Assembly: GCA_949751835.1 (NCBI GenBank)
Contig: CATKHK010000036.1
Location: 1 to 64,000, forward strand
Length of the DNA: 64,000 nt
Origin: Blepharisma japonicum
Lineage: Eukaryota > Ciliophora > Heterotrichea > Heterotrichida > Blepharismidae
Reading direction: 5' to 3'
Within the stretch, counting starts at the first letter, position 1. Each line of letters opens with the position of its first letter. The notes below the pieces were generated by a model. The model made no database searches. It had not been told where the DNA came from and saw only the letters and a program-made list of their open reading frames with translations. The position numbers and the translations under genes were made by a program. Positions 1 through 64,000 of this stretch are shown one piece after another.

Positions 1-40
1 CACCCTAACACCCTAACACCCTAACACCCTAACACCCTAA
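1..40. repeat. Telomere, five copies of CACCCTAA
   Basis: Five exact tandem copies of the 8-mer CACCCTAA form the C-rich strand of a chromosome end. The same 8-base unit, up to permutation, is the macronuclear telomere repeat of the heterotrichs Stentor and Blepharisma. Unique sequence begins directly at position 41, so this is a true terminus. Confidence 0.97.
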
Positions 41-490
41 AATATTATCTAGCACCTAACAGAAAAAGATCTAAAATTTACACTCAACATAAAAAATACT
101 CAAAATAGTTTTACACAAAATTAGCATAAATATATATGTTAATAAATTTAACTAAAATTATAACAGTATTTTTATATCATGCGTTGCAAAAAATTCTTAG
201 TAAAAATTTCATTTGGCCTATAGGCCATGAAAACAATAATATTCTGATGATCGCTTTGGCTTAAACAAATTTATAGATCAAAATAATATGAAATATATTG
301 AAGTTTCAACATTAAGCGATTAAAATGATGAAGAAGATTCTCATTTGACTACAAAGGAGATAATTGCATCTATCTTAATCTTTGATGAAGCATAATGCAA
401 GTTCTTTGTCAAAATCTTTTATAAGAAATCTTTATCAGCTATTAAAATTATTCATATTAGTAGAATAATAGATTAATTCTTTAAAAATAA
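41..490. other. Subtelomeric spacer with a coding-like + strand frame
   Basis: No conventional ORF is present. On the + strand, the frame through 246-248 (GAT GAT CGC ...) has a protein-like codon pattern rich in Asp, Glu, Ser and Thr, but it contains UAA and UAG codons as well as UGA. It could be a decayed gene whose Gln codons became stops. No homology is recognised. Because reading every stop as sense leaves all frames open, this is only suggestive. Confidence 0.3.
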
Positions 491-3154
491 TTAGATGCTT
501 TCAAATTCGACTATTTTCTCTAATTTTTTGTTAGAGAAGCTAAATTTGTAATAAATATTTTTATCATTTGCTAATCCAACATAAACTGAACCACTGTAGT
601 AAGTTCTGAACTCTTGGCGATATATCATAGGATCTGTGTATCCTATTACGTGCCATGAATATTCATTCTCAAATTCGCTTTCCCATATTTTTCCTTCTCC
701 TCAATCAATTACATACACTCGAGACTGACCTGAAAATAGAGTTTTGCAACCTTGCACCACTAAATTGAGGTTTAATATTGTAAAATAACTATTATCAATG
801 ATGTCGTATCTATAAACCGGTTGGATATCACATCCACATATCAAAATGCTTCCTTTAAATGGCAAGCAAGAGCACAAATAAGCTGGAGCAGGAAGTTGCT
901 CAAGTTTAAATCATAGGTTTGCTGCCAAATCAAACTTTTCAGCAAGTGTGAGAATCCCACCATCATTGTAGCCTCCAAAAATATAAACAAAGCCCTCATA
1001 GTAAACTCCTCCTGCTGAATAGCAAGGCGTCCCAGTTGATAAATCAATATATGTTTGTGATTCGGGATCAATGATCCCAGTCATACCTGATACTGGAATA
1101 TTTCCAAAAATAAATATTTTGAAATCTGGGATTTGTATTATGCAAGCTCCTGAGTTAATGAGATCAGGCATTTCAATAGCCATGCTCGCTTGAGAATTAT
1201 TTTCTGCGTCGTAAATTGTCAGCATTGTTTTATTTGAAAGCCTTGAACTAGTCATATATATTTTCGAATTATTATAAAAACTGAATGCTTTGTCTTTTTC
1301 ATTTACTTTCTCGATATCGAGAATAAATCGATTCTGAATCTCATTGAAATTTGAGAAATATTCCATCCTTGAATTTTTTATATCAGGGTTTAATGCACAT
1401 AGAGCAGAAAATTCTTCATTTAGCATAAGCGAGAAAACATTAGTCTCTAATTCCTTCATTAAACTTTCTTTAAGAGAAAACATTTTATATCTCATCTCGC
1501 TTAGTTCTTCATAAGTGGACAAAGTAAAGGATTTTTGATTTATTTTCATTCAATAATCTCTTAAAATATTACTCAAAGTGCTTTCGTAATTTGTGAGCAT
1601 AATTGTTCTGCGATTTAATTCTGAGAAAATTGAACTGATTTTTGCGAAACTCGCAAATTTGGAATTTATATCTGCCCAAATTTCATAATAAGGGAAATAG
1701 TTATTTCCACTCTTATCTTCAACAGTTGTTTTTCTTGGTAGATCTTCTGCCCTTAAATTTAAATTAATCTCGCTTCTTAATGTATTACATTCTTGCTCTA
1801 TTTCACCTATCCGGTAATTGAATTCCTCAAAAATTTTTATTTGAGTTTTCAGCTTATTATTAAATATTCTTGATTTGCCCTTAATTGCCTTTCTAAAACT
1901 TTTTATCAGCTCTTTCCTGAGATTGTGTAAAATATTAATTTCCTTAATTAAGGTGCCCTTTGTGTCAACAAGCTTTCTTTCGATCTCAATGCTAAATAAT
2001 TCTCAATATTCTTTTGATGATTGAACAGCTGAATCAAGGAATTGCTTTAAATCATTATATTCTTTCTCTGAGTTTTTATTTGAAATGGATATTAAATTGT
2101 TTATTTGAGCTTTATAGTCTTCTAATTTTGTTTTTAAATCTAAATTAAACCCTGATGAGCATTTTTGAGCTGACTCATCGATTTTCTGGCAGAGGTAGTT
2201 TTTGTTCTCTTGCAGTTGAGCCTGATACTCTTCAATTTCTTTAGTGAATTTTTCTAATCGGTCATTTATTTCAGATTTTTGCTCTGACAATTTTACTTCA
2301 TTATTGAGTATTTTATGTTCCAATTTATTGATATTTTCGTAAATAGATGCTATATCTTTATATATAGCTTGAATTTCTTCATCGTTTTTCTGATTATTAA
2401 GTTTTGTTGAAACTTCGTTTGATAAATTAGAGAGGCTGCTTATCCTTTTTTCATGTCCATCAACTATATCAGCTAGTGGAGTTCATTTTCTTATCTCAAT
2501 ATTTTTAATTGATTCTGTTTGCTGGACTGCCATCACCTCAATTCGACTGATTTTTTCTTCAATAAAGTTGAATTGTTCAGATATTTGTGAAAACCTTGGG
2601 CCCAGCTCTAATTGAAATTTTTGCTCAATAATTCTATTTAAAACATTTTCGATATTCTTATCATAGCTCATCATAATTTCAATAATTTCACCATTATCAG
2701 ATAAGCGAGGAATATTTGCTTTAAATCTTTCTAATGCTTCTTCAGGATTCATCACCAAAGTTTCCAGAAAAGGATTAGTATCATGACGTGATATTTTTTC
2801 TGTTTCCAAAATTAATTTAATAATTTCATCAATTTTTTTAAGGTCAAGATTGACCTTATCCAATGCTTGCTTAAGATTTCGCTTTGAGTCTATAAAACTT
2901 ATAGAAAATCGTGCCAAAATATCTTTCTTTTTTTCTTCAATCTTCTCTTTTTCTTTTATTACATAATTAAGGATCACTTCTTTAGTCATTTGATTAATTC
3001 CTATATAAATTGATTGTACATAGTGAGGTATGACTGATGATTCCATATGCACATTGAGATGATCTTTGCACATTAAGATATCAGGCGATACACACTTGCA
3101 AATATACTCAACATTCTTATTGCAACCACTTTCGAAGCAAACTAAATTTTCCAT
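491..3154 (-). CDS. Zinc-motif, coiled-coil, kelch-like protein
   Basis: This is an 887-residue protein if UGA is read as Trp; the stop is UAA. The N-terminus carries the motif shared by the local family, C6-x4-C11-x7-C19-x-C21-x7-C29-x2-H32-x3-H36, which suggests a B-box-like zinc module. A long Lys/Glu-rich coiled coil (about residues 60-560) follows. The last 250 residues hold kelch-like blades, with phrases such as IFIFGN and VYIFGGYNDGG. In-frame UGA codons occur at 911, 1550, 2003 and 2483, with no UAA or UAG between start and stop. It is the first gene from the telomere and is transcribed towards it. Kelch propellers usually bind partner proteins; the actual role is unknown. It is the longest coiled-coil member of the family here. 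Confidence 0.85.
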
Positions 3155-3725
3155 ATTTTAAGATTTACTTATTTTTTGTATAGAAGTCCTTATTTGTAAG
3201 ACTATTAAACTAATAGTTTAAGCTATTAATTATTATAGGTACATGTCATTAAGAAAAAGATATATTTAGAATTTTATTTTTGTATGATCCTCAAAAATTA
3301 ATATCAAAGAATTCCACTTGAAATAGCTGGACTCCCATTTATATCTGATAATTTGATGAAAAGGGATAAGATTTATGGAATATATACAAACCAAACCGTA
3401 AAATCTTGTCCTTCAGACAAAAAATCATTACGATGGGAAAGAAGAAAAGTCAAAAAGCATCAGGTCGGCTATGGAAATCTCGAAGACGGAATTCCAAGAA
3501 TAGGCTATGATTGAAAGTTTCATAAAATAACATCAAAAGTTCATAAGTTTAATTGCCATTGCTGGAGTCCAATAAGATTTACTCCTAATCGAAGAATTAA
3601 AATAGCTTTTAGGGAAGATCTACCAAATTACAAATATGAATATCAATTTGAGTCTTCAGATATATTGTCCTGTAAATGGAAATAAAGTTTCCAAAGATAT
3701 CATTAATAATTTAAATTTTTAAGTT
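2463..3725. repeat. Direct repeat, copy 1 (second copy at 4022-5245)
   Basis: About 1.25 kb, covering the 5' end of the first zinc-kelch gene and the small + strand ORF next to it, recurs at 4022-5245. In the second copy the kelch-gene part is full of indels while the small ORF stays open. Confidence 0.85.
3356..3685 (+). CDS. Small basic protein, copy 1, unknown function
   Basis: 110 codons from ATG to UAA with one in-frame UGA (Trp, in the phrase GYDWKFHK). The protein is basic and aromatic-rich and ends SCKWK. No domain is recognised. The frame is open about 18 codons upstream of this ATG, as far as a UAA near 3295, so an upstream exon or other start is possible. It is divergent from the zinc-kelch gene whose start is at 3154. 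The second copy at 4881 has exactly the same length. TGG here (3563-3565) aligns with TGA there (5088-5090). Conservation of the frame in both copies argues that it is translated. Confidence 0.6.
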
Positions 3726-3778
3726 AATTTTATGCTAAAACTTCATTCTTGCAGAATTTTTTTTAAATATAAAAGAAG

Positions 3779-4000
3779 CATTTTTAAATTGCTTTTTGTA
3801 AGCTTCATTATCATCATTTCTAATTTTAGAAATCCTTACTTAATTTCTAAGCAAAATAATAAACCATAAAATCGTTATCGGATATTTGATTATCAATTCT
3901 TTGAAAGGGATTCATTTTATCTGTAAAAATTTCTTATCTCCTTAAATTGGTTTTTTAAAAAAATAGCATTAGTAGGTCCCTATATTTCATCTTTTCACTA
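3779..4000. repeat. Dispersed repeat, copy 1 (second copy 6228-6450)
   Basis: About 220 bp containing the string GCTTTTTGTAAGCTTCATT recurs at 6228-6450 with scattered differences. It looks like part of an old shared gene tail or spacer; no gene is recognised in it. Confidence 0.7.
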
Positions 4001-4021
4001 ATTTATATTGGACATATGTCA

Positions 4022-4678
4022 CTCACTATTTTAGCTAGTGGACTTCATTTTCTTATCTCAACATTTTTGATGGATTATGTTTGCTTGGCTACCTTCACCT
4101 CAATTTTACTGATTTTTTCATCAATAAAGTTGATATGCTCAGATATTTGTTGAAAATATTGGTCCCAAATGAATTTTTTTCAATAATTCTATTTAAACAT
4201 TTCAATATTCCTGAGTTAGCTCATCATAATTTCGATAATTTGACCATTATCAGAAAAGTGAGGGATATACTTTAAACCTTTCTAATACATCTTCAGGATT
4301 CACCAGCAAATTTCCTAGCAAAGGATTTGTACTGTGGCGTATATTTTTCTGTTTCAAAATTAATTTGATAATTTTGACAATTCTTGCAATGTCAAGATTA
4401 GCCTTATTTTAACGCTTCGTTTTGAATCTATAAAACCTATTAAAAATTGTGTTCTTTTTTCTTTAATTTTCTCATTTTCCTTTATTTTCGTAGTTAAGGA
4501 TTACTTCTTTAGCTATCTGACTTGTTTTTATATATTGATTGTAATGATGAGGTATAATTGCTGATTCCATATGCAAAATGAGATGATCTTTGCAATTTAA
4601 AATATTTGGCGATATACATTTGCATATACACTCAACTTTCTTGTTGCAATTACTTTCAAAGCAAACAAAAATTTCCAT
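4022..4678 (-). pseudogene. Decayed 5' end of a zinc-kelch gene
   Basis: This is a copy of the N-terminal third of the gene at 491-3154. The first 69 codons still read with the Cys/His motif intact, from the ATG at 4678 (MEIFVCFESNCNKK...). After that the frame is lost through many small indels, and no kelch part follows. It lies in the second copy of the 1.25-kb direct repeat. It is a host-gene relic and unlikely to be functional. Confidence 0.8.
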
Positions 4679-4880
4679 ATTTTACCTTTACTTATTTTTT
4701 GCATAGAAATCCTTATTTGTAAGACTATTAAATAATAGTTTAAGCTAGTAAATTATTATAAATTTATATCATTCTGAAAAATATAGTTTTAGAATTTTAT
4801 TTTGCGTGATTTGTCTATAAAATTAATATCGAAGAATTCCACTTGAAATAGCTGGAGTCCCATTTATATCTGATAATTTG

Positions 4881-5210
4881 ATGAAAAGGGATAAGATTTA
4901 TGGAATATATACAAACCAAACCGTAAAATCTTGTATTTCAGACAAAAAATCATTACGATGGGAAGAAAGAAAAGTCAAAAAGCATCAGGTTGGCTATGGA
5001 AATCTCGAAGACGGAATTCCAAGAATAGGCTATGATTGAAAGTTTCATAAAATAACATCAAAAGTTCATAAGTTTGATTATTCTCGCTGAAGTCCAACAA
5101 GATTTACTCCTACTCGAAGAGCTAAAATAGTTTTCAGAGAAGATCTACCAAATTACAAATATGAATATCAACTTGAGTCTTCCGATATATGGTCCTGTAA
5201 ATGGAAATAA
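4881..5210 (+). CDS. Small basic protein, copy 2, unknown function
   Basis: 110 codons, ATG to UAA, the same length as its paralogue at 3356. It uses UGA for Trp twice; the one at 5088-5090 replaces a TGG in copy 1. Most differences are single substitutions, and none adds a UAA, a UAG or an indel, although the flanking kelch fragment in the same repeat has decayed badly. Function is unknown. It has no signal peptide or membrane segment. Confidence 0.6.
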
Positions 5211-5437
5211 GGTTTACAAAATATCATTAATAATTTAAGTTTCTAAAAGCACTCAAAAATTAGCATTTAATATGCTATACAGTTTTAAGTATAATTATTT
5301 TCATCATCAATTCGACTTAAAGTTTATAAAGTAGAAAAATGCTCCTCTAATACGAATCTGATTAAACCTTCTTTAACATATTAATACTTTTCCAAAAAGG
5401 CTTATTTTAGGACATTTAGCCCCATTATGAAAAATAA

Positions 5438-6135
5438 ATGGAGCAAAATAGCAGCACAATTATCTTAATCTTTAGAAGAATCTCAGAATTTCTCGATCCT
5501 TCTGATTCTTTTAAGTTACTTTCCCTAAACAAGAATTTTACCATCAACTTCCAAAAATGGAATGATATAACAATCTATCAATTCATATTTTTCACAAAAT
5601 CTTCAATATCCCATTTAAACAAGTTTTCAATGAATCATTGGTCTTTTCTCCATTATCTTCTTTTTCTCATGACACAACTTATGAAAAAATCTACAATTTC
5701 GTCAAACATTCCTATAACTTAATAAAAGATTCAGATAAAGACTTAATCAATTTTTTTTCTAATCCAAACTTTTATAAATCGGTGAGAAAAGATATTAATC
5801 TTCCAAACCTTGACAGAAATATGCTTTTAATTGTAGGCTGCCCTATGAAAACGCATATTAGTGACATTATAGTTGACCTGAGCAAAGCAGAGAGCCTCTT
5901 AGAAAAGGAATTTTTGAAAACACAAAGACGACATTGAAATTGAAGAGGAAGTCGAAAGTGTTATTTTATTGCAAAAAAAATCATAGGGTCTGAATATAAG
6001 ACCATTTCTTTAACTTTATTGTGTTCAAACAGGAGGTATTCAAGGGATTTCGATAGAAATATTAATGGGCCACTTTTTGCAAGGCTTTTTGATATTTCTG
6101 CATATCCTGATTTGGTCTTGGATAATTTAATGTAA
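5438..6135 (+). pseudogene. F-box-like protein gene with one frameshift
   Basis: The first frame starts at ATG 5438, and residues 10-30 resemble an F-box core (ISEFLDPSDSFKLLSLNKNF). Near 5590 the coding signal moves to another frame, which then runs open with two UGA-Trp codons to UAA at 6133-6135. No GT...AG pair of suitable length lies at the switch, so a tiny intron does not explain it. A run of T at the switch could also be a sequencing slip. Without the break the protein would be about 230 residues. F-box proteins are SCF ubiquitin-ligase adaptors; that role is inferred from one weak motif. Confidence 0.45.
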
Positions 6136-6940
6136 TTAATCTGCTAATTAAAATAATTCATTTATAATACTAAGTTAAGTTTTATATTACAACTTTATTC
6201 TTGGGTACTAATTCAATTTATCGGAAAGTAACATTTTTAAAATAGCTTTTTGTAAGCTTCATTGCCATCACTTCGAATTTTAGAATCCTAACTTAATTTC
6301 TGAGAAAATAATAAAATCATGATTTCGTTACTGGATATTTGATTGCAAATACTTATGAGGGATTCATTTTTATATGTAAAAATTTCTTATCTTCTTAAAT
6401 TAGTTTTGCATTAAGGAGTTCTTATATTTCATCTTTGCTGCTATCTCATAGTCTTTTACTTCGTTTCGATATTTTAATTTTTATTTTAATATTCAATATG
6501 AATTGAATAATTATATCTTCATCTATATGCAATTCTTCTAGGAAAATATTTGAACTGAGAATCATTTGGTATTTTTATATTAAACATATTTAGATTAGGA
6601 TTGAATAATTTGCATTCTTTTTGCGTAAAATAAAATTTGTTATTTTCTTCAAAATCATTTATCGAAAAAAAGTATTCTGAAAGATTACGATTAATATATG
6701 AAATTTTAAAGAAAAGCTTTAATTTAAAGCATACAGATTATGCAATGGCTTCAAAGTCCATTTTATAGTTATCGAAAAGATTCATCTACTAGAAATTAAT
6801 TATTTTAACTACAAACATTTAATGGACTGGTTCTTCAGAGTAAAATAAATCAAAAAATTATAAGGCTCAGAATTTTAAGCAATTTAATTGAGAAAAAACG
6901 AAGCATATAAGACTGATATTTTATAATATTTAATTAGATT
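6136..6940. other. Spacer with repeat and a minus-strand coding relic
   Basis: Positions 6228-6450 repeat 3779-4000. On the minus strand, 6790 down to about 6480 reads as a protein-like frame beginning MDFEAIA with one UAA early on. It may be the decayed 3' part of the WD40 relic at 6941-8354. No intact gene is seen. Confidence 0.45.
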
Positions 6941-8354
6941 CTACAAAGATCTCTTACCATACACATTTGAAGACCAAGCCAAACTGAATATTTTGGATAA
7001 ATCTTTTTCATCGTCCCAAGCTTTCTCAAAGATGCAAATATATAGTTTAAATAGCTTCATCGTCTCATCCCCTCCAGTTCCTATAAACTTTCCACAAGGC
7101 GAAATGCATAAAGATTTGATAAATCCGCAATGCGTATGAATTTCACCTATTTTGCTTATCAATGATGCTCCTCAATTGAATAAATCCATTTCTGGCACCT
7201 ATAAAGATAAATATCCCACTTGGAGAATAATATATAGAAGTTATGAAATCTTAGCAAGAGCTATATGCTATAGGCAACCATATTGATTTATCAGTGACTG
7301 AAGGTACGATAAATTAATCATTTACCTCGCTATTATCAGTTAGGGAGCCGAATCAATTTCAAATATTAAATAATATGTCGATTTTTCAATAGAAAATTAC
7401 TAGACATTGGAATTGCCAGGCTAATAGTTTGATTCTTATGGGAATCCATATGAATACAAATTTTTATTATAGGAAATTCGCATCTGGGGTAAGTGATTTT
7501 TTGATTTTCTAGAATTGTATTTTCGAGATTGCAGCAATAAAATCGCGAATTTGTAAAACTCACATAAGCCATGTTGCTTCCTTCAAAATTTGTCCTGAAA
7601 AACATTGAACATTCACATTGCTGAAATCTTTTTCATAAAATGCATATTGTGATTTAATTGAATTAGCTGCTGCCTGGACTAAATCAGGATTATTTCTTGA
7701 TAACAAAACAATCTGATATGAAAGATCAATATAGTTGTCAGGCATATGATTTAGTATATACTTGAAAAGATGAATACTTGGGTGAAAACTGTGCTGGTTT
7801 AAATAACTTTCTTTTGTATGTTTATTGTAGTTTCCAATTTCCCTATAATTTTTTGCTTATGCATATTGATATAATTCCATGGCCTCAAAAGGACTCGAAA
7901 TTTAGCAGCCATTTTTCTCAATCCATGAGGACTTTTAATTTTTTTTGCTAAAATTAAAGAATTATTTCCGTCATTTTTATCATTTTTCATTTTTTCTTCG
8001 TAACAAATTTTTATAGATAGTTAGCAACTTGCATTTTTTTCTGATCTAAATTATATTCAATTTTAATTGCTAGAATATTAGTTTTAGATTCACAGTCTTT
8101 GCGATTTCCTCTTCTAGGTAATCTCTGACTTCCAATTCCTTTTGTTTTATTGCATATATTGTGTAAATTTTATTGAAGACTGAAATTTGATCATCCAGAT
8201 AAAAAAAATCAATTACTTTGGGATAAACTAATTCCAAAGTGGAATCTATTTCAAGGATATGATTGATAAGATGAACTTTGCAGTACGTTTTATATGAGCA
8301 ATAGCAAGAATATGATGGATTCATTTGATTTAGGCATCCCTTTTAAGAGCAATT
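6941..8354 (-). pseudogene. Relic of zinc, pentapeptide and WD40 repeat gene, copy 1
   Basis: Several minus-strand fragments follow one another in the order of one gene. Near 8350-8270 there is a Cys/His motif like that of the neighbours. Near 7745-7560 is a helical segment (DLSYQIVLLSRNNPDL). At 7605-7480 are pentapeptide-type residues (ANMAYVSFTNSRFYCCNLEN-like). At 7250-6941 are WD40 phrases (SLCISPCGKFIGTGGDETMKLF). Frames change between the pieces. UAA at 8343-8345 stands where the second copy has CAA (14627-14629). Copy 2 lies at 13500-14637. The pentapeptide plus WD40 pairing suggests a signalling or scaffold protein; this copy is dead. Confidence 0.7.
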
Positions 8355-9007
8355 CATTTAATATTAAAATATTTTTAAAATAGGGCTTCTTTGGATTTAT
8401 TTTTATTATTATTTTTATTGAAATTTAACTTATGAATGTTATCACATATACTAAAAAATCTTGAATAATTCAAGGAAAATATTAATTGAGAAAAAATAGC
8501 TCAAAATAACTCACCAATTTTAAAATATTGTTTAACTATATTTATAAAAGTAAATTAAATATAGGGAAATAAAGCAATCTTGATCACTCAGGAGGGCTGT
8601 TTGGGTTTCTAACACCATAACACACAAAATGAAAGAGTCTAAATATTGAAAAGAAATCGATAATTATTTTTACTCAAAATCTATATATAAATTAATTTTT
8701 AAAACTACTTTGAAAATTTCACTGGTCTCTTTCTTCATAAATATATTTTTCTCTCCAGAAACCCCTATAGTCAAAATAGAGTAGCTATAAATCATTTGTC
8801 TCTTGGTTGCGATATTTGAAATTTAATGTCTTCTAATTTAGGGAAATATTCAATTATTCATCAAATCAATGCCTGTTCTCTTCTCGCTATGTTAGGATTA
8901 TTTCAAATTTGATATAAGAAAAATATTAGCGGCCTGTTTATTTAATATCAACAAAATCAGTCTCTATTTACAATTCTGATATAAAATTACTTAACAATAT
9001 AATTTAA
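8355..9007. other. AT-rich spacer and 5' flank of the zinc-kelch gene
   Basis: No gene is seen. The last 230 bases (about 8780-9007) are repeated before the paralogue at about 14770-15004, including the string CCTGTTTATTTAATATCAAC. This shared flank probably contains the promoter. The segment 8520-8780 is present only in unit 1. Confidence 0.6.
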
Positions 9008-10975
9008 ATGGAAAGATGCTCTTTTCCTAACTGCAAAGCAAAAGCTTTGCATTATTGCTTATGCAGTCTTTCTAAAATTTTAATTTGTGCCGAACATGTT
9101 CAAGCTCACATGAATGATGAATCCAAATGCCATGCATTAAAAAATATATATGGGAAGCCTAATGCTGGTGCTAAAGATGAAATATTAGAATATATTAAGA
9201 ATGAAAAGGGAAGAGCCGAAGAGTTTGAGAAAAATCTACCGGGAAATCGTTCGAAGAAAAGCAGCTCGGAAGTTAAAATCATGAATCATATTTTATTTCT
9301 TGACAACCTTAAAGAAAAAATTCAAAAAACTGAAAGAATTTCAGAATTCGAAGAAGATGCAGACATCAAATTATTACGGCTGGCCCCTAAAACAGCATTA
9401 AAAAAATTTAAGAAAAGAATTCCAAAGTTGATTGATAAAGAGTTCATCGCTGAAATGTTAAGAATTAATAATATGAAGATAGCAGAAGATAATGATAGAA
9501 ATTTTGGCGAAATAAAATATATGCTTTCTGAAATAAAGTCAGAAATCCAAAATAAATTTATACACATAAATGAAGTTCTTGAAGAACGAATAAATAATTT
9601 CGCACCAATTCCTGAGCAAATAGTAAGAGCTTCCCCAGAGCAAAGCTTTATGTCTTTTCAAGAGAAGGACGAAGCCCTAAGCAAAAGGAATAATATTATA
9701 AAGGATTTGGAATATGATGAAATAAATAAATTAGAGATACTAAAATCAAAAGTGGATAATGCTAACGATGAAGTGAAAAATTTTCCATATTGCACTTGCT
9801 GCGAATATGAAACACTCCAGGGCCGGTTGGAAAACTTAGTGCCTAGAATAGAGAAAATAAAGAAAAAATTTCAAAAAATCAAAATTGCAAGTGAAAATAA
9901 AACAATGTACAAAAACAGCTTTGATGTCAATAATAGCTTTCAAAATCTTGAAAAGCTTTATACCGACCTTCAATTGAATTTTAATCAAATTTTGGAAAAC
10001 ATAAATAATTCCATTGTAAACTGTAAATATTTATTCATAACTGACCAAGATTTTATAAATAGAAAATCAAGACTTACAAAATTAGACACTAGTGCCAATA
10101 AAATTAAGCAAAACTATATAGAAAATATTGGAATTCCGCTGAGCTCTCTAACATGCACAATTCCCTACTCAGATAATGAATTAATATGTATTAATGGGTT
10201 TGTTTGCTTCGGAAACTCAAACTCAGGGTATTCTTGTATTATAGATACTAAAACTAGCCAGGAAACTCAAGCGTTGAGTCCTTTTACACCATCAAAATGA
10301 GTAGGTGGGATTAAATATAAACATGACATTTTTCTCTTTGGTGGAACAGCTGGACCTACTGATGCATGAAAATATAATAACATAGAAAAGAGCTGGAGGC
10401 GCTTAAGTTCCCTCCCTGAGGGTGCTGAAAGATGTTCATGTGATATCTGGAAAGATTCTATTTTAATTTGTGGTACTGGACATAATAGTATCTGGAAATA
10501 TATAATTGCAGAAGATAGATATGAAAAAATAGACGTAGGGAATGAAAATATGCTTAATTCAGATGCCAAAAAAATCTTATTTGTTTCGAAGCAGACCATT
10601 TATTTAATGGAGTGGAGTGGTAGGCTATTCATTAGTGATAGAAATGATGAAACTAAATGGCACATGGTGAGGCGAGATACTTTAGAGAATTTTTATAGAG
10701 CATATAAAAGCTTTCACAACGGAAAAGTGTATATAGGCTTGGTGCTTTATGATGACATAGAAAAGCATGATGCTTTCTACTATTATTGCTTTAACGATGA
10801 GGAGCAAAAACTTGAAAAGATGAATGAGTTGACAGTTCCAGACGATTTTAATAAGTCTTTTCAAGGTTATGGCAAGGAGGCTTTAGGGAAATGGCAAAAA
10901 ATTTATAATAGCATTAAATCACGAGATTTGGGAGCTTCACGAATTGATGTACTAAAATGTGGCAAAAAAGCATAA
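9008..10975 (+). CDS. Zinc-motif, coiled-coil, kelch-like protein (intact copy)
   Basis: 655 residues, ATG to UAA. The Cys/His motif is at C4, C9, C17, C19, C27, H30 and H34. A Lys/Glu-rich helical region runs to about residue 370. There is a possible extra Cys cluster (FPYCTCCEYE) near residue 262. Kelch-like blades fill the rest, with IFLFGGTAGPTDAW, where the Trp is UGA, and SWRRLSSLPEGAERC. UGA codons at 10298 and 10367 lie inside the kelch part. The acidic protein gene starts 96 bases downstream in the same direction. Its paralogue at 15005 is broken. It is probably a cytoplasmic scaffold or adaptor; no enzyme motif is visible. Confidence 0.85.
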
Positions 10976-11071
10976 TTTGAGGTAAGGTTCTCATACGACG
11001 AGTTTTTATACTTGCAATATGGCTATTTGTAAAATATTTTTTATCTAAATCATTAAATAATTAAAAGTATA

Positions 11072-11803
11072 ATGCAAGCAGATATTGAAAATCTTTTAGA
11101 CGAGAGCAAGGATCTTTTGACATCTTGTGCGAAGACTATATATGATAAACTTGCTAGTGAAGGTGTTGTTGAATTTAAAAATAAAAATCATTGGCTTCGT
11201 GCTATCTGTGAAGTCCTGAATCAGCAAAATATTTCAATACTTTATGAAGAATCAAACATAGATGCAATTTTTGACAAGAATTATAAAGAAGGCAATTGGA
11301 GTTTTGATGATTTTTTAAATTCAATAGTAGATATTCTTGGCATGCTACTAAACAAAAGCAAATCAAATGTTCAATTACAAATAGAAAATCCAGAAATTAC
11401 AGAACCAAAAATAAATATAGATGAGACACCTAGCAGCTATAAAGGTATAGAAACTCCTTCGCAAGGAAACTTTGAGTATCAGGAAATATCAAATGAGCCT
11501 TCAAATGTATTTGAAGCAGAGAATTTTGACGAAATTGAAAATCCAGATGAGTTAAAAGCTTCATCATATCAAGATAAAGAAAAGATAAACCAAAATACTG
11601 AGGCTGTAATAAAAATTAAAAAATATCTGGATGATACTGGATTATATTCTGCTTTTCAATTGATTTTCGCTGAAATATTATCAAGGAAAATAGAGCCAAA
11701 TGATGCTTTTTCATATGCTGCTACACGACTCAGGCAAATTGGAAAAGAAGTTTCACATTTGCTGCCTCAAGAATATACAGCAGAAAAAACAATTGAATCA
11801 TAA
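11072..11803 (+). CDS. Acidic protein with Dpy-30/RIIa-like C-terminus, copy 1
   Basis: 243 residues with no in-frame UGA. The first 80 residues look helical, the middle (about 95-170) is acidic and probably disordered (Glu, Pro, Ser, Asn), and the last 55 form two likely helices (TGLYSAFQLIFAEILSRKIEPNDAFSYAATRLRQ region). That end recalls the Dpy-30/RIIa dimerisation motif, in which a Pro-containing turn precedes a Phe-Ala helix, but the match is weak. The gene sits between the zinc-kelch gene and the convergent U-box-kelch locus. Both duplicated copies are intact and nearly identical, unlike their neighbours, which suggests selection or a very recent exchange. Function unknown. Confidence 0.75.
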   Translation: MQADIENLLDESKDLLTSCAKTIYDKLASEGVVEFKNKNHWLRAICEVLNQQNISILYEESNIDAIFDKNYKEGNWSFDDFLNSIVDILGMLLNKSKSNVQLQIENPEITEPKINIDETPSSYKGIETPSQGNFEYQEISNEPSNVFEAENFDEIENPDELKASSYQDKEKINQNTEAVIKIKKYLDDTGLYSAFQLIFAEILSRKIEPNDAFSYAATRLRQIGKEVSHLLPQEYTAEKTIES

Positions 11804-11852
11804 ATTTCTACAAATTTTATGTAAATTTACTATTTATACTTAAAACAGCATT

Positions 11853-13448
11853 TTATAGCATTACTTTTTGAAATTGTTTTTCTTCTAAGTTAAACTTATA
11901 AACCAAGTGTTTCTGATTAAAATCTGAAATGATTCCTACATAAATAGATTCTTGATAGTAAGTCTTATAAGCTTGACTATAGCACATCATTTCTGAGGAG
12001 CCAATATTTTGCCATATTTCTTCATTATCCTCTAAACTCTCATAAATAGATCCTCCCGCTTCTTCAATTGCATAAACCCGAGATTTCCCATAAAACAATA
12101 CCTTATGCTTCCCACGTTTCAGCTCAAGTCCTTGGATTTCTGAATAATAATTTTCATATAAATTAAACTTAAAAATTCTTGCATGCCAATATCCAGTGAC
12201 CAAAATTCGATTTTTATAATTGACACATGAGCAATGAGTTGACGGCTCTGGCATTGATGGCAACTTGGTCCACCTATTTTTCTATTAAATCATATTTTTG
12301 TTCAATGGATAATGAATCATGGTGAATATTAATACCACCAAAAAAATAAACACAATTTTTATGGTAGCATGCTCCAACCCAAAATCGAGGGTCACTCGCT
12401 TCAAGCACTCTCTTAAGGCTCAAGGTCTGAGCGTCAAGAATGCAAGCGATTCCAGAGACAGGACTACAATTTCCGAAGCAAAATAGTTCAGAATTTGGAA
12501 TTTGGATAATACAAGTGCTGCTACTAAGTGGCTCAGGGGTTTCAAGATGTCATGTATCTATTTTTTGTGTGGAAATATCATGTTCTATTAAAAGACCTTC
12601 CCGCCTAGGGAGATCTCGATTTATGAGATATATGGAACGATGGTCATGAATAGAGGTTTCTTCTACTGTTTGAATTAATTCATCAAATTTAGACTTTAAA
12701 TTGGATATTATTCACTCTATTTCATCAGAACTATTTTTCATTCGCAAATCTGGTGATAATGATCCTAAAAGATTTTCAATTAAATTCTCGAGTTTCTTGC
12801 GATAAATATGATATTATTTGAATTGCTCCATTTAGATTGCAATTTTATAGATTCGGGATTTTTGTTTTCTTCAGGATACTCATAAACTCTTTCGTTATTT
12901 TCAAATTTCTAATTCATCCATTAATTCTTTCGATATCTGTTTTTCTTTCATAATTTCTTCTTCTTTTCTATTTTTCATAAATTCTAGCTCTAGCTTTATT
13001 CTTTTTATCTTATCTTTTTTCTTCTTTTTTGCATCTTGCATAGCGAATTCTATATCTTTTATGACTTTTTCTAAAGCAAATATTTTTTCATCTTTTGATT
13101 CTATCTTTTTTTTTAAATTTTGTAAAAAATCTGCATTTTCTCTCATATAATCTTCTATAAGAGAATCTCTGAGCTTCATTATATCGATTTTTACTTTCCC
13201 TTTTGCAAAATCATTTGGAATTTTCTCTCTAAACCTTTTAATCATTGATTTGAGGTGATGATTTTCAATAAGATTTTGGTTTGAAATATGAAGGCCTGTC
13301 ATTGGGCTTGTACATCTTACTTTGTATCAATCCAATATGTTTTGTCGCTCATATGTGTGGCATCAGAAGCAATAACTGGGTCTTCCATTATATCTCAAGA
13401 TATTGGACAACGATAGTCGTCAGGAATATTAATAGTTTCTTCTATCAT
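11853..13448 (-). pseudogene. U-box, coiled-coil, kelch gene, decayed copy
   Basis: This is the unit-1 copy of the intact gene at 17819-19423. It is highly similar throughout but carries several one-base indels: in the U-box near 13348, in the linker near 12905 and 12808, and at the kelch start near 12278. The longest remaining frames are the coiled coil (13302-12901) and the last 136 codons (12263-11853). It starts at the ATG at 13448. It is probably a recent pseudogene, although one-base differences could include assembly errors. Confidence 0.8.
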
Positions 13449-13499
13449 ATATGCATAGATTTCCTGATGCATCTCCTCAACTATTAATTTATTTGAAAT

Positions 13500-14637
13500 A
13501 GCAAGAGCTGCATGCTATAGGTAACCATATGGATTTCTCAGTGACTGAAGGTACCATCAATTAATCGCTTGCCTCGCTATTATCAGTTAGGGAGCCAAAT
13601 CAATTTCACATATTAAATAATATGCCGATTTTTCAATAGAAAATTACTAGACACTGGAATTGCAAGACTAATAGTTTGCTTCATATGGAAATTCATATGA
13701 ATACAAAGTTTTATCACAGGAAATTCGCTTCTGGTAAGTGATTTTTTGATTTCCTGGAATTGTATTTTTGAGATTGCAGTAATAAAATGGTGAATTTGTA
13801 AGATTCACATAAGCCAAGTTGCTTCCTTCAAAATTTGTCCTGAAAAATATACGATTATGGAGAAATGCTCCTTGAACATTAGCATTGCTGAAATCTTTTT
13901 CATAAAATGCATATTGTGATTTGGAGTATAGTGTAATTGAATTAGCTGCTGCTGGGCTAAATCAGGATTATTTCTTGATAATAAAACAATCTGATATAAA
14001 AGATCAATATAGTTGTCAGGCAAATGATTTAGTATATACTTGAAAAGATAAATACTTGGGTGAAGGCTGTGCTGATTTAAATAGCTTGCTTTTGTAAGTT
14101 TATTGCAGCTTTCAATTTCCCTTATCATTTTCTTGCTTATGAACATTGATATAATTCCATGGCTTCAAAAGGATTCAAAATTTAGCAGCCATTTTTCTCA
14201 ATCCATGAGGACTTTTAAGTTTTTATATGCTAAAATTAAAGAATTATTTCCGTCATTTTTATCATTTTTCATTTTTTCTTCATAACAAATTTTTATAGAT
14301 AGTCAGCAACTTGCATTTTTTTCTGATCTAAATTATATTCAATTTTAATTGCTAGAATATTAGTTTAAGTTTCACAGTCTTTGCGATTTCCTCTTCTAGG
14401 TAATCTCTGACTTTCCAATTCCTTTTGTTTTATTGAATATATTGTGTAAATTTTATTAATGACTGAAATTTCATCATCCAGGTAAAAATAAATCAATTAC
14501 TTTGGGATGAATTAATTCCAAAATGGAATCTATTTCAAGGATGTGATTGATAAGATGGACTTTGCAGTACGCTTTAGATTTGCAAGAGCAAGAATAAGAT
14601 GGCTTCATTTGATTTAGGCATCCCTTTTGAGAACAAT
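13500..14637 (-). pseudogene. Relic of zinc, pentapeptide and WD40 repeat gene, copy 2
   Basis: This copy matches 7254-8354. Its start keeps a readable Cys/His motif (CSQKGC, CSCK, CKVHLINH near 14637-14550). The helical segment (14146-13960) and the pentapeptide segment (about 13880-13730) are split over different frames. The WD40 part is mostly missing, because the unit begins at 13500. It is a non-functional host-gene relic. Confidence 0.7.
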
Positions 14638-15004
14638 TCACTTAATATTAAAATATTTTTAAAATGGGGCTTCTTTGGATTTATTTTTAATATTATCTTT
14701 ATTGAAATTTAACTTTATGAATGCTAAGAAAAAATAGCTCAAAATAACTCACCAATTTTTAAAATATTGTTTAGTAGCGATAAATCATTTATGCCTTGGT
14801 TGCAATATTTGAAATTTAATGTCTTATAATATTTCGGGAAATATTCAATTATTTATCAAATCAATGCCTATTCTCTTTCTCGCTATGTAGCAATTATTTC
14901 AAATTTGATATAAGAAAAATATTAGCGACCTGTTTATTTAATATCAACAATATCAGTCATCTATTTACAATTTTGATATAAAATTACTTAACAATATAAT
15001 TTAA
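14638..15004. other. Spacer and 5' flank of the second zinc-kelch copy
   Basis: AT-rich and shared with the flank upstream of 9008, apart from the missing block. No gene is seen. Confidence 0.6.
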
Positions 15005-16920
15005 ATGGAGAGATGCTCTTTTCCTAACTGCAAAGCAAAAGCTATGCTTTTTTGTGCCGAACATGCTCAAGCTCACATGAATGAGGAATCCAAATGTCAT
15101 GCATTAAAAAATTTATATGGGAAGCCTAATACTGATGCTAAAGATGAAATATTAGAATATATTAAGAACGAAAAGGGATGAGTCGAAAAGCTTGAGAAAA
15201 ATATACTGGGAAATCGTTCGAAGAAAAGCAGCTTGGAAGTTAAAATCATGAATCATATTTTATTTCTTGACAACCTTAAAGAAAAATTTCAAAAAACTGA
15301 AATAATTTCAGAATTCGAAGAAGATGCAGTCATCAAATTATTACAGCTGACTCCTAAAACAGCATTAAAAAAATTTAAGAAAAGAATTCCAAAGTTGATT
15401 GATATAGAGTTCATCGCTGAAATGATAAGAATTAATAATAAGAAGATAGCAAAAGATAATGATAGAAAGTTTGGTGAATTAGAAAATAAGCTTTCTGAAA
15501 TGAATTCAAAAATCGAAAATATTTTTATACACGTAAATGAAGTTCATGAAGAACGAATAAATAATTTCGCACCAATTTCTGAACAAATAGTAAGAGCTTT
15601 CCCAGAGCAAAGCTTTATATCTTTTCAAGAGAACAACGAAGATTTAAGAAAAGGGAATAATATGATAAAGGATTTGGAATATGATGAAATAACTAAATTA
15701 GATAAACTAAAATCAAAAGTGGATAGTGCTAACTATGAAGTGCAAAATTTTCCATATTGCAAATGCTGCGAATATGAAACACTCCAAAGCCGGTTGGAAA
15801 ACTTAGTGCCTAGAATAGAGAAAATAAAGAAAAAATTTCAAAAAATCAAAATTGCAAGTGAAAATAAAACATTATACAAAAATAGCGATGATGTCATTGA
15901 TAGCTTTCAAAATCTTGAAAAGCCTTATATCGATCTCCAATTGAATTTTAATCAAATTTTGGTAAACATAAATAATTCCACTGTGAACTGTAAATATTTA
16001 TTCATAACTGACCAAGATTTTACAAATGACAAAACAAGACTTACAAAATTAGACACTAGTGCCAATAAAATTAAGCAAAACTATATAGAAAATATTAGAA
16101 TTCCGCTGAGCTCTCTAACATGCACAATTCCCTACTCAGATAATGAATTAATATGTATTAATGGGTTTTTTAACTTCGGATACTCAAACTCAGGGTATTC
16201 TTGTATTATAGATACGAAAACTAACCAGGAAGCTCAAGCGTTGAGTCCTTTTACACCATCAAAATGAGTAGGTGGGGTTAAATATAAACATGACATTTTT
16301 CTCTTTGGTGGAACAGCTGGACCTACTGATGCATGAAAATATAATAACATAGAAAAGAGCTGGAGGCGCTTAAGTTCCCTCCCTGAGGGTGCTGAAAGAT
16401 GTTCATGTGATATCTGGAAAGATTCTATTTTAATTTGTGGTACTGGACATAATAGTATCTGAAAATATATAATTGAAGAAGATAGATATGAAAAAATAGA
16501 CGTAGGGAATGAAAATATGCTTAATTCAGATGCCAAAAAAACTTATTTGTTTCAAAGCAGACCATTTATTTAATGGAGTGGAGTGGTAGGCTATTCATTA
16601 GTGATAGAAATGATGAAACTAAATGGCATATGGTGAGCCGGGATACTTTAGAGAATTTTTATAGAGCATATAAAAGCTTTCACAACGGAAAAGTGTATAT
16701 AGGCTTGTTGCTTTATGATGGCATAGCAAAGTATGATGCTTTCTACTATTATTGCTTTAATGATGAGGAGCAAAAATTTGAAAAGATGAATGAGTTGATA
16801 GTCCCAGACGATTTTAATAAGTCTTTTCAAGATTATGGCAAGAAGGTTTTAGGGAAATTGCAAAAAATTTATAATCCCATTAATTACAACTTTTGCGAAC
16901 TTCATGAATTGATGTGCTAA
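15005..16920 (+). pseudogene. Zinc-motif, coiled-coil, kelch gene, damaged copy
   Basis: This is the paralogue of the gene at 9008. The ATG at 15005 leads into an open frame with UGA-Trp at 15179. A 30-base in-frame deletion near 15046 removes the central Cys-x-Cys of the zinc motif. Near 16540 one base is missing from AAAAAAATC, so the frame ends at UAA 16570-16572, about two thirds of the way through the kelch part. The rest continues in another frame to 16920, with a changed C-terminus. TGA at 16460 aligns with TGG at 10493. The truncated product (about 520 residues) could still be made, but loss of the Cys pair and kelch blades suggests decay. Confidence 0.8.
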
Positions 16921-17037
16921 AATGTGGCAAAAAAGCATAATTTGATGTAACGTTCTCGTGCGGCGAGTTTTTATACTTGCAATATGAGTTATTTATAATA
17001 TGTTTTTTATCTAAACCATTAAATAATTAAAAATATA

Positions 17038-17769
17038 ATGCAAGTAGATATTGAAAATCTTTTAGAAGAGAACAATGATCTTTTGACATCTTGTGCGAAG
17101 ACTATATATGATAAATTTGCTAGTGAAGGTACTGTTGAATTTAAAAATAAAAATTATTGGCTTCGTGCTATCTGTGAAGTCCTGAATCAGCAAAATATTT
17201 CAATACTTTATGAAGAATCAAACATAGATGCAATTTTTGACAAGAATTATAAAGAAGGCAATTGGAGTTTTGATGATTTTTTAAATTCAATAGTAGATAT
17301 TCTTAGCATGCTACTAAATAAAAGCAAATCAAATGCTCAATTGGAAATAGAAAATCCAGAAATTACAGAACCAAAAATAAATATAGATGAGACACCTAGC
17401 AGCTATCAAGGGATAGAAACTCCTTCGCAAGGAAACTTTGAGTATCAAGAAATATCAAATGAGCCTTCAAATGTATTTGAAGCAGAAAATTTTGACGAAA
17501 TTGAAAATCCAGATGAGTTAAAAGCTTCATCGTCTCAAGATAAAGAAAAGATAAGCCAAAATACTGAGGCTGTAATAAAAATTAAAAAATATCTGGATGA
17601 TACTGGATTATATTCTGCTTTTCAATTGATTTTCGCTGAAATATTATCAAAGAAAATAGAGCCAAATGATGCTTTTTCATATGCTGCTGCACGGCTCAGG
17701 CAAATTGGAAAAGAAATTTCACATTTGTTGCCTCAAGAATATACAGCAGAAAAAACAATTGAATCATAA
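17038..17769 (+). CDS. Acidic protein with Dpy-30/RIIa-like C-terminus, copy 2
   Basis: 243 residues, exactly the length of copy 1 (11072-11803), with about a dozen substitutions and no indels. It has the same layout: helical N-terminus, acidic Ser/Pro/Glu middle, and two-helix C-terminus with the IEPNDAFSYAA turn. It lies between a broken zinc-kelch copy and the intact convergent U-box-kelch gene, whose stop is only about 50 bases away. Function unknown. Confidence 0.75.
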   Translation: MQVDIENLLEENNDLLTSCAKTIYDKFASEGTVEFKNKNYWLRAICEVLNQQNISILYEESNIDAIFDKNYKEGNWSFDDFLNSIVDILSMLLNKSKSNAQLEIENPEITEPKINIDETPSSYQGIETPSQGNFEYQEISNEPSNVFEAENFDEIENPDELKASSSQDKEKISQNTEAVIKIKKYLDDTGLYSAFQLIFAEILSKKIEPNDAFSYAAARLRQIGKEISHLLPQEYTAEKTIES

Positions 17770-17818
17770 ATTTCTACAAATTTTATTTAAATTGACAATT
17801 TAAAATTAAAATAGCATT

Positions 17819-19423
17819 TTATAGCATTACTTTTTGAAACTGTTTTTCTTCTAAGTTAAACTTATAAACCAAGTGTTTCTGATTAAAATCTGAAATAATT
17901 CCTACATAAATAGATCCTTGATAGTAAGTCTTATAAGCTTGACTATAGCACATCATTTCTGAGGAGCCAATATTTTGCCATATTTCTTCATTATCCTCTA
18001 AACTCTCATAAATAGATCCTCCCGCTTCTTCAATTGTATAAACTCGAGATTTCCCATAAAACAATACCTTATGCTTCCCACGTTTCAGCTCAAGTCCTTG
18101 GATTTCTGAATAATAATTCTCATAAAAATTAAACTTAAAAATTCTTGCATGCCAATATCCAGTCACCAAAATTCGATTTTTATAATTAACACATGAGCAA
18201 TGAGTTGACGGCTCTGGCATTGATGGCAACTTAGTCCACCTATTTTCTATTAAATCATATTTTTGTGTAATGGATAATGAATCATGATGAATATTAATAC
18301 CACCAAAAACATAAACACAATTTTTATAGTAGCATGCTCCAACCCAAAATCGAGGGTCGCTCGCTTCAAGCACTCTCTTTAGGCTCAAGGTCTGAGCGTC
18401 AAGAATGCAAGCGATTCCAGAGACAGGACTACAATTTCCGAAGCAAAATAGTTCAGAATTTGGAATTTGGATAATACAAGTGCTGCTACTAAGTGGCTCA
18501 GGGGTTTCAAGATGCCATGCATCTATTTTTTGTGTGGAAATATTATGCTCTATTAAAAGACCTTCCCGCCTAGGGAGATCTCGATTTATGAGGTATATGG
18601 AACGATGGTCATGAATAGAGGTTTCTTCTACAGTTTGAATTAATTCATCAAATTTAAACTTTAAATTGGATATTATTCAGTCTATTTCATCAGAAATATT
18701 TTTCATTCGCAAATCTGGTGATAATGATCCTAAAAGATTTTCAATTAAATTCTCGAGTTTCTTACGATAAATATGGATATTATTTGAATTCCTCCATTTA
18801 GATTGCAATTTTATAGATTCGGGATTTTTATTTTCTTCAGGATACTCATAAACTCTTTCATTTATTTTCAAATTTTCTAATTCATCCATTAATTCTTGTG
18901 ATCTCTGTTTTTCTTTCATAATTTCTTCTTCTTTTCTATTTTTCATAAATTCTAGCTCTAGCTTTAACCTTTTTATCTTATCTTTTTTCTTCTTTTTCGC
19001 ATTTTGCATAGCGATTTCTATATCTTTTATGCCTTTTTCTAAAGCAAATATTTTTTCATCTTTTGATTCTATCTTTTCTTTTAAATTTTGTAAAAAATCT
19101 GCATTTTCTCTCATATAATCTTCTATAAGAGCATCTCTGAGCTTCATTATATCGATTTTTACTTTCCCTTTTGCAAAATCATTTGGAATTTTCTCTCTAA
19201 ACCTTTTAATCATTGATTTGAGGTGATGATTTTCAATAAGATTTTGGTTTGAAATATGAAGGCCTGTCATTGGGCTTGTACATCTTACTTTGTATCAATC
19301 CAATATGTTTTGTCGCTCATATGTGTGGCCATCAGAAGCAATAACTGGGTCTTCCATTATATCTCAAGATATCGGGCAACGATAGTCGTCAGGAATATTA
19401 ATAGTTTCTTCTACCATATACAT
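17819..19423 (-). CDS. U-box, coiled-coil, kelch protein (intact copy)
   Basis: 534 residues, UAA stop. Residues about 8-70 form a U-box: IPDDYRCPISWDIMEDPVIA, then SDGHTYERQNILDWY, then SPMTG and NLIENHHLKSMI. The Trp after ILD is conserved in U-boxes and is UGA here. A Lys/Glu coiled coil runs over about residues 95-195. The C-terminal half has kelch-like blades (CVYVFGGI, NRWTKLPSMPEPSTHC, SIYESLEDNEEIW). U-boxes recruit E2 enzymes, so a single-chain E3 ubiquitin ligase with a kelch substrate-binding head is the natural inference. A second in-frame ATG lies two codons after the first (19417). The unit-1 copy (11853-13448) is broken. Confidence 0.88.
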
Positions 19424-19590
19424 TAGATTATATTAGTATTGAAATATCAATATGGTTTAGCCAAATAAAAAGAAAAGGAAATTAGATTTTTAAAATATTT
19501 TTTTTTATAATTTTCACAGAAATGTTAAAATTAAAATAATCATTTAATATAGACCTATGTTGGAAAGTTTTTGATAAGAAATAGTTAATT

Positions 19591-20895
19591 TTAAGTAAAC
19601 TTTTCTTCCTTTATTTCTTTTGATATTTTATCAAAATGGATTAGTTTAGCCCAACGATTGATAAAATAAATACTATTATTCGAATGCACTTCAAATGAGG
19701 CAAAATAAGCTTTTTGAATTGAATTAGTCCCAATGCAATTCCAATTCATAATATCCCCTTTTAGACTTTCGTACAGACTGCCAGATGCTTCCACGAGAAA
19801 AACTTTTCCTTCATATGAAAATAGCTTTTTATGAGTGCCATCATTTAAAGCTGGCTCAATAAGAATTTCATATTCATTTCTTTTAATATGGTAATTTAAA
19901 ATATTTTTACAGCTAATTGCTGTCATCAAAATGGTGTCGCCAAAAACAATGCTAGTTGAACTTGCATAATCTCCTTTGGGTAATGGTTTCAAAGGTTTTC
20001 ATTTGACTTTACTTAGGCTAAATTTTTCTGATACATTTTTTGCACCCCCAAGCGCATAAATTTTATTATTATAGCAAACTACATTCAGGTTATTATTAGG
20101 CTTACCAGGTGGGAGTATTTCGAAATTATAGAGCTCATCAATGATAAAAGTCAAATCTTTGAATCCTCATGATCAATTTCCATAGCAAAAAATTTTATTC
20201 CCTGGAATTGGACACATCCCAACCCCATAATCAATATTCTGCGGCAGTTCCATCTTTGTTATGTTTGAAATTTTACTATCCAAATCAATAGAAACTAGTT
20301 TAGTTGTCCAATTATAAAAGAATCGCAGTTTATTTGCAGTGAACTTTTGACCATAAATTTCTTCAAAAGGGCTTAATTTATTTTTAAGAAATGATTCATC
20401 AATTGCTTTGATAGGACCACTCAAATCTAGCCAATCCCTTTTAAGCTTCCACACTGCAAGTCTTTGCTCAGCCTCATGAACTGGCAGTCTAAGTGCCAAA
20501 GAAATTTCACCAACCTTCGGGAGGTTCGGCACTTCTGTAACCCTAACTGCCTCTTTTAAATATTTGTTAGCACGAGACTCAATCTCATCCATTAAAGAAA
20601 TTGATTTTTCCCCCCAATTTTTGAGGCAATTAAAAAGCTTGGCTAGCTCGAATACCAAGTTTTTCTTGCAAATTTTGACATCAATTTTCAGCTTATGCAG
20701 TGCATCAATAACTAGCCACCTGGTTTGACTATCAGGCTTTTTATAAAGTTCAAGATTTCGATGATGCTTTGCTGCTGGAGATCTCATGTGATGATAAGCA
20801 TGATGCTCACAAAAGATTGTCAAAAATGACGTGCAGTCGCAGTAGCCAGATGGTTTAGATTTGCAATTGCCCTTATAACACTTTAAATCCTCCAT
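19591..20895 (-). CDS. Zinc-motif, kelch-like protein, short linker type
   Basis: 434 residues; an adjacent ATG at 20898 would add one Met. The Cys/His motif is at C6, C11, C19, C21, C29, H32 and H36. The linker (about 40-190) is helical but short. Kelch-like blades follow (GNKIFCYGN, then UGA-Trp; KIYALGGAKN; SGSLYESLKGD). UGA codons at 20173 and nearby read as Trp. Decayed relatives lie at 21100-21470, 23036-23235 and 23520-24240, and a truncated one at 28281-29093, so this is the intact member of a separate subfamily. It is probably a protein-interaction adaptor. Confidence 0.85.
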
Positions 20896-21099
20896 CAAAT
20901 TATTACGAGTGGTGATCTTTTACCTTTCCATTTTTCCCGAATTCATAATGTGAGCCCCATGTTTGTAAAGAAAGAAAAGGAATTTTAGGAAGCTTTTCGG
21001 CTTGAATTTGAGCCAAATAGAATAATTACTAGCATGAATTTTTAAAAATTTATTAAATTAAGTGCACTCACATTTATAAAATTTTTTTAGCTTGGTATG

Positions 21100-21470
21100 A
21101 ATTTAATCAATCCTCGCCATCGATTCATAAAATAGACATCACTATAAAAGGGAACCTCAAATGAGAAAAATATGCATTTCGTATTGAGTTCTCACTAACA
21201 TAATTCCATTTTGAAATGTCACCTATTGAGCTCTCATATAAGCTGCTAGATGCTTCTACTTAAAGAGCTCTTCCTTCGACGGAAAGTAGTTTTTTACAAG
21301 TTTTATCATTAAAAATAGGGATAGGAAGCTCTTCAAAATATTTTCTTTTAATGTCATAATTTGTAATTTTTATACGGTGCTTAGCAGCATTCAGTAGCGT
21401 GTCAGCATAAATCAAGCTAGATGAGTGCTTATAGGTTATCTTCATGAACTTTTCTACCCTTTTTATTATA
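21100..21470 (-). pseudogene. Relic of the 3' kelch part of a short-linker zinc-kelch gene
   Basis: The frame at 21445-21260 aligns with the kelch end of the gene at 19591 (DIKRKYFEELPIPIFNDKTC against HIKRNEYEILIEPALNDGTH). It stops at UAA near 21260 and continues in broken pieces to about 21100 (SLYES-like and NRW-like phrases). Its missing 5' end is probably the fragment at 23036-23235. Confidence 0.7.
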
Positions 21471-21479
21471 GGATTTTGT

Positions 21480-23035
21480 TCCTTTAATAATCTTAAAATT
21501 GAAGGCAGACAGAGAATAGCTCCTGGGATCTTTTTTCGAAATCAAGGAATTTACTACTAAGCACTTATGAGATGAAGACCCGAAATAATTAAGTGTAGGA
21601 GCTTAGTCTAGGCATAAGGCCTAAGAAGGCTATCGATATTCGGTTGAGTGAATGAGCTTATAAGAATAGAGAAAATCACAATACGGCATTTTCAAAAATT
21701 TTTTTTCTACCGAAAAATTTTCTTATGCATTTTTTGATAATTTGGTTTGACTTCACTTAGAACATTGCCGGGCATTAAAAAGAAAATCAGAATGGCTTTC
21801 TCTAGGCATCCTCTCAATTTAGCATTTGTTGTAATCTCTATAATGTAATCTAAGGAGCTTAAATCTTTTGTATTAACTGATTCACGTTTCGCAATTGAAA
21901 ATAATGTTACAGCAACATCAATGTAATCCCTTCACAAATTATTCATTTTTAATTGATTTGAAGAGTTATAAAATTCATGTTCAAATAGATAAGTTTTTCG
22001 TTTATAGATACCTGCTCATTTCAGAATTATTTGTATCTATTGCCAAGAAAGATCTTTATTCATTTTTGCAAGTAAGTTTCAAGAATTTCATTTGATTCAA
22101 ACTCCTTAAAAATACCAATAAGTATCAATCTATTGTTGGAGTGAGTGAACAAACATTTTTGATCGCTCACAAATGGAGAGAGTAAATGGAATATGAATGA
22201 CTCTATAGCTGAAAAATTGAAAGAAAATCTAAATATAGATCTCATGCGTTGTGATGTGTGTCAGTGTTTTAAGATGCTATGACGAATAACAGCTCTGATA
22301 TACAGAGAACCTTAATAAAATATTAGCATTGAATATAAGCTGCAAAATATAAGCTACAACAAGCTTTAGAAGAGAATTCTCAAGGATTGAACCTATCCAA
22401 AGAAATTCTAAAATACTAGAAAAGTATATGCATCAAGAAGATACTAGCTCTGAGCAAGATCTAACGAGTTTGGATTGCCCCCATATTTTTACGAAGAATT
22501 AGAGTCAGAAATAGAAGATATTTGAAATAAAAATGCTATTTTAAGTCAAGAACTTATTAATTAGACAAAGTAAAAATATTAGCTATAATCTGAAGTCAGT
22601 TAACTCGGTTGAGCTAAATAAAATATTTTAACAAAGAGCATTACATATAGCAAAAAGATAACTCAGAATTTCATTCAGTTATCAAGTCAACTAAATGATA
22701 TAATTATAGCAAATTTAGGCTCTTTACTGCTAATTCTTTCGATTTAGGTCTTCAGCAGAATGTATATCATCCGTTTTATGCCTCCACAATGAAATCATAC
22801 ATTGAATTCTTTATTAGATCTAATAGAATGATAGTTAAAGTGTTTCAGGATGATTACTTCTATTAAATATTAAAAATTAATGATAATTTAGTACATATTT
22901 TAATTATTGAAGCCACCAAAGAGATTTTGAGGCTTAAATGCCAATTTAGAAAATTTAAATAAGATTTAAGCAGGCTTGATTTTCATTAATTTCGATAAAA
23001 AGAAATGCACTTGGGGCCTTAACGAATTTCAGAGA
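21480..23035 (+). other. Unassigned coding-like block inside a kelch relic
   Basis: About 1.5 kb unlike the neighbouring genes separates the 3' and 5' remnants of a zinc-kelch copy, so it looks inserted. The only ordinary frame is 21895-22095 (66 codons). On the + strand, long stretches have coding-like codon use but contain UAA, UAG and UGA. Examples are 22454-22700 (rich in Glu, Asn, Ser; coiled-coil like) and about 22750-23035 (HPFYASTMKSYIEFFIRSN, then EATKEILRLKC). Frames shift between stretches. The family is not recognised. It may be a decayed gene or part of a mobile segment. The stop codons sit where Gln would be natural. Confidence 0.45.
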
Positions 23036-23235
23036 TAATCCTATTATAAATCCAATATTTCGATGCTGCTTTGCTGCTGGAAGTCTAATGCGATTATAAG
23101 TATGATATTTACAAAAGGTTGTCAGAGACTGAGTCCGATCGCAATATCCAGACGATTTTGATTTGAGCTTGCTCTTATATTTTAATTACTCCTTCCAATT
23201 ATTGCCATAGTGTTTTTGGCTGTTCCATTTTTTCC
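23036..23235 (-). pseudogene. Relic of the 5' zinc-motif part of a zinc-kelch gene
   Basis: The sequence matches 20720-20895, the start of the gene at 19591. The shared strings are GATGCTGCTTTGCTGCTGGA-like, and many point changes remove the frame. Together with 21100-21470 it brackets the foreign-looking block. Confidence 0.65.
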
Positions 23236-23519
23236 AAATCCATAATATGCTCCACTTATGGAGAGAAATAAAAGCGAATTTTATGAAGATTTTCGGCTTG
23301 TATTCTCACCAATGATTTATTTAATAGTAAGTAAATTAACTCATAAAATTTAATGAGTTTGTAAGTAATTTATTTTGAATTAAGTTTAGTCAAATTTATA
23401 GAGTCATCTCGATTTTAATCGAATTTAATTAATGTTCACTTTATTAAATTTAGAATTTTATGCCCAGTGTTAGTAAAAATTAGTTGTTACAGAGAGCGCT
23501 TTTATTTTTAATACTCAGG

Positions 23520-24240
23520 TTTTTACTTTTGGCATCTAATGATAATAAACCCTCTTTCAGGGTTAGGAGAAAGTTTAAATGCTTAATTGATACTCCTACT
23601 AAATATATTGAATTATTAAAGCACACTATTAGAAGCCATTATTAGGTTTACCTCATGAAAGAATCTGACAATAATTAGATATTAACCTTTAGATTCTCAA
23701 ACACCCTTTAAATTCAAAAAAATTGTTCGAAGTTAAATTTCTTTTAAAAAATTAAAACATATTTTTTCTCAAGCATTGGGCAAATTCCTATCAATAGTCA
23801 ATCAACTGAACTAGTAAAGGTATCTTCAAAAATGTAACGTTTTGGTATATAAATCAACTGAAGCTACTTTGTGATTTATTGCTTCAGCATAGTAATCTCT
23901 TGAAATAAAATCTTCACCATAAATTGCTTTAAATAGGCCTTGCTAAACTTTAAAAATGTCTTAATTATCGATTTAATAGGTTCAATTAAATTCAGTCTTG
24001 CTGTTTGCAGATCTTGACTCTATCCTTAGCTTCAGACGGTAGAAGTGAAAATGTAAAAGAAATTTCATCTTTAGGCAGATTAGGCACAATCTATTCTTAT
24101 TGCAAATTTTAAATATTGATTTGATTATTTTCTGAAGAATAAGACATGAATTTAAGCAAATTAAGCCTTTCAATCTTTATGATTATTGCTCGTAACTTAG
24201 ACCTGAAAAAGTTCAATCTTCTGTGCTTGTCAGAGCTTAA
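23520..24240 (-). pseudogene. Relic of the middle of a zinc-kelch gene
   Basis: Scattered matches to the linker and first kelch blade of the gene at 19591 occur, such as CACCATAAATTGCTT near 23918 and the TTTAGGCAGATTAGGCAC string near 24070. There are many stops on the minus strand. It is a second, older decayed copy. The remaining spacer up to 24554 shows nothing further. Confidence 0.55.
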
Positions 24241-24554
24241 AATTTTAAAAAACTAGAAGATCGAAGAACGGCGCAGTTACAAAAGTCAGAGGTTTCTCAG
24301 ATACATCCCTTAGAAAGCTATCTCAATCTTCCATTTATTAACTAAATTTACTTATCGTATCCACTTTGCTCAAAATGTTACTCATACGAATTAATAGAAA
24401 AATGGTAATTCATATTAAAAGCTCTCTAAACAATTCATTCATTATCTTTAAAAACTTTCAATTTAATGCAATATAATTCAATATTAAATTTGCTTATTGA
24501 AATACCCATTTTGCTTCTAAAAAATGCATTTATGAATAAATTAATTCTCTATTA

Positions 24555-27500
24555 ATGGAAAAGAAGAAAAAGAGTCATAGCAGAGAAGACAATTCAAATC
24601 GTATTATTGACTATTATCAAAATCCATATGCTCCACAAGGCCTCCCAAAAGTCTCAAAACACCAGCGAATTCGCTCTCTTTCTAAAAAGCGTCTGTTAAG
24701 ACCTCTCAATGATCAATTATCTCAAGAAAAACTCATTTCCAATTTAAATCACCCTTCATTTATTGACAAAAGCAAGCTTGAGCTTTTTAAGTATAGAAAA
24801 GATAGCGAAAAATCTGCAATTGAAGCCATTCTGGAGCCTCTCAACATAACTGAAGCTTCAAACTCTGTCCATTTACCAGAAATTACGTTTAAATTATCAC
24901 AAAGAGGAAATCGTAACCAAATTTCGCTTTCCCAAGATAAAAAACGTATTCATCAGAGGACAAGAAGTAAAATTTCGACAGCGACAAGCTGGTATCCAAG
25001 CTCTCCAAGAGATATTTCTCCTATAATTATTGCAAATCAGCGAATGCAAACATCAAATAATATTGAAGAAAAACTTGAAGCGTCTCCTCAATCTATTTCT
25101 CGCCCCAGTACCTCAGCGATTTTAATTAAAAGGCCAGAATTTAAGAGAGATAATGAAAATTTTAAGTCAAACCCTGATTTGGCTGGAGATTTCGAAAAAT
25201 ATAAAAATTCAAGCCCAAAATTTGGTGAAAATCTAAAAAAGTCAGAAACAAAAATCCAGACGCCAAGTCGAAAAGTAAAAAAGCTAAAAATAAACCAAAT
25301 TAATCCACAAAGAGAAAATAATTTGAACACAATTTTGCTTAATAGAGGGTCATATAACTTTAACTTAATGATACAAGAATACACAAGAAGGCAAGGCTAT
25401 GAGGAAAATTCAAAGTTTTTTGTATTAACGGGACAGCATGATTTTATCAGGAGAGCTCTAAATATCCGAGGATGAATAGAAAATCGGCATGCCACGTCAA
25501 GAGCTTTTCATTTAAAATGGTGCTATAATGACTCTGACCAAGACTATAAAGACCTGAGACTTGGGCAACTTTATAATCATTTTTTAAACAATAGAGAATT
25601 AACTACAAAAAGTGGCTTATTAAGAAGCTTGAGGAACCTTATTGAGTATGGGGTATATATTGATGATTTTTTCCCTAGATGCTACGATATGGGAGATAAT
25701 ACACAAATAAATGAATTTAAAAATGATTATCAAAGGACTGCAATCTTTTCTTTGCTTAATAAGCAGATTTCTGGGCAATTTATTAAGCAAGATTGCTTAG
25801 ATTTAGCTATTAAATATTCAGAAGTCTTAATACAAGAAGCTGAAAATAAGTGTGAAAAAAATACAAAAATAATGAAATTTGAGCTAAGGCCTGATGATTT
25901 AAATAGAATTTTGACGGAGGCGACTAATAAAGAAAAAATATTTTTGCCTTGCAGTAAGGAAATATTAGAAAAGTGTGAAGGGATAATAGCAAAAATACAA
26001 AAAATTTTCCGACAGAGTTTCATAGATGGAAGCCATAATATTTGGATAGTAAAACCTGGGCAAAACTCAAAAGGCTCTGGCATACGATGTATGACTGACC
26101 TTCAAGATATTATTGAATGTGGAATGGGCATGCAATCAAGAATTGTCCAAAAATACATAGAAAATCCATTATTAGTCCCAACTTCTGCAGGCTTATGCAA
26201 ATTTGATATGAGGCAGTGAGTTTTAGTTACAAATTTTGACCCATTAACAGTGTATTTTTACAATAGCTGCTACCTTCGTCTTTGCCAGCAACCTTTTTCT
26301 TTAAATTCATTAGACCCTTTTATACATCTCGCCAATTATTCTATCCAAAAGGATATAGCAAAATCTGCCCAAGACACAGTGTGGGAATTATCAAAGCTTA
26401 TTTCATTATTAGACTCAAAAGGAATTTCTTGAGAAAAAATAATTTTGCCACAAATTCACAATATTATTATAAGGACCTTAAAATCAGTGTCAGATGTAAT
26501 AGTAAGCAGACCAGAGTGCTTTGAATTGTATGGATTTGATATAATGATTGACGAAAACTTCAAACCATGGCTGCTAGAAGTAAATTTAAGCCCAGCTTGT
26601 TCGGAAAGAACTAATTGGCTTAGTGAAATGCTGGATTTTATGGGGGATGGATTATTGAGGATTTTGCTGGATAATGAGCAGAAAGAATGTCTGTATGATG
26701 AAAATGAAGCCCTTAGAGGGGAATTGAAAGGAAATACCCAAGAATGAATTTTCTTGTATAAAGCTCTAGTAAGCAGCTATGAGCAGGAAACACTGTCAAT
26801 GCGAGGAGATTTAGAAGTTTGTGGGGAGAAATTTAATGTGAATAAAGAAAAGCAAAAAGAAAAGAAATTTCTTATGCAAAGAGCTGCTTTGATAATTCAA
26901 AAAAAAGCCAAGCAATTTTTAGTTAAAGTAAGAGAAGAAAGAAAAAGACTTTTTAATAATGTCTTAGCTATACAAACCTTCATCAGAAGAAAACTTGCAC
27001 ATGATGAAACATACTATAAAAAACAAGTTGCAAGTGCTATAAAAATACAATCACTATTAAGAATTTTACCTGCGAAAAAAGAATTAAATAAACTGAAGCT
27101 TATAAAAGCTATTAAGAAAGTTCAAGCCTCAATGAGAGGGTGCAAATCAAGACGGCAATATAAAAAACTATTAGAAAATAAAGCATGCTTGAAAATCCAA
27201 ACCCTACTAAGAAATAAATTTTCAAGAGATACCATAAAGCATAAAAAATTCTTTAAATCAAGTATAATAAAAATACAGAGATTTTGAAAAAATAAATATC
27301 AGTTGAGAATGAAAAATGTGAAAAATATCCAAAGACTATGACGCGGCTACAAAGGAAGGCTGAAGTGGATAAATGAATATAATTTTCAAAAAAGGATCAA
27401 AATGATCCAGGCTTGAATTAGATCTTGTGTGGCTCAAAAAGATGTCTCAAACTTAAAAATGATAAAATCAAAGACATTTATTAATCATTTTATCAGCTTT

Positions 27501-28241
27501 AACTTGACCTTAAGAAGCATGGCATTTTATAAGCAAAATAATGCTGCAGTTATTATACAAAAACACATTCGCAGAATCTTAGCTATAAAAACCTTGAATA
27601 ATCTAAAGAATGAGAAGAAAAGTATGATTGATGCCATAAAAAATATACAAAAACATATGCGAGGCTTAAAATCTCGTATGAAATTTGAAAATTTAAAAAA
27701 AATAAAATTTTCAATTATCATTCAAAAATTTTACAGAGGATATAGAGCAAGAAAGTATTATAAAATTATGGTCCTGGTCAGAAAATCAGCAATTATAATC
27801 CAAAGATATTTCAAGGGCTATAAAGCTCGCAAAAAATACTTAAGTATTAAAAAAATCCAAGCAGAGGAAAAAGAGAAAAAAGAAAAAGTTCTTAGGCTTA
27901 AAAAAGAGCAAGAACTTAAAGCCCAAAGGGCAGCAGAAAGGCTATATAATAATCTTAGGGCAGTCGAGCTTCAAGCGCCAATTTTGAATAGGCTTGATAT
28001 TGAAAAAAGTTTAGGAAAGAATATGAAATTTGAGAATCGAAAAGGAAATAACGAAAAAACTCAAGAAGAACCTATCCTTGGAAGAACTTTAGGATTCAAA
28101 AAAATTCCCAATGAGGAAACCCCTATTAAAGATAACAAGCTTTATATGCTTCAAGATATAAGTGTGCAGAAAATAAAATCAAAATCAAGAAAGAAGCAGA
28201 GAAAAAATTCACCATATGAGGTGATATATACAAAATGGTAA
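24555..28241 (+). CDS. TTLL3/8/10-type tubulin glycylase-like ligase with IQ repeats
   Basis: 1228 residues with many UGA-Trp codons. The TTL (ATP-grasp) core spans about residues 370-720: [16 protein letters not shown] near 495, [19 protein letters not shown] near 550 (Trp is UGA), [20 protein letters not shown], and [20 protein letters not shown] with EVNLSPA near 675. The KFD(I/M)RQW-VLVT phrase and the QPFSL block fit the glycylase branch, which adds glycine to axonemal tubulin. The C-terminal 450 residues hold about twelve IQ motifs ([32 protein letters not shown]), likely calmodulin-binding. The N-terminal 300 residues are Ser/Lys-rich and disordered. In a ciliate this predicts a ciliary or cortical tubulin-modifying enzyme, perhaps Ca2+/calmodulin-tuned. 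Confidence 0.9.
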
Positions 28242-28280
28242 ATGTAAATTTATTTGAATTTATTTTACAAATTTCTTTAA

Positions 28281-29093
28281 TTATATTTTCAGTTTAATCT
28301 TTAGCCTCTGTGATGTCTTAGAATTTAGATCAAACATATAAATAAAATCCTTGGCTGGCTTATAGTATATTGAGGACCCAAAGCAGACAATTTCTTTTGA
28401 ATATTTGTAAGTGTCTATTTGTATTTTGCATAAAAACTCTCAACTGAAAGGATTTTTTGCTTTGCTCTCATATATAATAGCCTTATTTTCCACGAAATAA
28501 GCTTTTTCATCAATGTGGAATAAATGCTTGCTTTCCCCTAGAGTAATAATAATAGAGTGCGAATTCGTAGCGATATCATATAAATATAAGCATCCATTAA
28601 TATCAGAGTACAATATACATTCACAAAAATCAATGCAAGAAAAAATTGAGTTTCTGTGTAAAGGCTCTGTGTTATCTTCTCATCGATTTTTATATAAATC
28701 AAATTTTCGAAAATTTGGATATGATAAATAACTAAATCCACAAAACACATATACTGAGTCCTTATAAGCTACAGATTTTGAGCCTGCACAAGGTATTCCT
28801 GGAGGCAATATTTTAATAGCTTTATTTGAAGTAATTATAAAAGTAAAGCCGGATAGCACTGCTCCACTATTTCCATAGCAAAATATGCCATCATTAGGGA
28901 GATTACAATGAGAGACACTATATGTCAAGTATTCAGGGATGTCAAGATATTCTTCATTTTCTGTTAAATCTAACAGATTTGTGCTTACCAAGATTTTTGA
29001 GTAATCTCTAAATGAAAACAAATATTTTGATGTTATTGAAGGTAGGCAAGGCTTTTCTTTTGCTAATAAAACCATATTATCATCCCTCAGCAT
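28281..29093 (-). CDS. Kelch-like protein lacking the zinc motif
   Basis: 270 residues from the ATG at 29093, UAA stop, with UGA-Trp at 28680. It resembles the kelch half of the gene at 19591 (DGIFCYGN, FTFIITSNKAIKILPPGIPC, SVYVFCGFSYL). The Cys/His motif and most of the linker are absent. The frame is open about 20 codons upstream of the ATG but no earlier ATG exists. It could be a truncated copy that is still translated, or it may have lost its 5' end. It converges with the TTLL gene, whose stop is 39 bases away. Confidence 0.6.
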
Positions 29094-29476
29094 AGATAAG
29101 ATTTCTTTAATATGGCTTTTAAGAATATAAAAGGAATGATATTAATAGCTTATAAAATCTATACCAAATGCTTTATATCAGGAAATTTGAATAATTTTTT
29201 TGCTCTTAAGATCTGCATAATAGATATATGCCAAATTCTATTTAAAAACCATTAATAGAAATAGACTTTGAATTAATTTTTTGATTATTTAATTTTCTTT
29301 AAATATCTTAAGTTCTTTATTAAAGAAGCAAATTCCTATATATAAGAAGCAACTTTGACTTAACTTTTCTTATTTTTTAATTATTTACACGATTCAAAAA
29401 CAATGTTCTAATTAAATCATTAAATTCTCTATGCAAATACCCCACCTTTATTTAAATTTCATTTATTGTAATAAAA
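29094..29476. other. AT-rich divergent spacer
   Basis: No gene is seen. It lies between the divergent kelch and HMG-box genes and probably holds both promoters. The final bases before ATG 29477 are A/T-rich, as elsewhere in this window. Confidence 0.5.
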
Positions 29477-30385
29477 ATGTTGTCGTGTTGTTTTCCCTAT
29501 TGCTACAAGAAGCCAACTGTCATCTGCTATTGTAAAGAAGACGGAATCCTAGTGTGCAAAAGCCACTTATACGAGCACATAGTCTCAGAATCCTCAAACG
29601 CACACAAAAATGAGCCGCTGTGGTTTAAGCTCACCGATGAGAATAAAGCTTCCTTAATTGCAGAAATAAATGCTCGCATCAAAGAACTAATAGAGCACAA
29701 GGCAAAACTAATTAAAACTTTCCGCCAAGAAATAGAAGAAATTGTGAAAAAACTGAGCAAAAATATTGAGCATGTTGAAAATGGGATTAATAATTATGTA
29801 AAATGCATAGGGCAGATATGAAAAATTATTGAAGTCCCTAGAAAAAATGATACCATTATAGAAAAAGCTTTAATTTTTCCAGCCGATAAAGGAATTTCTG
29901 TGCTAGAATATGATATTTTAAACAATAGTCCAGAATTAAAGCAACTTTTAAGACCTATTGAACTACCATCTGCTAGTAAGCAAATTTTGGATTATTTAAA
30001 AAAAATCGATTCCCCTATAGGTTACTCAGAGCCAAATTTGGATTATTTAAGAAAAACCGATTATCCTCCAGTAAGTTACACAGAGCCCAAAAAAGCCCTC
30101 AAAATTCGTAAAAAGAGACCAAAATCAGCTTTTCATTTATATTTCGCAGATTGAAAAAGAGAGCAAGGAAGAAATTGCGGTCAAGGTGTCTTTAAAGAAG
30201 TTGCTGAGGATTGGAAGAAATTGACAGACATTGAAAAAATGCCTTATATTTTACAGTCGAAAGAATTATGGCAGAAATATTACAAAGAACAGTATGCAAT
30301 AGCCGGAGTGGCCAGTGATGAAGTTGAAAATGATGAAAACTATGAAGACGTTATACTAAATGAGACATTAAACAATCATAAATAG
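29477..30385 (+). CDS. Zinc-motif, coiled-coil, HMG-box protein
   Basis: 302 residues ending in UAG. The N-terminal motif is C4, C9, C17, C19, C27, H30 and H34, with the same spacing as the kelch gene at 9008. A Glu/Lys-rich helix spans about 50-110. Two similar short repeats (LDYL-K-DxPxxYxEP) lie near 175-205. An HMG box follows at about 213-272: KKRPKSAFHLYFADW, then GVFKEVAEDWKKLTDIEKMPYI and ELWQKYYKEQ. UGA gives Trp inside the linker helix and at residue 226 of the box. HMG boxes bend DNA, so a nuclear or chromatin role is inferred. The pairing with this zinc module is unusual. A short acidic tail ends the protein. Confidence 0.88.
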
Positions 30386-30815
30386 TTGGTAATTAAATTT
30401 TATTTTTATTAATAGCGCATATTTTAATTGTCTGAAAACACTTTTAATCTAATAATGCTAATTTCTCACGATTCCAATCAGATTCAAATCAGCTGTGATA
30501 GAGCTAGAAAACCAAAATAAGAATATCAAGCCAATATATTGTTTTGCACAAGGTTTTAAAATAATAAAAAATTATTAAATTCTTTTAGATATTGATCTAA
30601 TAATAAAAATATTCCAATTATCAATCAATGATTATCTTTCTTTGTCCATACCTAAATTGAATTAATAAAAAACCTTAAAAATTTGCTGTAGAAAATATAA
30701 AAAAGGATTATTAATTTAATTTTTGTTTAATTCAACGAATCATTGGAAAACGCCTAAAAAATTGTCAAAGTTTGGTTTTTTAAAGTATTATTCTTTTAAT
30801 AACAAATATCAGAAA
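30386..30815. other. AT-rich spacer
   Basis: No gene is seen. The frame of the next gene is open from 30723 but has no ATG before 30816. Confidence 0.5.
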
Positions 30816-32969
30816 ATGGAATCCGGTAAGGTTGAAGCTGGCTTTGCAATAGACTGGAAGCAAAAAACTGAATCTGCTCTTACAGGGTTAACAACTTACT
30901 CAGAGATGTCAAGGCAACGAGACTTTGAGGATTCATATTCAAATTCCTCAAAAATTTCGAAATGCATAAGAAAAATAATGAATTCTTACTTATGGATCAG
31001 CCTCAATGGTATCGCTTTAGTCTGATCCCTTATAAGTGATGAAATTCGTAGGGCTGCTGTTGATAAAGAATATGATGATACTTTCTTTGTAATTGCAATC
31101 GTTATATTGGGAATGTTTACCTTAGAATTGCTTGGAAACTGAATTGCAGAAAAGCATTACAGGTATTCTTATTGGTGTTTTATTGATTTAATTGGAATAA
31201 TTTCTCTAATCCCTGATATTGGGTACATATGGGATGAATTGATCGGCTCACATTGTCCTGATGAATCCAGAGGGGGAGCAGAAACAAGCTACCAAAGCTT
31301 ATCGTTAAAATTCGTAAGAATCTGCAGACTTTTCAGAATATTGAAAATTTATAAGCTAATAATGCTCACTATTACCAAGAAAAAAAATAAAGACGAATTC
31401 ACCTATGCTGAGCACAGCTCGAAGCTTGGAGTTATCCTAGCTGATGCCATGAATAAACAAATAATCACTTTAATTGTATTTTTACTTGGAATTTTACCCT
31501 TTTTTGAGTATGATTATTATGAAGACACATCAGGCAGCTGAAACTATGCCTTGGTGTTACTCAATAATTTTGTGAAGCAAGCAGATTTTGAATATATGTT
31601 CAATAAATATATAAATTTCCATTATTCTAACTATTTTTCAGTGATTTATATAAATTTTCATTATGAAGATGAAGATGTCAATATAACTAAAGTCTGAGAA
31701 AAAAGTGATATGACAAGCGACTTAAGAGCGGCTGAAATGCTGTGTGTTTACTATAGAAACAGCACTGCAATTCTAGATATGAGGTATCATACCCAATTGG
31801 AGGCTTATTTAAGCATGATAAAAACGCTTACAATGTGCTTTATTATGATAATTAGCGTCATGTATTTAAATAGAGACGTCAGGGATTTTGTTATTACCCC
31901 AGTCGAAAAAACGATTTTTTGGATAAAATCAATTTCTAATAGTCCTAAAAGTCTGAGAAAGGCAGAATCAATTCCAAAGCCTGAGTATGATGATGAAGTC
32001 TTAAATAAATGCTGCGTCAAAGTAAAAATCACCCCGAACTACGAAACTGAGGTATTAGAAAATACCTTAATTAAAATGGGCAAATTAAGTTCATTATGCT
32101 TTGGGAAAGACGAAGCCCATGTTATTACGGCAGGGATTGATGAAAAATGGCACTTAAGTCCTCAAACTAGAGGGGAAAAGTTTTATGCAGTATTTGGTGT
32201 AATAAATTTGGAAAACTTATTTGACTTTCAGCCTGATATATTTTTATTTTTAAATAAAATTGCTTATATTGTTCATCACGTCGCTGATCAATATATGTGC
32301 AATTCTATTTTACATTTAGGATGGAATTTTGTGCTCATTTGGAAAATTGATGACAAAAATGTAAATGAAAAAAATGGGAAAATTGAATTTATGCCTTCTT
32401 CTACAAAAACAAAGTACTTAGCTGACTTGGCCCTTATAAGCTTATTAAAAATTTCTGCAAAAATTGTGACTGATAAAGGAATCCAAAAATATTGTCTGGA
32501 AAATAGAATTTTTGAAGAAAAATGTAAATATAATAGTAATTTAGGCTATGCATTAAATGTGGGCTGTGGAATTGAAGGCTGCATGGGAAGCGATTATAAA
32601 ATTGATGCTGGATATTTTTCTTCTGATTTAAATTCATGTATAGAACTAAGCTTGCTATCCAGGAAAAATGGTAGTAAAATATTTGTAAGCGATTCTATAT
32701 ATGAAATGCTCAGTTCAGAAGGAAAAGGATTAATGAAAATTGCAGACACTGTTGAAAAAGATGATCCAGATTATATGAAAATATATGAAGCAGAATTAAA
32801 GTTTTCAATCCCTCCTTTGAAAATGAAAAAAAGAAAATTTGTTAAAAGTTATAAAGAAAAGAAAAAAGCCCTGAAAAGAAAATTTGAAAATATAGAAATA
32901 TCGGGGAAATTTCTATATGATATGAATAAATGCATAAGGGCTGTGAGAACAGGATCAGGATCTCTCTAA
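30816..32969 (+). CDS. Channel-like membrane protein with a probably inactive cyclase domain
   Basis: 717 residues, UAA stop, several UGA-Trp codons. Hydrophobic segments lie near 57-72, 90-109, 118-140, 214-228 and 332-351. An S4-like segment near 166-185 has Arg/Lys every third or fourth residue (FVRICRLFRILKIYKL). The C-terminal part (about 455-690) resembles the class III nucleotidyl cyclase domain fused to channel-like modules in ciliates and apicomplexans (GYALNVGCGIEGCMGS, KIDAGYFSSDLNS). Key catalytic positions look lost. The first metal-binding Asp is absent (VFGVINLENL), the second GD is GW (LGWNFVLIW), and the Arg of the NxxxR motif is Glu (NSCIE). It is therefore probably a voltage-responsive protein with a regulatory pseudo-cyclase. 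Confidence 0.78.
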
Positions 32970-33340
32970 AATTTCTTACACTAATAAATAAGAAATAGCT
33001 TGAATTATAATTAACAAGATTTTTCAATAAAATTTATAAAGTATTAAAAAATAAGAAATTTCATTATATGCCATAATTCAATGACAGTTTTCAATTATAA
33101 TTTTTAATATTTTCAAAATGTTTCCTCTGAAATCATTATTTCCAATACTTCTATTTCCCCACAAAGATCTTAAAATAATCCTCTCTATTTGCATAATTCC
33201 CTTTTATTGCAGCTGCCTTTCCATGCTCTTTTATTCCACCCCACATTTTTCTCAATCTCTTTTTAGAATTCAAAATTTTCTATGTTTAATTTTTTTTCCA
33301 GCTTTACTGAACTAAATTTATATCTTGCTAATAATTATAA
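32970..33340. other. AT-rich spacer
   Basis: Contains a 65-codon + strand frame (33118-33315) with a hydrophobic, Phe/Leu/Ser-rich composition typical of AT-rich spacer DNA and no recognisable domain. Not called as a gene. Confidence 0.45.
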
Positions 33341-35410
33341 ATGGACGTTCCAAAGCTACTCGAACGCATCAACGATTTTCAGCAAAATACAACTGACCTA
33401 CATGAGATTCAAAACTTCGCAGAAAATATCCAGGCTTTAATTAGAGAGTCCACAACTGGAATGAAGAATGTAACTTGTGATAATGCCTTGGTAAACCGCA
33501 TTAACAATTTACTACCAAAATCCACACATAAGCAAGAAGTGAAGCTCTTTAACCTCCTAGCAAAATATGCGAACTTGACCAAGATTTATATTAAAATCCC
33601 GACTACTTTAATTAGATTAGAGAACACTCTTTATCTAATACAGAATAAAGATGACGATAACTCGGTCATTTCAAAACAATGCACAGAAACTGAGTTCTTC
33701 AACCTTCCAAACGCAGCTAACGATAAAGGTTCACCTGTTTTCGTGTACAAAAGCCCAGCAAAAGGAGTCATTGCCTTTTTTAATTACGAAAATGCCTCAA
33801 GAATTTGGAGCACATTAGAAGTCCACGCCATGATGCAGCAATTCATACAAAGCAAGTCAGACCCTGCTACCATTACTAGAATCCTCTGAAGAAGCGGTAT
33901 GAAAAACAAATATTTCATTATCACAAACAAAAAAAATGCAGCTAGAAGGCTCAGTAAGTGTTCAAGCCAAGGCTCAAATTTAAATTTCACTTACAAACGA
34001 GCAAAATCTACAGTTTCTGATGCAAAAATTGGCCAGTCAGATTTTAGATATTCCCAATTAATGCTTGCAACCAGCCAGTCTATTAATAATCCTTACAAAG
34101 TTGGCAACAAATCGCCTCTTCCTAATAAAGTTAACTCAGAATATGATATTCCCGAGATTCATAAAGAAGAAGAAAAAATTGCCTTAAGAAAATCGTCGAC
34201 AATTTTATTTAAAGGTTACGATTTAGAACCAAGAACTCCTAAAGCAAATAAAGATACTTCAACAAATACAGATGGGCAGAAAGAATATTTAGTCCTTACT
34301 AAAGATATAGATAGCTGCTATGCAAGTGAAGGTGGTCCTAAAATATCAGATTTGGAAAATATGGTAGAGCAGATCGTCGATTTTTTGAATTTGCATGTAT
34401 TTAAAAAACATGGGCTAAAAGGGGTGGTGTTGGATTTTGTTAAAGATAAAAATAATGTGTGGTATTTACTAGAATGCAAAGAATTTAATGTTGATTTTAT
34501 GATTCCTATAGAAATCGAAAGAAGAAAAAAATCAAAAACAAGATTTGAGGATAACCCTATACCAAGGAGAAATTTGCAAAGAGCTGAAACTCTTATAGAC
34601 AATATAGACCAAAGACTCCCAGAAATAAACACAAATCAAGATTTCATAGACGAAAATGAAGAAGAATTATTAGCTTTAGCTTGCCCATTTAAAATCAGAT
34701 CTAAGCCTAAAAAAACTGATCACGGGCCAGTAAGTGAAGAAGATTTTTTACAAAGACTTAATAAAGTCAGCGAAAAAATTGACAAAATCAGCTGCACACA
34801 TGCCCCACCAGCCAAATTAGTCTCTTTAGATAAAGACGAGCTAGTTCAAGAATATTTAAACAGCCACAACCATTTTAATTCTCATACAGGTGAAACCAGA
34901 AGCCCTACACACAGCTACACTTTGCCAGGCTGCTGTTCTTTTGGTGAGGATTTTAAAGAAGATAAAGATTACACTAAAAGAATTGTCACAGAAGTAGCGA
35001 GCAGCTTAGATGACATGACTTTGAAAATAAAAATTGCTAAGCTTAGAAAAGTCAATATACTTTCAAAATATGGAGGAGAGCCATTTTGGGGTAAATTTAT
35101 ATTTTCACTTTACAACAAAATATTAGCTAATGAAATGCTTAACAAGTTCTTCAAAAATTCAAAGTTACAGAGTTTTAGTTATATTGTGACTGGCTATTTC
35201 AAATTATTTAACGGAAATTTAAACTTAGAGCTGAGAAAAAGAATAAAGGCTGCTCATTATTTTAGAGGAATTAATGAAAAGGAATTCGATTGCTACGTTG
35301 ACTTATTCAATCATACTTTGATTGAATTTAACATAGAAGAAGAGGATAGGATTGGAGTTGTTTCTGAGCTGAGGTCCATGAGGAATATTATATGTAGAGA
35401 ACTTATGTAG
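33341..35410 (+). CDS. Large protein with C-terminal truncated-hemoglobin-like domain, paralogue 1
   Basis: 689 residues, with one UGA-Trp at 33887-33889. The N-terminal 550 residues have conserved blocks shared with the two minus-strand paralogues (MDVPKLLERIN; ATITRILW; KYFIITNKK; EQIVDFLN then GVVLDFVKDKNNVWYLLEC; CPFKIRSKPKK) but no known domain. Residues about 576-689 follow the truncated hemoglobin pattern: KYGGEPFWGKF, SLYNKIL with a Tyr at about 591 (B10-like), LNKFF, a Gly-containing stretch, LRKRIKAAHYFRGI with a His at about 639 (proximal F8-like), then EFDCYVDLFNHTL. If it binds heme it could sense O2 or NO. This is inferred from pattern alone. Confidence 0.72.
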
Positions 35411-35526
35411 AGAGTTAGAAATTAATAATTTAATGAATTATCGTTAAACTATTTTTATATTATAGATTTTTAATAAAAACATTAATTTTATAAATATTTA
35501 TTTTATAAAGAAAATCAAAATACATT

Positions 35527-37743
35527 TTATGTATGCCTACAAATAAGGTTTTTCATCGTCCAGACTTGTGACATTATTCCCTGCCTGTCGTCAGGATCAA
35601 TTTTCAGCTCATTTAGCGTCACTTCGAATAAATTCACATATTTATTGAACTCTTTTATAGTGATTCCCCTCTGATGATGAGCAGTTCTTAGCTTTCTTCT
35701 TAAATCCAAATTGATCCTCCCTCCTACAATTTTAAACATCCCGTTCACAATCAATTTGAAGCTGTCCAGCGTAGAATTCGCAAAATATTTATTCAATAAA
35801 TCGCATGCCAGAACTTTATTATAGAGAGAGACTATAAATTTATTCCAAAACTCAGTGCCTCCATATTTTCTAATCACATCTTTATCCCTAATTTTTGCCA
35901 TTTTTATGTTCATAGTCATTTCATCGAAACTTTCAACAGCTTCACTAAAATGTTTCTTTACACATTGGAAGCTTTTATTTGTAGAAGGACTGGCTTGTTC
36001 TAAGCTTCCAGTTGATAAAGACTCATTCAAAATCAATTCTGGAGAATTTATAGGTGAGGTGACATTTCTATAAGGATATTTCAACGTATTATAATAATTG
36101 TGTATGCTATCTTGCTTATTAAACGAGGGCAGAAACCCAAATGTTTTTTGTTTTTTTAAGTTTTCGATTTTGTCTTGGACCTTGCTCATTCTTTCCAGCA
36201 AATCTTTTTCTGAGACTTGATTTTGCTCGAATCTTTTGGGTTTTGACCTTATTTTAAAAGGACATGGTATAAATTCTTCTTTAGGTGACTCAATTTTATT
36301 AAAGTCTAATATTTCTTTTATGTCTGGCTCAGCGCTGATTGGAGTTCCTGGCTTATCAAGATTTTCATTGGCTTTGGGAACTTCAAGCCTCGACCTGGAC
36401 CTTCTCCTTGACCTTTCTATTTCAAGAGGTGCTACAAATTCTGTTATATGCTCTTTGCAATCTAATAAATATCATTTATTGTTTTTATCTCTTACAAAAT
36501 CAAGGACAATCCCTTTTAAATTTTTTTCATAAAACAGCTGAGCATTTAAAAAATCTATGATTTGCTCAGTCATTGCTTCAACTTCAGGAATTTTTAAATA
36601 ATCTTCACTTGCAAAGCAGCTTTCTATATCAGTTGTTAAAACTAAAAATGCTTTATTCCTCTCTTCCTGTGTATCAGCAATCGTGCTGACTGTGCTTGTG
36701 TTACCTAAATCGTTGCTTTTTCCTTGGGATGAGGTAAAGCTGCTATTTATTTCTGGGCTGTTTTCGCTACGGATAATTATCTTAGGTATTTTTTTTTTGA
36801 AAAATCTTTTGTTTTCTTTGAAGCTTAAAGTTACACTTTTATTGAGTCTAGAGTTTTCATTTTTGGAGTCTTCTCTTATAGGGTCTAGAGAAAGGTCTCG
36901 AGAATCTCTTGATTTTTTTAAGGTCAATGTCATACTTTTGTGCATAAATTCATTCCGTTTATCATAATCATACTCTTTTTTTTTGGGTAAATTTTTATTT
37001 AAAACTCTATAAGGATTATTTACGGATTGAGAAATTGGTAGAAGCATTTTTGAGTATTGGAAGTCAATGACTTTGTGTAGTAATTTATTTGATTTATGCC
37101 CTAAGTTTGATGAAAATGTGAGAGCTCTTTTGCTTGATCTTATGATGATTTTTTTTCGGTTTGTAATTGAAAAATATTTTATTTTTGAGCCGATTTTCCA
37201 CAAAATCCTTGTAATTGTAGCTGGATTTGATTTATTTGGGACGAATTCTTGGAGAATGGCATAATGAACTGAATTTTCTAAATATTTCCTTGCAGAATCG
37301 TAATCAAAAATAGGGATCACATCAGTTTCTGGACTTTTAAAGCAGAATAAAGGGTAACCATTATCGTTCTGAAAGGCTGTAGTTTCAAAAAATCCATCTA
37401 AAGTAGTTTCGGTCGATTCTATACGCTTTTCCTTTTGATTTTGAATTAAATATAGCTTATTCTCCAGTTTGATTAGAGTTACTGGTATATTTGCATTAAT
37501 TTGGTTATAGTTTGAAAGCTTCGCAAATAATGTGAAAATTCTTAGTTTCTGAAAAAAAGCTGTTTTAGGTAATAAATTGTTGATCCTACATATCATTCCG
37601 TTTTCTGGAGTCGAACACTGGAAACTTTTAGAAGACTCTGTGATTAAGCTTCTCAAATCTTCTCCGAAATGCATAATTTCTTTTCTTTCACAAGCGCTTT
37701 GATTGATTGTGTTGATACGTTCTAAGATTTTCGGAATATCCAT
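35527..37743 (-). CDS. Large protein with C-terminal truncated-hemoglobin-like domain, paralogue 2
   Basis: 738 residues from the ATG at 37743 (MDIPKILERIN, aligning with both paralogues; an upstream ATG at 37770 would add nine residues). Two UGA-Trp codons lie in conserved places, after TRIL and before YLLDCKE. The centre is longer than in the others and rich in Ser, Arg and Lys. The globin-like end spans about 626-738: KYGGTEFWNKF, SLYNKVL, GGRINLDLRRKL, RTAHHQRGI with the candidate proximal His, LICRHT. It is convergent with paralogue 1 (stops 116 bases apart) and in tandem with paralogue 3. Confidence 0.72.
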
Positions 37744-37951
37744 GCCTCTATTATTAGCCAGGTTATACAAAAAATTTTTAAAATAATTTCATTTGTGAAG
37801 CTATTTATACAGTATTGTCCGCTAAGATTATATCTAAAAATTTCTTTCTCAAAATCTATAAAATCATTTTTTTATTAAAGGAGACCTATCTTATATCTTA
37901 GGCTGGCACTTTTATTAATTTTATTTATTAAAATATTTCTAAAATATTATT

Positions 37952-39985
37952 TTAATATTCTTTTCGGCATATAAGCCCTTTCATCAGCTTGATTTCTGAC
38001 ATAATGCCTTGCTTATCATCCTCTTCTACATTAAGCTCAGTTAAAGTAAGCTCCATTAAGTTAGTATAGCAATTGAATTCTTCTGAAGTAATTCCTTTCG
38101 CAAGATGGGAAGCTTTTAATTTTCTTCTTAAATCCATATTAATTTTCGCAGAAACTATCTTAAACATCCCATCAACAATTTGCTCAAAACTTTCAACAGT
38201 TGAAGTGGCGAAGTGTCGGTTCAACAAAGGAGTTGATAGGATTTTGTTATATAAGGAGACCACAAACCTCCCCCAAAAATCCTTTCCTCCGTATTTTTTC
38301 ATAATATCTTGCTGTTTTATTTTTGAAATTTTTATGTTCATGGCCATTTCTTCATAGTTGTCGACCCCAGCCATGACGACATTTCTGGTATATTGAAGGT
38401 CTTTATCATCTTTATCAGGGCATTCTGAGTCAAACCCCATAGGACATTTCATCTTCGCAGAGGCTGGTTTTGGCCCTGTCAGCTCACTGAATGTATAAAA
38501 CGATTTGCAGTACTCTTTAATGCTTTCCTCTTTACTCATTTGGGTTATCGGAGATTTCAATTGGTTTATCCTGTCTATTTTTTCATTGACTTTATTTAGC
38601 CTCTCTATAAACTCTTTTTCACTAACTGAGTTGAAGTCGATTTTTTTGGGTTTTGAACGAATTTTAAATGGGCAGCTTGTCATTTCATTTATTGGGTCGT
38701 ATTCTTCTCCATCTGACTCTACTTTTATTTCAGCAGCTGACTCTGGCATATCTTGCTGAGATACTGCCGTTGTGTAGCTCATATCCATAGTTGGCATAGT
38801 TTTTGAAGGCTCCAATTTTCTGCTCAATCGCTTTGAACTTTCGCATTCCAAGGTCATTGGGCATTCAGTGCAATAATCATTGCAATGCAATAAATACCAA
38901 ACATTATTTTTATCCTTAACGAAATCAAGTACAATTCCCCTTATATTTCTATGTTTAAACGTTTCTGAGTTCAAAAAATCGACTAGTTGCTCAGCCATAT
39001 GCTCGATTTCTGGAATTTTAATATAATTTTCACTTGCGTAGCAGCTTTCTACATCTTTGGTCAAGACCAAGAAATCTTTATTTCTTTCTTTTACGTTAAA
39101 TTCATTTGGTAAAGGGCTGAAGTCAACTTCTTCTCTGGCTTTTGGAAGCGTTGCAAACGATTTGAAAATTTTGTTTTCATCGCTTTTAGACTCTTCTCTT
39201 ATAGTGGCTAAAGCTCTAAGTTTATTTGGGACTTTTGCTTTAAATGGGTTATTTACAGACTGTGAGGCTGGAAGTATCATAGTTGAGTACCTGAAATCAG
39301 GAGGAATGGTGCTTAAAATTTTATTTCGCTTTGAAGAAGCACTTGATGATATTGTGGTGGATTTTTTGATTGATCTTATAAAAGCTTTTTTTCTGTTAGT
39401 AATAGTAAAATATTTAGTTTTCATGCCAAGCCGCCAGAGGACCCTTGTTATTATAGCTGGGTTAGTTTTGCTTTGGATAAAGTGCTGAATCGATGCATCT
39501 TCTTCAGAAAGGTTTCAGGTTTTAAGGGCGCTGTCCTGGCTAAACAAAACCTTCATACTTTTTTCTGGGACTTTATATATGAAACTTGGGAATCCTGTAT
39601 CATTTTTAGCAGTTGTCAAACTAAAAAATTCATCTTTTGTACACTCTCTTATCTGTATAGTTTTTTTTTCTTTCTTGTGCTGAATCAGGTATAAATTGTG
39701 GTCAATTCTCATCATAGTAGTAGGTACACTGACATTAGGCTTAGTGGAGTTTGGATGTTTTACAAAAATGTTGATCAGGTCAAGCTCCTGATGGGCTCCT
39801 TGCTTCTGGAGTAAATTGTTAACCCTGCATATCATGTTGTTTTCTGGGCTCAAACAGTGGAAATTTTTTGAAGATTCTGTGATTAGGTTTCTTAAGTCTT
39901 CACCGAAGTGCACAATTTCATCGCGCTCATACTCGTTTTGGTGGATGTCATTAAGATGTTCCAAAATCTTTGGAATGTCGTCCAT
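37952..39985 (-). CDS. Large protein with C-terminal truncated-hemoglobin-like domain, paralogue 3
   Basis: 677 residues, UAA stop. It shares all the blocks of its paralogues: MDDIPKILEHLN, TRVLW with UGA-Trp, KYFTITNRKK, SVNNPFK, EQLVDFLN, GIVLDFVKDKNNVWYLLHC, CPFKIRSKPKK. The globin-like end spans about 564-677 (KYGGKDFWGRF, SLYNKIL, KASHLAKGI with the candidate proximal His, LICRKEY). The G-G pair of the loop is changed to VSAK here. A short Cys-containing segment (CNDYCTECPMTLEC) lies in the middle and could be tested for metal binding. Gene order suggests local duplication with one inversion. Confidence 0.72.
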
Positions 39986-40905
39986 TTCTTTTTATAATTA
40001 TATATGAAGCAGTCAGTATGAACAATAGTGAAGCATCTTTAGGAAAATTTTAAAATTGGGCCAAAATTTAAGGGAATGATCAGGCTAAAATAATTTAATC
40101 TTAAGTTTATAAGCTATTAACGATATCGTATTATATTCAAATAACGAAATAGCGATTTATGTAGTAAGGGCAAAGGAATAGGCTTAGATTGTTAAATAAG
40201 GAATGATTAAATTTAAGAATGATCAACACACCTGTGAGTAAAAGAAGAGTGAAGAATGGATTTTATGTGGTTTTGAAAAGCATAACTATTTATGTTTATT
40301 GTATAATTGATAATGCTAATAAATTCGATAGAATAAAGTTGTAAAAAATATGAAAACACTGAGGATTTTCTTTTTAAAGATTTTTTCTTATTATCTCCCT
40401 ATTATTTTAGGTCTTAATATTTGTGATCGAAAATATTTCTTATCTCATTTTGAATAAATAAAAATGGCATAATGCCATAAAAAATCACTACAAAATTTAA
40501 TTGATTTACAAATTAAAATAGTCTAATATAATAATAAAAAAAATTAAGAAAAGGGTGCCTTGATTCCTCATTTATCTGAACAATTCTTTTTAAAATATCA
40601 AAGATAAACTACTGATTTTTATTTTTCTTTACTTTATATAAAAGACCATTTGGCTGGCTATCGCTTATATTGTTTCTTTTCTTAATTTTGTTGACCAGAA
40701 GCAAAATTAGTGGTAGCATTTTTAAGTTTTAATTAATTTAAAACTTTCATCTGAATTAAGCTTGTGTAGGTTTAAAATTCTGTATATTTTGTAGATGTAA
40801 ATGAAGAAGCTTTAATTACGTTATAAATCCGATTCTCTAGTATTATAAAATTAATATATTTATATATTCATCAATTGAAATAGCCGATATTATTTATATG
40901 AATCA
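39986..40905. other. AT-rich spacer, no clear gene
   Basis: 920 bases with no supported gene. A 43-codon + strand frame starts at ATG 40220 (MINTPVSKRRVKNGF...) but has no support beyond length. Confidence 0.5.
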
Positions 40906-41577
40906 TTAGTTAGCTGCTGAAACAAAGACTTGCAAAATTGTTTTATTTTGAATCTTATACTCAGCCAATGAAAGTTCATTATGCAGCTCTCTTCCACTAA
41001 AAAACATCCTCAATCTCCCCAAATCTGCGTTATGATGCTTCGAAAAATTTTCTTTGACGCTTAAAATAGAATCAAGAGATGATACATTCAAGGTCAAATC
41101 GCTGCAGGCTGTAGATCGCAAAATAATTTGTATGATTTCTGCTTTTGCTGGTTTAGCTGATTTCTGAACAAATTTTGGGACACCATACTTCAATGGTTCA
41201 TTGATTACGTATGGAGGTAAATCATACCTTTTCCCACTTTCATCGAAGCAAATCATTAATAATCCATCATACATACTTAATCCTGCTGCTGTAACTATTT
41301 GTGCTGAAATCATTTCATTAGGCTCATTGCAGGCTTCTCGGAGTGCTTTTCATGCCAGGGGATTTCCTTCTACCCTAGTTTCCCAAAATTCATCGATTTT
41401 TTTTGAGACTTCGTCTTTTGTGCATTCACTTTCCCAGGCTGGGGTTTTTTTACAGCCTTTTCCTGAAGTTTTGATATCTAAGTAAATCTAACCATGAATC
41501 AATATCTTAAAGTTTCCAACTTTTCTACTAACAACATTATCTGATGTTAAATTTTGGCAACTGCAGCCAGATCCCAT
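40906..41577 (-). CDS. UBTD1/2-like ubiquitin-domain protein, one 15-nt intron
   Basis: 218 residues after removing the intron at 41478-41492. The start MGSGCSC predicts N-myristoylation at Gly2 and palmitoylation at nearby Cys, as in animal UBTD proteins that start MGGCVG. The middle matches the UBTD N-domain (KIDEFWETRVEGNPLAWKAL, with Trp by UGA; AQIVTAAGLSMYDGLLMICF; GKRYDLPPYVI). A ubiquitin-like fold ends the protein (LRMFFSGRELHNELSLAEYKIQNKTILQVFV). UBTD proteins interact with ubiquitin-conjugating enzymes at membranes. The Met at 41313 lies well inside the conserved region and is not the start. Confidence 0.88.
41478..41492 (-). other. 15-nt intron in the UBTD-like gene
   Basis: On the coding strand it reads GTTAGATTTACTTAG. 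Removing it joins the MGSGCSC exon to the main frame. Left in, its UAG would close the frame. Confidence 0.85.
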
Positions 41578-42098
41578 CTTTATTTTATATTCAATTAAAT
41601 TTTCGTTGAATATTCACACTAGAATTTGTTCAATATGCTCTGAAGTAAATTATTATGATATTTTTATTACTGAAGTAATTGATGTATAAAGAGAGATTTA
41701 TTATAGATAATAAAATTAAAGCAATTATGGATTCTTTTGTATATATTCTTTACGATAGAATCTAATTAATTTTCCGAATAGATTTTAGAAAATTTCAGAA
41801 TTCTCTTTTTTGTACAGTAAATAATTAATTTAAATTTTCAACATAATAGTTCATTATTATGAGAAATAAATCGTTATCTTTTTTGGAATATATATATTGC
41901 TAGCTAATTTAACATTTTTAAAAGAACTTTATTTCTCCATGATCACTTACGATAAAAAATTCTAATTATTGGACTTTGAAGCTGAAATTTATTTTCAAAA
42001 AATCTATAGAGAAAGCAAGCATACATAAAAATTATTGCTGTCAAATAATATTAATTAAATGAAATAGACAATTATACCTTATTAGAATTAATTTACTT
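41578..42098. other. AT-rich spacer
   Basis: No gene is seen between the UBTD-like gene and the short tandem repeat. Confidence 0.5.
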
Positions 42099-42156
42099 AA
42101 TATTCTTTTTCATTTCTCATTGACTTTAATATTCTTTTTCATCTCTCATTGACTTT
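42099..42156. repeat. Two tandem copies of a 29-bp unit
   Basis: The unit AATATTCTTTTTCAT(T/C)TCTCATTGACTTT occurs twice in direct succession. It overlaps the 3' end of the small frame on the minus strand and repeats its last codons outside it. Confidence 0.7.
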
Positions 42157-42404
42157 AATTTCCTTAAAGCTGGGTTTACGAAGAACCATGTTCGCACCCA
42201 TATTATATTGGGTGAAGCCGAAATTTTATTAATAAAAATGATAGAATAATCGATTACAATAAGGCTAGGCATCAAACGTACCATTAAGGAACGAAGATGG
42301 AATTGTAGACATCCTGGAAACTTCGCTGTATGTATAAATAACTGCTTACAAATAAAGTGTTTTAAATAGCTCGCCATATAAATGGTGAGTCCTCACAATC
42401 TCAT
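42126..42404 (-). CDS. Possible small hydrophobic protein
   Basis: 92 codons from the ATG at 42404 to UAA, with one UGA-Trp (MRLWGLTIYM). The region has a higher GC content than the surrounding spacer and a hydrophobic centre (LMPSLIVIDYSIIFI). No homology is recognised. The same stretch contains a small perfect hairpin (CACCCA...TGGGTG near 42198), so a structured RNA is an alternative. Weak call. Confidence 0.3.
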
Positions 42405-43174
42405 AGCACAAACTGAGAAAAAATGAATGAATATTATGAAAAGAAAACGATTAAATTCAAAATTGCATACAAACAATTAGCATATTAAAGAGGATTTTGG
42501 GGTTATAATTAAAATAAAAGTTAGCATAGGTGAAATTTAAAAATTAATATTATAAAACTTCCTATATGAGATGGTATTAAAATGAAATTTTTCTTCAATC
42601 AATCAATATTCAAAATATAAATTAAAATTGCTTAATATATGAATAAATGCTTAGTCCTATTAGAAGACTACCTAAATATTTCTCCAAATTAGATTAGATA
42701 ATTCAAATAATTTTCAAAGGAAAGGTTAAGGAACTTCTCAAAGTATACTGGTATCGCAGCTCATTTGCATAAACTTATTTGTGGGTTCTTGAGAAGTTTT
42801 GAAGTAGAGATCAAAGGAATTATTGGAAAAATCATTAAAATAATTTATTGGTGATTAAAAGGTTTAAGCATAATTAAATTAGCATGAGTAACTAATATTT
42901 TCTTGATTACGTAAAGCTTAGTGGAATTTGCCTTATGGTATTTATTGAATGCGCTATCTAATTGTCATAATACCTTGAAGCAGTCTGTTTTTAATTACTT
43001 GAAGTGCTCATTTTCGCATTGGCAATCGAGTTATCTCGCAAATTGAAGTATTATTTATAAGTGATTTTTCCAAATATTTATTAATGATACATAAGGCATA
43101 CCCATTATAGGCTTCAGCTCATATTTAAAAATTGTTATTTTTGTTTTTCATATTTATGCTAGATATGTACATAT
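42405..43174. other. AT-rich spacer
   Basis: 770 bases upstream of the membrane glycoprotein gene. No gene is seen. Confidence 0.5.
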
Positions 43175-44122
43175 ATGAATCCATTAATAGGCAAAAGAAA
43201 AGGCGTTAAAGCTACAATTTTATGCCTACTCCTTGGCTTAGGACTTATAGGGTCGCTAATCTATGGAATATACTTACTTGTAGTCTCCCTAGAAGACCCT
43301 CATTCAGCAGAGATAATCGGTTTAGAAGAAATGATCAATAAGTGAGAAGCGTCAATTCCCAACTTTGAAAATCTTACAGTTTTACTCACCCCTGATAAAG
43401 GATCGCAAGTTTATCTAAATCCTTCTATAATTGATGATGGTAAATTCCATAAATTATCCCTGCCTAACTATCCTCACTTAAAATACTTTAGAAATGGCAC
43501 TTTAATTGAATCATCTTATAAGGATTACAATATGATTCATAATCCAAAAGACTATAATGAATACAACGTTACAGTCAACATGACTCTTCATATTTCTTCT
43601 ATGAGCAATCCAAATTTTACAGCAGACTCTTATATGGAAAATATTGTTATTCATAAAAGGGAAAAATATCCTTTAAACATGAAAATGTGTGAAAATCATA
43701 ATACAGGGTATTTTAATGGGACTGTTCAATCTTGCTACTATCACTTTAACTTGACGAGAATGTGCTTAGAAGTCAATGAAACAACGCTGGAATTGGTAGA
43801 TTCTTACAGAAATGGCTGCGAAGGACTTGGGTTAGAGTATTATGAGCCCATGATATGGAGAAATTCAAATAATCCTCCAAATTATGAAACAAAAATTGTC
43901 TTAGAGGTGAGGTCAGAACTCGATCCTTATATTTATTTATCGAATTCTTCAAATACTGATTTTCCGCCAACTCAGACAGAATATGCGATTATTGGACTCG
44001 TTGTGCTTATAGTTTCAGCTTTACTTACCATCATTCCAGTGACTTATTTCTGCAAAAAGAAAAAACAAAAAAATTTGAGACATTTTGAATTGGAAATGTC
44101 TAATCGTCAAAATTACGCTTAA
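43175..44122 (+). CDS. Two-pass membrane glycoprotein, unknown family
   Basis: 315 residues, UAA stop, one UGA-Trp at 43342-43344 (MINKWEAS). A short basic N-terminus precedes a hydrophobic segment at about 13-36 (ATILCLLLGLGLIGSLIYGI). A luminal or extracellular domain follows with several N-x-S/T sites and a few Cys. A second membrane segment lies near 269-291 (EYAIIGLVVLIVSALLTIIP), and a basic cytosolic tail ends the protein. The layout resembles CDC50-type flippase subunits, but I do not see their signature motifs. It is convergent with the CHIP gene; the stops are 94 bases apart. Confidence 0.7.
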
Positions 44123-44216
44123 TTTTATTAATTAATTGAAATGCTAATTAAAATTGTATGTCTCTATAGTTCTCATTGATTGAAAATTCATAAGCCCATG
44201 GATTTCTAAATATTTT

Positions 44217-45026
44217 TTACTTTTCCAAAAATTCTTCAATAACTCTTTTTAGTGTTGTATTCGGGATTATTAAATTTCTTTCAAATGATTGACTATATAT
44301 AAAATACTTAGAAATTGGATCATAGCAGCCGTTACTCGTAACATGTGCCATTAAAGCATCCCTCTCATAGCTATTTCCAGGTGGCACTATAACAGGATCC
44401 AGCATCAAGTTTTTCGACAATGGGCATATCATAAAATCTGGAATACATTTGGGCTGCTCAACTGGAAACAGAATTTTCCTCAGTTGTTCCAATTTAGTCG
44501 TTTTTTCTGACTGAGAATTTCTTGTGTTATTCATTTCAATCTGCACAATAGAATCAAAAAGCACTTTCTTCTCATTTCTTTCGACTTCTTGAGTTTTGTA
44601 TCATAGCAGCTTTTTTCCTCTATAGAGATAGATGACTAAATCTTTTTCAAATCCACGCTTTTGCTGTCCTGAGCATAAAGAGATTGATCTGGATAATCGA
44701 CGGATTCCGCGCTCAATCATAGAAGTATCTTCTTCGAATTTTCCCAAGTGAAGTAAAGCTTGTCCACAGAGTAAATGGGCTTTTATATTTGTTTCTTGGA
44801 GTTCTATAGCAGTTTCAGCGTCTTTTCGGCACTATATTAAGATTACTTCTTCATAATTTCCTAATTTCTTGTGACAAAGCGCTCGGTTTGAGTAGAGATT
44901 TGAAGCATTTGAGCTTATATTCTAGGTGGGAAATACTATAGCTTGGGTGTAAAGTCTGATAGCATTTTCATAGCGTCCAGCTTTGAACATTTCGTTACCT
45001 TCTTCTTTGAGCTTTAAAGGATCCAT
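44217..45026 (-). CDS. STUB1: CHIP-like E3 ubiquitin ligase (TPR and U-box), two 15-nt introns
   Basis: 259 residues after splicing. Residues 1-130 are TPR repeats (MDPLKLKEEGNEMFKAGRYE, then AIRLYTQAI and NLYSNRALCHKKLGNYEE), which in CHIP bind the C-terminal tails of Hsp70 and Hsp90. A helical linker contains LLWYKTQE, where the UGA-coded Trp matches the KKRWN Trp of animal CHIP. The U-box is C-terminal (IPDFMICPLSKNLMLDPVIV, SYERDALMAHV, FERNLIIPNTTLKRVIEEFL). Length and order match CHIP/STUB1 well. The role is chaperone-linked ubiquitination of misfolded proteins in the cytosol. Confidence 0.9.
44832..44846 (-). other. 15-nt intron 2 of the CHIP-like gene
   Basis: GTAATCTTAATATAG on the coding strand. 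Removing it joins NYEE to CRKDAETAIE, a continuous TPR helix pair; retained, its UAG would stop translation. Confidence 0.9.
44922..44936 (-). other. 15-nt intron 1 of the CHIP-like gene
   Basis: GTATTTCCCACCTAG on the coding strand, placed between TQAI and NISSNASN; retained, it would close the frame. Confidence 0.9.
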
Positions 45027-45164
45027 TTTAATATATATTGATATTGATTTAAAAATTATAAATGAACAACTGAGAGTATTTTTAGAGGATTGAAATCATA
45101 AAAAAATTAAACTTGAGATATATTTTATTAAATTTCGAGGTAAATTTGTATAATAATAACTATA

Positions 45165-45420
45165 TGGAGGCGAAGAAATGTTTCGAGCAATACTGCACTC
45201 TTGAAGTCGATATAGCGTGCCTATGCACTGCTTCTAGAAGTTATTCATGCGCTCTGCATGCAATTGATTAATGCTTCTCATATCTTTGAATCTATTAGCC
45301 AGATGACAAAAGAAGATGTTCTCCTAAATATTATGAAGAAAGAAAACTTAGCTCCTCCTTTCTGCAAGAGTGTAAAACCATTGAAAAATCTAGAAATTGC
45401 ATTCTGAAATGAGAAAAAAA
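45165..45420 (+). pseudogene. Relic of the 5' end of a zinc-kelch gene
   Basis: Starts MEAKKCFEQYCTLEV with the full Cys pattern (C6, C11, C19, C21, C29, H32), then hits UAA at codon 36 and loses frame. It is closest to the gene at 59896, which also starts MEAKKC. No kelch part follows. Confidence 0.7.
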
Positions 45421-45718
45421 TTGTTTATATATATAAATTTTTTTTTTATTTTAATAATATTTAATAGCTAATTTTATTATATTTTAGATAATTGAGCTAT
45501 ATACAAAAAATTCCTAACATAAACTACCTCTATGAAATTTCAAAAGGGTTGACCGGCTTTCAGCCGCAATGAACAGTCAAAGCTCACGAAAGCAAAGCCT
45601 GGGTTTGTGCCTCCTCTCTCTAAAATTTAGGAAAATAAAACTAGATTTATAATAAAAGAATTTTTAAGAGATAATAGAGAAAGAGTATTAAATGATACCT
45701 ATTTATTAGCCAATTATT
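45421..45718. other. Spacer with a GC-rich hairpin island
   Basis: Positions 45548-45632 are far richer in G and C than the spacer around them. They contain two strong inverted repeats (CGGCTTTCAGCCG and GCTCACGAAAGC). It could be a structured RNA. The minus strand also reads as a short coding-like tail ending at UAG, so a gene fragment is possible. Confidence 0.35.
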
Positions 45719-47476
45719 TTAAGCCAGCTCATTTAATATTTTTTCCATCAAATTAAACTTGTAATGTCTAAGGCCACGGTTGCCATAGTATGCAATGTTT
45801 ATTGCTCCTTTATTATAAGCTGTATAAACTTGATAATAAGATTCACTTATTGTTGAGTCTGCAATTCGTCTCCAGACAGTGTCATTTGATACTTCGCTTT
45901 CATAGATTGATCCATTTAAACACTCAATTAAATACAATCTCTCTGCATTTATAAGAATCTTGTCGTTTTCACCTTTAAAATCATAAGGAATTATTGTGAA
46001 AATGCTTGTATCAATTGAATATCGTAAAAGATTTTTATTTACATGCCCAGAAATCAAAATATTCCCATTAAATATTACACTATTGCAACTGCGATCAGCT
46101 TGTGGAAGTGGGCATAATTTGATCCATTGCTTTTCATGCAAATCAAATCTCTCTGATAGAGTTAAAGATGATCAATTTTTATCAGCTCCTCCAAAGCAAT
46201 AAACACTATTATTGAAATAGATAGCTGATGATCATTTGCAAGAAGTTCCAGATGATAGTTGCTGAATGCTATAATTTTTATCAATTATTAATGAAATTCC
46301 AGAGCTCGGGGAACAACCAAAACAAAAAATATTACTATTAGGCAGCTGAGCAATGCATGTGCCATTATTTAGTGTTTCAGGAGTTTCTAACACCCTGGTT
46401 TCTTTACTATTATTTTCTGTATCATAAACAGTTAAATTAGTTCTATTGTTTTCCTCTTTAATTGCATAAAGAAATGCATTCTTGCAATAAGCATTCTTAT
46501 AATCCTGATATGCTTGCTGAATAAGTGGATCATAAATGCAGGCACCAATTTCGTAGATTTGGGAGGTTCTCCTAAAGTCCTGCTCTAATTCTGGGTTGTT
46601 TAGTCTAGTTAAAATTTCTACTGTCTTGTCTCTTAATTCTTGAATCTTTTGAGATTTTTCTGCTTCATTATTTTTTATCAGATCTTGAGTAATCTTAATT
46701 GTTAGATCTTTTTCATTTTCCATATTTAGTTTTATTTCTTTTTTTCAGTCTTCTAGATTTCGCTTCCTTTTTTTATTCTTATTTATCAGTTTAGAAATAG
46801 AGTCTTTGATGTTTCTTAGTTCATCATCCGTTCTATCAATAATCTTTTTATTCTCTTCACTGCCTGAATTGATAATTTTATTGTGTTCTTCAAGAGTATT
46901 TTCTATATTAGAAAGTCTTTTATTTAAATAAGCTTCAAATTTGCCTTCGATAAAACAATCAATCATGCTTTCAATTTTTTCGTTGAATCCACAAAATAAT
47001 TTTACATCGTTGCGCCATTCTTGATTAGCTGGGATCATTTTTTTTAATTTCTCAACAGCTTCATCAGGGTGTAAATTCAATAGTCCTAAAATTGGGTCCT
47101 GCTCTGATCTTGATAATTTTTGGGTTTGAGAAATTTTTATAAAATAGTTACTTATTTCAACTGAGATGGAATTAAAATTTTTCAAAAATTCTTCAGCTTC
47201 ATTCCTTGATTTAAACAAATGCTGGCTAAAGGATTCAAGGAATTTTCTTTTCAGCTTGCCATTTTTTGACTCTTCTTTTGCAAGAAACTTAAGAATTGCT
47301 TCTTTTGTTCCTTGATATGGTTCAACAAAAATAGAGTCAAAGACGTGGGTTCTGTTAGGCAGCTTCATATGCTTTCCGAAATGCAGTTCACAGGATAGAG
47401 TTGAAGGAGAGGTGCATCGGCATGTGTATTCAACCTCACGGTTGCACCCTGGCTCGAAGCATTGCATTAACTCCAT
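45719..47476 (-). CDS. Zinc-motif, coiled-coil, kelch-like protein
   Basis: 585 residues from the ATG at 47476 (MELMQCFEPGC, aligned with family starts; an upstream ATG at 47506 adds ten residues). The Cys/His motif is complete at 6, 11, 19, 21, 29, 32 and 36. A helical region spans about 45-300. A short conserved segment follows (NPELEQDFRRTSQIYE), also present in the genes at 59896 and 62149. Kelch-like blades end the protein (SNIFCFGC, SVYCFGGADKNW, QWIKLCPLPQADRSC, GNILISGH, SIYESEV). UGA-Trp codons occur at 46745, 46232 and 46170. It is the nearest intact relative of the two genes at the right end of the window. Confidence 0.85.
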
Positions 47477-47613
47477 ATAATTATTATATTGGCTTATTAA
47501 AGCCATTTCTTTTTATTGTCTAACAAAGCTAATTTAAATTGAGTCGTGTTTTTTAATATGATAAAAATTTCTAATCTTTTTTTTTTTTACAGCCTAAAGA
47601 TTTCATATTTGTT

Positions 47614-48190
47614 TTATGCTTTTCTTTTAGATCTTTCATAATAAAAAGAAAAATAATCTCTCGTTGTAAAGCATTGCTTTAATAGCATATTTCTAAGAGG
47701 ATAAAGAAATTTTTTTATCTGGTAATATCCATCACAACAATAAACTCCATTTATATTTGAAAAAATTACAAATGGATTTTTAGCATTCTTTATTAGCAAT
47801 TGCTCTGTACATTTATCAAAATACCTTATTAGTGAATGGTGAGTATAAGAATTTATAGATTTATAATAAATTCATATCTAACTATGTCTTAGCTCAACAA
47901 AAATATTATTAACTATATCAGCTATAGGCATTCATACTCTTTGCCTATGAGCTTGATAAAAAAGGAAAACTTTAAATAGACCATCAATAAAATCAGGGGT
48001 GGATTCCTAACAAGACAAATCAATTTTCTAAAATAGGATTTTTCTAATGATTTGCTCGCTAAGCATGGGATTTCCTATTACTTTAATTCAGAACTCAAAA
48101 CTATTTTCATTTTTATGAAAATAATTTTTAGATTTTATGCAGAAGGATTGGTTTAGGCTCTTTTAAAATGAACTAATTTACTTCGTTTAG
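47614..48190 (-). pseudogene. Coding relic of unknown family
   Basis: The last 61 codons (47799-47614, ending in UAA) continue upstream in the same frame for about 130 codons with protein-like content (SFEFWIKVIGNPMLSEQII and APIADIV-type phrases). This stretch is interrupted by about five UAA/UAG codons and keeps its frame throughout. That pattern fits a recent pseudogene or a reassigned UAA/UAG. No family is recognised. Confidence 0.4.
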
Positions 48191-48234
48191 TTTATTAAAT
48201 CATTTATTTTCACTTTTTATTTTACTAGAGAAAT

Positions 48235-48662
48235 GAATGTGAGATTAGCGCGAAAATTGCCTCAAGCTGCAGGAAACGGAATATAGAGGTGAGCATTAAC
48301 GTGAGTTGAGTCTATTCCAGATGATTTATTCGAATAATTAGTTGATGAAGGGATTCTGGATGAACTTATGGATGATGATGATGATTTTGATTCGGAGGAT
48401 GAATTTTTCTCAGATGAGAATTATGAATAAGAAGATGAAGAGGAAAGTGGAGATAGGACCCATTCGAAGCCGAAATGGAAGAATTGTTGAAGGAATTTGC
48501 CAGTATGGAAGGTGATATGCTCGATGACTGGGGCTTGGTATACACCACTCATTCATTTGGTTTGATGACTTTAGAAATAGGTTGCAAAAAAAGGAAGGAG
48601 GACAATGTGGCTGAGGAGGAAAAGGCAAAAAACGCAAAAGATACCAAAGCGCTTCCTATATA
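48235..48662 (+). pseudogene. Acidic coding relic of unknown family
   Basis: Starts MNVRLARKLPQAAGNGI and continues with a strongly acidic stretch (LVDEGILDELMDDDDDFDSE) interrupted by UAG and UAA. It changes frame near 48460 and ends with an open 62-codon frame (48475-48663). The acidic N-terminal style occurs in some transposases but also in many nuclear proteins; no catalytic motif is visible. Confidence 0.4.
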
Positions 48663-49105
48663 ACATAAAGGAATACTTATTTCTTATATAAAATTGACCC
48701 TAGTGATCTATTCTTCTTATCTTCCACTTCTTTAAATTTTATAAATCAGTGTAAATTATTATAAAATTTATTTATTTATCAAAATAATTAATAAATTGAG
48801 CATCAAAGTCTTTAACTTTTTTTTTATAGCTATCATACTGTTTTAAGCTTAAAATTTTAAGTGATCCTCCATATTCTTAAATATGTGGAGGGAATAATTC
48901 TTACTAAACAATAATTTGCGTTCCTATCTTCATCCTTTAAATTTCACAATACTTACCATTTATAAGCCCAATGCCTAATGCTAAAGTGCTTCTAGCACAA
49001 CAGAACACTTTATCATTAAGGAAATCATATCATTAATTAATAATAGTAACTAGCATTCGCACTTTTTAGACTGATTTGTGTCTAGAAAGGAGCATTTAAT
49101 CTAGC
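48663..49105. other. AT-rich spacer
   Basis: No gene is seen. Confidence 0.5.
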
Positions 49106-49109
49106 TTTC

Positions 49110-49676
49110 ATGTCATTCATTATCCTATATGAGTATTGAAGTTTTCTCTAGGTATTAATCCTTTAGCAATTAGTGTGAATAAAGTTTTTATGTTGACTCC
49201 TGTTTTAGCGCTAACTTCAATATAATAAACTCCTGATTCTCGCTTTGTCAGCTGCTTCTTGTCATGTGAAACATCTTTCTTCAATTTTGTCAGCTTTATT
49301 CCCCACCAGCATGATAATTATATCAGTCCCTAATTGATTTTTGATATGCTCAATCCACCAGCCAGCATAGTTAAGAGTTTGTCTATTTGTCACATCAATG
49401 ACGATAATTACTGCTGAAGGAGAATCACTAATATAGTATGGGATTGAACCCCTAAATACTTTTTGACCTGTATCTCAAATCTCAAGACACACACTCCTAT
49501 TATCAATATGAAGCGTCTTGAATTTAAAATCAGCCCCAATCGAGGGTTGATAATTATTATAAAAAGTTTCAAACATAAATCTTCTAAAAATAGAACTCTT
49601 TCCTGCGTGACCATCGCCTAATAGGACAAACTTGTATTTTACTCATTGAATCACAGATTTCAGCTCTTTGTTGCCA
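49110..49676 (-). pseudogene. Rab6-like GTPase relic
   Basis: Reads as GTPase with P-loop GDGHAGKSS, switch region WDTGQKVFRGSIPYYI (Trp by UGA), NKAD and SAKTG. The expected ATG is out of frame with the coding part, and one frameshift lies near 49240, before the SAK box. The array's inserted segment is absent from this copy. Confidence 0.75.
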
Positions 49677-49809
49677 TTTATATTGGACAAACTTTAACTA
49701 ATTATGCTTCTACATATGATTCTTTAATATTATTATAAGATTCTTTTTTAAGACCCTGTCTTTTAATAGCTTATAAAAGAGCACATAATCTGGGTTTCAT
49801 ATTGCTCAC

Positions 49810-50410
49810 TACTCCACTTTGAAGTTTTTTTAAGTTTGAGGTTTCTCTGGCTATTAATTCTCCAGCAACTATTATGAATAAACTTTTTATGTTGAATCCT
49901 GTTTTAGCGCAAACTTAAATATAATAAGCTCCTAATTTCGTTGCTTTAGCAACTGCCTCTTCTGAAGTGACACATCTTTCTTCAACTTGATCAACTTTAT
50001 TCCCAACCAATATGATGGTTACATCAGCTCCACCTCCTTTTTGACATTTTCAAGTCACCACAAAGCAAATCTAATAGTTAGTCTGTTTGTCAAACCAAAG
50101 ACAACAATTACTGCTGAAGAATCTCTAACATAGGTATTAGTGACGAAATTAAGGTAATTTTTTGATTTTATTAAGCCTCCATATAATTTTGAACTCACGT
50201 TTGTATCTCAAATCTGAATATGCACATTTATATCATCAAGATAAAGGGTTTTAAGCAAAAACCAATTCCAAATGTTGGAAGTATTTACTACTAAAAGCTT
50301 CAAACACAAATTTGGTAATAATCGAAGTCTTTTCCTACTTCTCGCCAGCCTAAAAAATGAAAATTGTATTTTGCTGTTGGGCCAATGGCATTCAGCTTTT
50401 CTGTTTCCAT
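49810..50410 (-). pseudogene. Rab6-like GTPase relic with insert remnant
   Basis: The start METEKLNAIGPT is followed by a degraded P-loop, stops and frame changes. NKVDQVEERCVTSEEA is readable near the end. Between the switch II region and VRDSSAVIVV-type sequence lies a roughly 60-bp segment containing TAATAAAATCAAAAAATTACC, matching part of the insert seen in neighbouring copies. Confidence 0.7.
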
Positions 50411-50429
50411 TTATTATCAACAAATTTGA

Positions 50430-51455
50430 CTAATCAGGCTTTTAAAAATGATTTTATAATATTATAGAGTGAATCTTCTTTATATATATATATAAATGGT
50501 GTATGAAGTACATGGAGACATTTTTGGACTGTCAAAAGTATTTGCAAGAATGTCAGAATCTGTAAAATTTTGACGAAATTTATAAAGGAATGTAAAAAAA
50601 CCTCAAAAATTGTAAAAATTTGTAATTATATAAAAATGCATTGAAATGTAAAAAATGTATAAAAGTTTGTTAAAAAAAATTGTAATTTTGCCCTATTGCT
50701 GTTCAATATGCAACAATTTGTCAAAAAAAAATACATTAAAATTTTAATAGTAAAAAATTGATTTTAATTCAAAGTAAAATGCTATAACAGTAGCTCAGAT
50801 TAAATAACAAATAGAGCAAATAGGTTTAAATATCATGGCAAATTGTTATAATCTTCATGTAGTGATCTCTTCTAAAAACCTGTCAAAAATATGATACCAA
50901 AATTTCTAAATTTTGGGAATTTGATTTTGTCAAAAAATAAAGTGAGAACGGAGCATCAAATACTTGTAAATGATGAAACAAAAATAGAAGATAAATGATT
51001 ATATCATTTGACTTTTGAGTATAGTCAATGCCGCTATTATTGATATTAAAAAAAAATCTATTAATAGAATGATTTAAATTACTTCTGCCATGAATTATTC
51101 TTTATAAGCTGCTCAGGACTCAAATATGCAGTATGCTGCTCTCAGCCCATGCACCAATTCTGCTATCATGGCCCAATAAGGATTTGCTCTTATTTCAGGT
51201 CACCTTATTTTAAGCTGCAGAATACTACTCCGTGAAGAAAGAGCTGTGAGTATGAGCTAAGAAAATTAATTCTTCTGGTAATTAACCTTGTGCTTTAAAA
51301 AATCTTTTACTCTTGATTAAGTTTTTTATAAAATGCATTTTATATTAAGTTGATAATTTAGATATTAACGTTTAATAATATTAACCCGAACTCAATCTTT
51401 TTATAATAATTTTATGCTTAGAAAGGAGCAACTAACTCAGCTTTCATATCACTCA
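50430..51455. other. Spacer with irregular TGTAAAA-rich tract and a coding-like island
   Basis: Positions 50510-50700 are a degenerate low-complexity tract of TGTAAAA-like units. Positions 51080-51260 are richer in G and C and read on the + strand as a protein-like frame (NMQYAALSPCTNSAIMA) containing several UAA codons. No gene can be assigned. Confidence 0.45.
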
Positions 51456-52019
51456 TTACACCAGTTTAAGTTTGAGGTTTTCTCTAGCTGCTAATTCTCA
51501 AGCAACTACTGTAAATAAAGTTTTTATGTTTAGTCCTGTTTTAGCACTAACTTCCATATAATAAGCTCCTCATTCTCTTGCCTTGGCAGCTGCTTCTTCT
51601 GAAGTTACACATCTTTCTTTAACTTTGTCAACTTTATTCCCCACCAATATGATAATTATATCAGTTCTTCCACATAAGTTGACTTCTTCAATAAATCCAT
51701 GGGCTCTGTTAAGAGTTTGTCTGTTTGTCACATCAATGGCAATAATTACTGCTGAAGAATCTCTAATTCCATATATGAGATAGGACTCTCCATCTTCTCA
51801 ACTTATCATTTCGTCCAATATATGAAGACTCACATTTCTACCACCAAGATGAAACGTTTTTCTTGGGAAATCAAGCCCAATATTATCTATATATCTATTA
51901 TCAAAAATTCCAAACGCAAATTTGGTAGCAATAGAAGTCTTTCCTACGGGTCCAGCGCCTAAAACTAAAAGCTTATAATTTGTTGTTGGGCTTGCAGAGT
52001 TCAAATCTTCTGTTTCCAT
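51456..52019 (-). CDS. Rab6-like GTPase with degenerate switch II
   Basis: 187 residues, UAA stop, with UGA-Trp at three places. The P-loop is GAGPVGKTS and the G4 box NKVDKVKERCVTSEEA; the G5 box is SAKTG. The usual WDTAGQ is replaced by LDEMISWEDGE, so the catalytic Gln and the G3 Gly are missing. No C-terminal Cys for prenylation. It may bind nucleotide but should hydrolyse poorly. The next copy (52243) is divergent, 223 bases away. Confidence 0.75.
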
Positions 52020-52242
52020 TTATTATCCAACAAATTTAACTAATTATGCTTTTTCGAATGATTTATGATTTTATAAAAAGATTCTTCTTTAAATATATAA
52101 AAATTATTTTGGAGGTTTATCATAACTGATAAAAATGCATTAGGAGAATATTTAAAATAAGGATGGGATAAATAGCAATTTTAAATAAAATTAAATTAAA
52201 TTAAAAATAAAAGCATAATTAGCTAAATTTGTTCAGAAATAA

Positions 52243-52935
52243 ATGGAAACGAAAGAGCTGAACCCTGAGGGTCAAATAGTCAAACTCAAGCTTGTGTTTT
52301 TAGGCGATGCGCAAGTAGGAAAGACTTCGATTCTTGCTCAATATGCCTTTGAAACCTTCGATAGTAATTATCAAGCCTCGATTGGAGTTGATTTTATATC
52401 TAAAAGATTCCATTATGATGATATGACTATACTTCTTCAATTTTGGGATACATCAGGTCAAAAAAGATTTAGAAGTTTAATTCCAAGCTATACTAGCGGT
52501 TTTATTAAATTCGAAGAATAAGTAATTTTTGCATTAATTTTATGCAATCATATTATTTCCTATAAGTAAATAAAAAACTGTTTTAAATAGTTCACTTCTC
52601 CCTATATTAGAAATACTTTAGCAGCAGTTATTGTCTTTGATGTGACGAATAGACAAAGTTTTGACAGTGCTGATGAATGAATTGAAATGGTCAAAAATGA
52701 AAGTGGAACTGATATAATCATTGGATTGGTGGGGAATAAAGTTGATCAAGTTGAAGAAAGATGTGTTACCTCAGAAGAAGCAGCTGCCAAAGCAAGTGAA
52801 AAAGGAGCTATGTATATTGAGGTTAGTGCTAAAACAGGAGGAAACATAAAAACTTTATTCGCACTAATTGCTGGAGGATTCGCAGCCAGAGAAAAACTTA
52901 GGTTTCAAAGTGAGGAAATAAGTGCTCCTTCCTAG
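52243..52935 (+). CDS. Rab6-like GTPase interrupted by a 114-bp insert
   Basis: Begins METKELN and keeps P-loop GDAQVGKTS, FWDTSGQKRFRSLIPSY, NKVDQVEERCVTSEEAAAKA and SAKTGGN, ending at UAG. After IPSY the frame enters an AT-rich segment and meets UAA at 52519. Dropping 114 bases between two CTATA copies gives IPSY-IRNTLAAVIVFDVTNRQ, as in uninterrupted paralogues, and a protein of 192 residues. UGA at 52678-52680 aligns with TGG at 58865-58867. No C-terminal prenylation Cys. It retains the G3 Gly and Gln that most intact copies here lack. Unless the insert is removed from DNA or RNA, only about 92 residues would be made. Confidence 0.75.
52493..52606 (+). other. IES-like insert in a GTPase gene (114 bp)
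   Basis: An AT-rich segment between direct repeats CTATA (52488-52492 and 52602-52606). Excision of one repeat plus the segment restores the frame exactly. Candidate GT...AG pairs inside would leave extra bases out of frame, so a standard intron fits less well. Similar inserts lie in three other copies of the array. Confidence 0.6.
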
Positions 52936-53100
52936 CACGAATTATAAGGAAATAATGATAGCTAACTAATATTATTAAGTGTTTATATCTAAAGAGCATC
53001 AATATAAAAAATGTATCTTTACAACTATATTTAAAGAAGAATCTTTTTATAATATTAAAAAAACATTTGCAAAAGCATAATTAAATTTGTTCAATCATAA

Positions 53101-53545
53101 ATGACAATAAAAGAGCTTAACTCTGTAAGCCCAACAGCAAATTGCAAGCTTTTGTTTTTAGGCTATCCGTACTTGGGAAAGACTTCTATTATTACCAAAA
53201 TTTGTGTTCGAAACTTTAAATAATGATGACGAATCCTTATGAAGGACATCAGCATCCAAAACTCTTCATCTTGTTAATAGGAGTGTATGTCTTCAGATTA
53301 AGGATACAAAAAATATTCAAGTTCATGACGGACATGAGTTCACGCCATTATTATATTCGAGATTTGTTAATTTCCAAGAATAAGTGATTTTATACTAATT
53401 TTATTTATATAGCAACATTGTCTTATATCTCTTAATAAAATCAAAAATTTGCCTTAAGTATAGAAATTCTTAAGCAGTAATTATTGTCTTTGATGTGACG
53501 AATAAAGAAACTCTTACGATGCTTCACGGTGGATTATAGATGCCC
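53101..53545 (+). pseudogene. Rab6-like GTPase relic
   Basis: The start MTIKELNSVSPTANCKLLFL and a P-loop-like GYPYLGKTS are readable, then the frame breaks by codon 40. Insert-like sequence (GTTAATTTCCAAGAATAAGTG) follows near 53366. The mirror copy is at 56995-57295. Confidence 0.75.
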
Positions 53546-53553
53546 ATGAATAT

Positions 53554-54205
53554 CTAAGAATTGATGCAGTCAAAATATTGATGGAGAATAAAAGCTGATA
53601 AAGTTGTAAAAAGATCTATCTCGCCAGGTAGATCTATAGCTTCCTCTAGTGAATTAAATTCGCCAAATATCGCATACCTTAAGTATGGCGAAAAATGGAC
53701 CTCTATCCTTTCCGGCCCAGCCTGCATAATATTATCCATCTCTACACCAACTACTTAACATTTTTCTCCAATCTTCTCCAGTACTTCCTCAAGTGCCACT
53801 CCTGCAGATATGTCAATCCTTAATTTGATATCTCGTGCAATTTATTCCCCTTCCTCGGAAGTCAACTCCCATCGGCACTATTAGCTTTTTCCCATTGTAG
53901 TTTGCAATGATTCCTCCCCTTCTTACTAGTTCCTCCCTTGTCTTCCGATTAATCAATGTGACTATAGCATCTCCTGATGGAAATCTCGTACATTTCAAGA
54001 TTAATGCTGCATATAAGTTCTTCTTTTCCTCCAAACAATTTTTACCTGTAAATTATAATAGGTAGATTTTGACAGTTTCAATTTCCCTATTTTTAGGTAG
54101 CTCGTCATATGGTGCTTAATAGCCATAGAAAAGTCTAATTCCCAACAACTTCTTTTCGTCCTGAGCAGCCCTTATTGGTTTTCTTTCGTTCTCCATCTTC
54201 GCTTC
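53554..54205 (-). pseudogene. Broken ORF of foreign-looking composition
   Basis: Fragments with an unusually high content of G and codons such as GGA, AGG and CCG. They include an RRM-like or DUF4283-like layout (TLINRKTREELVRRGG, then GVDFRGRG, then EEVLEKIGEKC and VGVEMDNI). This resembles the nucleic-acid-binding ORF of retroelements, but the match is weak and no reverse transcriptase is nearby. The copy is broken in several places. It lies in the loop of the inverted repeat. Confidence 0.4.
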
Positions 54206-55029
54206 AAAAAAAAGTGGAAGCAACATATATCACTTATATAAAATTGAATAATTAAAATTATCATATTTTCTGTGAAATAGATAGCTAAGTGAAAATTAAA
54301 TCTCAAAACTAAAGATAGGGTAATAATGGGTGAAATGAAAACTGGAATAGGACTTTCTTTATATCACAAAACCAGTATAAAAAGTGCCAAATGCAAGTTT
54401 ATATTATTAAACGCTTATATTTAAATTATCCTTATAATAAATGCATCTTTACAACTATACTTAAATTGTAAATTTTGATAATTTTATGAAAACATTAATT
54501 TTTTCTCATCCTTAGTTGAATAGCCTATCTTTATTTAGCTATTCCACCAGATAATCAACGTTGTAGGAATAACCTTGGGTTCTAGTCCTTGAAACTTAAA
54601 AGATTTTTGGGCTATTCACTCAGCACTTCCAAGAAGGTAGACCACTAAGTTAGAGCACAAGCTAAATATGAGCCAGATGAGAGTCAAGGTAGTGAGCGAG
54701 GCTTTTGCCTAGAGCTTTTGGTAACAATGATGGAGTGCTTGCTAGAAATTATACGAAAGCATCCATGACATCACTAGTTTTGAATTAAGCCATTTTTGCT
54801 ATTTCATGAATTTATTGTCGACTAAGGTTTTTCTAAGTTAAACTTTTGTCCTAAATATATATAAGGGACGCTAGACTCCTTTCTCAAATTCCAAATTAGG
54901 TCATTGCCTTGAATTAAGGGATGATAAACTTCCAACACAATTAATATATATTTATAGGAGAATATTTTTATAATACTACAACATCATTTGTGAAAGCATA
55001 ATTAATAAATTTGTTCGATAATAAATACA
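54206..55029. other. Spacer with a GC-richer unassigned island
   Basis: Positions 54500-54960 look coding-like in more than one + strand frame when stops are read through, so no frame can be trusted. No tRNA fold was found. The last 60 bases are the shared 5' flank of the GTPase copies (AAGCATAATTA). Confidence 0.4.
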
Positions 55030-55587
55030 ATGGAAGGGCTAAACTCTTTGAGCTCAACAACAAAATGCAAACTTGCTTTCTTAGGCTATGGAAATGTGGG
55101 AAAAACTTCTATTATTACCAAATTTGTCTTAGGAACTATTAATGATTATTACGAGCCTACAAGGGAGATGTATCCTTGATTCAAAACGCTTTATTTTGAT
55201 GATCGAAATGTGGATCTTCAGATTTGAGATACAAGCACGCGTTCAAGAATATTTTCCAGCTTAATACCATCATATATTCGATATTCTTCAGCAGTAATTA
55301 TTGTTATTGATGTTACAGACAGACAAGCTCTTAGCAATGCTGATAGATGGATAAAAGCTGTCAAAACTTGTAGGGGCACTGATGCAATCATCATATTGGT
55401 AGGAAATAAAGCTGAAAAAGTAAAAGAAAGACGTTTCACGTTAGAAGAAGCAGCTGCTAGAGCAAAAGAGTGAGAAGTTTATTATATTGAAGTTAGCGCT
55501 AAAACAGGAGTCAACATAACAAGTTTATTTGCACTTGTTACTTGAGGATCAACAGCCAGAAAAAACCTCAAACTTCAGATGGACTAA
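55030..55587 (+). CDS. Rab6-like GTPase with altered switch II
   Basis: 185 residues from MEGLNSLSSTTKCKL to UAA. The P-loop is GYGNVGKTS. UGA codons give Trp at MYPWF, at the invariant G3 Trp (QIWDTS), at AKEWEV and at VTWGS. The G3 box reads WDTSTRS instead of WDTAGQE, losing Gly and Gln. G4 is NKAEKVKER, where the usual NKxD Asp is Glu, and G5 is SAKTG. No C-terminal Cys. The frame is intact but nucleotide binding and hydrolysis are probably weakened. No insert is present. Confidence 0.75.
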
Positions 55588-56098
55588 TGAGCGATATGAA
55601 AGCTGGATTAAGCGATATTACAGTTAATAAATATTAATTTTTCTCTAATTTGTACACTTCATTTTTATTTATAAATTCCATGAGTTTCTCCGCATTGGAT
55701 TCTTTCTAGGCACAAAATCAGTATAAAAATGTGAATGCTCGCTAATATTATTTACGTTGATATCTAATTATCATCTTTATAAAAATCATTTTTATAAATA
55801 TATTGCTTTCCCTTAAAGAGGGAAATAATTTGCTTTTTCCTCACAATCAAAATCCGCCATCAAGCAAATTAGGAGCTCATTAATTATCAAACACTTTATT
55901 TTTAAATAATAAATTTCAGCTCAATAGTCGATTAAAAAGTAAATGATTAAAAAATAAGTTATATAAGGGTTAAAAACTATCTAATACAAAAGAATATCGA
56001 AAATTAAAAAATTCCATAGCCTTTTTCTTCGGACTTTGAATTGATTTCTCTTAATTTTAGAATAAGTGAGACGATCTAATTATAAACTAAATTTCTAA
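55588..56098. other. AT-rich convergent spacer
   Basis: No gene is seen between the GTPase and the Cys-rich gene. Confidence 0.5.
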
Positions 56099-56974
56099 TT
56101 AAGGAGATGCATTAGAACCACAACTCTCGCATTTCTCAACATTATTATCCCTCATTTCTTTTGCACAGCTTCCACAAACAAAGCAACCCTTTTCACAAAG
56201 CTCTTTGGTGTCATCTGCCCTCTTACATCTAATACATCTCACTTCTTTTCCTGCAGGTGGTGGGACATCAACTGGTTTGTCTAGTGTACTCAAAGCTATT
56301 TTGAGGGTACATCTTAACTCCACCGAATATTTATTTTCACATCCAATCCTCGGACACTTCAAGCTATAAAAATCATTCAGATTATTAATGCAATGCTGTC
56401 TTGTGCAGGAATCACACACATTGCAGCAGCCTTCAGACCTGGTCAGCGAGAAATCAATATCGTCTTGTCCTTTATTGCAGACTGGACAAGTCTTATAGGT
56501 ATCATTTAATTTAGTGATCGCTACAGAAATGTCTGATTTTTCTCTTTCAAAGGTTTGCTTGCCATGCTGGCATCTTTCCTTGTTAAAAAGAAAATCTCTA
56601 ATGCATTCTCCACAGTGGTCTTCTTTGCAAGCGTTGAGCTTGTAGTATTTAGGCTTAGATCTATGCTCAGCGACATTGTGGACTAATTGAAGAATTTCGG
56701 GAGGGATTTCTTCAGTTCGGTCAAGCTGCTTTATGCGGCTTAAGATTATTTCTTTGCCTTTTTGTCCAATTTGAATGTTGTTTTCAAGAGTAAATTTGGA
56801 TAAATAAATGGTGAAATTTTTGAATGCTTCTTTGCCTGCGTGAAGGTTAGTGGGGTTTGCTTGGGATTTGATTGGGGCTGGGGGAACCTTGGCATCTTCT
56901 TCACCGGTTTTTAAGATTTCTTGTAGTTTTCCAGGGCCGTATAAGAAATTGGACATGTTTTCATGTGCTTTCAT
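56099..56974 (-). CDS. Cys-rich RING/RBR-like zinc protein
   Basis: 291 residues with no in-frame UGA and UAA as stop. The N-terminal 110 residues lack motifs. Then come three Cys/His clusters: CKEDHCGECIRDFLF; CPVCNKG with CCNVCDSCTRQHC and LKCPRIGC; CIRCKRA with CFVCGSC and CESCGS. The spacing suggests linked RING-type modules as in RBR or RING ubiquitin ligases, but no subfamily is certain. It lies in the loop of the inverted repeat, and its ATG is only about 30 bases from the inner edge of the right arm, so its upstream region comes from a GTPase relic. Confidence 0.7.
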   Translation of the reverse strand: MKAHENMSNFLYGPGKLQEILKTGEEDAKVPPAPIKSQANPTNLHAGKEAFKNFTIYLSKFTLENNIQIGQKGKEIILSRIKQLDRTEEIPPEILQLVHNVAEHRSKPKYYKLNACKEDHCGECIRDFLFNKERCQHGKQTFEREKSDISVAITKLNDTYKTCPVCNKGQDDIDFSLTRSEGCCNVCDSCTRQHCINNLNDFYSLKCPRIGCENKYSVELRCTLKIALSTLDKPVDVPPPAGKEVRCIRCKRADDTKELCEKGCFVCGSCAKEMRDNNVEKCESCGSNASP

Positions 56975-56994
56975 AATTCTATAAATTTAATATT

Positions 56995-57295
56995 TCAGTA
57001 AATAAAATCACATATTCTTGGAAATTAACAAATCTCGAATATAATAATAGCGTGAACTCAGTGTCCGTCATGAGCTTGAATATTTTTTGTATCCTTAATC
57101 TGAAGACATACACTCCTATTAACAAGATGAAGAGTTTTGGATGCTGATGTCCTTCATAAGGATTCGTCATCATTATTTAAAGTTTCGAACACAAATTTTG
57201 GTAATAATAGAAGTCTTTCCCAAGTACGGATAGCCTAAAAACAAAAGTTTGCAATTTGCTGTTGGGCTTACAGAGTTAAGCTCTTTTATTGTCAT
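56995..57295 (-). pseudogene. Rab6-like GTPase relic, mirror copy
   Basis: Nearly identical, in inverted orientation, to the relic at 53101, including its frame breaks (MTIKELNSVSPTANCKLLFL, then a broken frame). This shows the duplication came after decay, or that gene conversion has kept the two alike. Confidence 0.8.
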
Positions 57296-57446
57296 TTATT
57301 ATTGAAAAAATTTAATTATGCTTTTGCAAATGTTTTTTTAATATTATAAAAAGATTCTTCTTTAAATATAATTGTAAAGATACGTTTTTTATAGTGATGC
57401 TATTTAGATATAGCACTTAATAATATTAGTTAGCTATCATTATTTC

Positions 57447-58152
57447 TTATAATTCCTGCTGGGAAGGAGCACCTATTTCCTCACTTTGAAACCTAAGTTT
57501 TTCTCTGGCTGCGAATCCTCCAGCTATTAGTGCGAATAAAGTTTTTATGTTTCCTCCTGTTTTAGCACTAACCTCAATATACATAGCTCCCATTTCACTT
57601 GCTTTGGCAGCTGCTTCTTCTGAGGTAACATATCTTTCTTCAACTTGATCAACTTTATTCCCCACCAATACTATTACTACACCAGCTCCTATTTCATCTT
57701 TGACCATTTCAATCCATTCATCAGCACTATCAAAACTTTGTCTATTCGTCAAATCAAAGACAATAACTGCTGCAAAAAAATTTCTAATATAAGGAGGAGC
57801 AAAATACTTAAAGCAGTTTTCTATTTTACTTATAGGAAATAATGTGATTGCATAAAATTAATGTAAAAATTGTTAATTCTTCGAAATTAATAAAACCCCT
57901 AATACGGCCTCGAATAAAATTCCAAACTCTTTTTTGACCTGATATATCCCAAAGATAAAGAAGTATAGCCATATCATCATAATTGAATCTTTTAGATATA
58001 GAATCAATACCAATCGAGGCTTGATAATTGCTATTGAAGGTTCCACTCACATATTGAGCAATAATAGAAGTCTTTCCTACTTGTACATCGCCTAAAAACA
58101 CAAGCCTGAGTTTGACTATTGAAGCCTTTGGGTTCAACTCTTTAGTCTCCAT
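57447..58152 (-). CDS. Rab6-like GTPase interrupted by a 115-bp insert
   Basis: Begins METKELNPKASIVKLRL, P-loop GDVQVGKTS, then LYLWDISGQKRVWNFI. The frame then enters the insert and stops. Beyond it the gene resumes (FDLTNRQSFDSADEWIEMVK, NKVDQVEER, SAKTGGN, ending SQQEL). The two halves differ in frame by one, and removing exactly 115 bases between the TATTAG repeats restores a single frame. Switch II is RVWNFI where the other arm has RFRSLI, so it has diverged. It may be decaying, or functional only after insert removal. Confidence 0.65.
57790..57904 (-). other. IES-like insert in a GTPase gene (115 bp)
   Basis: Flanked by direct repeats of TATTAG (+ strand CTAATA at 57784-57789 and 57899-57904). 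It is homologous to the insert at 52493-52606 over most of its length (GTTTTATTAA(A)TTCGAAGAAT). Excision repairs the frame of the host gene. Confidence 0.6.
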
Positions 58153-58193
58153 TTATTTCTAAACAAATTTAGCTAATTATGCTTTTATTTTTT

Positions 58194-58549
58194 ATTTAAT
58201 TTTAAGTTATATGTCACGTTTAAATAATAATATTTTATTTTACAACGCGAAGAAAGAATGTGAGAGAATATTTTTTAAAATGGTTTTAACAATGCTTTAA
58301 TTAGTTTAATTTTAGAGTTTAAGTTGCTTTAAATTTTTTCCTAATTAATTATAATCTTTATATATACTATATTTACCATTCCGAATTTCTAAATGATTTT
58401 TATACTCAAGCTACATCTTGCAATTAAGACTTAATATATTTTTAATCTTAAACTTCCAACATCATTTTTATATATTTAAAGAATCTTTTTGCAATATTAA
58501 AATCATTTTTGGAAGCATAATTAGTTAAATCTGTCCAATAATAAATAGA
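58194..58549. other. AT-rich spacer
   Basis: No gene is seen. The last 50 bases hold the AAGCATAATTAGTTAAATCTG-like 5' flank shared by the GTPase copies. Confidence 0.5.
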
Positions 58550-59134
58550 ATGGAAGATCTAAACTCTGCAGCCCAGAAAGTCAAATGCAAGTTTGTGATT
58601 TTAGGCAATGCGCAAGTAGGAAAGTCTTCTATTCTTGCCCAATTTGTGCATGAAACTTTCGATAGTAATTATCGACCCTCAATTGGAGTTGAATTTATAT
58701 CCAAAAAACTTTATCGTGATGGTGTGACTGTGCTTTTTGAGCTTTGGGATACATCAAGCAATGAAAGATTTAGGAGTTTAATCCCAAGATATATTAGAAA
58801 TACTGTAGCAGCAGCTATTGTCTTTGATGTGACGAATAGACAAAGTTTTGACAGTGCTGATGAATGGATTGAAATGGTCAAAGATGAAACAGGAGCTGGT
58901 GAAGTCATAGTATTGGTGGGGAATAAAGTTGATCAAGTTGAAGAAAGATGTGTCACTTCAGAAGAAGCAGCTGCCAAAGCAAGTGAAAAAGGAGCTATGT
59001 ATATTGAGGTTAGTGCTAAAACAGGAGGAAACATAAAATCTTTATTCGCACTAATAGCTGAAGGATTAGCAGCCAAAGAAAACCCTAGGCCTCAAAGTGA
59101 GGAAACAAGTGCTCCTACCCAGCAGGAAATATAA
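58550..59134 (+). CDS. Rab6-like GTPase, uninterrupted copy
   Basis: 194 residues, UAA stop. The P-loop is GNAQVGKSS and the effector region SNYRPSIGVEFISKKL. Switch II is ELWDTSSNERFRSLIPRYIRNTVAAAIVFD, where the usual AGQ is SSN, so the catalytic Gln is Asn. G4 is NKVD and G5 is SAKTGGN. SLIPxYIRxxxxA is typical of Rab6. No C-terminal Cys, so normal Rab prenylation is not expected. It is the cleanest member of the array and the reference for defining the inserts in the other copies. Confidence 0.82.
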   Translation: MEDLNSAAQKVKCKFVILGNAQVGKSSILAQFVHETFDSNYRPSIGVEFISKKLYRDGVTVLFELWDTSSNERFRSLIPRYIRNTVAAAIVFDVTNRQSFDSADEWIEMVKDETGAGEVIVLVGNKVDQVEERCVTSEEAAAKASEKGAMYIEVSAKTGGNIKSLFALIAEGLAAKENPRPQSEETSAPTQQEI

Positions 59135-59895
59135 AAAAACGGCTAACTAATATTCTTAAACACTAATATTTAAAAGTATCCTTAAAAAATGTATCTTTAC
59201 ATCTATATTTAAAGATGTAAATTTTGACTAATAAATAATATTCTTTGAATAAAATGCACAAATATTTATTCCCCCAAATTATGTAAAACGGAAGCTGAAG
59301 AGCTTCAATGATTTCTATAGGGAAAATAATTTTTTTACAGCCAAAATGTAATTCAGCACTCTTTTAGCACATACTAGGAACAATGTGAGCTTGGTTGAAA
59401 AAAACGGATATTTATTTGAGATATAGAAGAAAATTGTTATATGGCGATATAGAAATTTTCAATCTCAAAGTAATTGCTTGATCATATCCTTATATTTATA
59501 ATAAAATAACTTGTGAGCAAAGAGCTTATATATGATTTCAATTGGAATAAGCTGGAAATTAATAGCATAGAAAAAAATATATAGTTAAATATTAATCTTT
59601 TAGCAATATTTTTGCTAAAATTAAGGTCACCTTATTTAATTAAATAATCTTAAAAGGATTCCATTTTTAATAATAAATATTTATTTTTTATCATCAAAAA
59701 TTGGCGAAGATATGTGCGAGAATATCTTATTTAAAACAATTGAAAATTAATTTGACTCGAATTTAAATAAATTAGAGTTTATATCTTTTAAAGCTATTCT
59801 AAGAACTAATATTAATTTAAACTAATTTTCCTACTTTATTTGCGAATTGGATTGGAATTCAATTTTGGTCGAATGAAATCTAAAATTATAATTAA
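59135..59895. other. AT-rich spacer
   Basis: No gene is seen in about 760 bases. Confidence 0.5.
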
Positions 59896-60987
59896 ATGGA
59901 GGCCAAGAAATGTTCCGAGCAAGGCTGCATGCTTAATGCTGAGGTTGGACTGTCTCCTTCTGGAAATTATTTCTGCGCACTGCATGCTGAAAACTATAAA
60001 GAATTGCCTAATGTGACTCATATCTCGGAACCTATTAGTGAAATAGCAAGAGAGGCAAATCTCGTCAAGCTTATGGAAGAGAAGAGTTCTAAGCTTTTAA
60101 GCGAGCTAAATAGCCCAAAATTAGAAGAAGAGTTTAGAAATACTTGTTCGCTACTCGAGAATGATCCAAGTCTTCATGATATGCCTTCACTGGTACAAGC
60201 CTACATGGACTATGTCCAAATTTATCACCAAAAAACGGCAATTTATAACACTGTATGCAAAAACAACAGAACTAATTTAATCATTTACAACACTGAAAAT
60301 TCAAGCAAAGAAGTCAAAATCTTGGACACTCCAGAGCCAATTGATAGATACGGAACTATAGTTCAACTTCCAAGCAGCAAACTATTCTACTTTGGCACTT
60401 ATTCTCGGGCCGCACTAATAATTGATTTAAAAGGTGAAATCCAACAGCTGCCACCTGGACCTTATTGTTGCTCTCCATCAGGTATTTACTTCAACGACAA
60501 TATCTATTGTTTTGGAGGATATGATGGCAATACATTAACTCTATCCACCAGATTTGACTTGGTTAGAAATCAATGAATTGACTTAACTCCAATGCCACAA
60601 GCTGATTCCAAATGCAAAAGCGTAATAGTTAATGGAAATATTCTAATTTCTGGATATGAAAATAGAAATCTTTGGCTTTATTCAATTAATCTTGATTCTT
60701 TCACAACAATTCCTTATGAATTTGGAAGAAATAAAGGTAAAGTCCTGATAAACGCAGAAGAGAGACTCTATTTAATTGAATTTAGTGATGACGGTGGATT
60801 TATTTATGAAAGCGAAGCTGCAAGTTTATATTCTTGGAGAAGAATCGCAAATACGCCATATGACGATGATGTTTTTCAAGTTTATTGCTCGTATAATAAA
60901 GGAGCAGTATATATTGGAGGCTTTTGGGATGACTACGAAAGACACTACAAGTTTAATTTGAAGGAAAAATCATTAGTAAACCTATAA
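59896..60987 (+). CDS. Kelch-like protein with incomplete zinc motif
   Basis: 363 residues, UAA stop, UGA-Trp at 60574-60576 (RNQWIDLTPMPQ). The N-terminus keeps C6 and C11 of the family motif and a later CALHA, but the central Cys-x-Cys is replaced (VGLSPS). The linker is very short. The NSPKLEEEFRNTCSLLEND segment is shared with the genes at 45719 and 62149. Kelch-like blades follow (SKLFYFGTYS, NIYCFGGYDGN, GNILISGYENRN, FIYESEAASLYSWRR). The zinc site is probably lost while the propeller is kept. Its closest relic is at 45165. Confidence 0.82.
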
Positions 60988-62148
60988 TTTATCTTTCAGA
61001 TAAAAGTTAAGTTTATTCTTTGAATTATTTATTTGCAGAGATTAGTCTATTTTCCCAATTAGCGAACATTAGTTATTAAGGTTTATACGACAAATAAAAG
61101 CACAAACATGCATAAACTCTTATAACAATTATGCCTGCTGCTCGAGCATTCTCAGATATACTGAATATTGTATTTCTTCTTGCAAAACTCGAACAATTTA
61201 GACATTTTAATTCCTTTTTGCAAATAAAATTTTAAATATTTGATTTATTTTATTTATATTCAATTTTATAATCTATATTGTTTTTAGGAAGCGTTCTTTT
61301 AATTTAGTTTCTGAGATAAAACATTATTAAGCATCCTTGGCTAATATTTAATATGAAAAGTACTCAGGTATTCAGGACTAGATGAATATTTTCAGGCTTG
61401 CAGAAGCTAAATATTAATTTTAGGAGTGTTAGATTTTTACCTTATATATAGAATCATGAAAAAATATTTTATCTCAATGACTTATATGATGTCTATACCA
61501 CATAATTTTTTTGATTTATGGTCTATTATTTTAGCCCATTATTTTTTGGCCTATATTTATAAATGTGAAAGAAACGAAAACAAATCAAAATTAACTGAAT
61601 AGAAAAAAATCAACTATATTCATGTCTGGTATCATAAATATTTATAAGTTGCAAACAATTATTGATCATACAAAACTTGAATATTGCTTATAAAAAGTGC
61701 ATAAGAACTAATTGGCTGCAGAAACGATCTATATAAATTAAAGATATTAATTAAATTCATATTTTTTGGCTTAATGCAGAAATGAATAGTTTAAAAACAC
61801 TTTTATTAGAGTTAGCTAATTAATGAAGGGTACTTAAATACTATTACAATATAAAAATCCTAATTTATATTCCTAAATGCTTCTTATATAAAGAATGCAT
61901 GAAGATTATAATCAATATATATTTAAAATTAGCTTTAAACAGGATAAATATAAATTTTTCCAAATAAAGCGCTTTAAAGCCATATTATAAGATTTCCATT
62001 ACGCTGTTTTTGAATAATGAAAATAGTAGCATTTAATATTCAACCAAGTATATTCTTTTAAGATTAACTAAAAATTGAGAAAATCAATTGTTCAACTTAT
62101 ATCAAAGTTTAACAAGAATTCAATTTTATAAATCCATAATTATAACAA
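60988..62148. other. AT-rich spacer
   Basis: Over 1.1 kb with no supported gene. Confidence 0.5.
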
Positions 62149-63351
62149 TTGTATATGGAGTTCAAGAGATGCTTCGAGCCAGGCTGTGTTATTGATGTCG
62201 AAGTTATATGCCCATGCACTTCGCCTGAGACATATTCATGTGTCCAACATATTGGAAAGCATTTAAAATTATCTAATAACACTCATACTCTTGAGCCTAT
62301 TAGTGCAAAACCTTGCAAAAGAACTAAAAACTCAATTCTTTTATGTCTTGCAAAAGAAAAGGTGAGGCGCAATAAGAGAAAAACTTCAAATTCTTTAAAT
62401 CAGCAGCTTACGGTGTCCGAAAATTATTTAAGAGAAAAGAGACTCGATATTTTAAGTAGACCAAATGATCCAGAGTTAGAGCAGGAGTTCAGAAAAACTT
62501 GTTCGCTATATGAGAGTGATTCAAACAATAATGATTCACCTTCACTTATGCAGGCTTATCAAAACTATGTTAATGCTTATCGCCTAAAGACATCTCTTTA
62601 TCATATTATTGAAACTGATAGTGTGTGTAATTTATTGATTTACGACACTGAAAGTGAAAGCTTAGAAGTAAAAATATTAGAAAGCATGGAAATAAATCCC
62701 TACACATCCATAAGTCAGCTTCCTAATGGTAAATTATTCTGCTTAGGAAAAATCGATTCACTTTCTATAATTGCGCTGATAATTGATTTGAATGGTGGAG
62801 TTGAAAGACTGCCATCTGCGCCTCTTTGCCAATGTTGTTCTGCTATCTATTTTGACAACAATGTCTATTGCCTTGGAGGATACAACTATCATAATAATAA
62901 ATATTTTACTCTATCAAGTAAATTTAATTTGACTACAAATAGATGAACTAAATTACCTCCAATGCCAGAAATAGATGACTGCAATTGTGTGATATTTAAT
63001 GGAAATATTTTGATTTCTGGGTGGCAAAGTAGAAATCTTTGGTTATATTCAATTGATATTGATTCGTACTCCACAATTCCTTATAATTTTGAAGAAAATA
63101 AATGAAAACTCTTGATAAATGCAAAAAGGAGACTGTATGTGATTGAATTTGGTTGGGAGGGATCTATTTATGAAAGTGAAGTTGGAAGCTTCACTAATTG
63201 GAAATGAATTTTGTGGTCAATAATCGCTGGGGACATTAATCAAGTTTATTGCTCATATAATAAAGGGGCAATATATATTAGTTGCGTAGGCATTAGAAAT
63301 AAATGTTTCTACAAGTTTAATTTGAGTGGAAAATCATTATTGAAGCTATAA
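62149..63351 (+). CDS. Zinc-motif, kelch-like protein
   Basis: 400 residues, UAA stop; an in-frame Met two codons later (62155) aligns with the family start MEFKRCFEPGC. The Cys/His motif is complete (6, 11, 19, 21, 29, 32, 36 from that Met). The linker is short with NDPELEQEFRKTCSLYESD. Kelch-like blades follow (GKLFCLGK, NVYCLGGYNY, GNILISGWQSRN, SIYESEVGSF). UGA-Trp codons occur at 62944, 63103 and 63205. It is the closest intact paralogue of the gene at 45719 and lies in tandem with that at 59896. Confidence 0.84.
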
Positions 63352-63897
63352 ATAATGCTTGGAGAATTAAAACTATAAGCTATTTTATATAAGAAATGAA
63401 TTTTATGAAAGATTATAGAAGTTTTAAAATTCTTCAATAACTTCTTAGATATTAAGTCATTTTTACATTTTATAGTAGATTACTAAAGTAAAACCGTTAT
63501 ATTTAAATAAACTACACTGGCTAGTCAATTATAAAAGTGTATAAACTAATTCATTTCGCATAAAATCTAAAATTTATTTTCATTAAAATGAATTAAATTT
63601 GAGTTCTGAAACTATAAAATAAAGAAATAACTAAGTTTACAGCTATCTCTTATTTATGGAGACTATGCTTTATTGCGTTTATGAAAACCAAAATCGGTTT
63701 TTAAGGGAAGCCATACGTTTATTAAACTTATTGAGAAGCAGCTCAAATGATTCAATTAAAAATTCTAGTTTTGTCCATAAATGGGGAAATTTGATAATGA
63801 AATATTTAGAGTTTAGTAAAAGACGCTATATACACATTTATGAAAGATGAAATACTTTAAGAGAAATTAAGTTTAAGATTTATATAAGTTACATAAT
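63352..63897. other. Spacer with an uncertain frame
   Basis: A + strand frame from 63656 is open, through a UGA, into the relic that follows. It has no recognisable motif and overlaps that relic in another frame, so it is not called as a gene. Confidence 0.4.
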
Positions 63898-64000
63898 ATG
63901 GAACCAGACAAAGAGTTTAGAAAAACTTACTCATTACATGAGAGTAGTCTAAATGCTTATGATTCGCCCCAGCTTATACAAGTAAATCAATACTATCCTA
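63898..64000 (+). pseudogene. Start of a zinc-kelch relic, cut by the window end
   Basis: Reads MEPDKEFRKTYSLHESSLNAYDSPQLIQ (shown as two blocks: MEPDKEFRKTYSLHES and LNAYDSPQLIQ), matching the linker of the gene at 62149. The zinc motif is absent upstream, so this is a fragment or a decayed copy continuing past 64000. Confidence 0.55.

What the first reader, a model, noticed from the sequence alone, without database searches (positions are those of the whole stretch)
52488..57904. IES-like inserts in two mirrored GTPase genes
The segments at 52493-52606 (114 bp) and 57790-57904 (115 bp) lie between short TA-containing direct repeats. Removing exactly one repeat plus the segment restores the Rab frame in both, even though one length is a multiple of three and the other is not. 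Relics at about 50150 and 53366 carry related sequence, while four other copies lack it. This is what retained internal eliminated sequences would look like in a macronuclear chromosome.
Basis: partly seen in the sequence, partly recalled or inferred. Interest (0 to 1): 0.72.

Follow-up and report, generated by a model that had tools for sequence, protein, structure and literature searches.

The report
Leftover insert in decaying ciliate GTPases
Two copies of a Rab6-like gene in what looks like a ciliate's working (somatic) genome carry the same old stretch of just over 100 non-coding bases between short TA-containing repeats; it looks like germline DNA that should have been cut out but stayed, and the two copies inherited it from one ancestor and are probably dying genes.

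Summary
Observation confirmed. In a Blepharisma-like macronuclear contig (CCCTAACA telomere, TGA=Trp), Rab6-like copies A (52243+) and B (58152-) each hold 105-109 AT-rich bases between TA-containing direct repeats (CTATA; TATTAG). Taking out 114 or 115 bases gives the uninterrupted frame. Exact TA repeats this long are unlikely by chance (P 0.005, 0.0017). It is no ordinary intron: 20 of 20 TAG-bearing Rab genes fetched have 15-nt GTA..TAG introns, and no GT/GC-AG intron with the same boundaries in A and B restores the frame.

A and B are arms of one inverted duplication: one insertion, not two. Related sequence survives in D, G and M; the eight other copies examined lack it. Carriers are not a clade (AU p 0.0004), so it was lost precisely or moved by gene conversion. 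Nothing here shows excision: no insert-free A or B in the assembly, no terminal inverted repeats, and A and B evolve almost neutrally (omega 0.66 against 0.02 for true Rab6). Best reading: an ancient IES-like insertion retained in a decaying, rearranging cluster. Germline reads would decide.

The parts
52243..52487 (+). copy A, Rab6-like reading frame before the insert
   Evidence: open under TGA=W; aligned with C, J, K
52488..52496 (+). left direct repeat of A (CTATACTAG; exact core CTATA)
52497..52601 (+). insert of A, 105 nt, 22% G+C, stops in frame
52602..52610 (+). right direct repeat of A (CTATATTAG)
52611..52935 (+). copy A, rest of the frame with its TAG stop
57905..58152 (-). copy B, frame before the insert
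57899..57904 (-). left direct repeat of B (TATTAG)
57790..57898 (-). insert of B, 86.7% identical to that of A over 105 columns
57784..57789 (-). right direct repeat of B (TATTAG)
57447..57783 (-). copy B, rest of the frame with its TAA stop
53352..53463 (+). related insert in relic D with its repeats (TATATTCGA / GTATAG)
   Evidence: 70.3% identity to A insert over 91 columns; blastn E 2e-5 for a 43-column stretch in the window
50125..50175 (-). 3' part of the insert and right repeat (TATGTTAG) in relic G
   Evidence: 70.9% to D over 55 columns, 60.6% to A over 66; 91% over 23 nt to D at 50153-50175
57002..57055 (-). relic M, mirror of D; the duplication arm ends about 33 nt past the left repeat
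   Evidence: 96% identity to the D side over 54 bases
58550..59134 (+). copy C, uninterrupted, closest relative of A and B
   Evidence: 194-aa ORF, Ras/Rab6
55030..55587 (+). copy E, uninterrupted, open
51456..52019 (-). copy F, uninterrupted, open
49117..49677 (-). copy H, uninterrupted, frame broken

Best explanation
One ancestral Rab6-like copy took in just over 100 bp of AT-rich, non-coding DNA with duplication of a TATATTAG-like site, most probably an IES or IES-like element. It is now retained in the somatic sequence of copies A, B and relics D, G, M. Segmental (inverted) duplication carried it to A and B together. Its absence from C, E, F and H reflects precise loss or replacement by gene conversion. 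In the retained state A and B cannot make a full-length GTPase, and they are drifting towards the state of D and G. Shown: the insert, its repeats, its homology across copies, the inverted duplication, near-neutral amino-acid change. Inferred: IES origin, loss of excision, and how other copies came to lack it.
For: Telomere CCCTAACA and TGA=Trp fit a Blepharisma-type macronuclear contig (PMC9942806 passages). TA-containing repeats beyond chance, and none at 5 control indels. About three quarters of B. stoltei IESs are TA-bound and the short class spans about 65-115 bp (PMC9942856). A genome search with the A insert matched A and B only, with the D insert D and M only. Insert identity (A-D 70%, D-G 71%, A-G 61%) is like that of the host copies for the same pairs (62-75%), so it is old. 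A,B,D,G as one clade is rejected: AU p 0.0004; A,B,C,D,G p 0.001; A,B,D,G with C left out p 0.002. A-B omega 0.66 is not different from 1 (p 0.20), against 0.02 for Rab6 J-K. Precise IES loss (17), recruitment into exon (6), gain by conversion (1) and deletion of the region (23) are reported among 64 Paramecium quartet groups (PMC3464196 passages).
Against: No terminal inverted repeats (P 0.93, 0.90, 0.74). G+C of the inserts is 22-24%, below the 33% reported for B. stoltei IESs. The A and B flanks show no indel beside 57 substitutions, against 4 indels beside 35 in the other stretches of the same duplication (Fisher p 0.025), which hints that the frame was still guarded after the insert was present. 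Copies without the insert evolve as loosely (A-C 0.71, B-C 0.90, E-F 0.60), so the insert is not clearly what relaxed A and B. The genome search did not find D or G from the A insert, so divergent relatives elsewhere would be missed. Nothing available shows the germline state.
Confidence: 0.5

Rival explanations
1. The insert is an ordinary non-IES insertion (degraded MITE, repair filler) in a decaying cluster; the direct repeat is a target-site duplication of about 8 bp or microhomology.
For: Repeat reconstructs to about 8 bp (TATATTAG), longer than the TA/TAT/TATA most common at Blepharisma IESs; the cluster changes near-neutrally at the amino-acid level; insert very AT-rich.
Against: No inverted ends; no relatives elsewhere at the sensitivity; TA-centred repeat; precise absence from relatives of carriers.
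Confidence: 0.25
2. The insert is a working IES that is excised from a good part of the macronuclear copies (or removed from RNA by an unusual route), so A and B are live genes and the assembly shows the retained form.
For: Flanks open in both copies; no indels beside 57 substitutions (Fisher p 0.025); over 195 codons the only stop is a TAG near the C-terminus of A.
Against: No insert-free copy of A or B among the 19 matches; omega 0.66 for A-B not different from 1; 2.0 stops expected under neutrality with P(0) 0.16, so open flanks are weak evidence; B departs from its relatives in a run of residues just before the insert (switch II by recalled naming).
Confidence: 0.15
3. A spliceosomal intron, gained early in the family and lost from several copies.
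For: Non-coding, AT-rich, between coding parts; the right repeat ends in AG.
Against: 20 of 20 TAG-bearing Rab genes fetched have 15-nt GTA..TAG introns; no removal that restores the exact frame starts with GT or GC (sequence); GT/GC-AG removals of 10-200 nt that leave an open frame number 2 in A and 6 in B, two donors are shared but with different acceptors, and none restores the Rab sequence in both; no 15-16-nt GT..AG lies inside the insert.
Confidence: 0.04

Closest known systems
Blepharisma stoltei internal eliminated sequences (PMC9942856)
   Same: TA-containing direct repeats, intragenic, non-coding, length near the upper end of the short class
   Different: present in the macronuclear assembly; no inverted ends; 22-24% G+C against 33%; excision not shown
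Paramecium IES gain, loss and recruitment into exons among paralogues (PMC3464196)
   Same: same-site presence in some paralogues, precise absence in others, and recruitment into the exon are described there
   Different: there germline sequence identified the IESs; here a tandem/inverted cluster with signs of conversion, and no germline data
15-nt spliceosomal introns of this genome (15-16 bp in B. stoltei, PMC9942806)
   Same: interrupt Rab genes
   Different: the insert is about seven times longer and has no GT-AG boundaries that restore the frame

Membership tests
Blepharisma IES | absent from (excised in) the macronuclear genome | tested here: not met
   present in a contig with a CCCTAACA telomere; no insert-free copy of A or B among the matches. 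Tested on the assembly only; reads not available.
Blepharisma IES | TA-containing terminal direct repeats | tested here: met
   CTATA (A), TATTAG (B); P 0.005 and 0.0017
Blepharisma IES | length in the short periodic class (about 65-115 bp, main peaks at 72 and 110) | tested here: inconclusive
   114 and 115 bp lie at the upper edge, off the 110 peak
Blepharisma IES | terminal inverted repeats (common, heterogeneous) | tested here: not met
   local scores 5, 5, 6 for A, B, D; P 0.93, 0.90, 0.74
Blepharisma IES | 24-nt developmental small RNAs; presence in germline reads | not testable with these tools
   no reads held
spliceosomal intron of this genome | 15-16 nt, GT..AG | tested here: not met
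transposon or MITE | inverted ends | tested here: not met
transposon or MITE | dispersed copies | tested here: inconclusive
   matches only in this cluster, but the search did not even find D or G from the A insert
Rab6 GTPase (host gene) | sequence relationship to Rab6 | tested here: met
   copy C: Rab-6A 4dkx E 8.3e-48; the best 11 solved chains are Rab6 or Ypt6; Pfam Ras for C, E, F

The most novel reading that the evidence does not exclude
The same ancestral IES still sits in the germline copies of C, E, F or H and is excised there, while in A, B, D and G excision has been lost: a natural series of neighbouring paralogues with one IES in excised and retained states, so that the cis sequence that decides excision could be read off by comparison.
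Probability: 0.15. Interest if true: 0.6.

Novelty: new member of a known kind. Interest (0 to 1): 0.36.

Why it matters
If it is a failed IES, it is a small natural experiment on what makes a heterotrich excise or keep a segment, with retained, partly deleted and insert-free copies side by side. If not, it is a warning that TA-bounded inserts in somatic assemblies, especially duplicated ones, are not evidence of editing. Either way A and B are one event, not two.

Tried and rejected
Spliceosomal intron (enumeration; 15-nt introns in 20 of 20 fetched genes). Transposon ends (no inverted repeats). Dispersed repeat (genome searches with the A and D inserts found only A/B and D/M; limited sensitivity, since A did not find D or G). 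Independent double insertion (inverted duplication). Purifying selection on A and B: not detected (NG86 0.72 overall, 1.16 and 0.80 for the two parts; ML 0.66 overall, 0.67 and 0.66; neutral simulation). The J-K fit on the 5' part alone did not converge sensibly and the K-L and J-L distances are saturated; I use J-K over the whole length. Another TA-bounded indel in the 7-19 kb tandem duplication: 5 indels of >=8 bp, none TA-bounded; the global alignment of part of it went wrong at the start, and I judged that stretch by eye from the printed sequence. Reading the insert as coding: stops in frame in both. All frame counts assume TGA=Trp with TAA and TAG as stops.

Literature: four searches (open-licence PMC papers only). 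I saw no report of this locus in the titles they listed (20, 10, 10 and 8 rows). I saw an outline, passages and sections 6 and 7 of PMC9942856, and passages only of PMC9942806 and PMC3464196; no supplements.

Full report
What the window is. The window is the first 64 kb of contig C36 (425,952 bp) of a 45.2-Mb, 224-contig genome. It opens with CCCTAACA repeats, and its longest frames appear when TGA is read as Trp. B. stoltei has these two traits and predominantly 15-16 bp introns (PMC9942806, passages). I therefore take it as a Blepharisma-like macronuclear contig; the species is not established and the assembly is larger than the 41 Mb published for B. stoltei.

The genes. Positions 49-59 kb hold a cluster of Rab6-like copies. 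Copy C matches Rab6 and Ypt6 structures best. DNA searches of the genome with A and E and with the D insert give 13 copies or fragments, a lower bound: A, B, C, D, E, F, G, H and M in the window, I at C36:96 kb, J on C104, K on C31, L on C9. Five of 13 (A, B, D, G, M) hold the insert or part of it; eight do not. More distant Rabs found by protein search were not examined for it, apart from the 20 fetched.

The insert. Its repeats are CTATA in A and TATTAG in B, and the uninterrupted relatives C, H, J and K show TATATTAG once at that place. Random insertion gives TA-containing exact repeats that long in 0.5% and 0.17% of trials. The insert is 22-24% G+C against 36% in the A frame, has no inverted ends, and stops the frame.

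One event, not two. A and B are arms of an inverted duplication, 52185-53393 against 57002-58210. Divergence is uneven along it: 36 of 245 columns in the first coding part, 18 of 123 over insert and repeats, 21 of 321 in the second coding part, 9 of 168 downstream of it, 4 of 292 in the D/M part, so conversion has probably touched it. The 114 against 115 difference is a single-base indel.

Distribution. On flanking sequence alone, A, B and C group with 98-100% bootstrap support and D and G lie outside that group, on forks that are mostly unresolved. The tree rejects A,B,D,G as one clade (AU p 0.0004; 5' part 0.0001; 3' part 1.5e-8), also A,B,C,D,G (0.001; parts 0.009 and 0.041) and A,B,D,G without C (0.002; parts 0.010 and 0.014). 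D+G alone and E+F+H alone are not rejected. So there was more than one change: precise loss in several copies, or transfer by conversion. Inserts differ between copies about as much as their genes do, which speaks for age rather than recent transfer; a 43-column stretch near the 5' end is 81% alike in A and D, more than their genes (62-64%).

Selection. Pairwise codon ML gives omega 0.66 for A-B, 0.71 A-C, 0.90 B-C (none different from 1), 0.60 E-F (p 0.04), against 0.02 for J-K and 0.04 for K-L. In a neutral simulation the synonymous share of changed codons between A and B is as observed (0.22 against 0.195, P 0.32), 2.0 stops are expected and P(0) is 0.16. Against plain neutrality: 0 indels beside 57 coding substitutions versus 4 beside 35 in the other stretches (p 0.025), and C, E and F stay open where 4.7-4.8 stops would be expected per pair (P 0.004-0.007). 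The cluster is therefore a set of fast-evolving copies, some open (C, E, F), some broken (D, G, H), with A and B open but for the insert and the slightly early stop in A.

Not an ordinary intron. One search lists 26 Rab-like matches with a TAG, one of them A; of the other 25 I fetched 20. In 20 of 20 a 15-nt GTA..TAG segment removes the stop and restores the Rab sequence. They were chosen for the TAG, so they do not estimate how many genes have other introns. No GT/GC-AG removal with the same boundaries in A and B restores the frame.

Verdict. By anatomy this is what a failed IES would look like: TA-bounded, non-coding, precisely absent from relatives, present in the somatic sequence. It cannot be filed as an IES, because the defining feature, elimination from the macronucleus, is not met in the assembly and could not be tested on reads. 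Paramecium shows the same kinds of events among paralogues (17 precise losses, 6 recruitments into exon, 1 gain by conversion and 23 deletions of the region among 64 groups; PMC3464196 passages), so the case is a likely new member of a known kind and moderately interesting.

Noticed in passing
G000 C104:18632-19184 (L021): Rab6 copy J has an in-frame TAA where K has CAG, although J-K are under strong constraint (omega 0.02): a recent nonsense change, or an assembly or somatic variant.
   Followed up: partly
53393 and 57002: The inverted duplication (D/M side) ends about 33 nt inside the insert, 28 nt upstream of the ORF that starts at 56974: the insert is also a rearrangement breakpoint.
   Followed up: no
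52185-53393 vs 57002-58210: Divergence between the arms rises from 4 of 292 columns (D/M) to 36 of 245 (5' part of A/B): gene conversion or uneven ages.
   Followed up: partly
7252-13250 and 13499-19215: 6-kb tandem duplication, 94.5% identical, with indels of 246, 47, 30, 22 and 12 bp; the 30-bp one lies near the start of the ORF at 9008.
   Followed up: partly
Rab genes on other contigs (L026-L045): 20 of 20 fetched TAG-bearing Rab genes have a 15-nt GTA..TAG intron, mostly at the same few places (after GVDF-like sequence, before or within WDTAGQE).
   Followed up: partly
51456-59134: C, E and F keep open frames while amino-acid change is nearly free (omega 0.58-0.90 among pairs tested, except 0.36 for E-J): fast-evolving rather than plainly dead.
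   Followed up: partly
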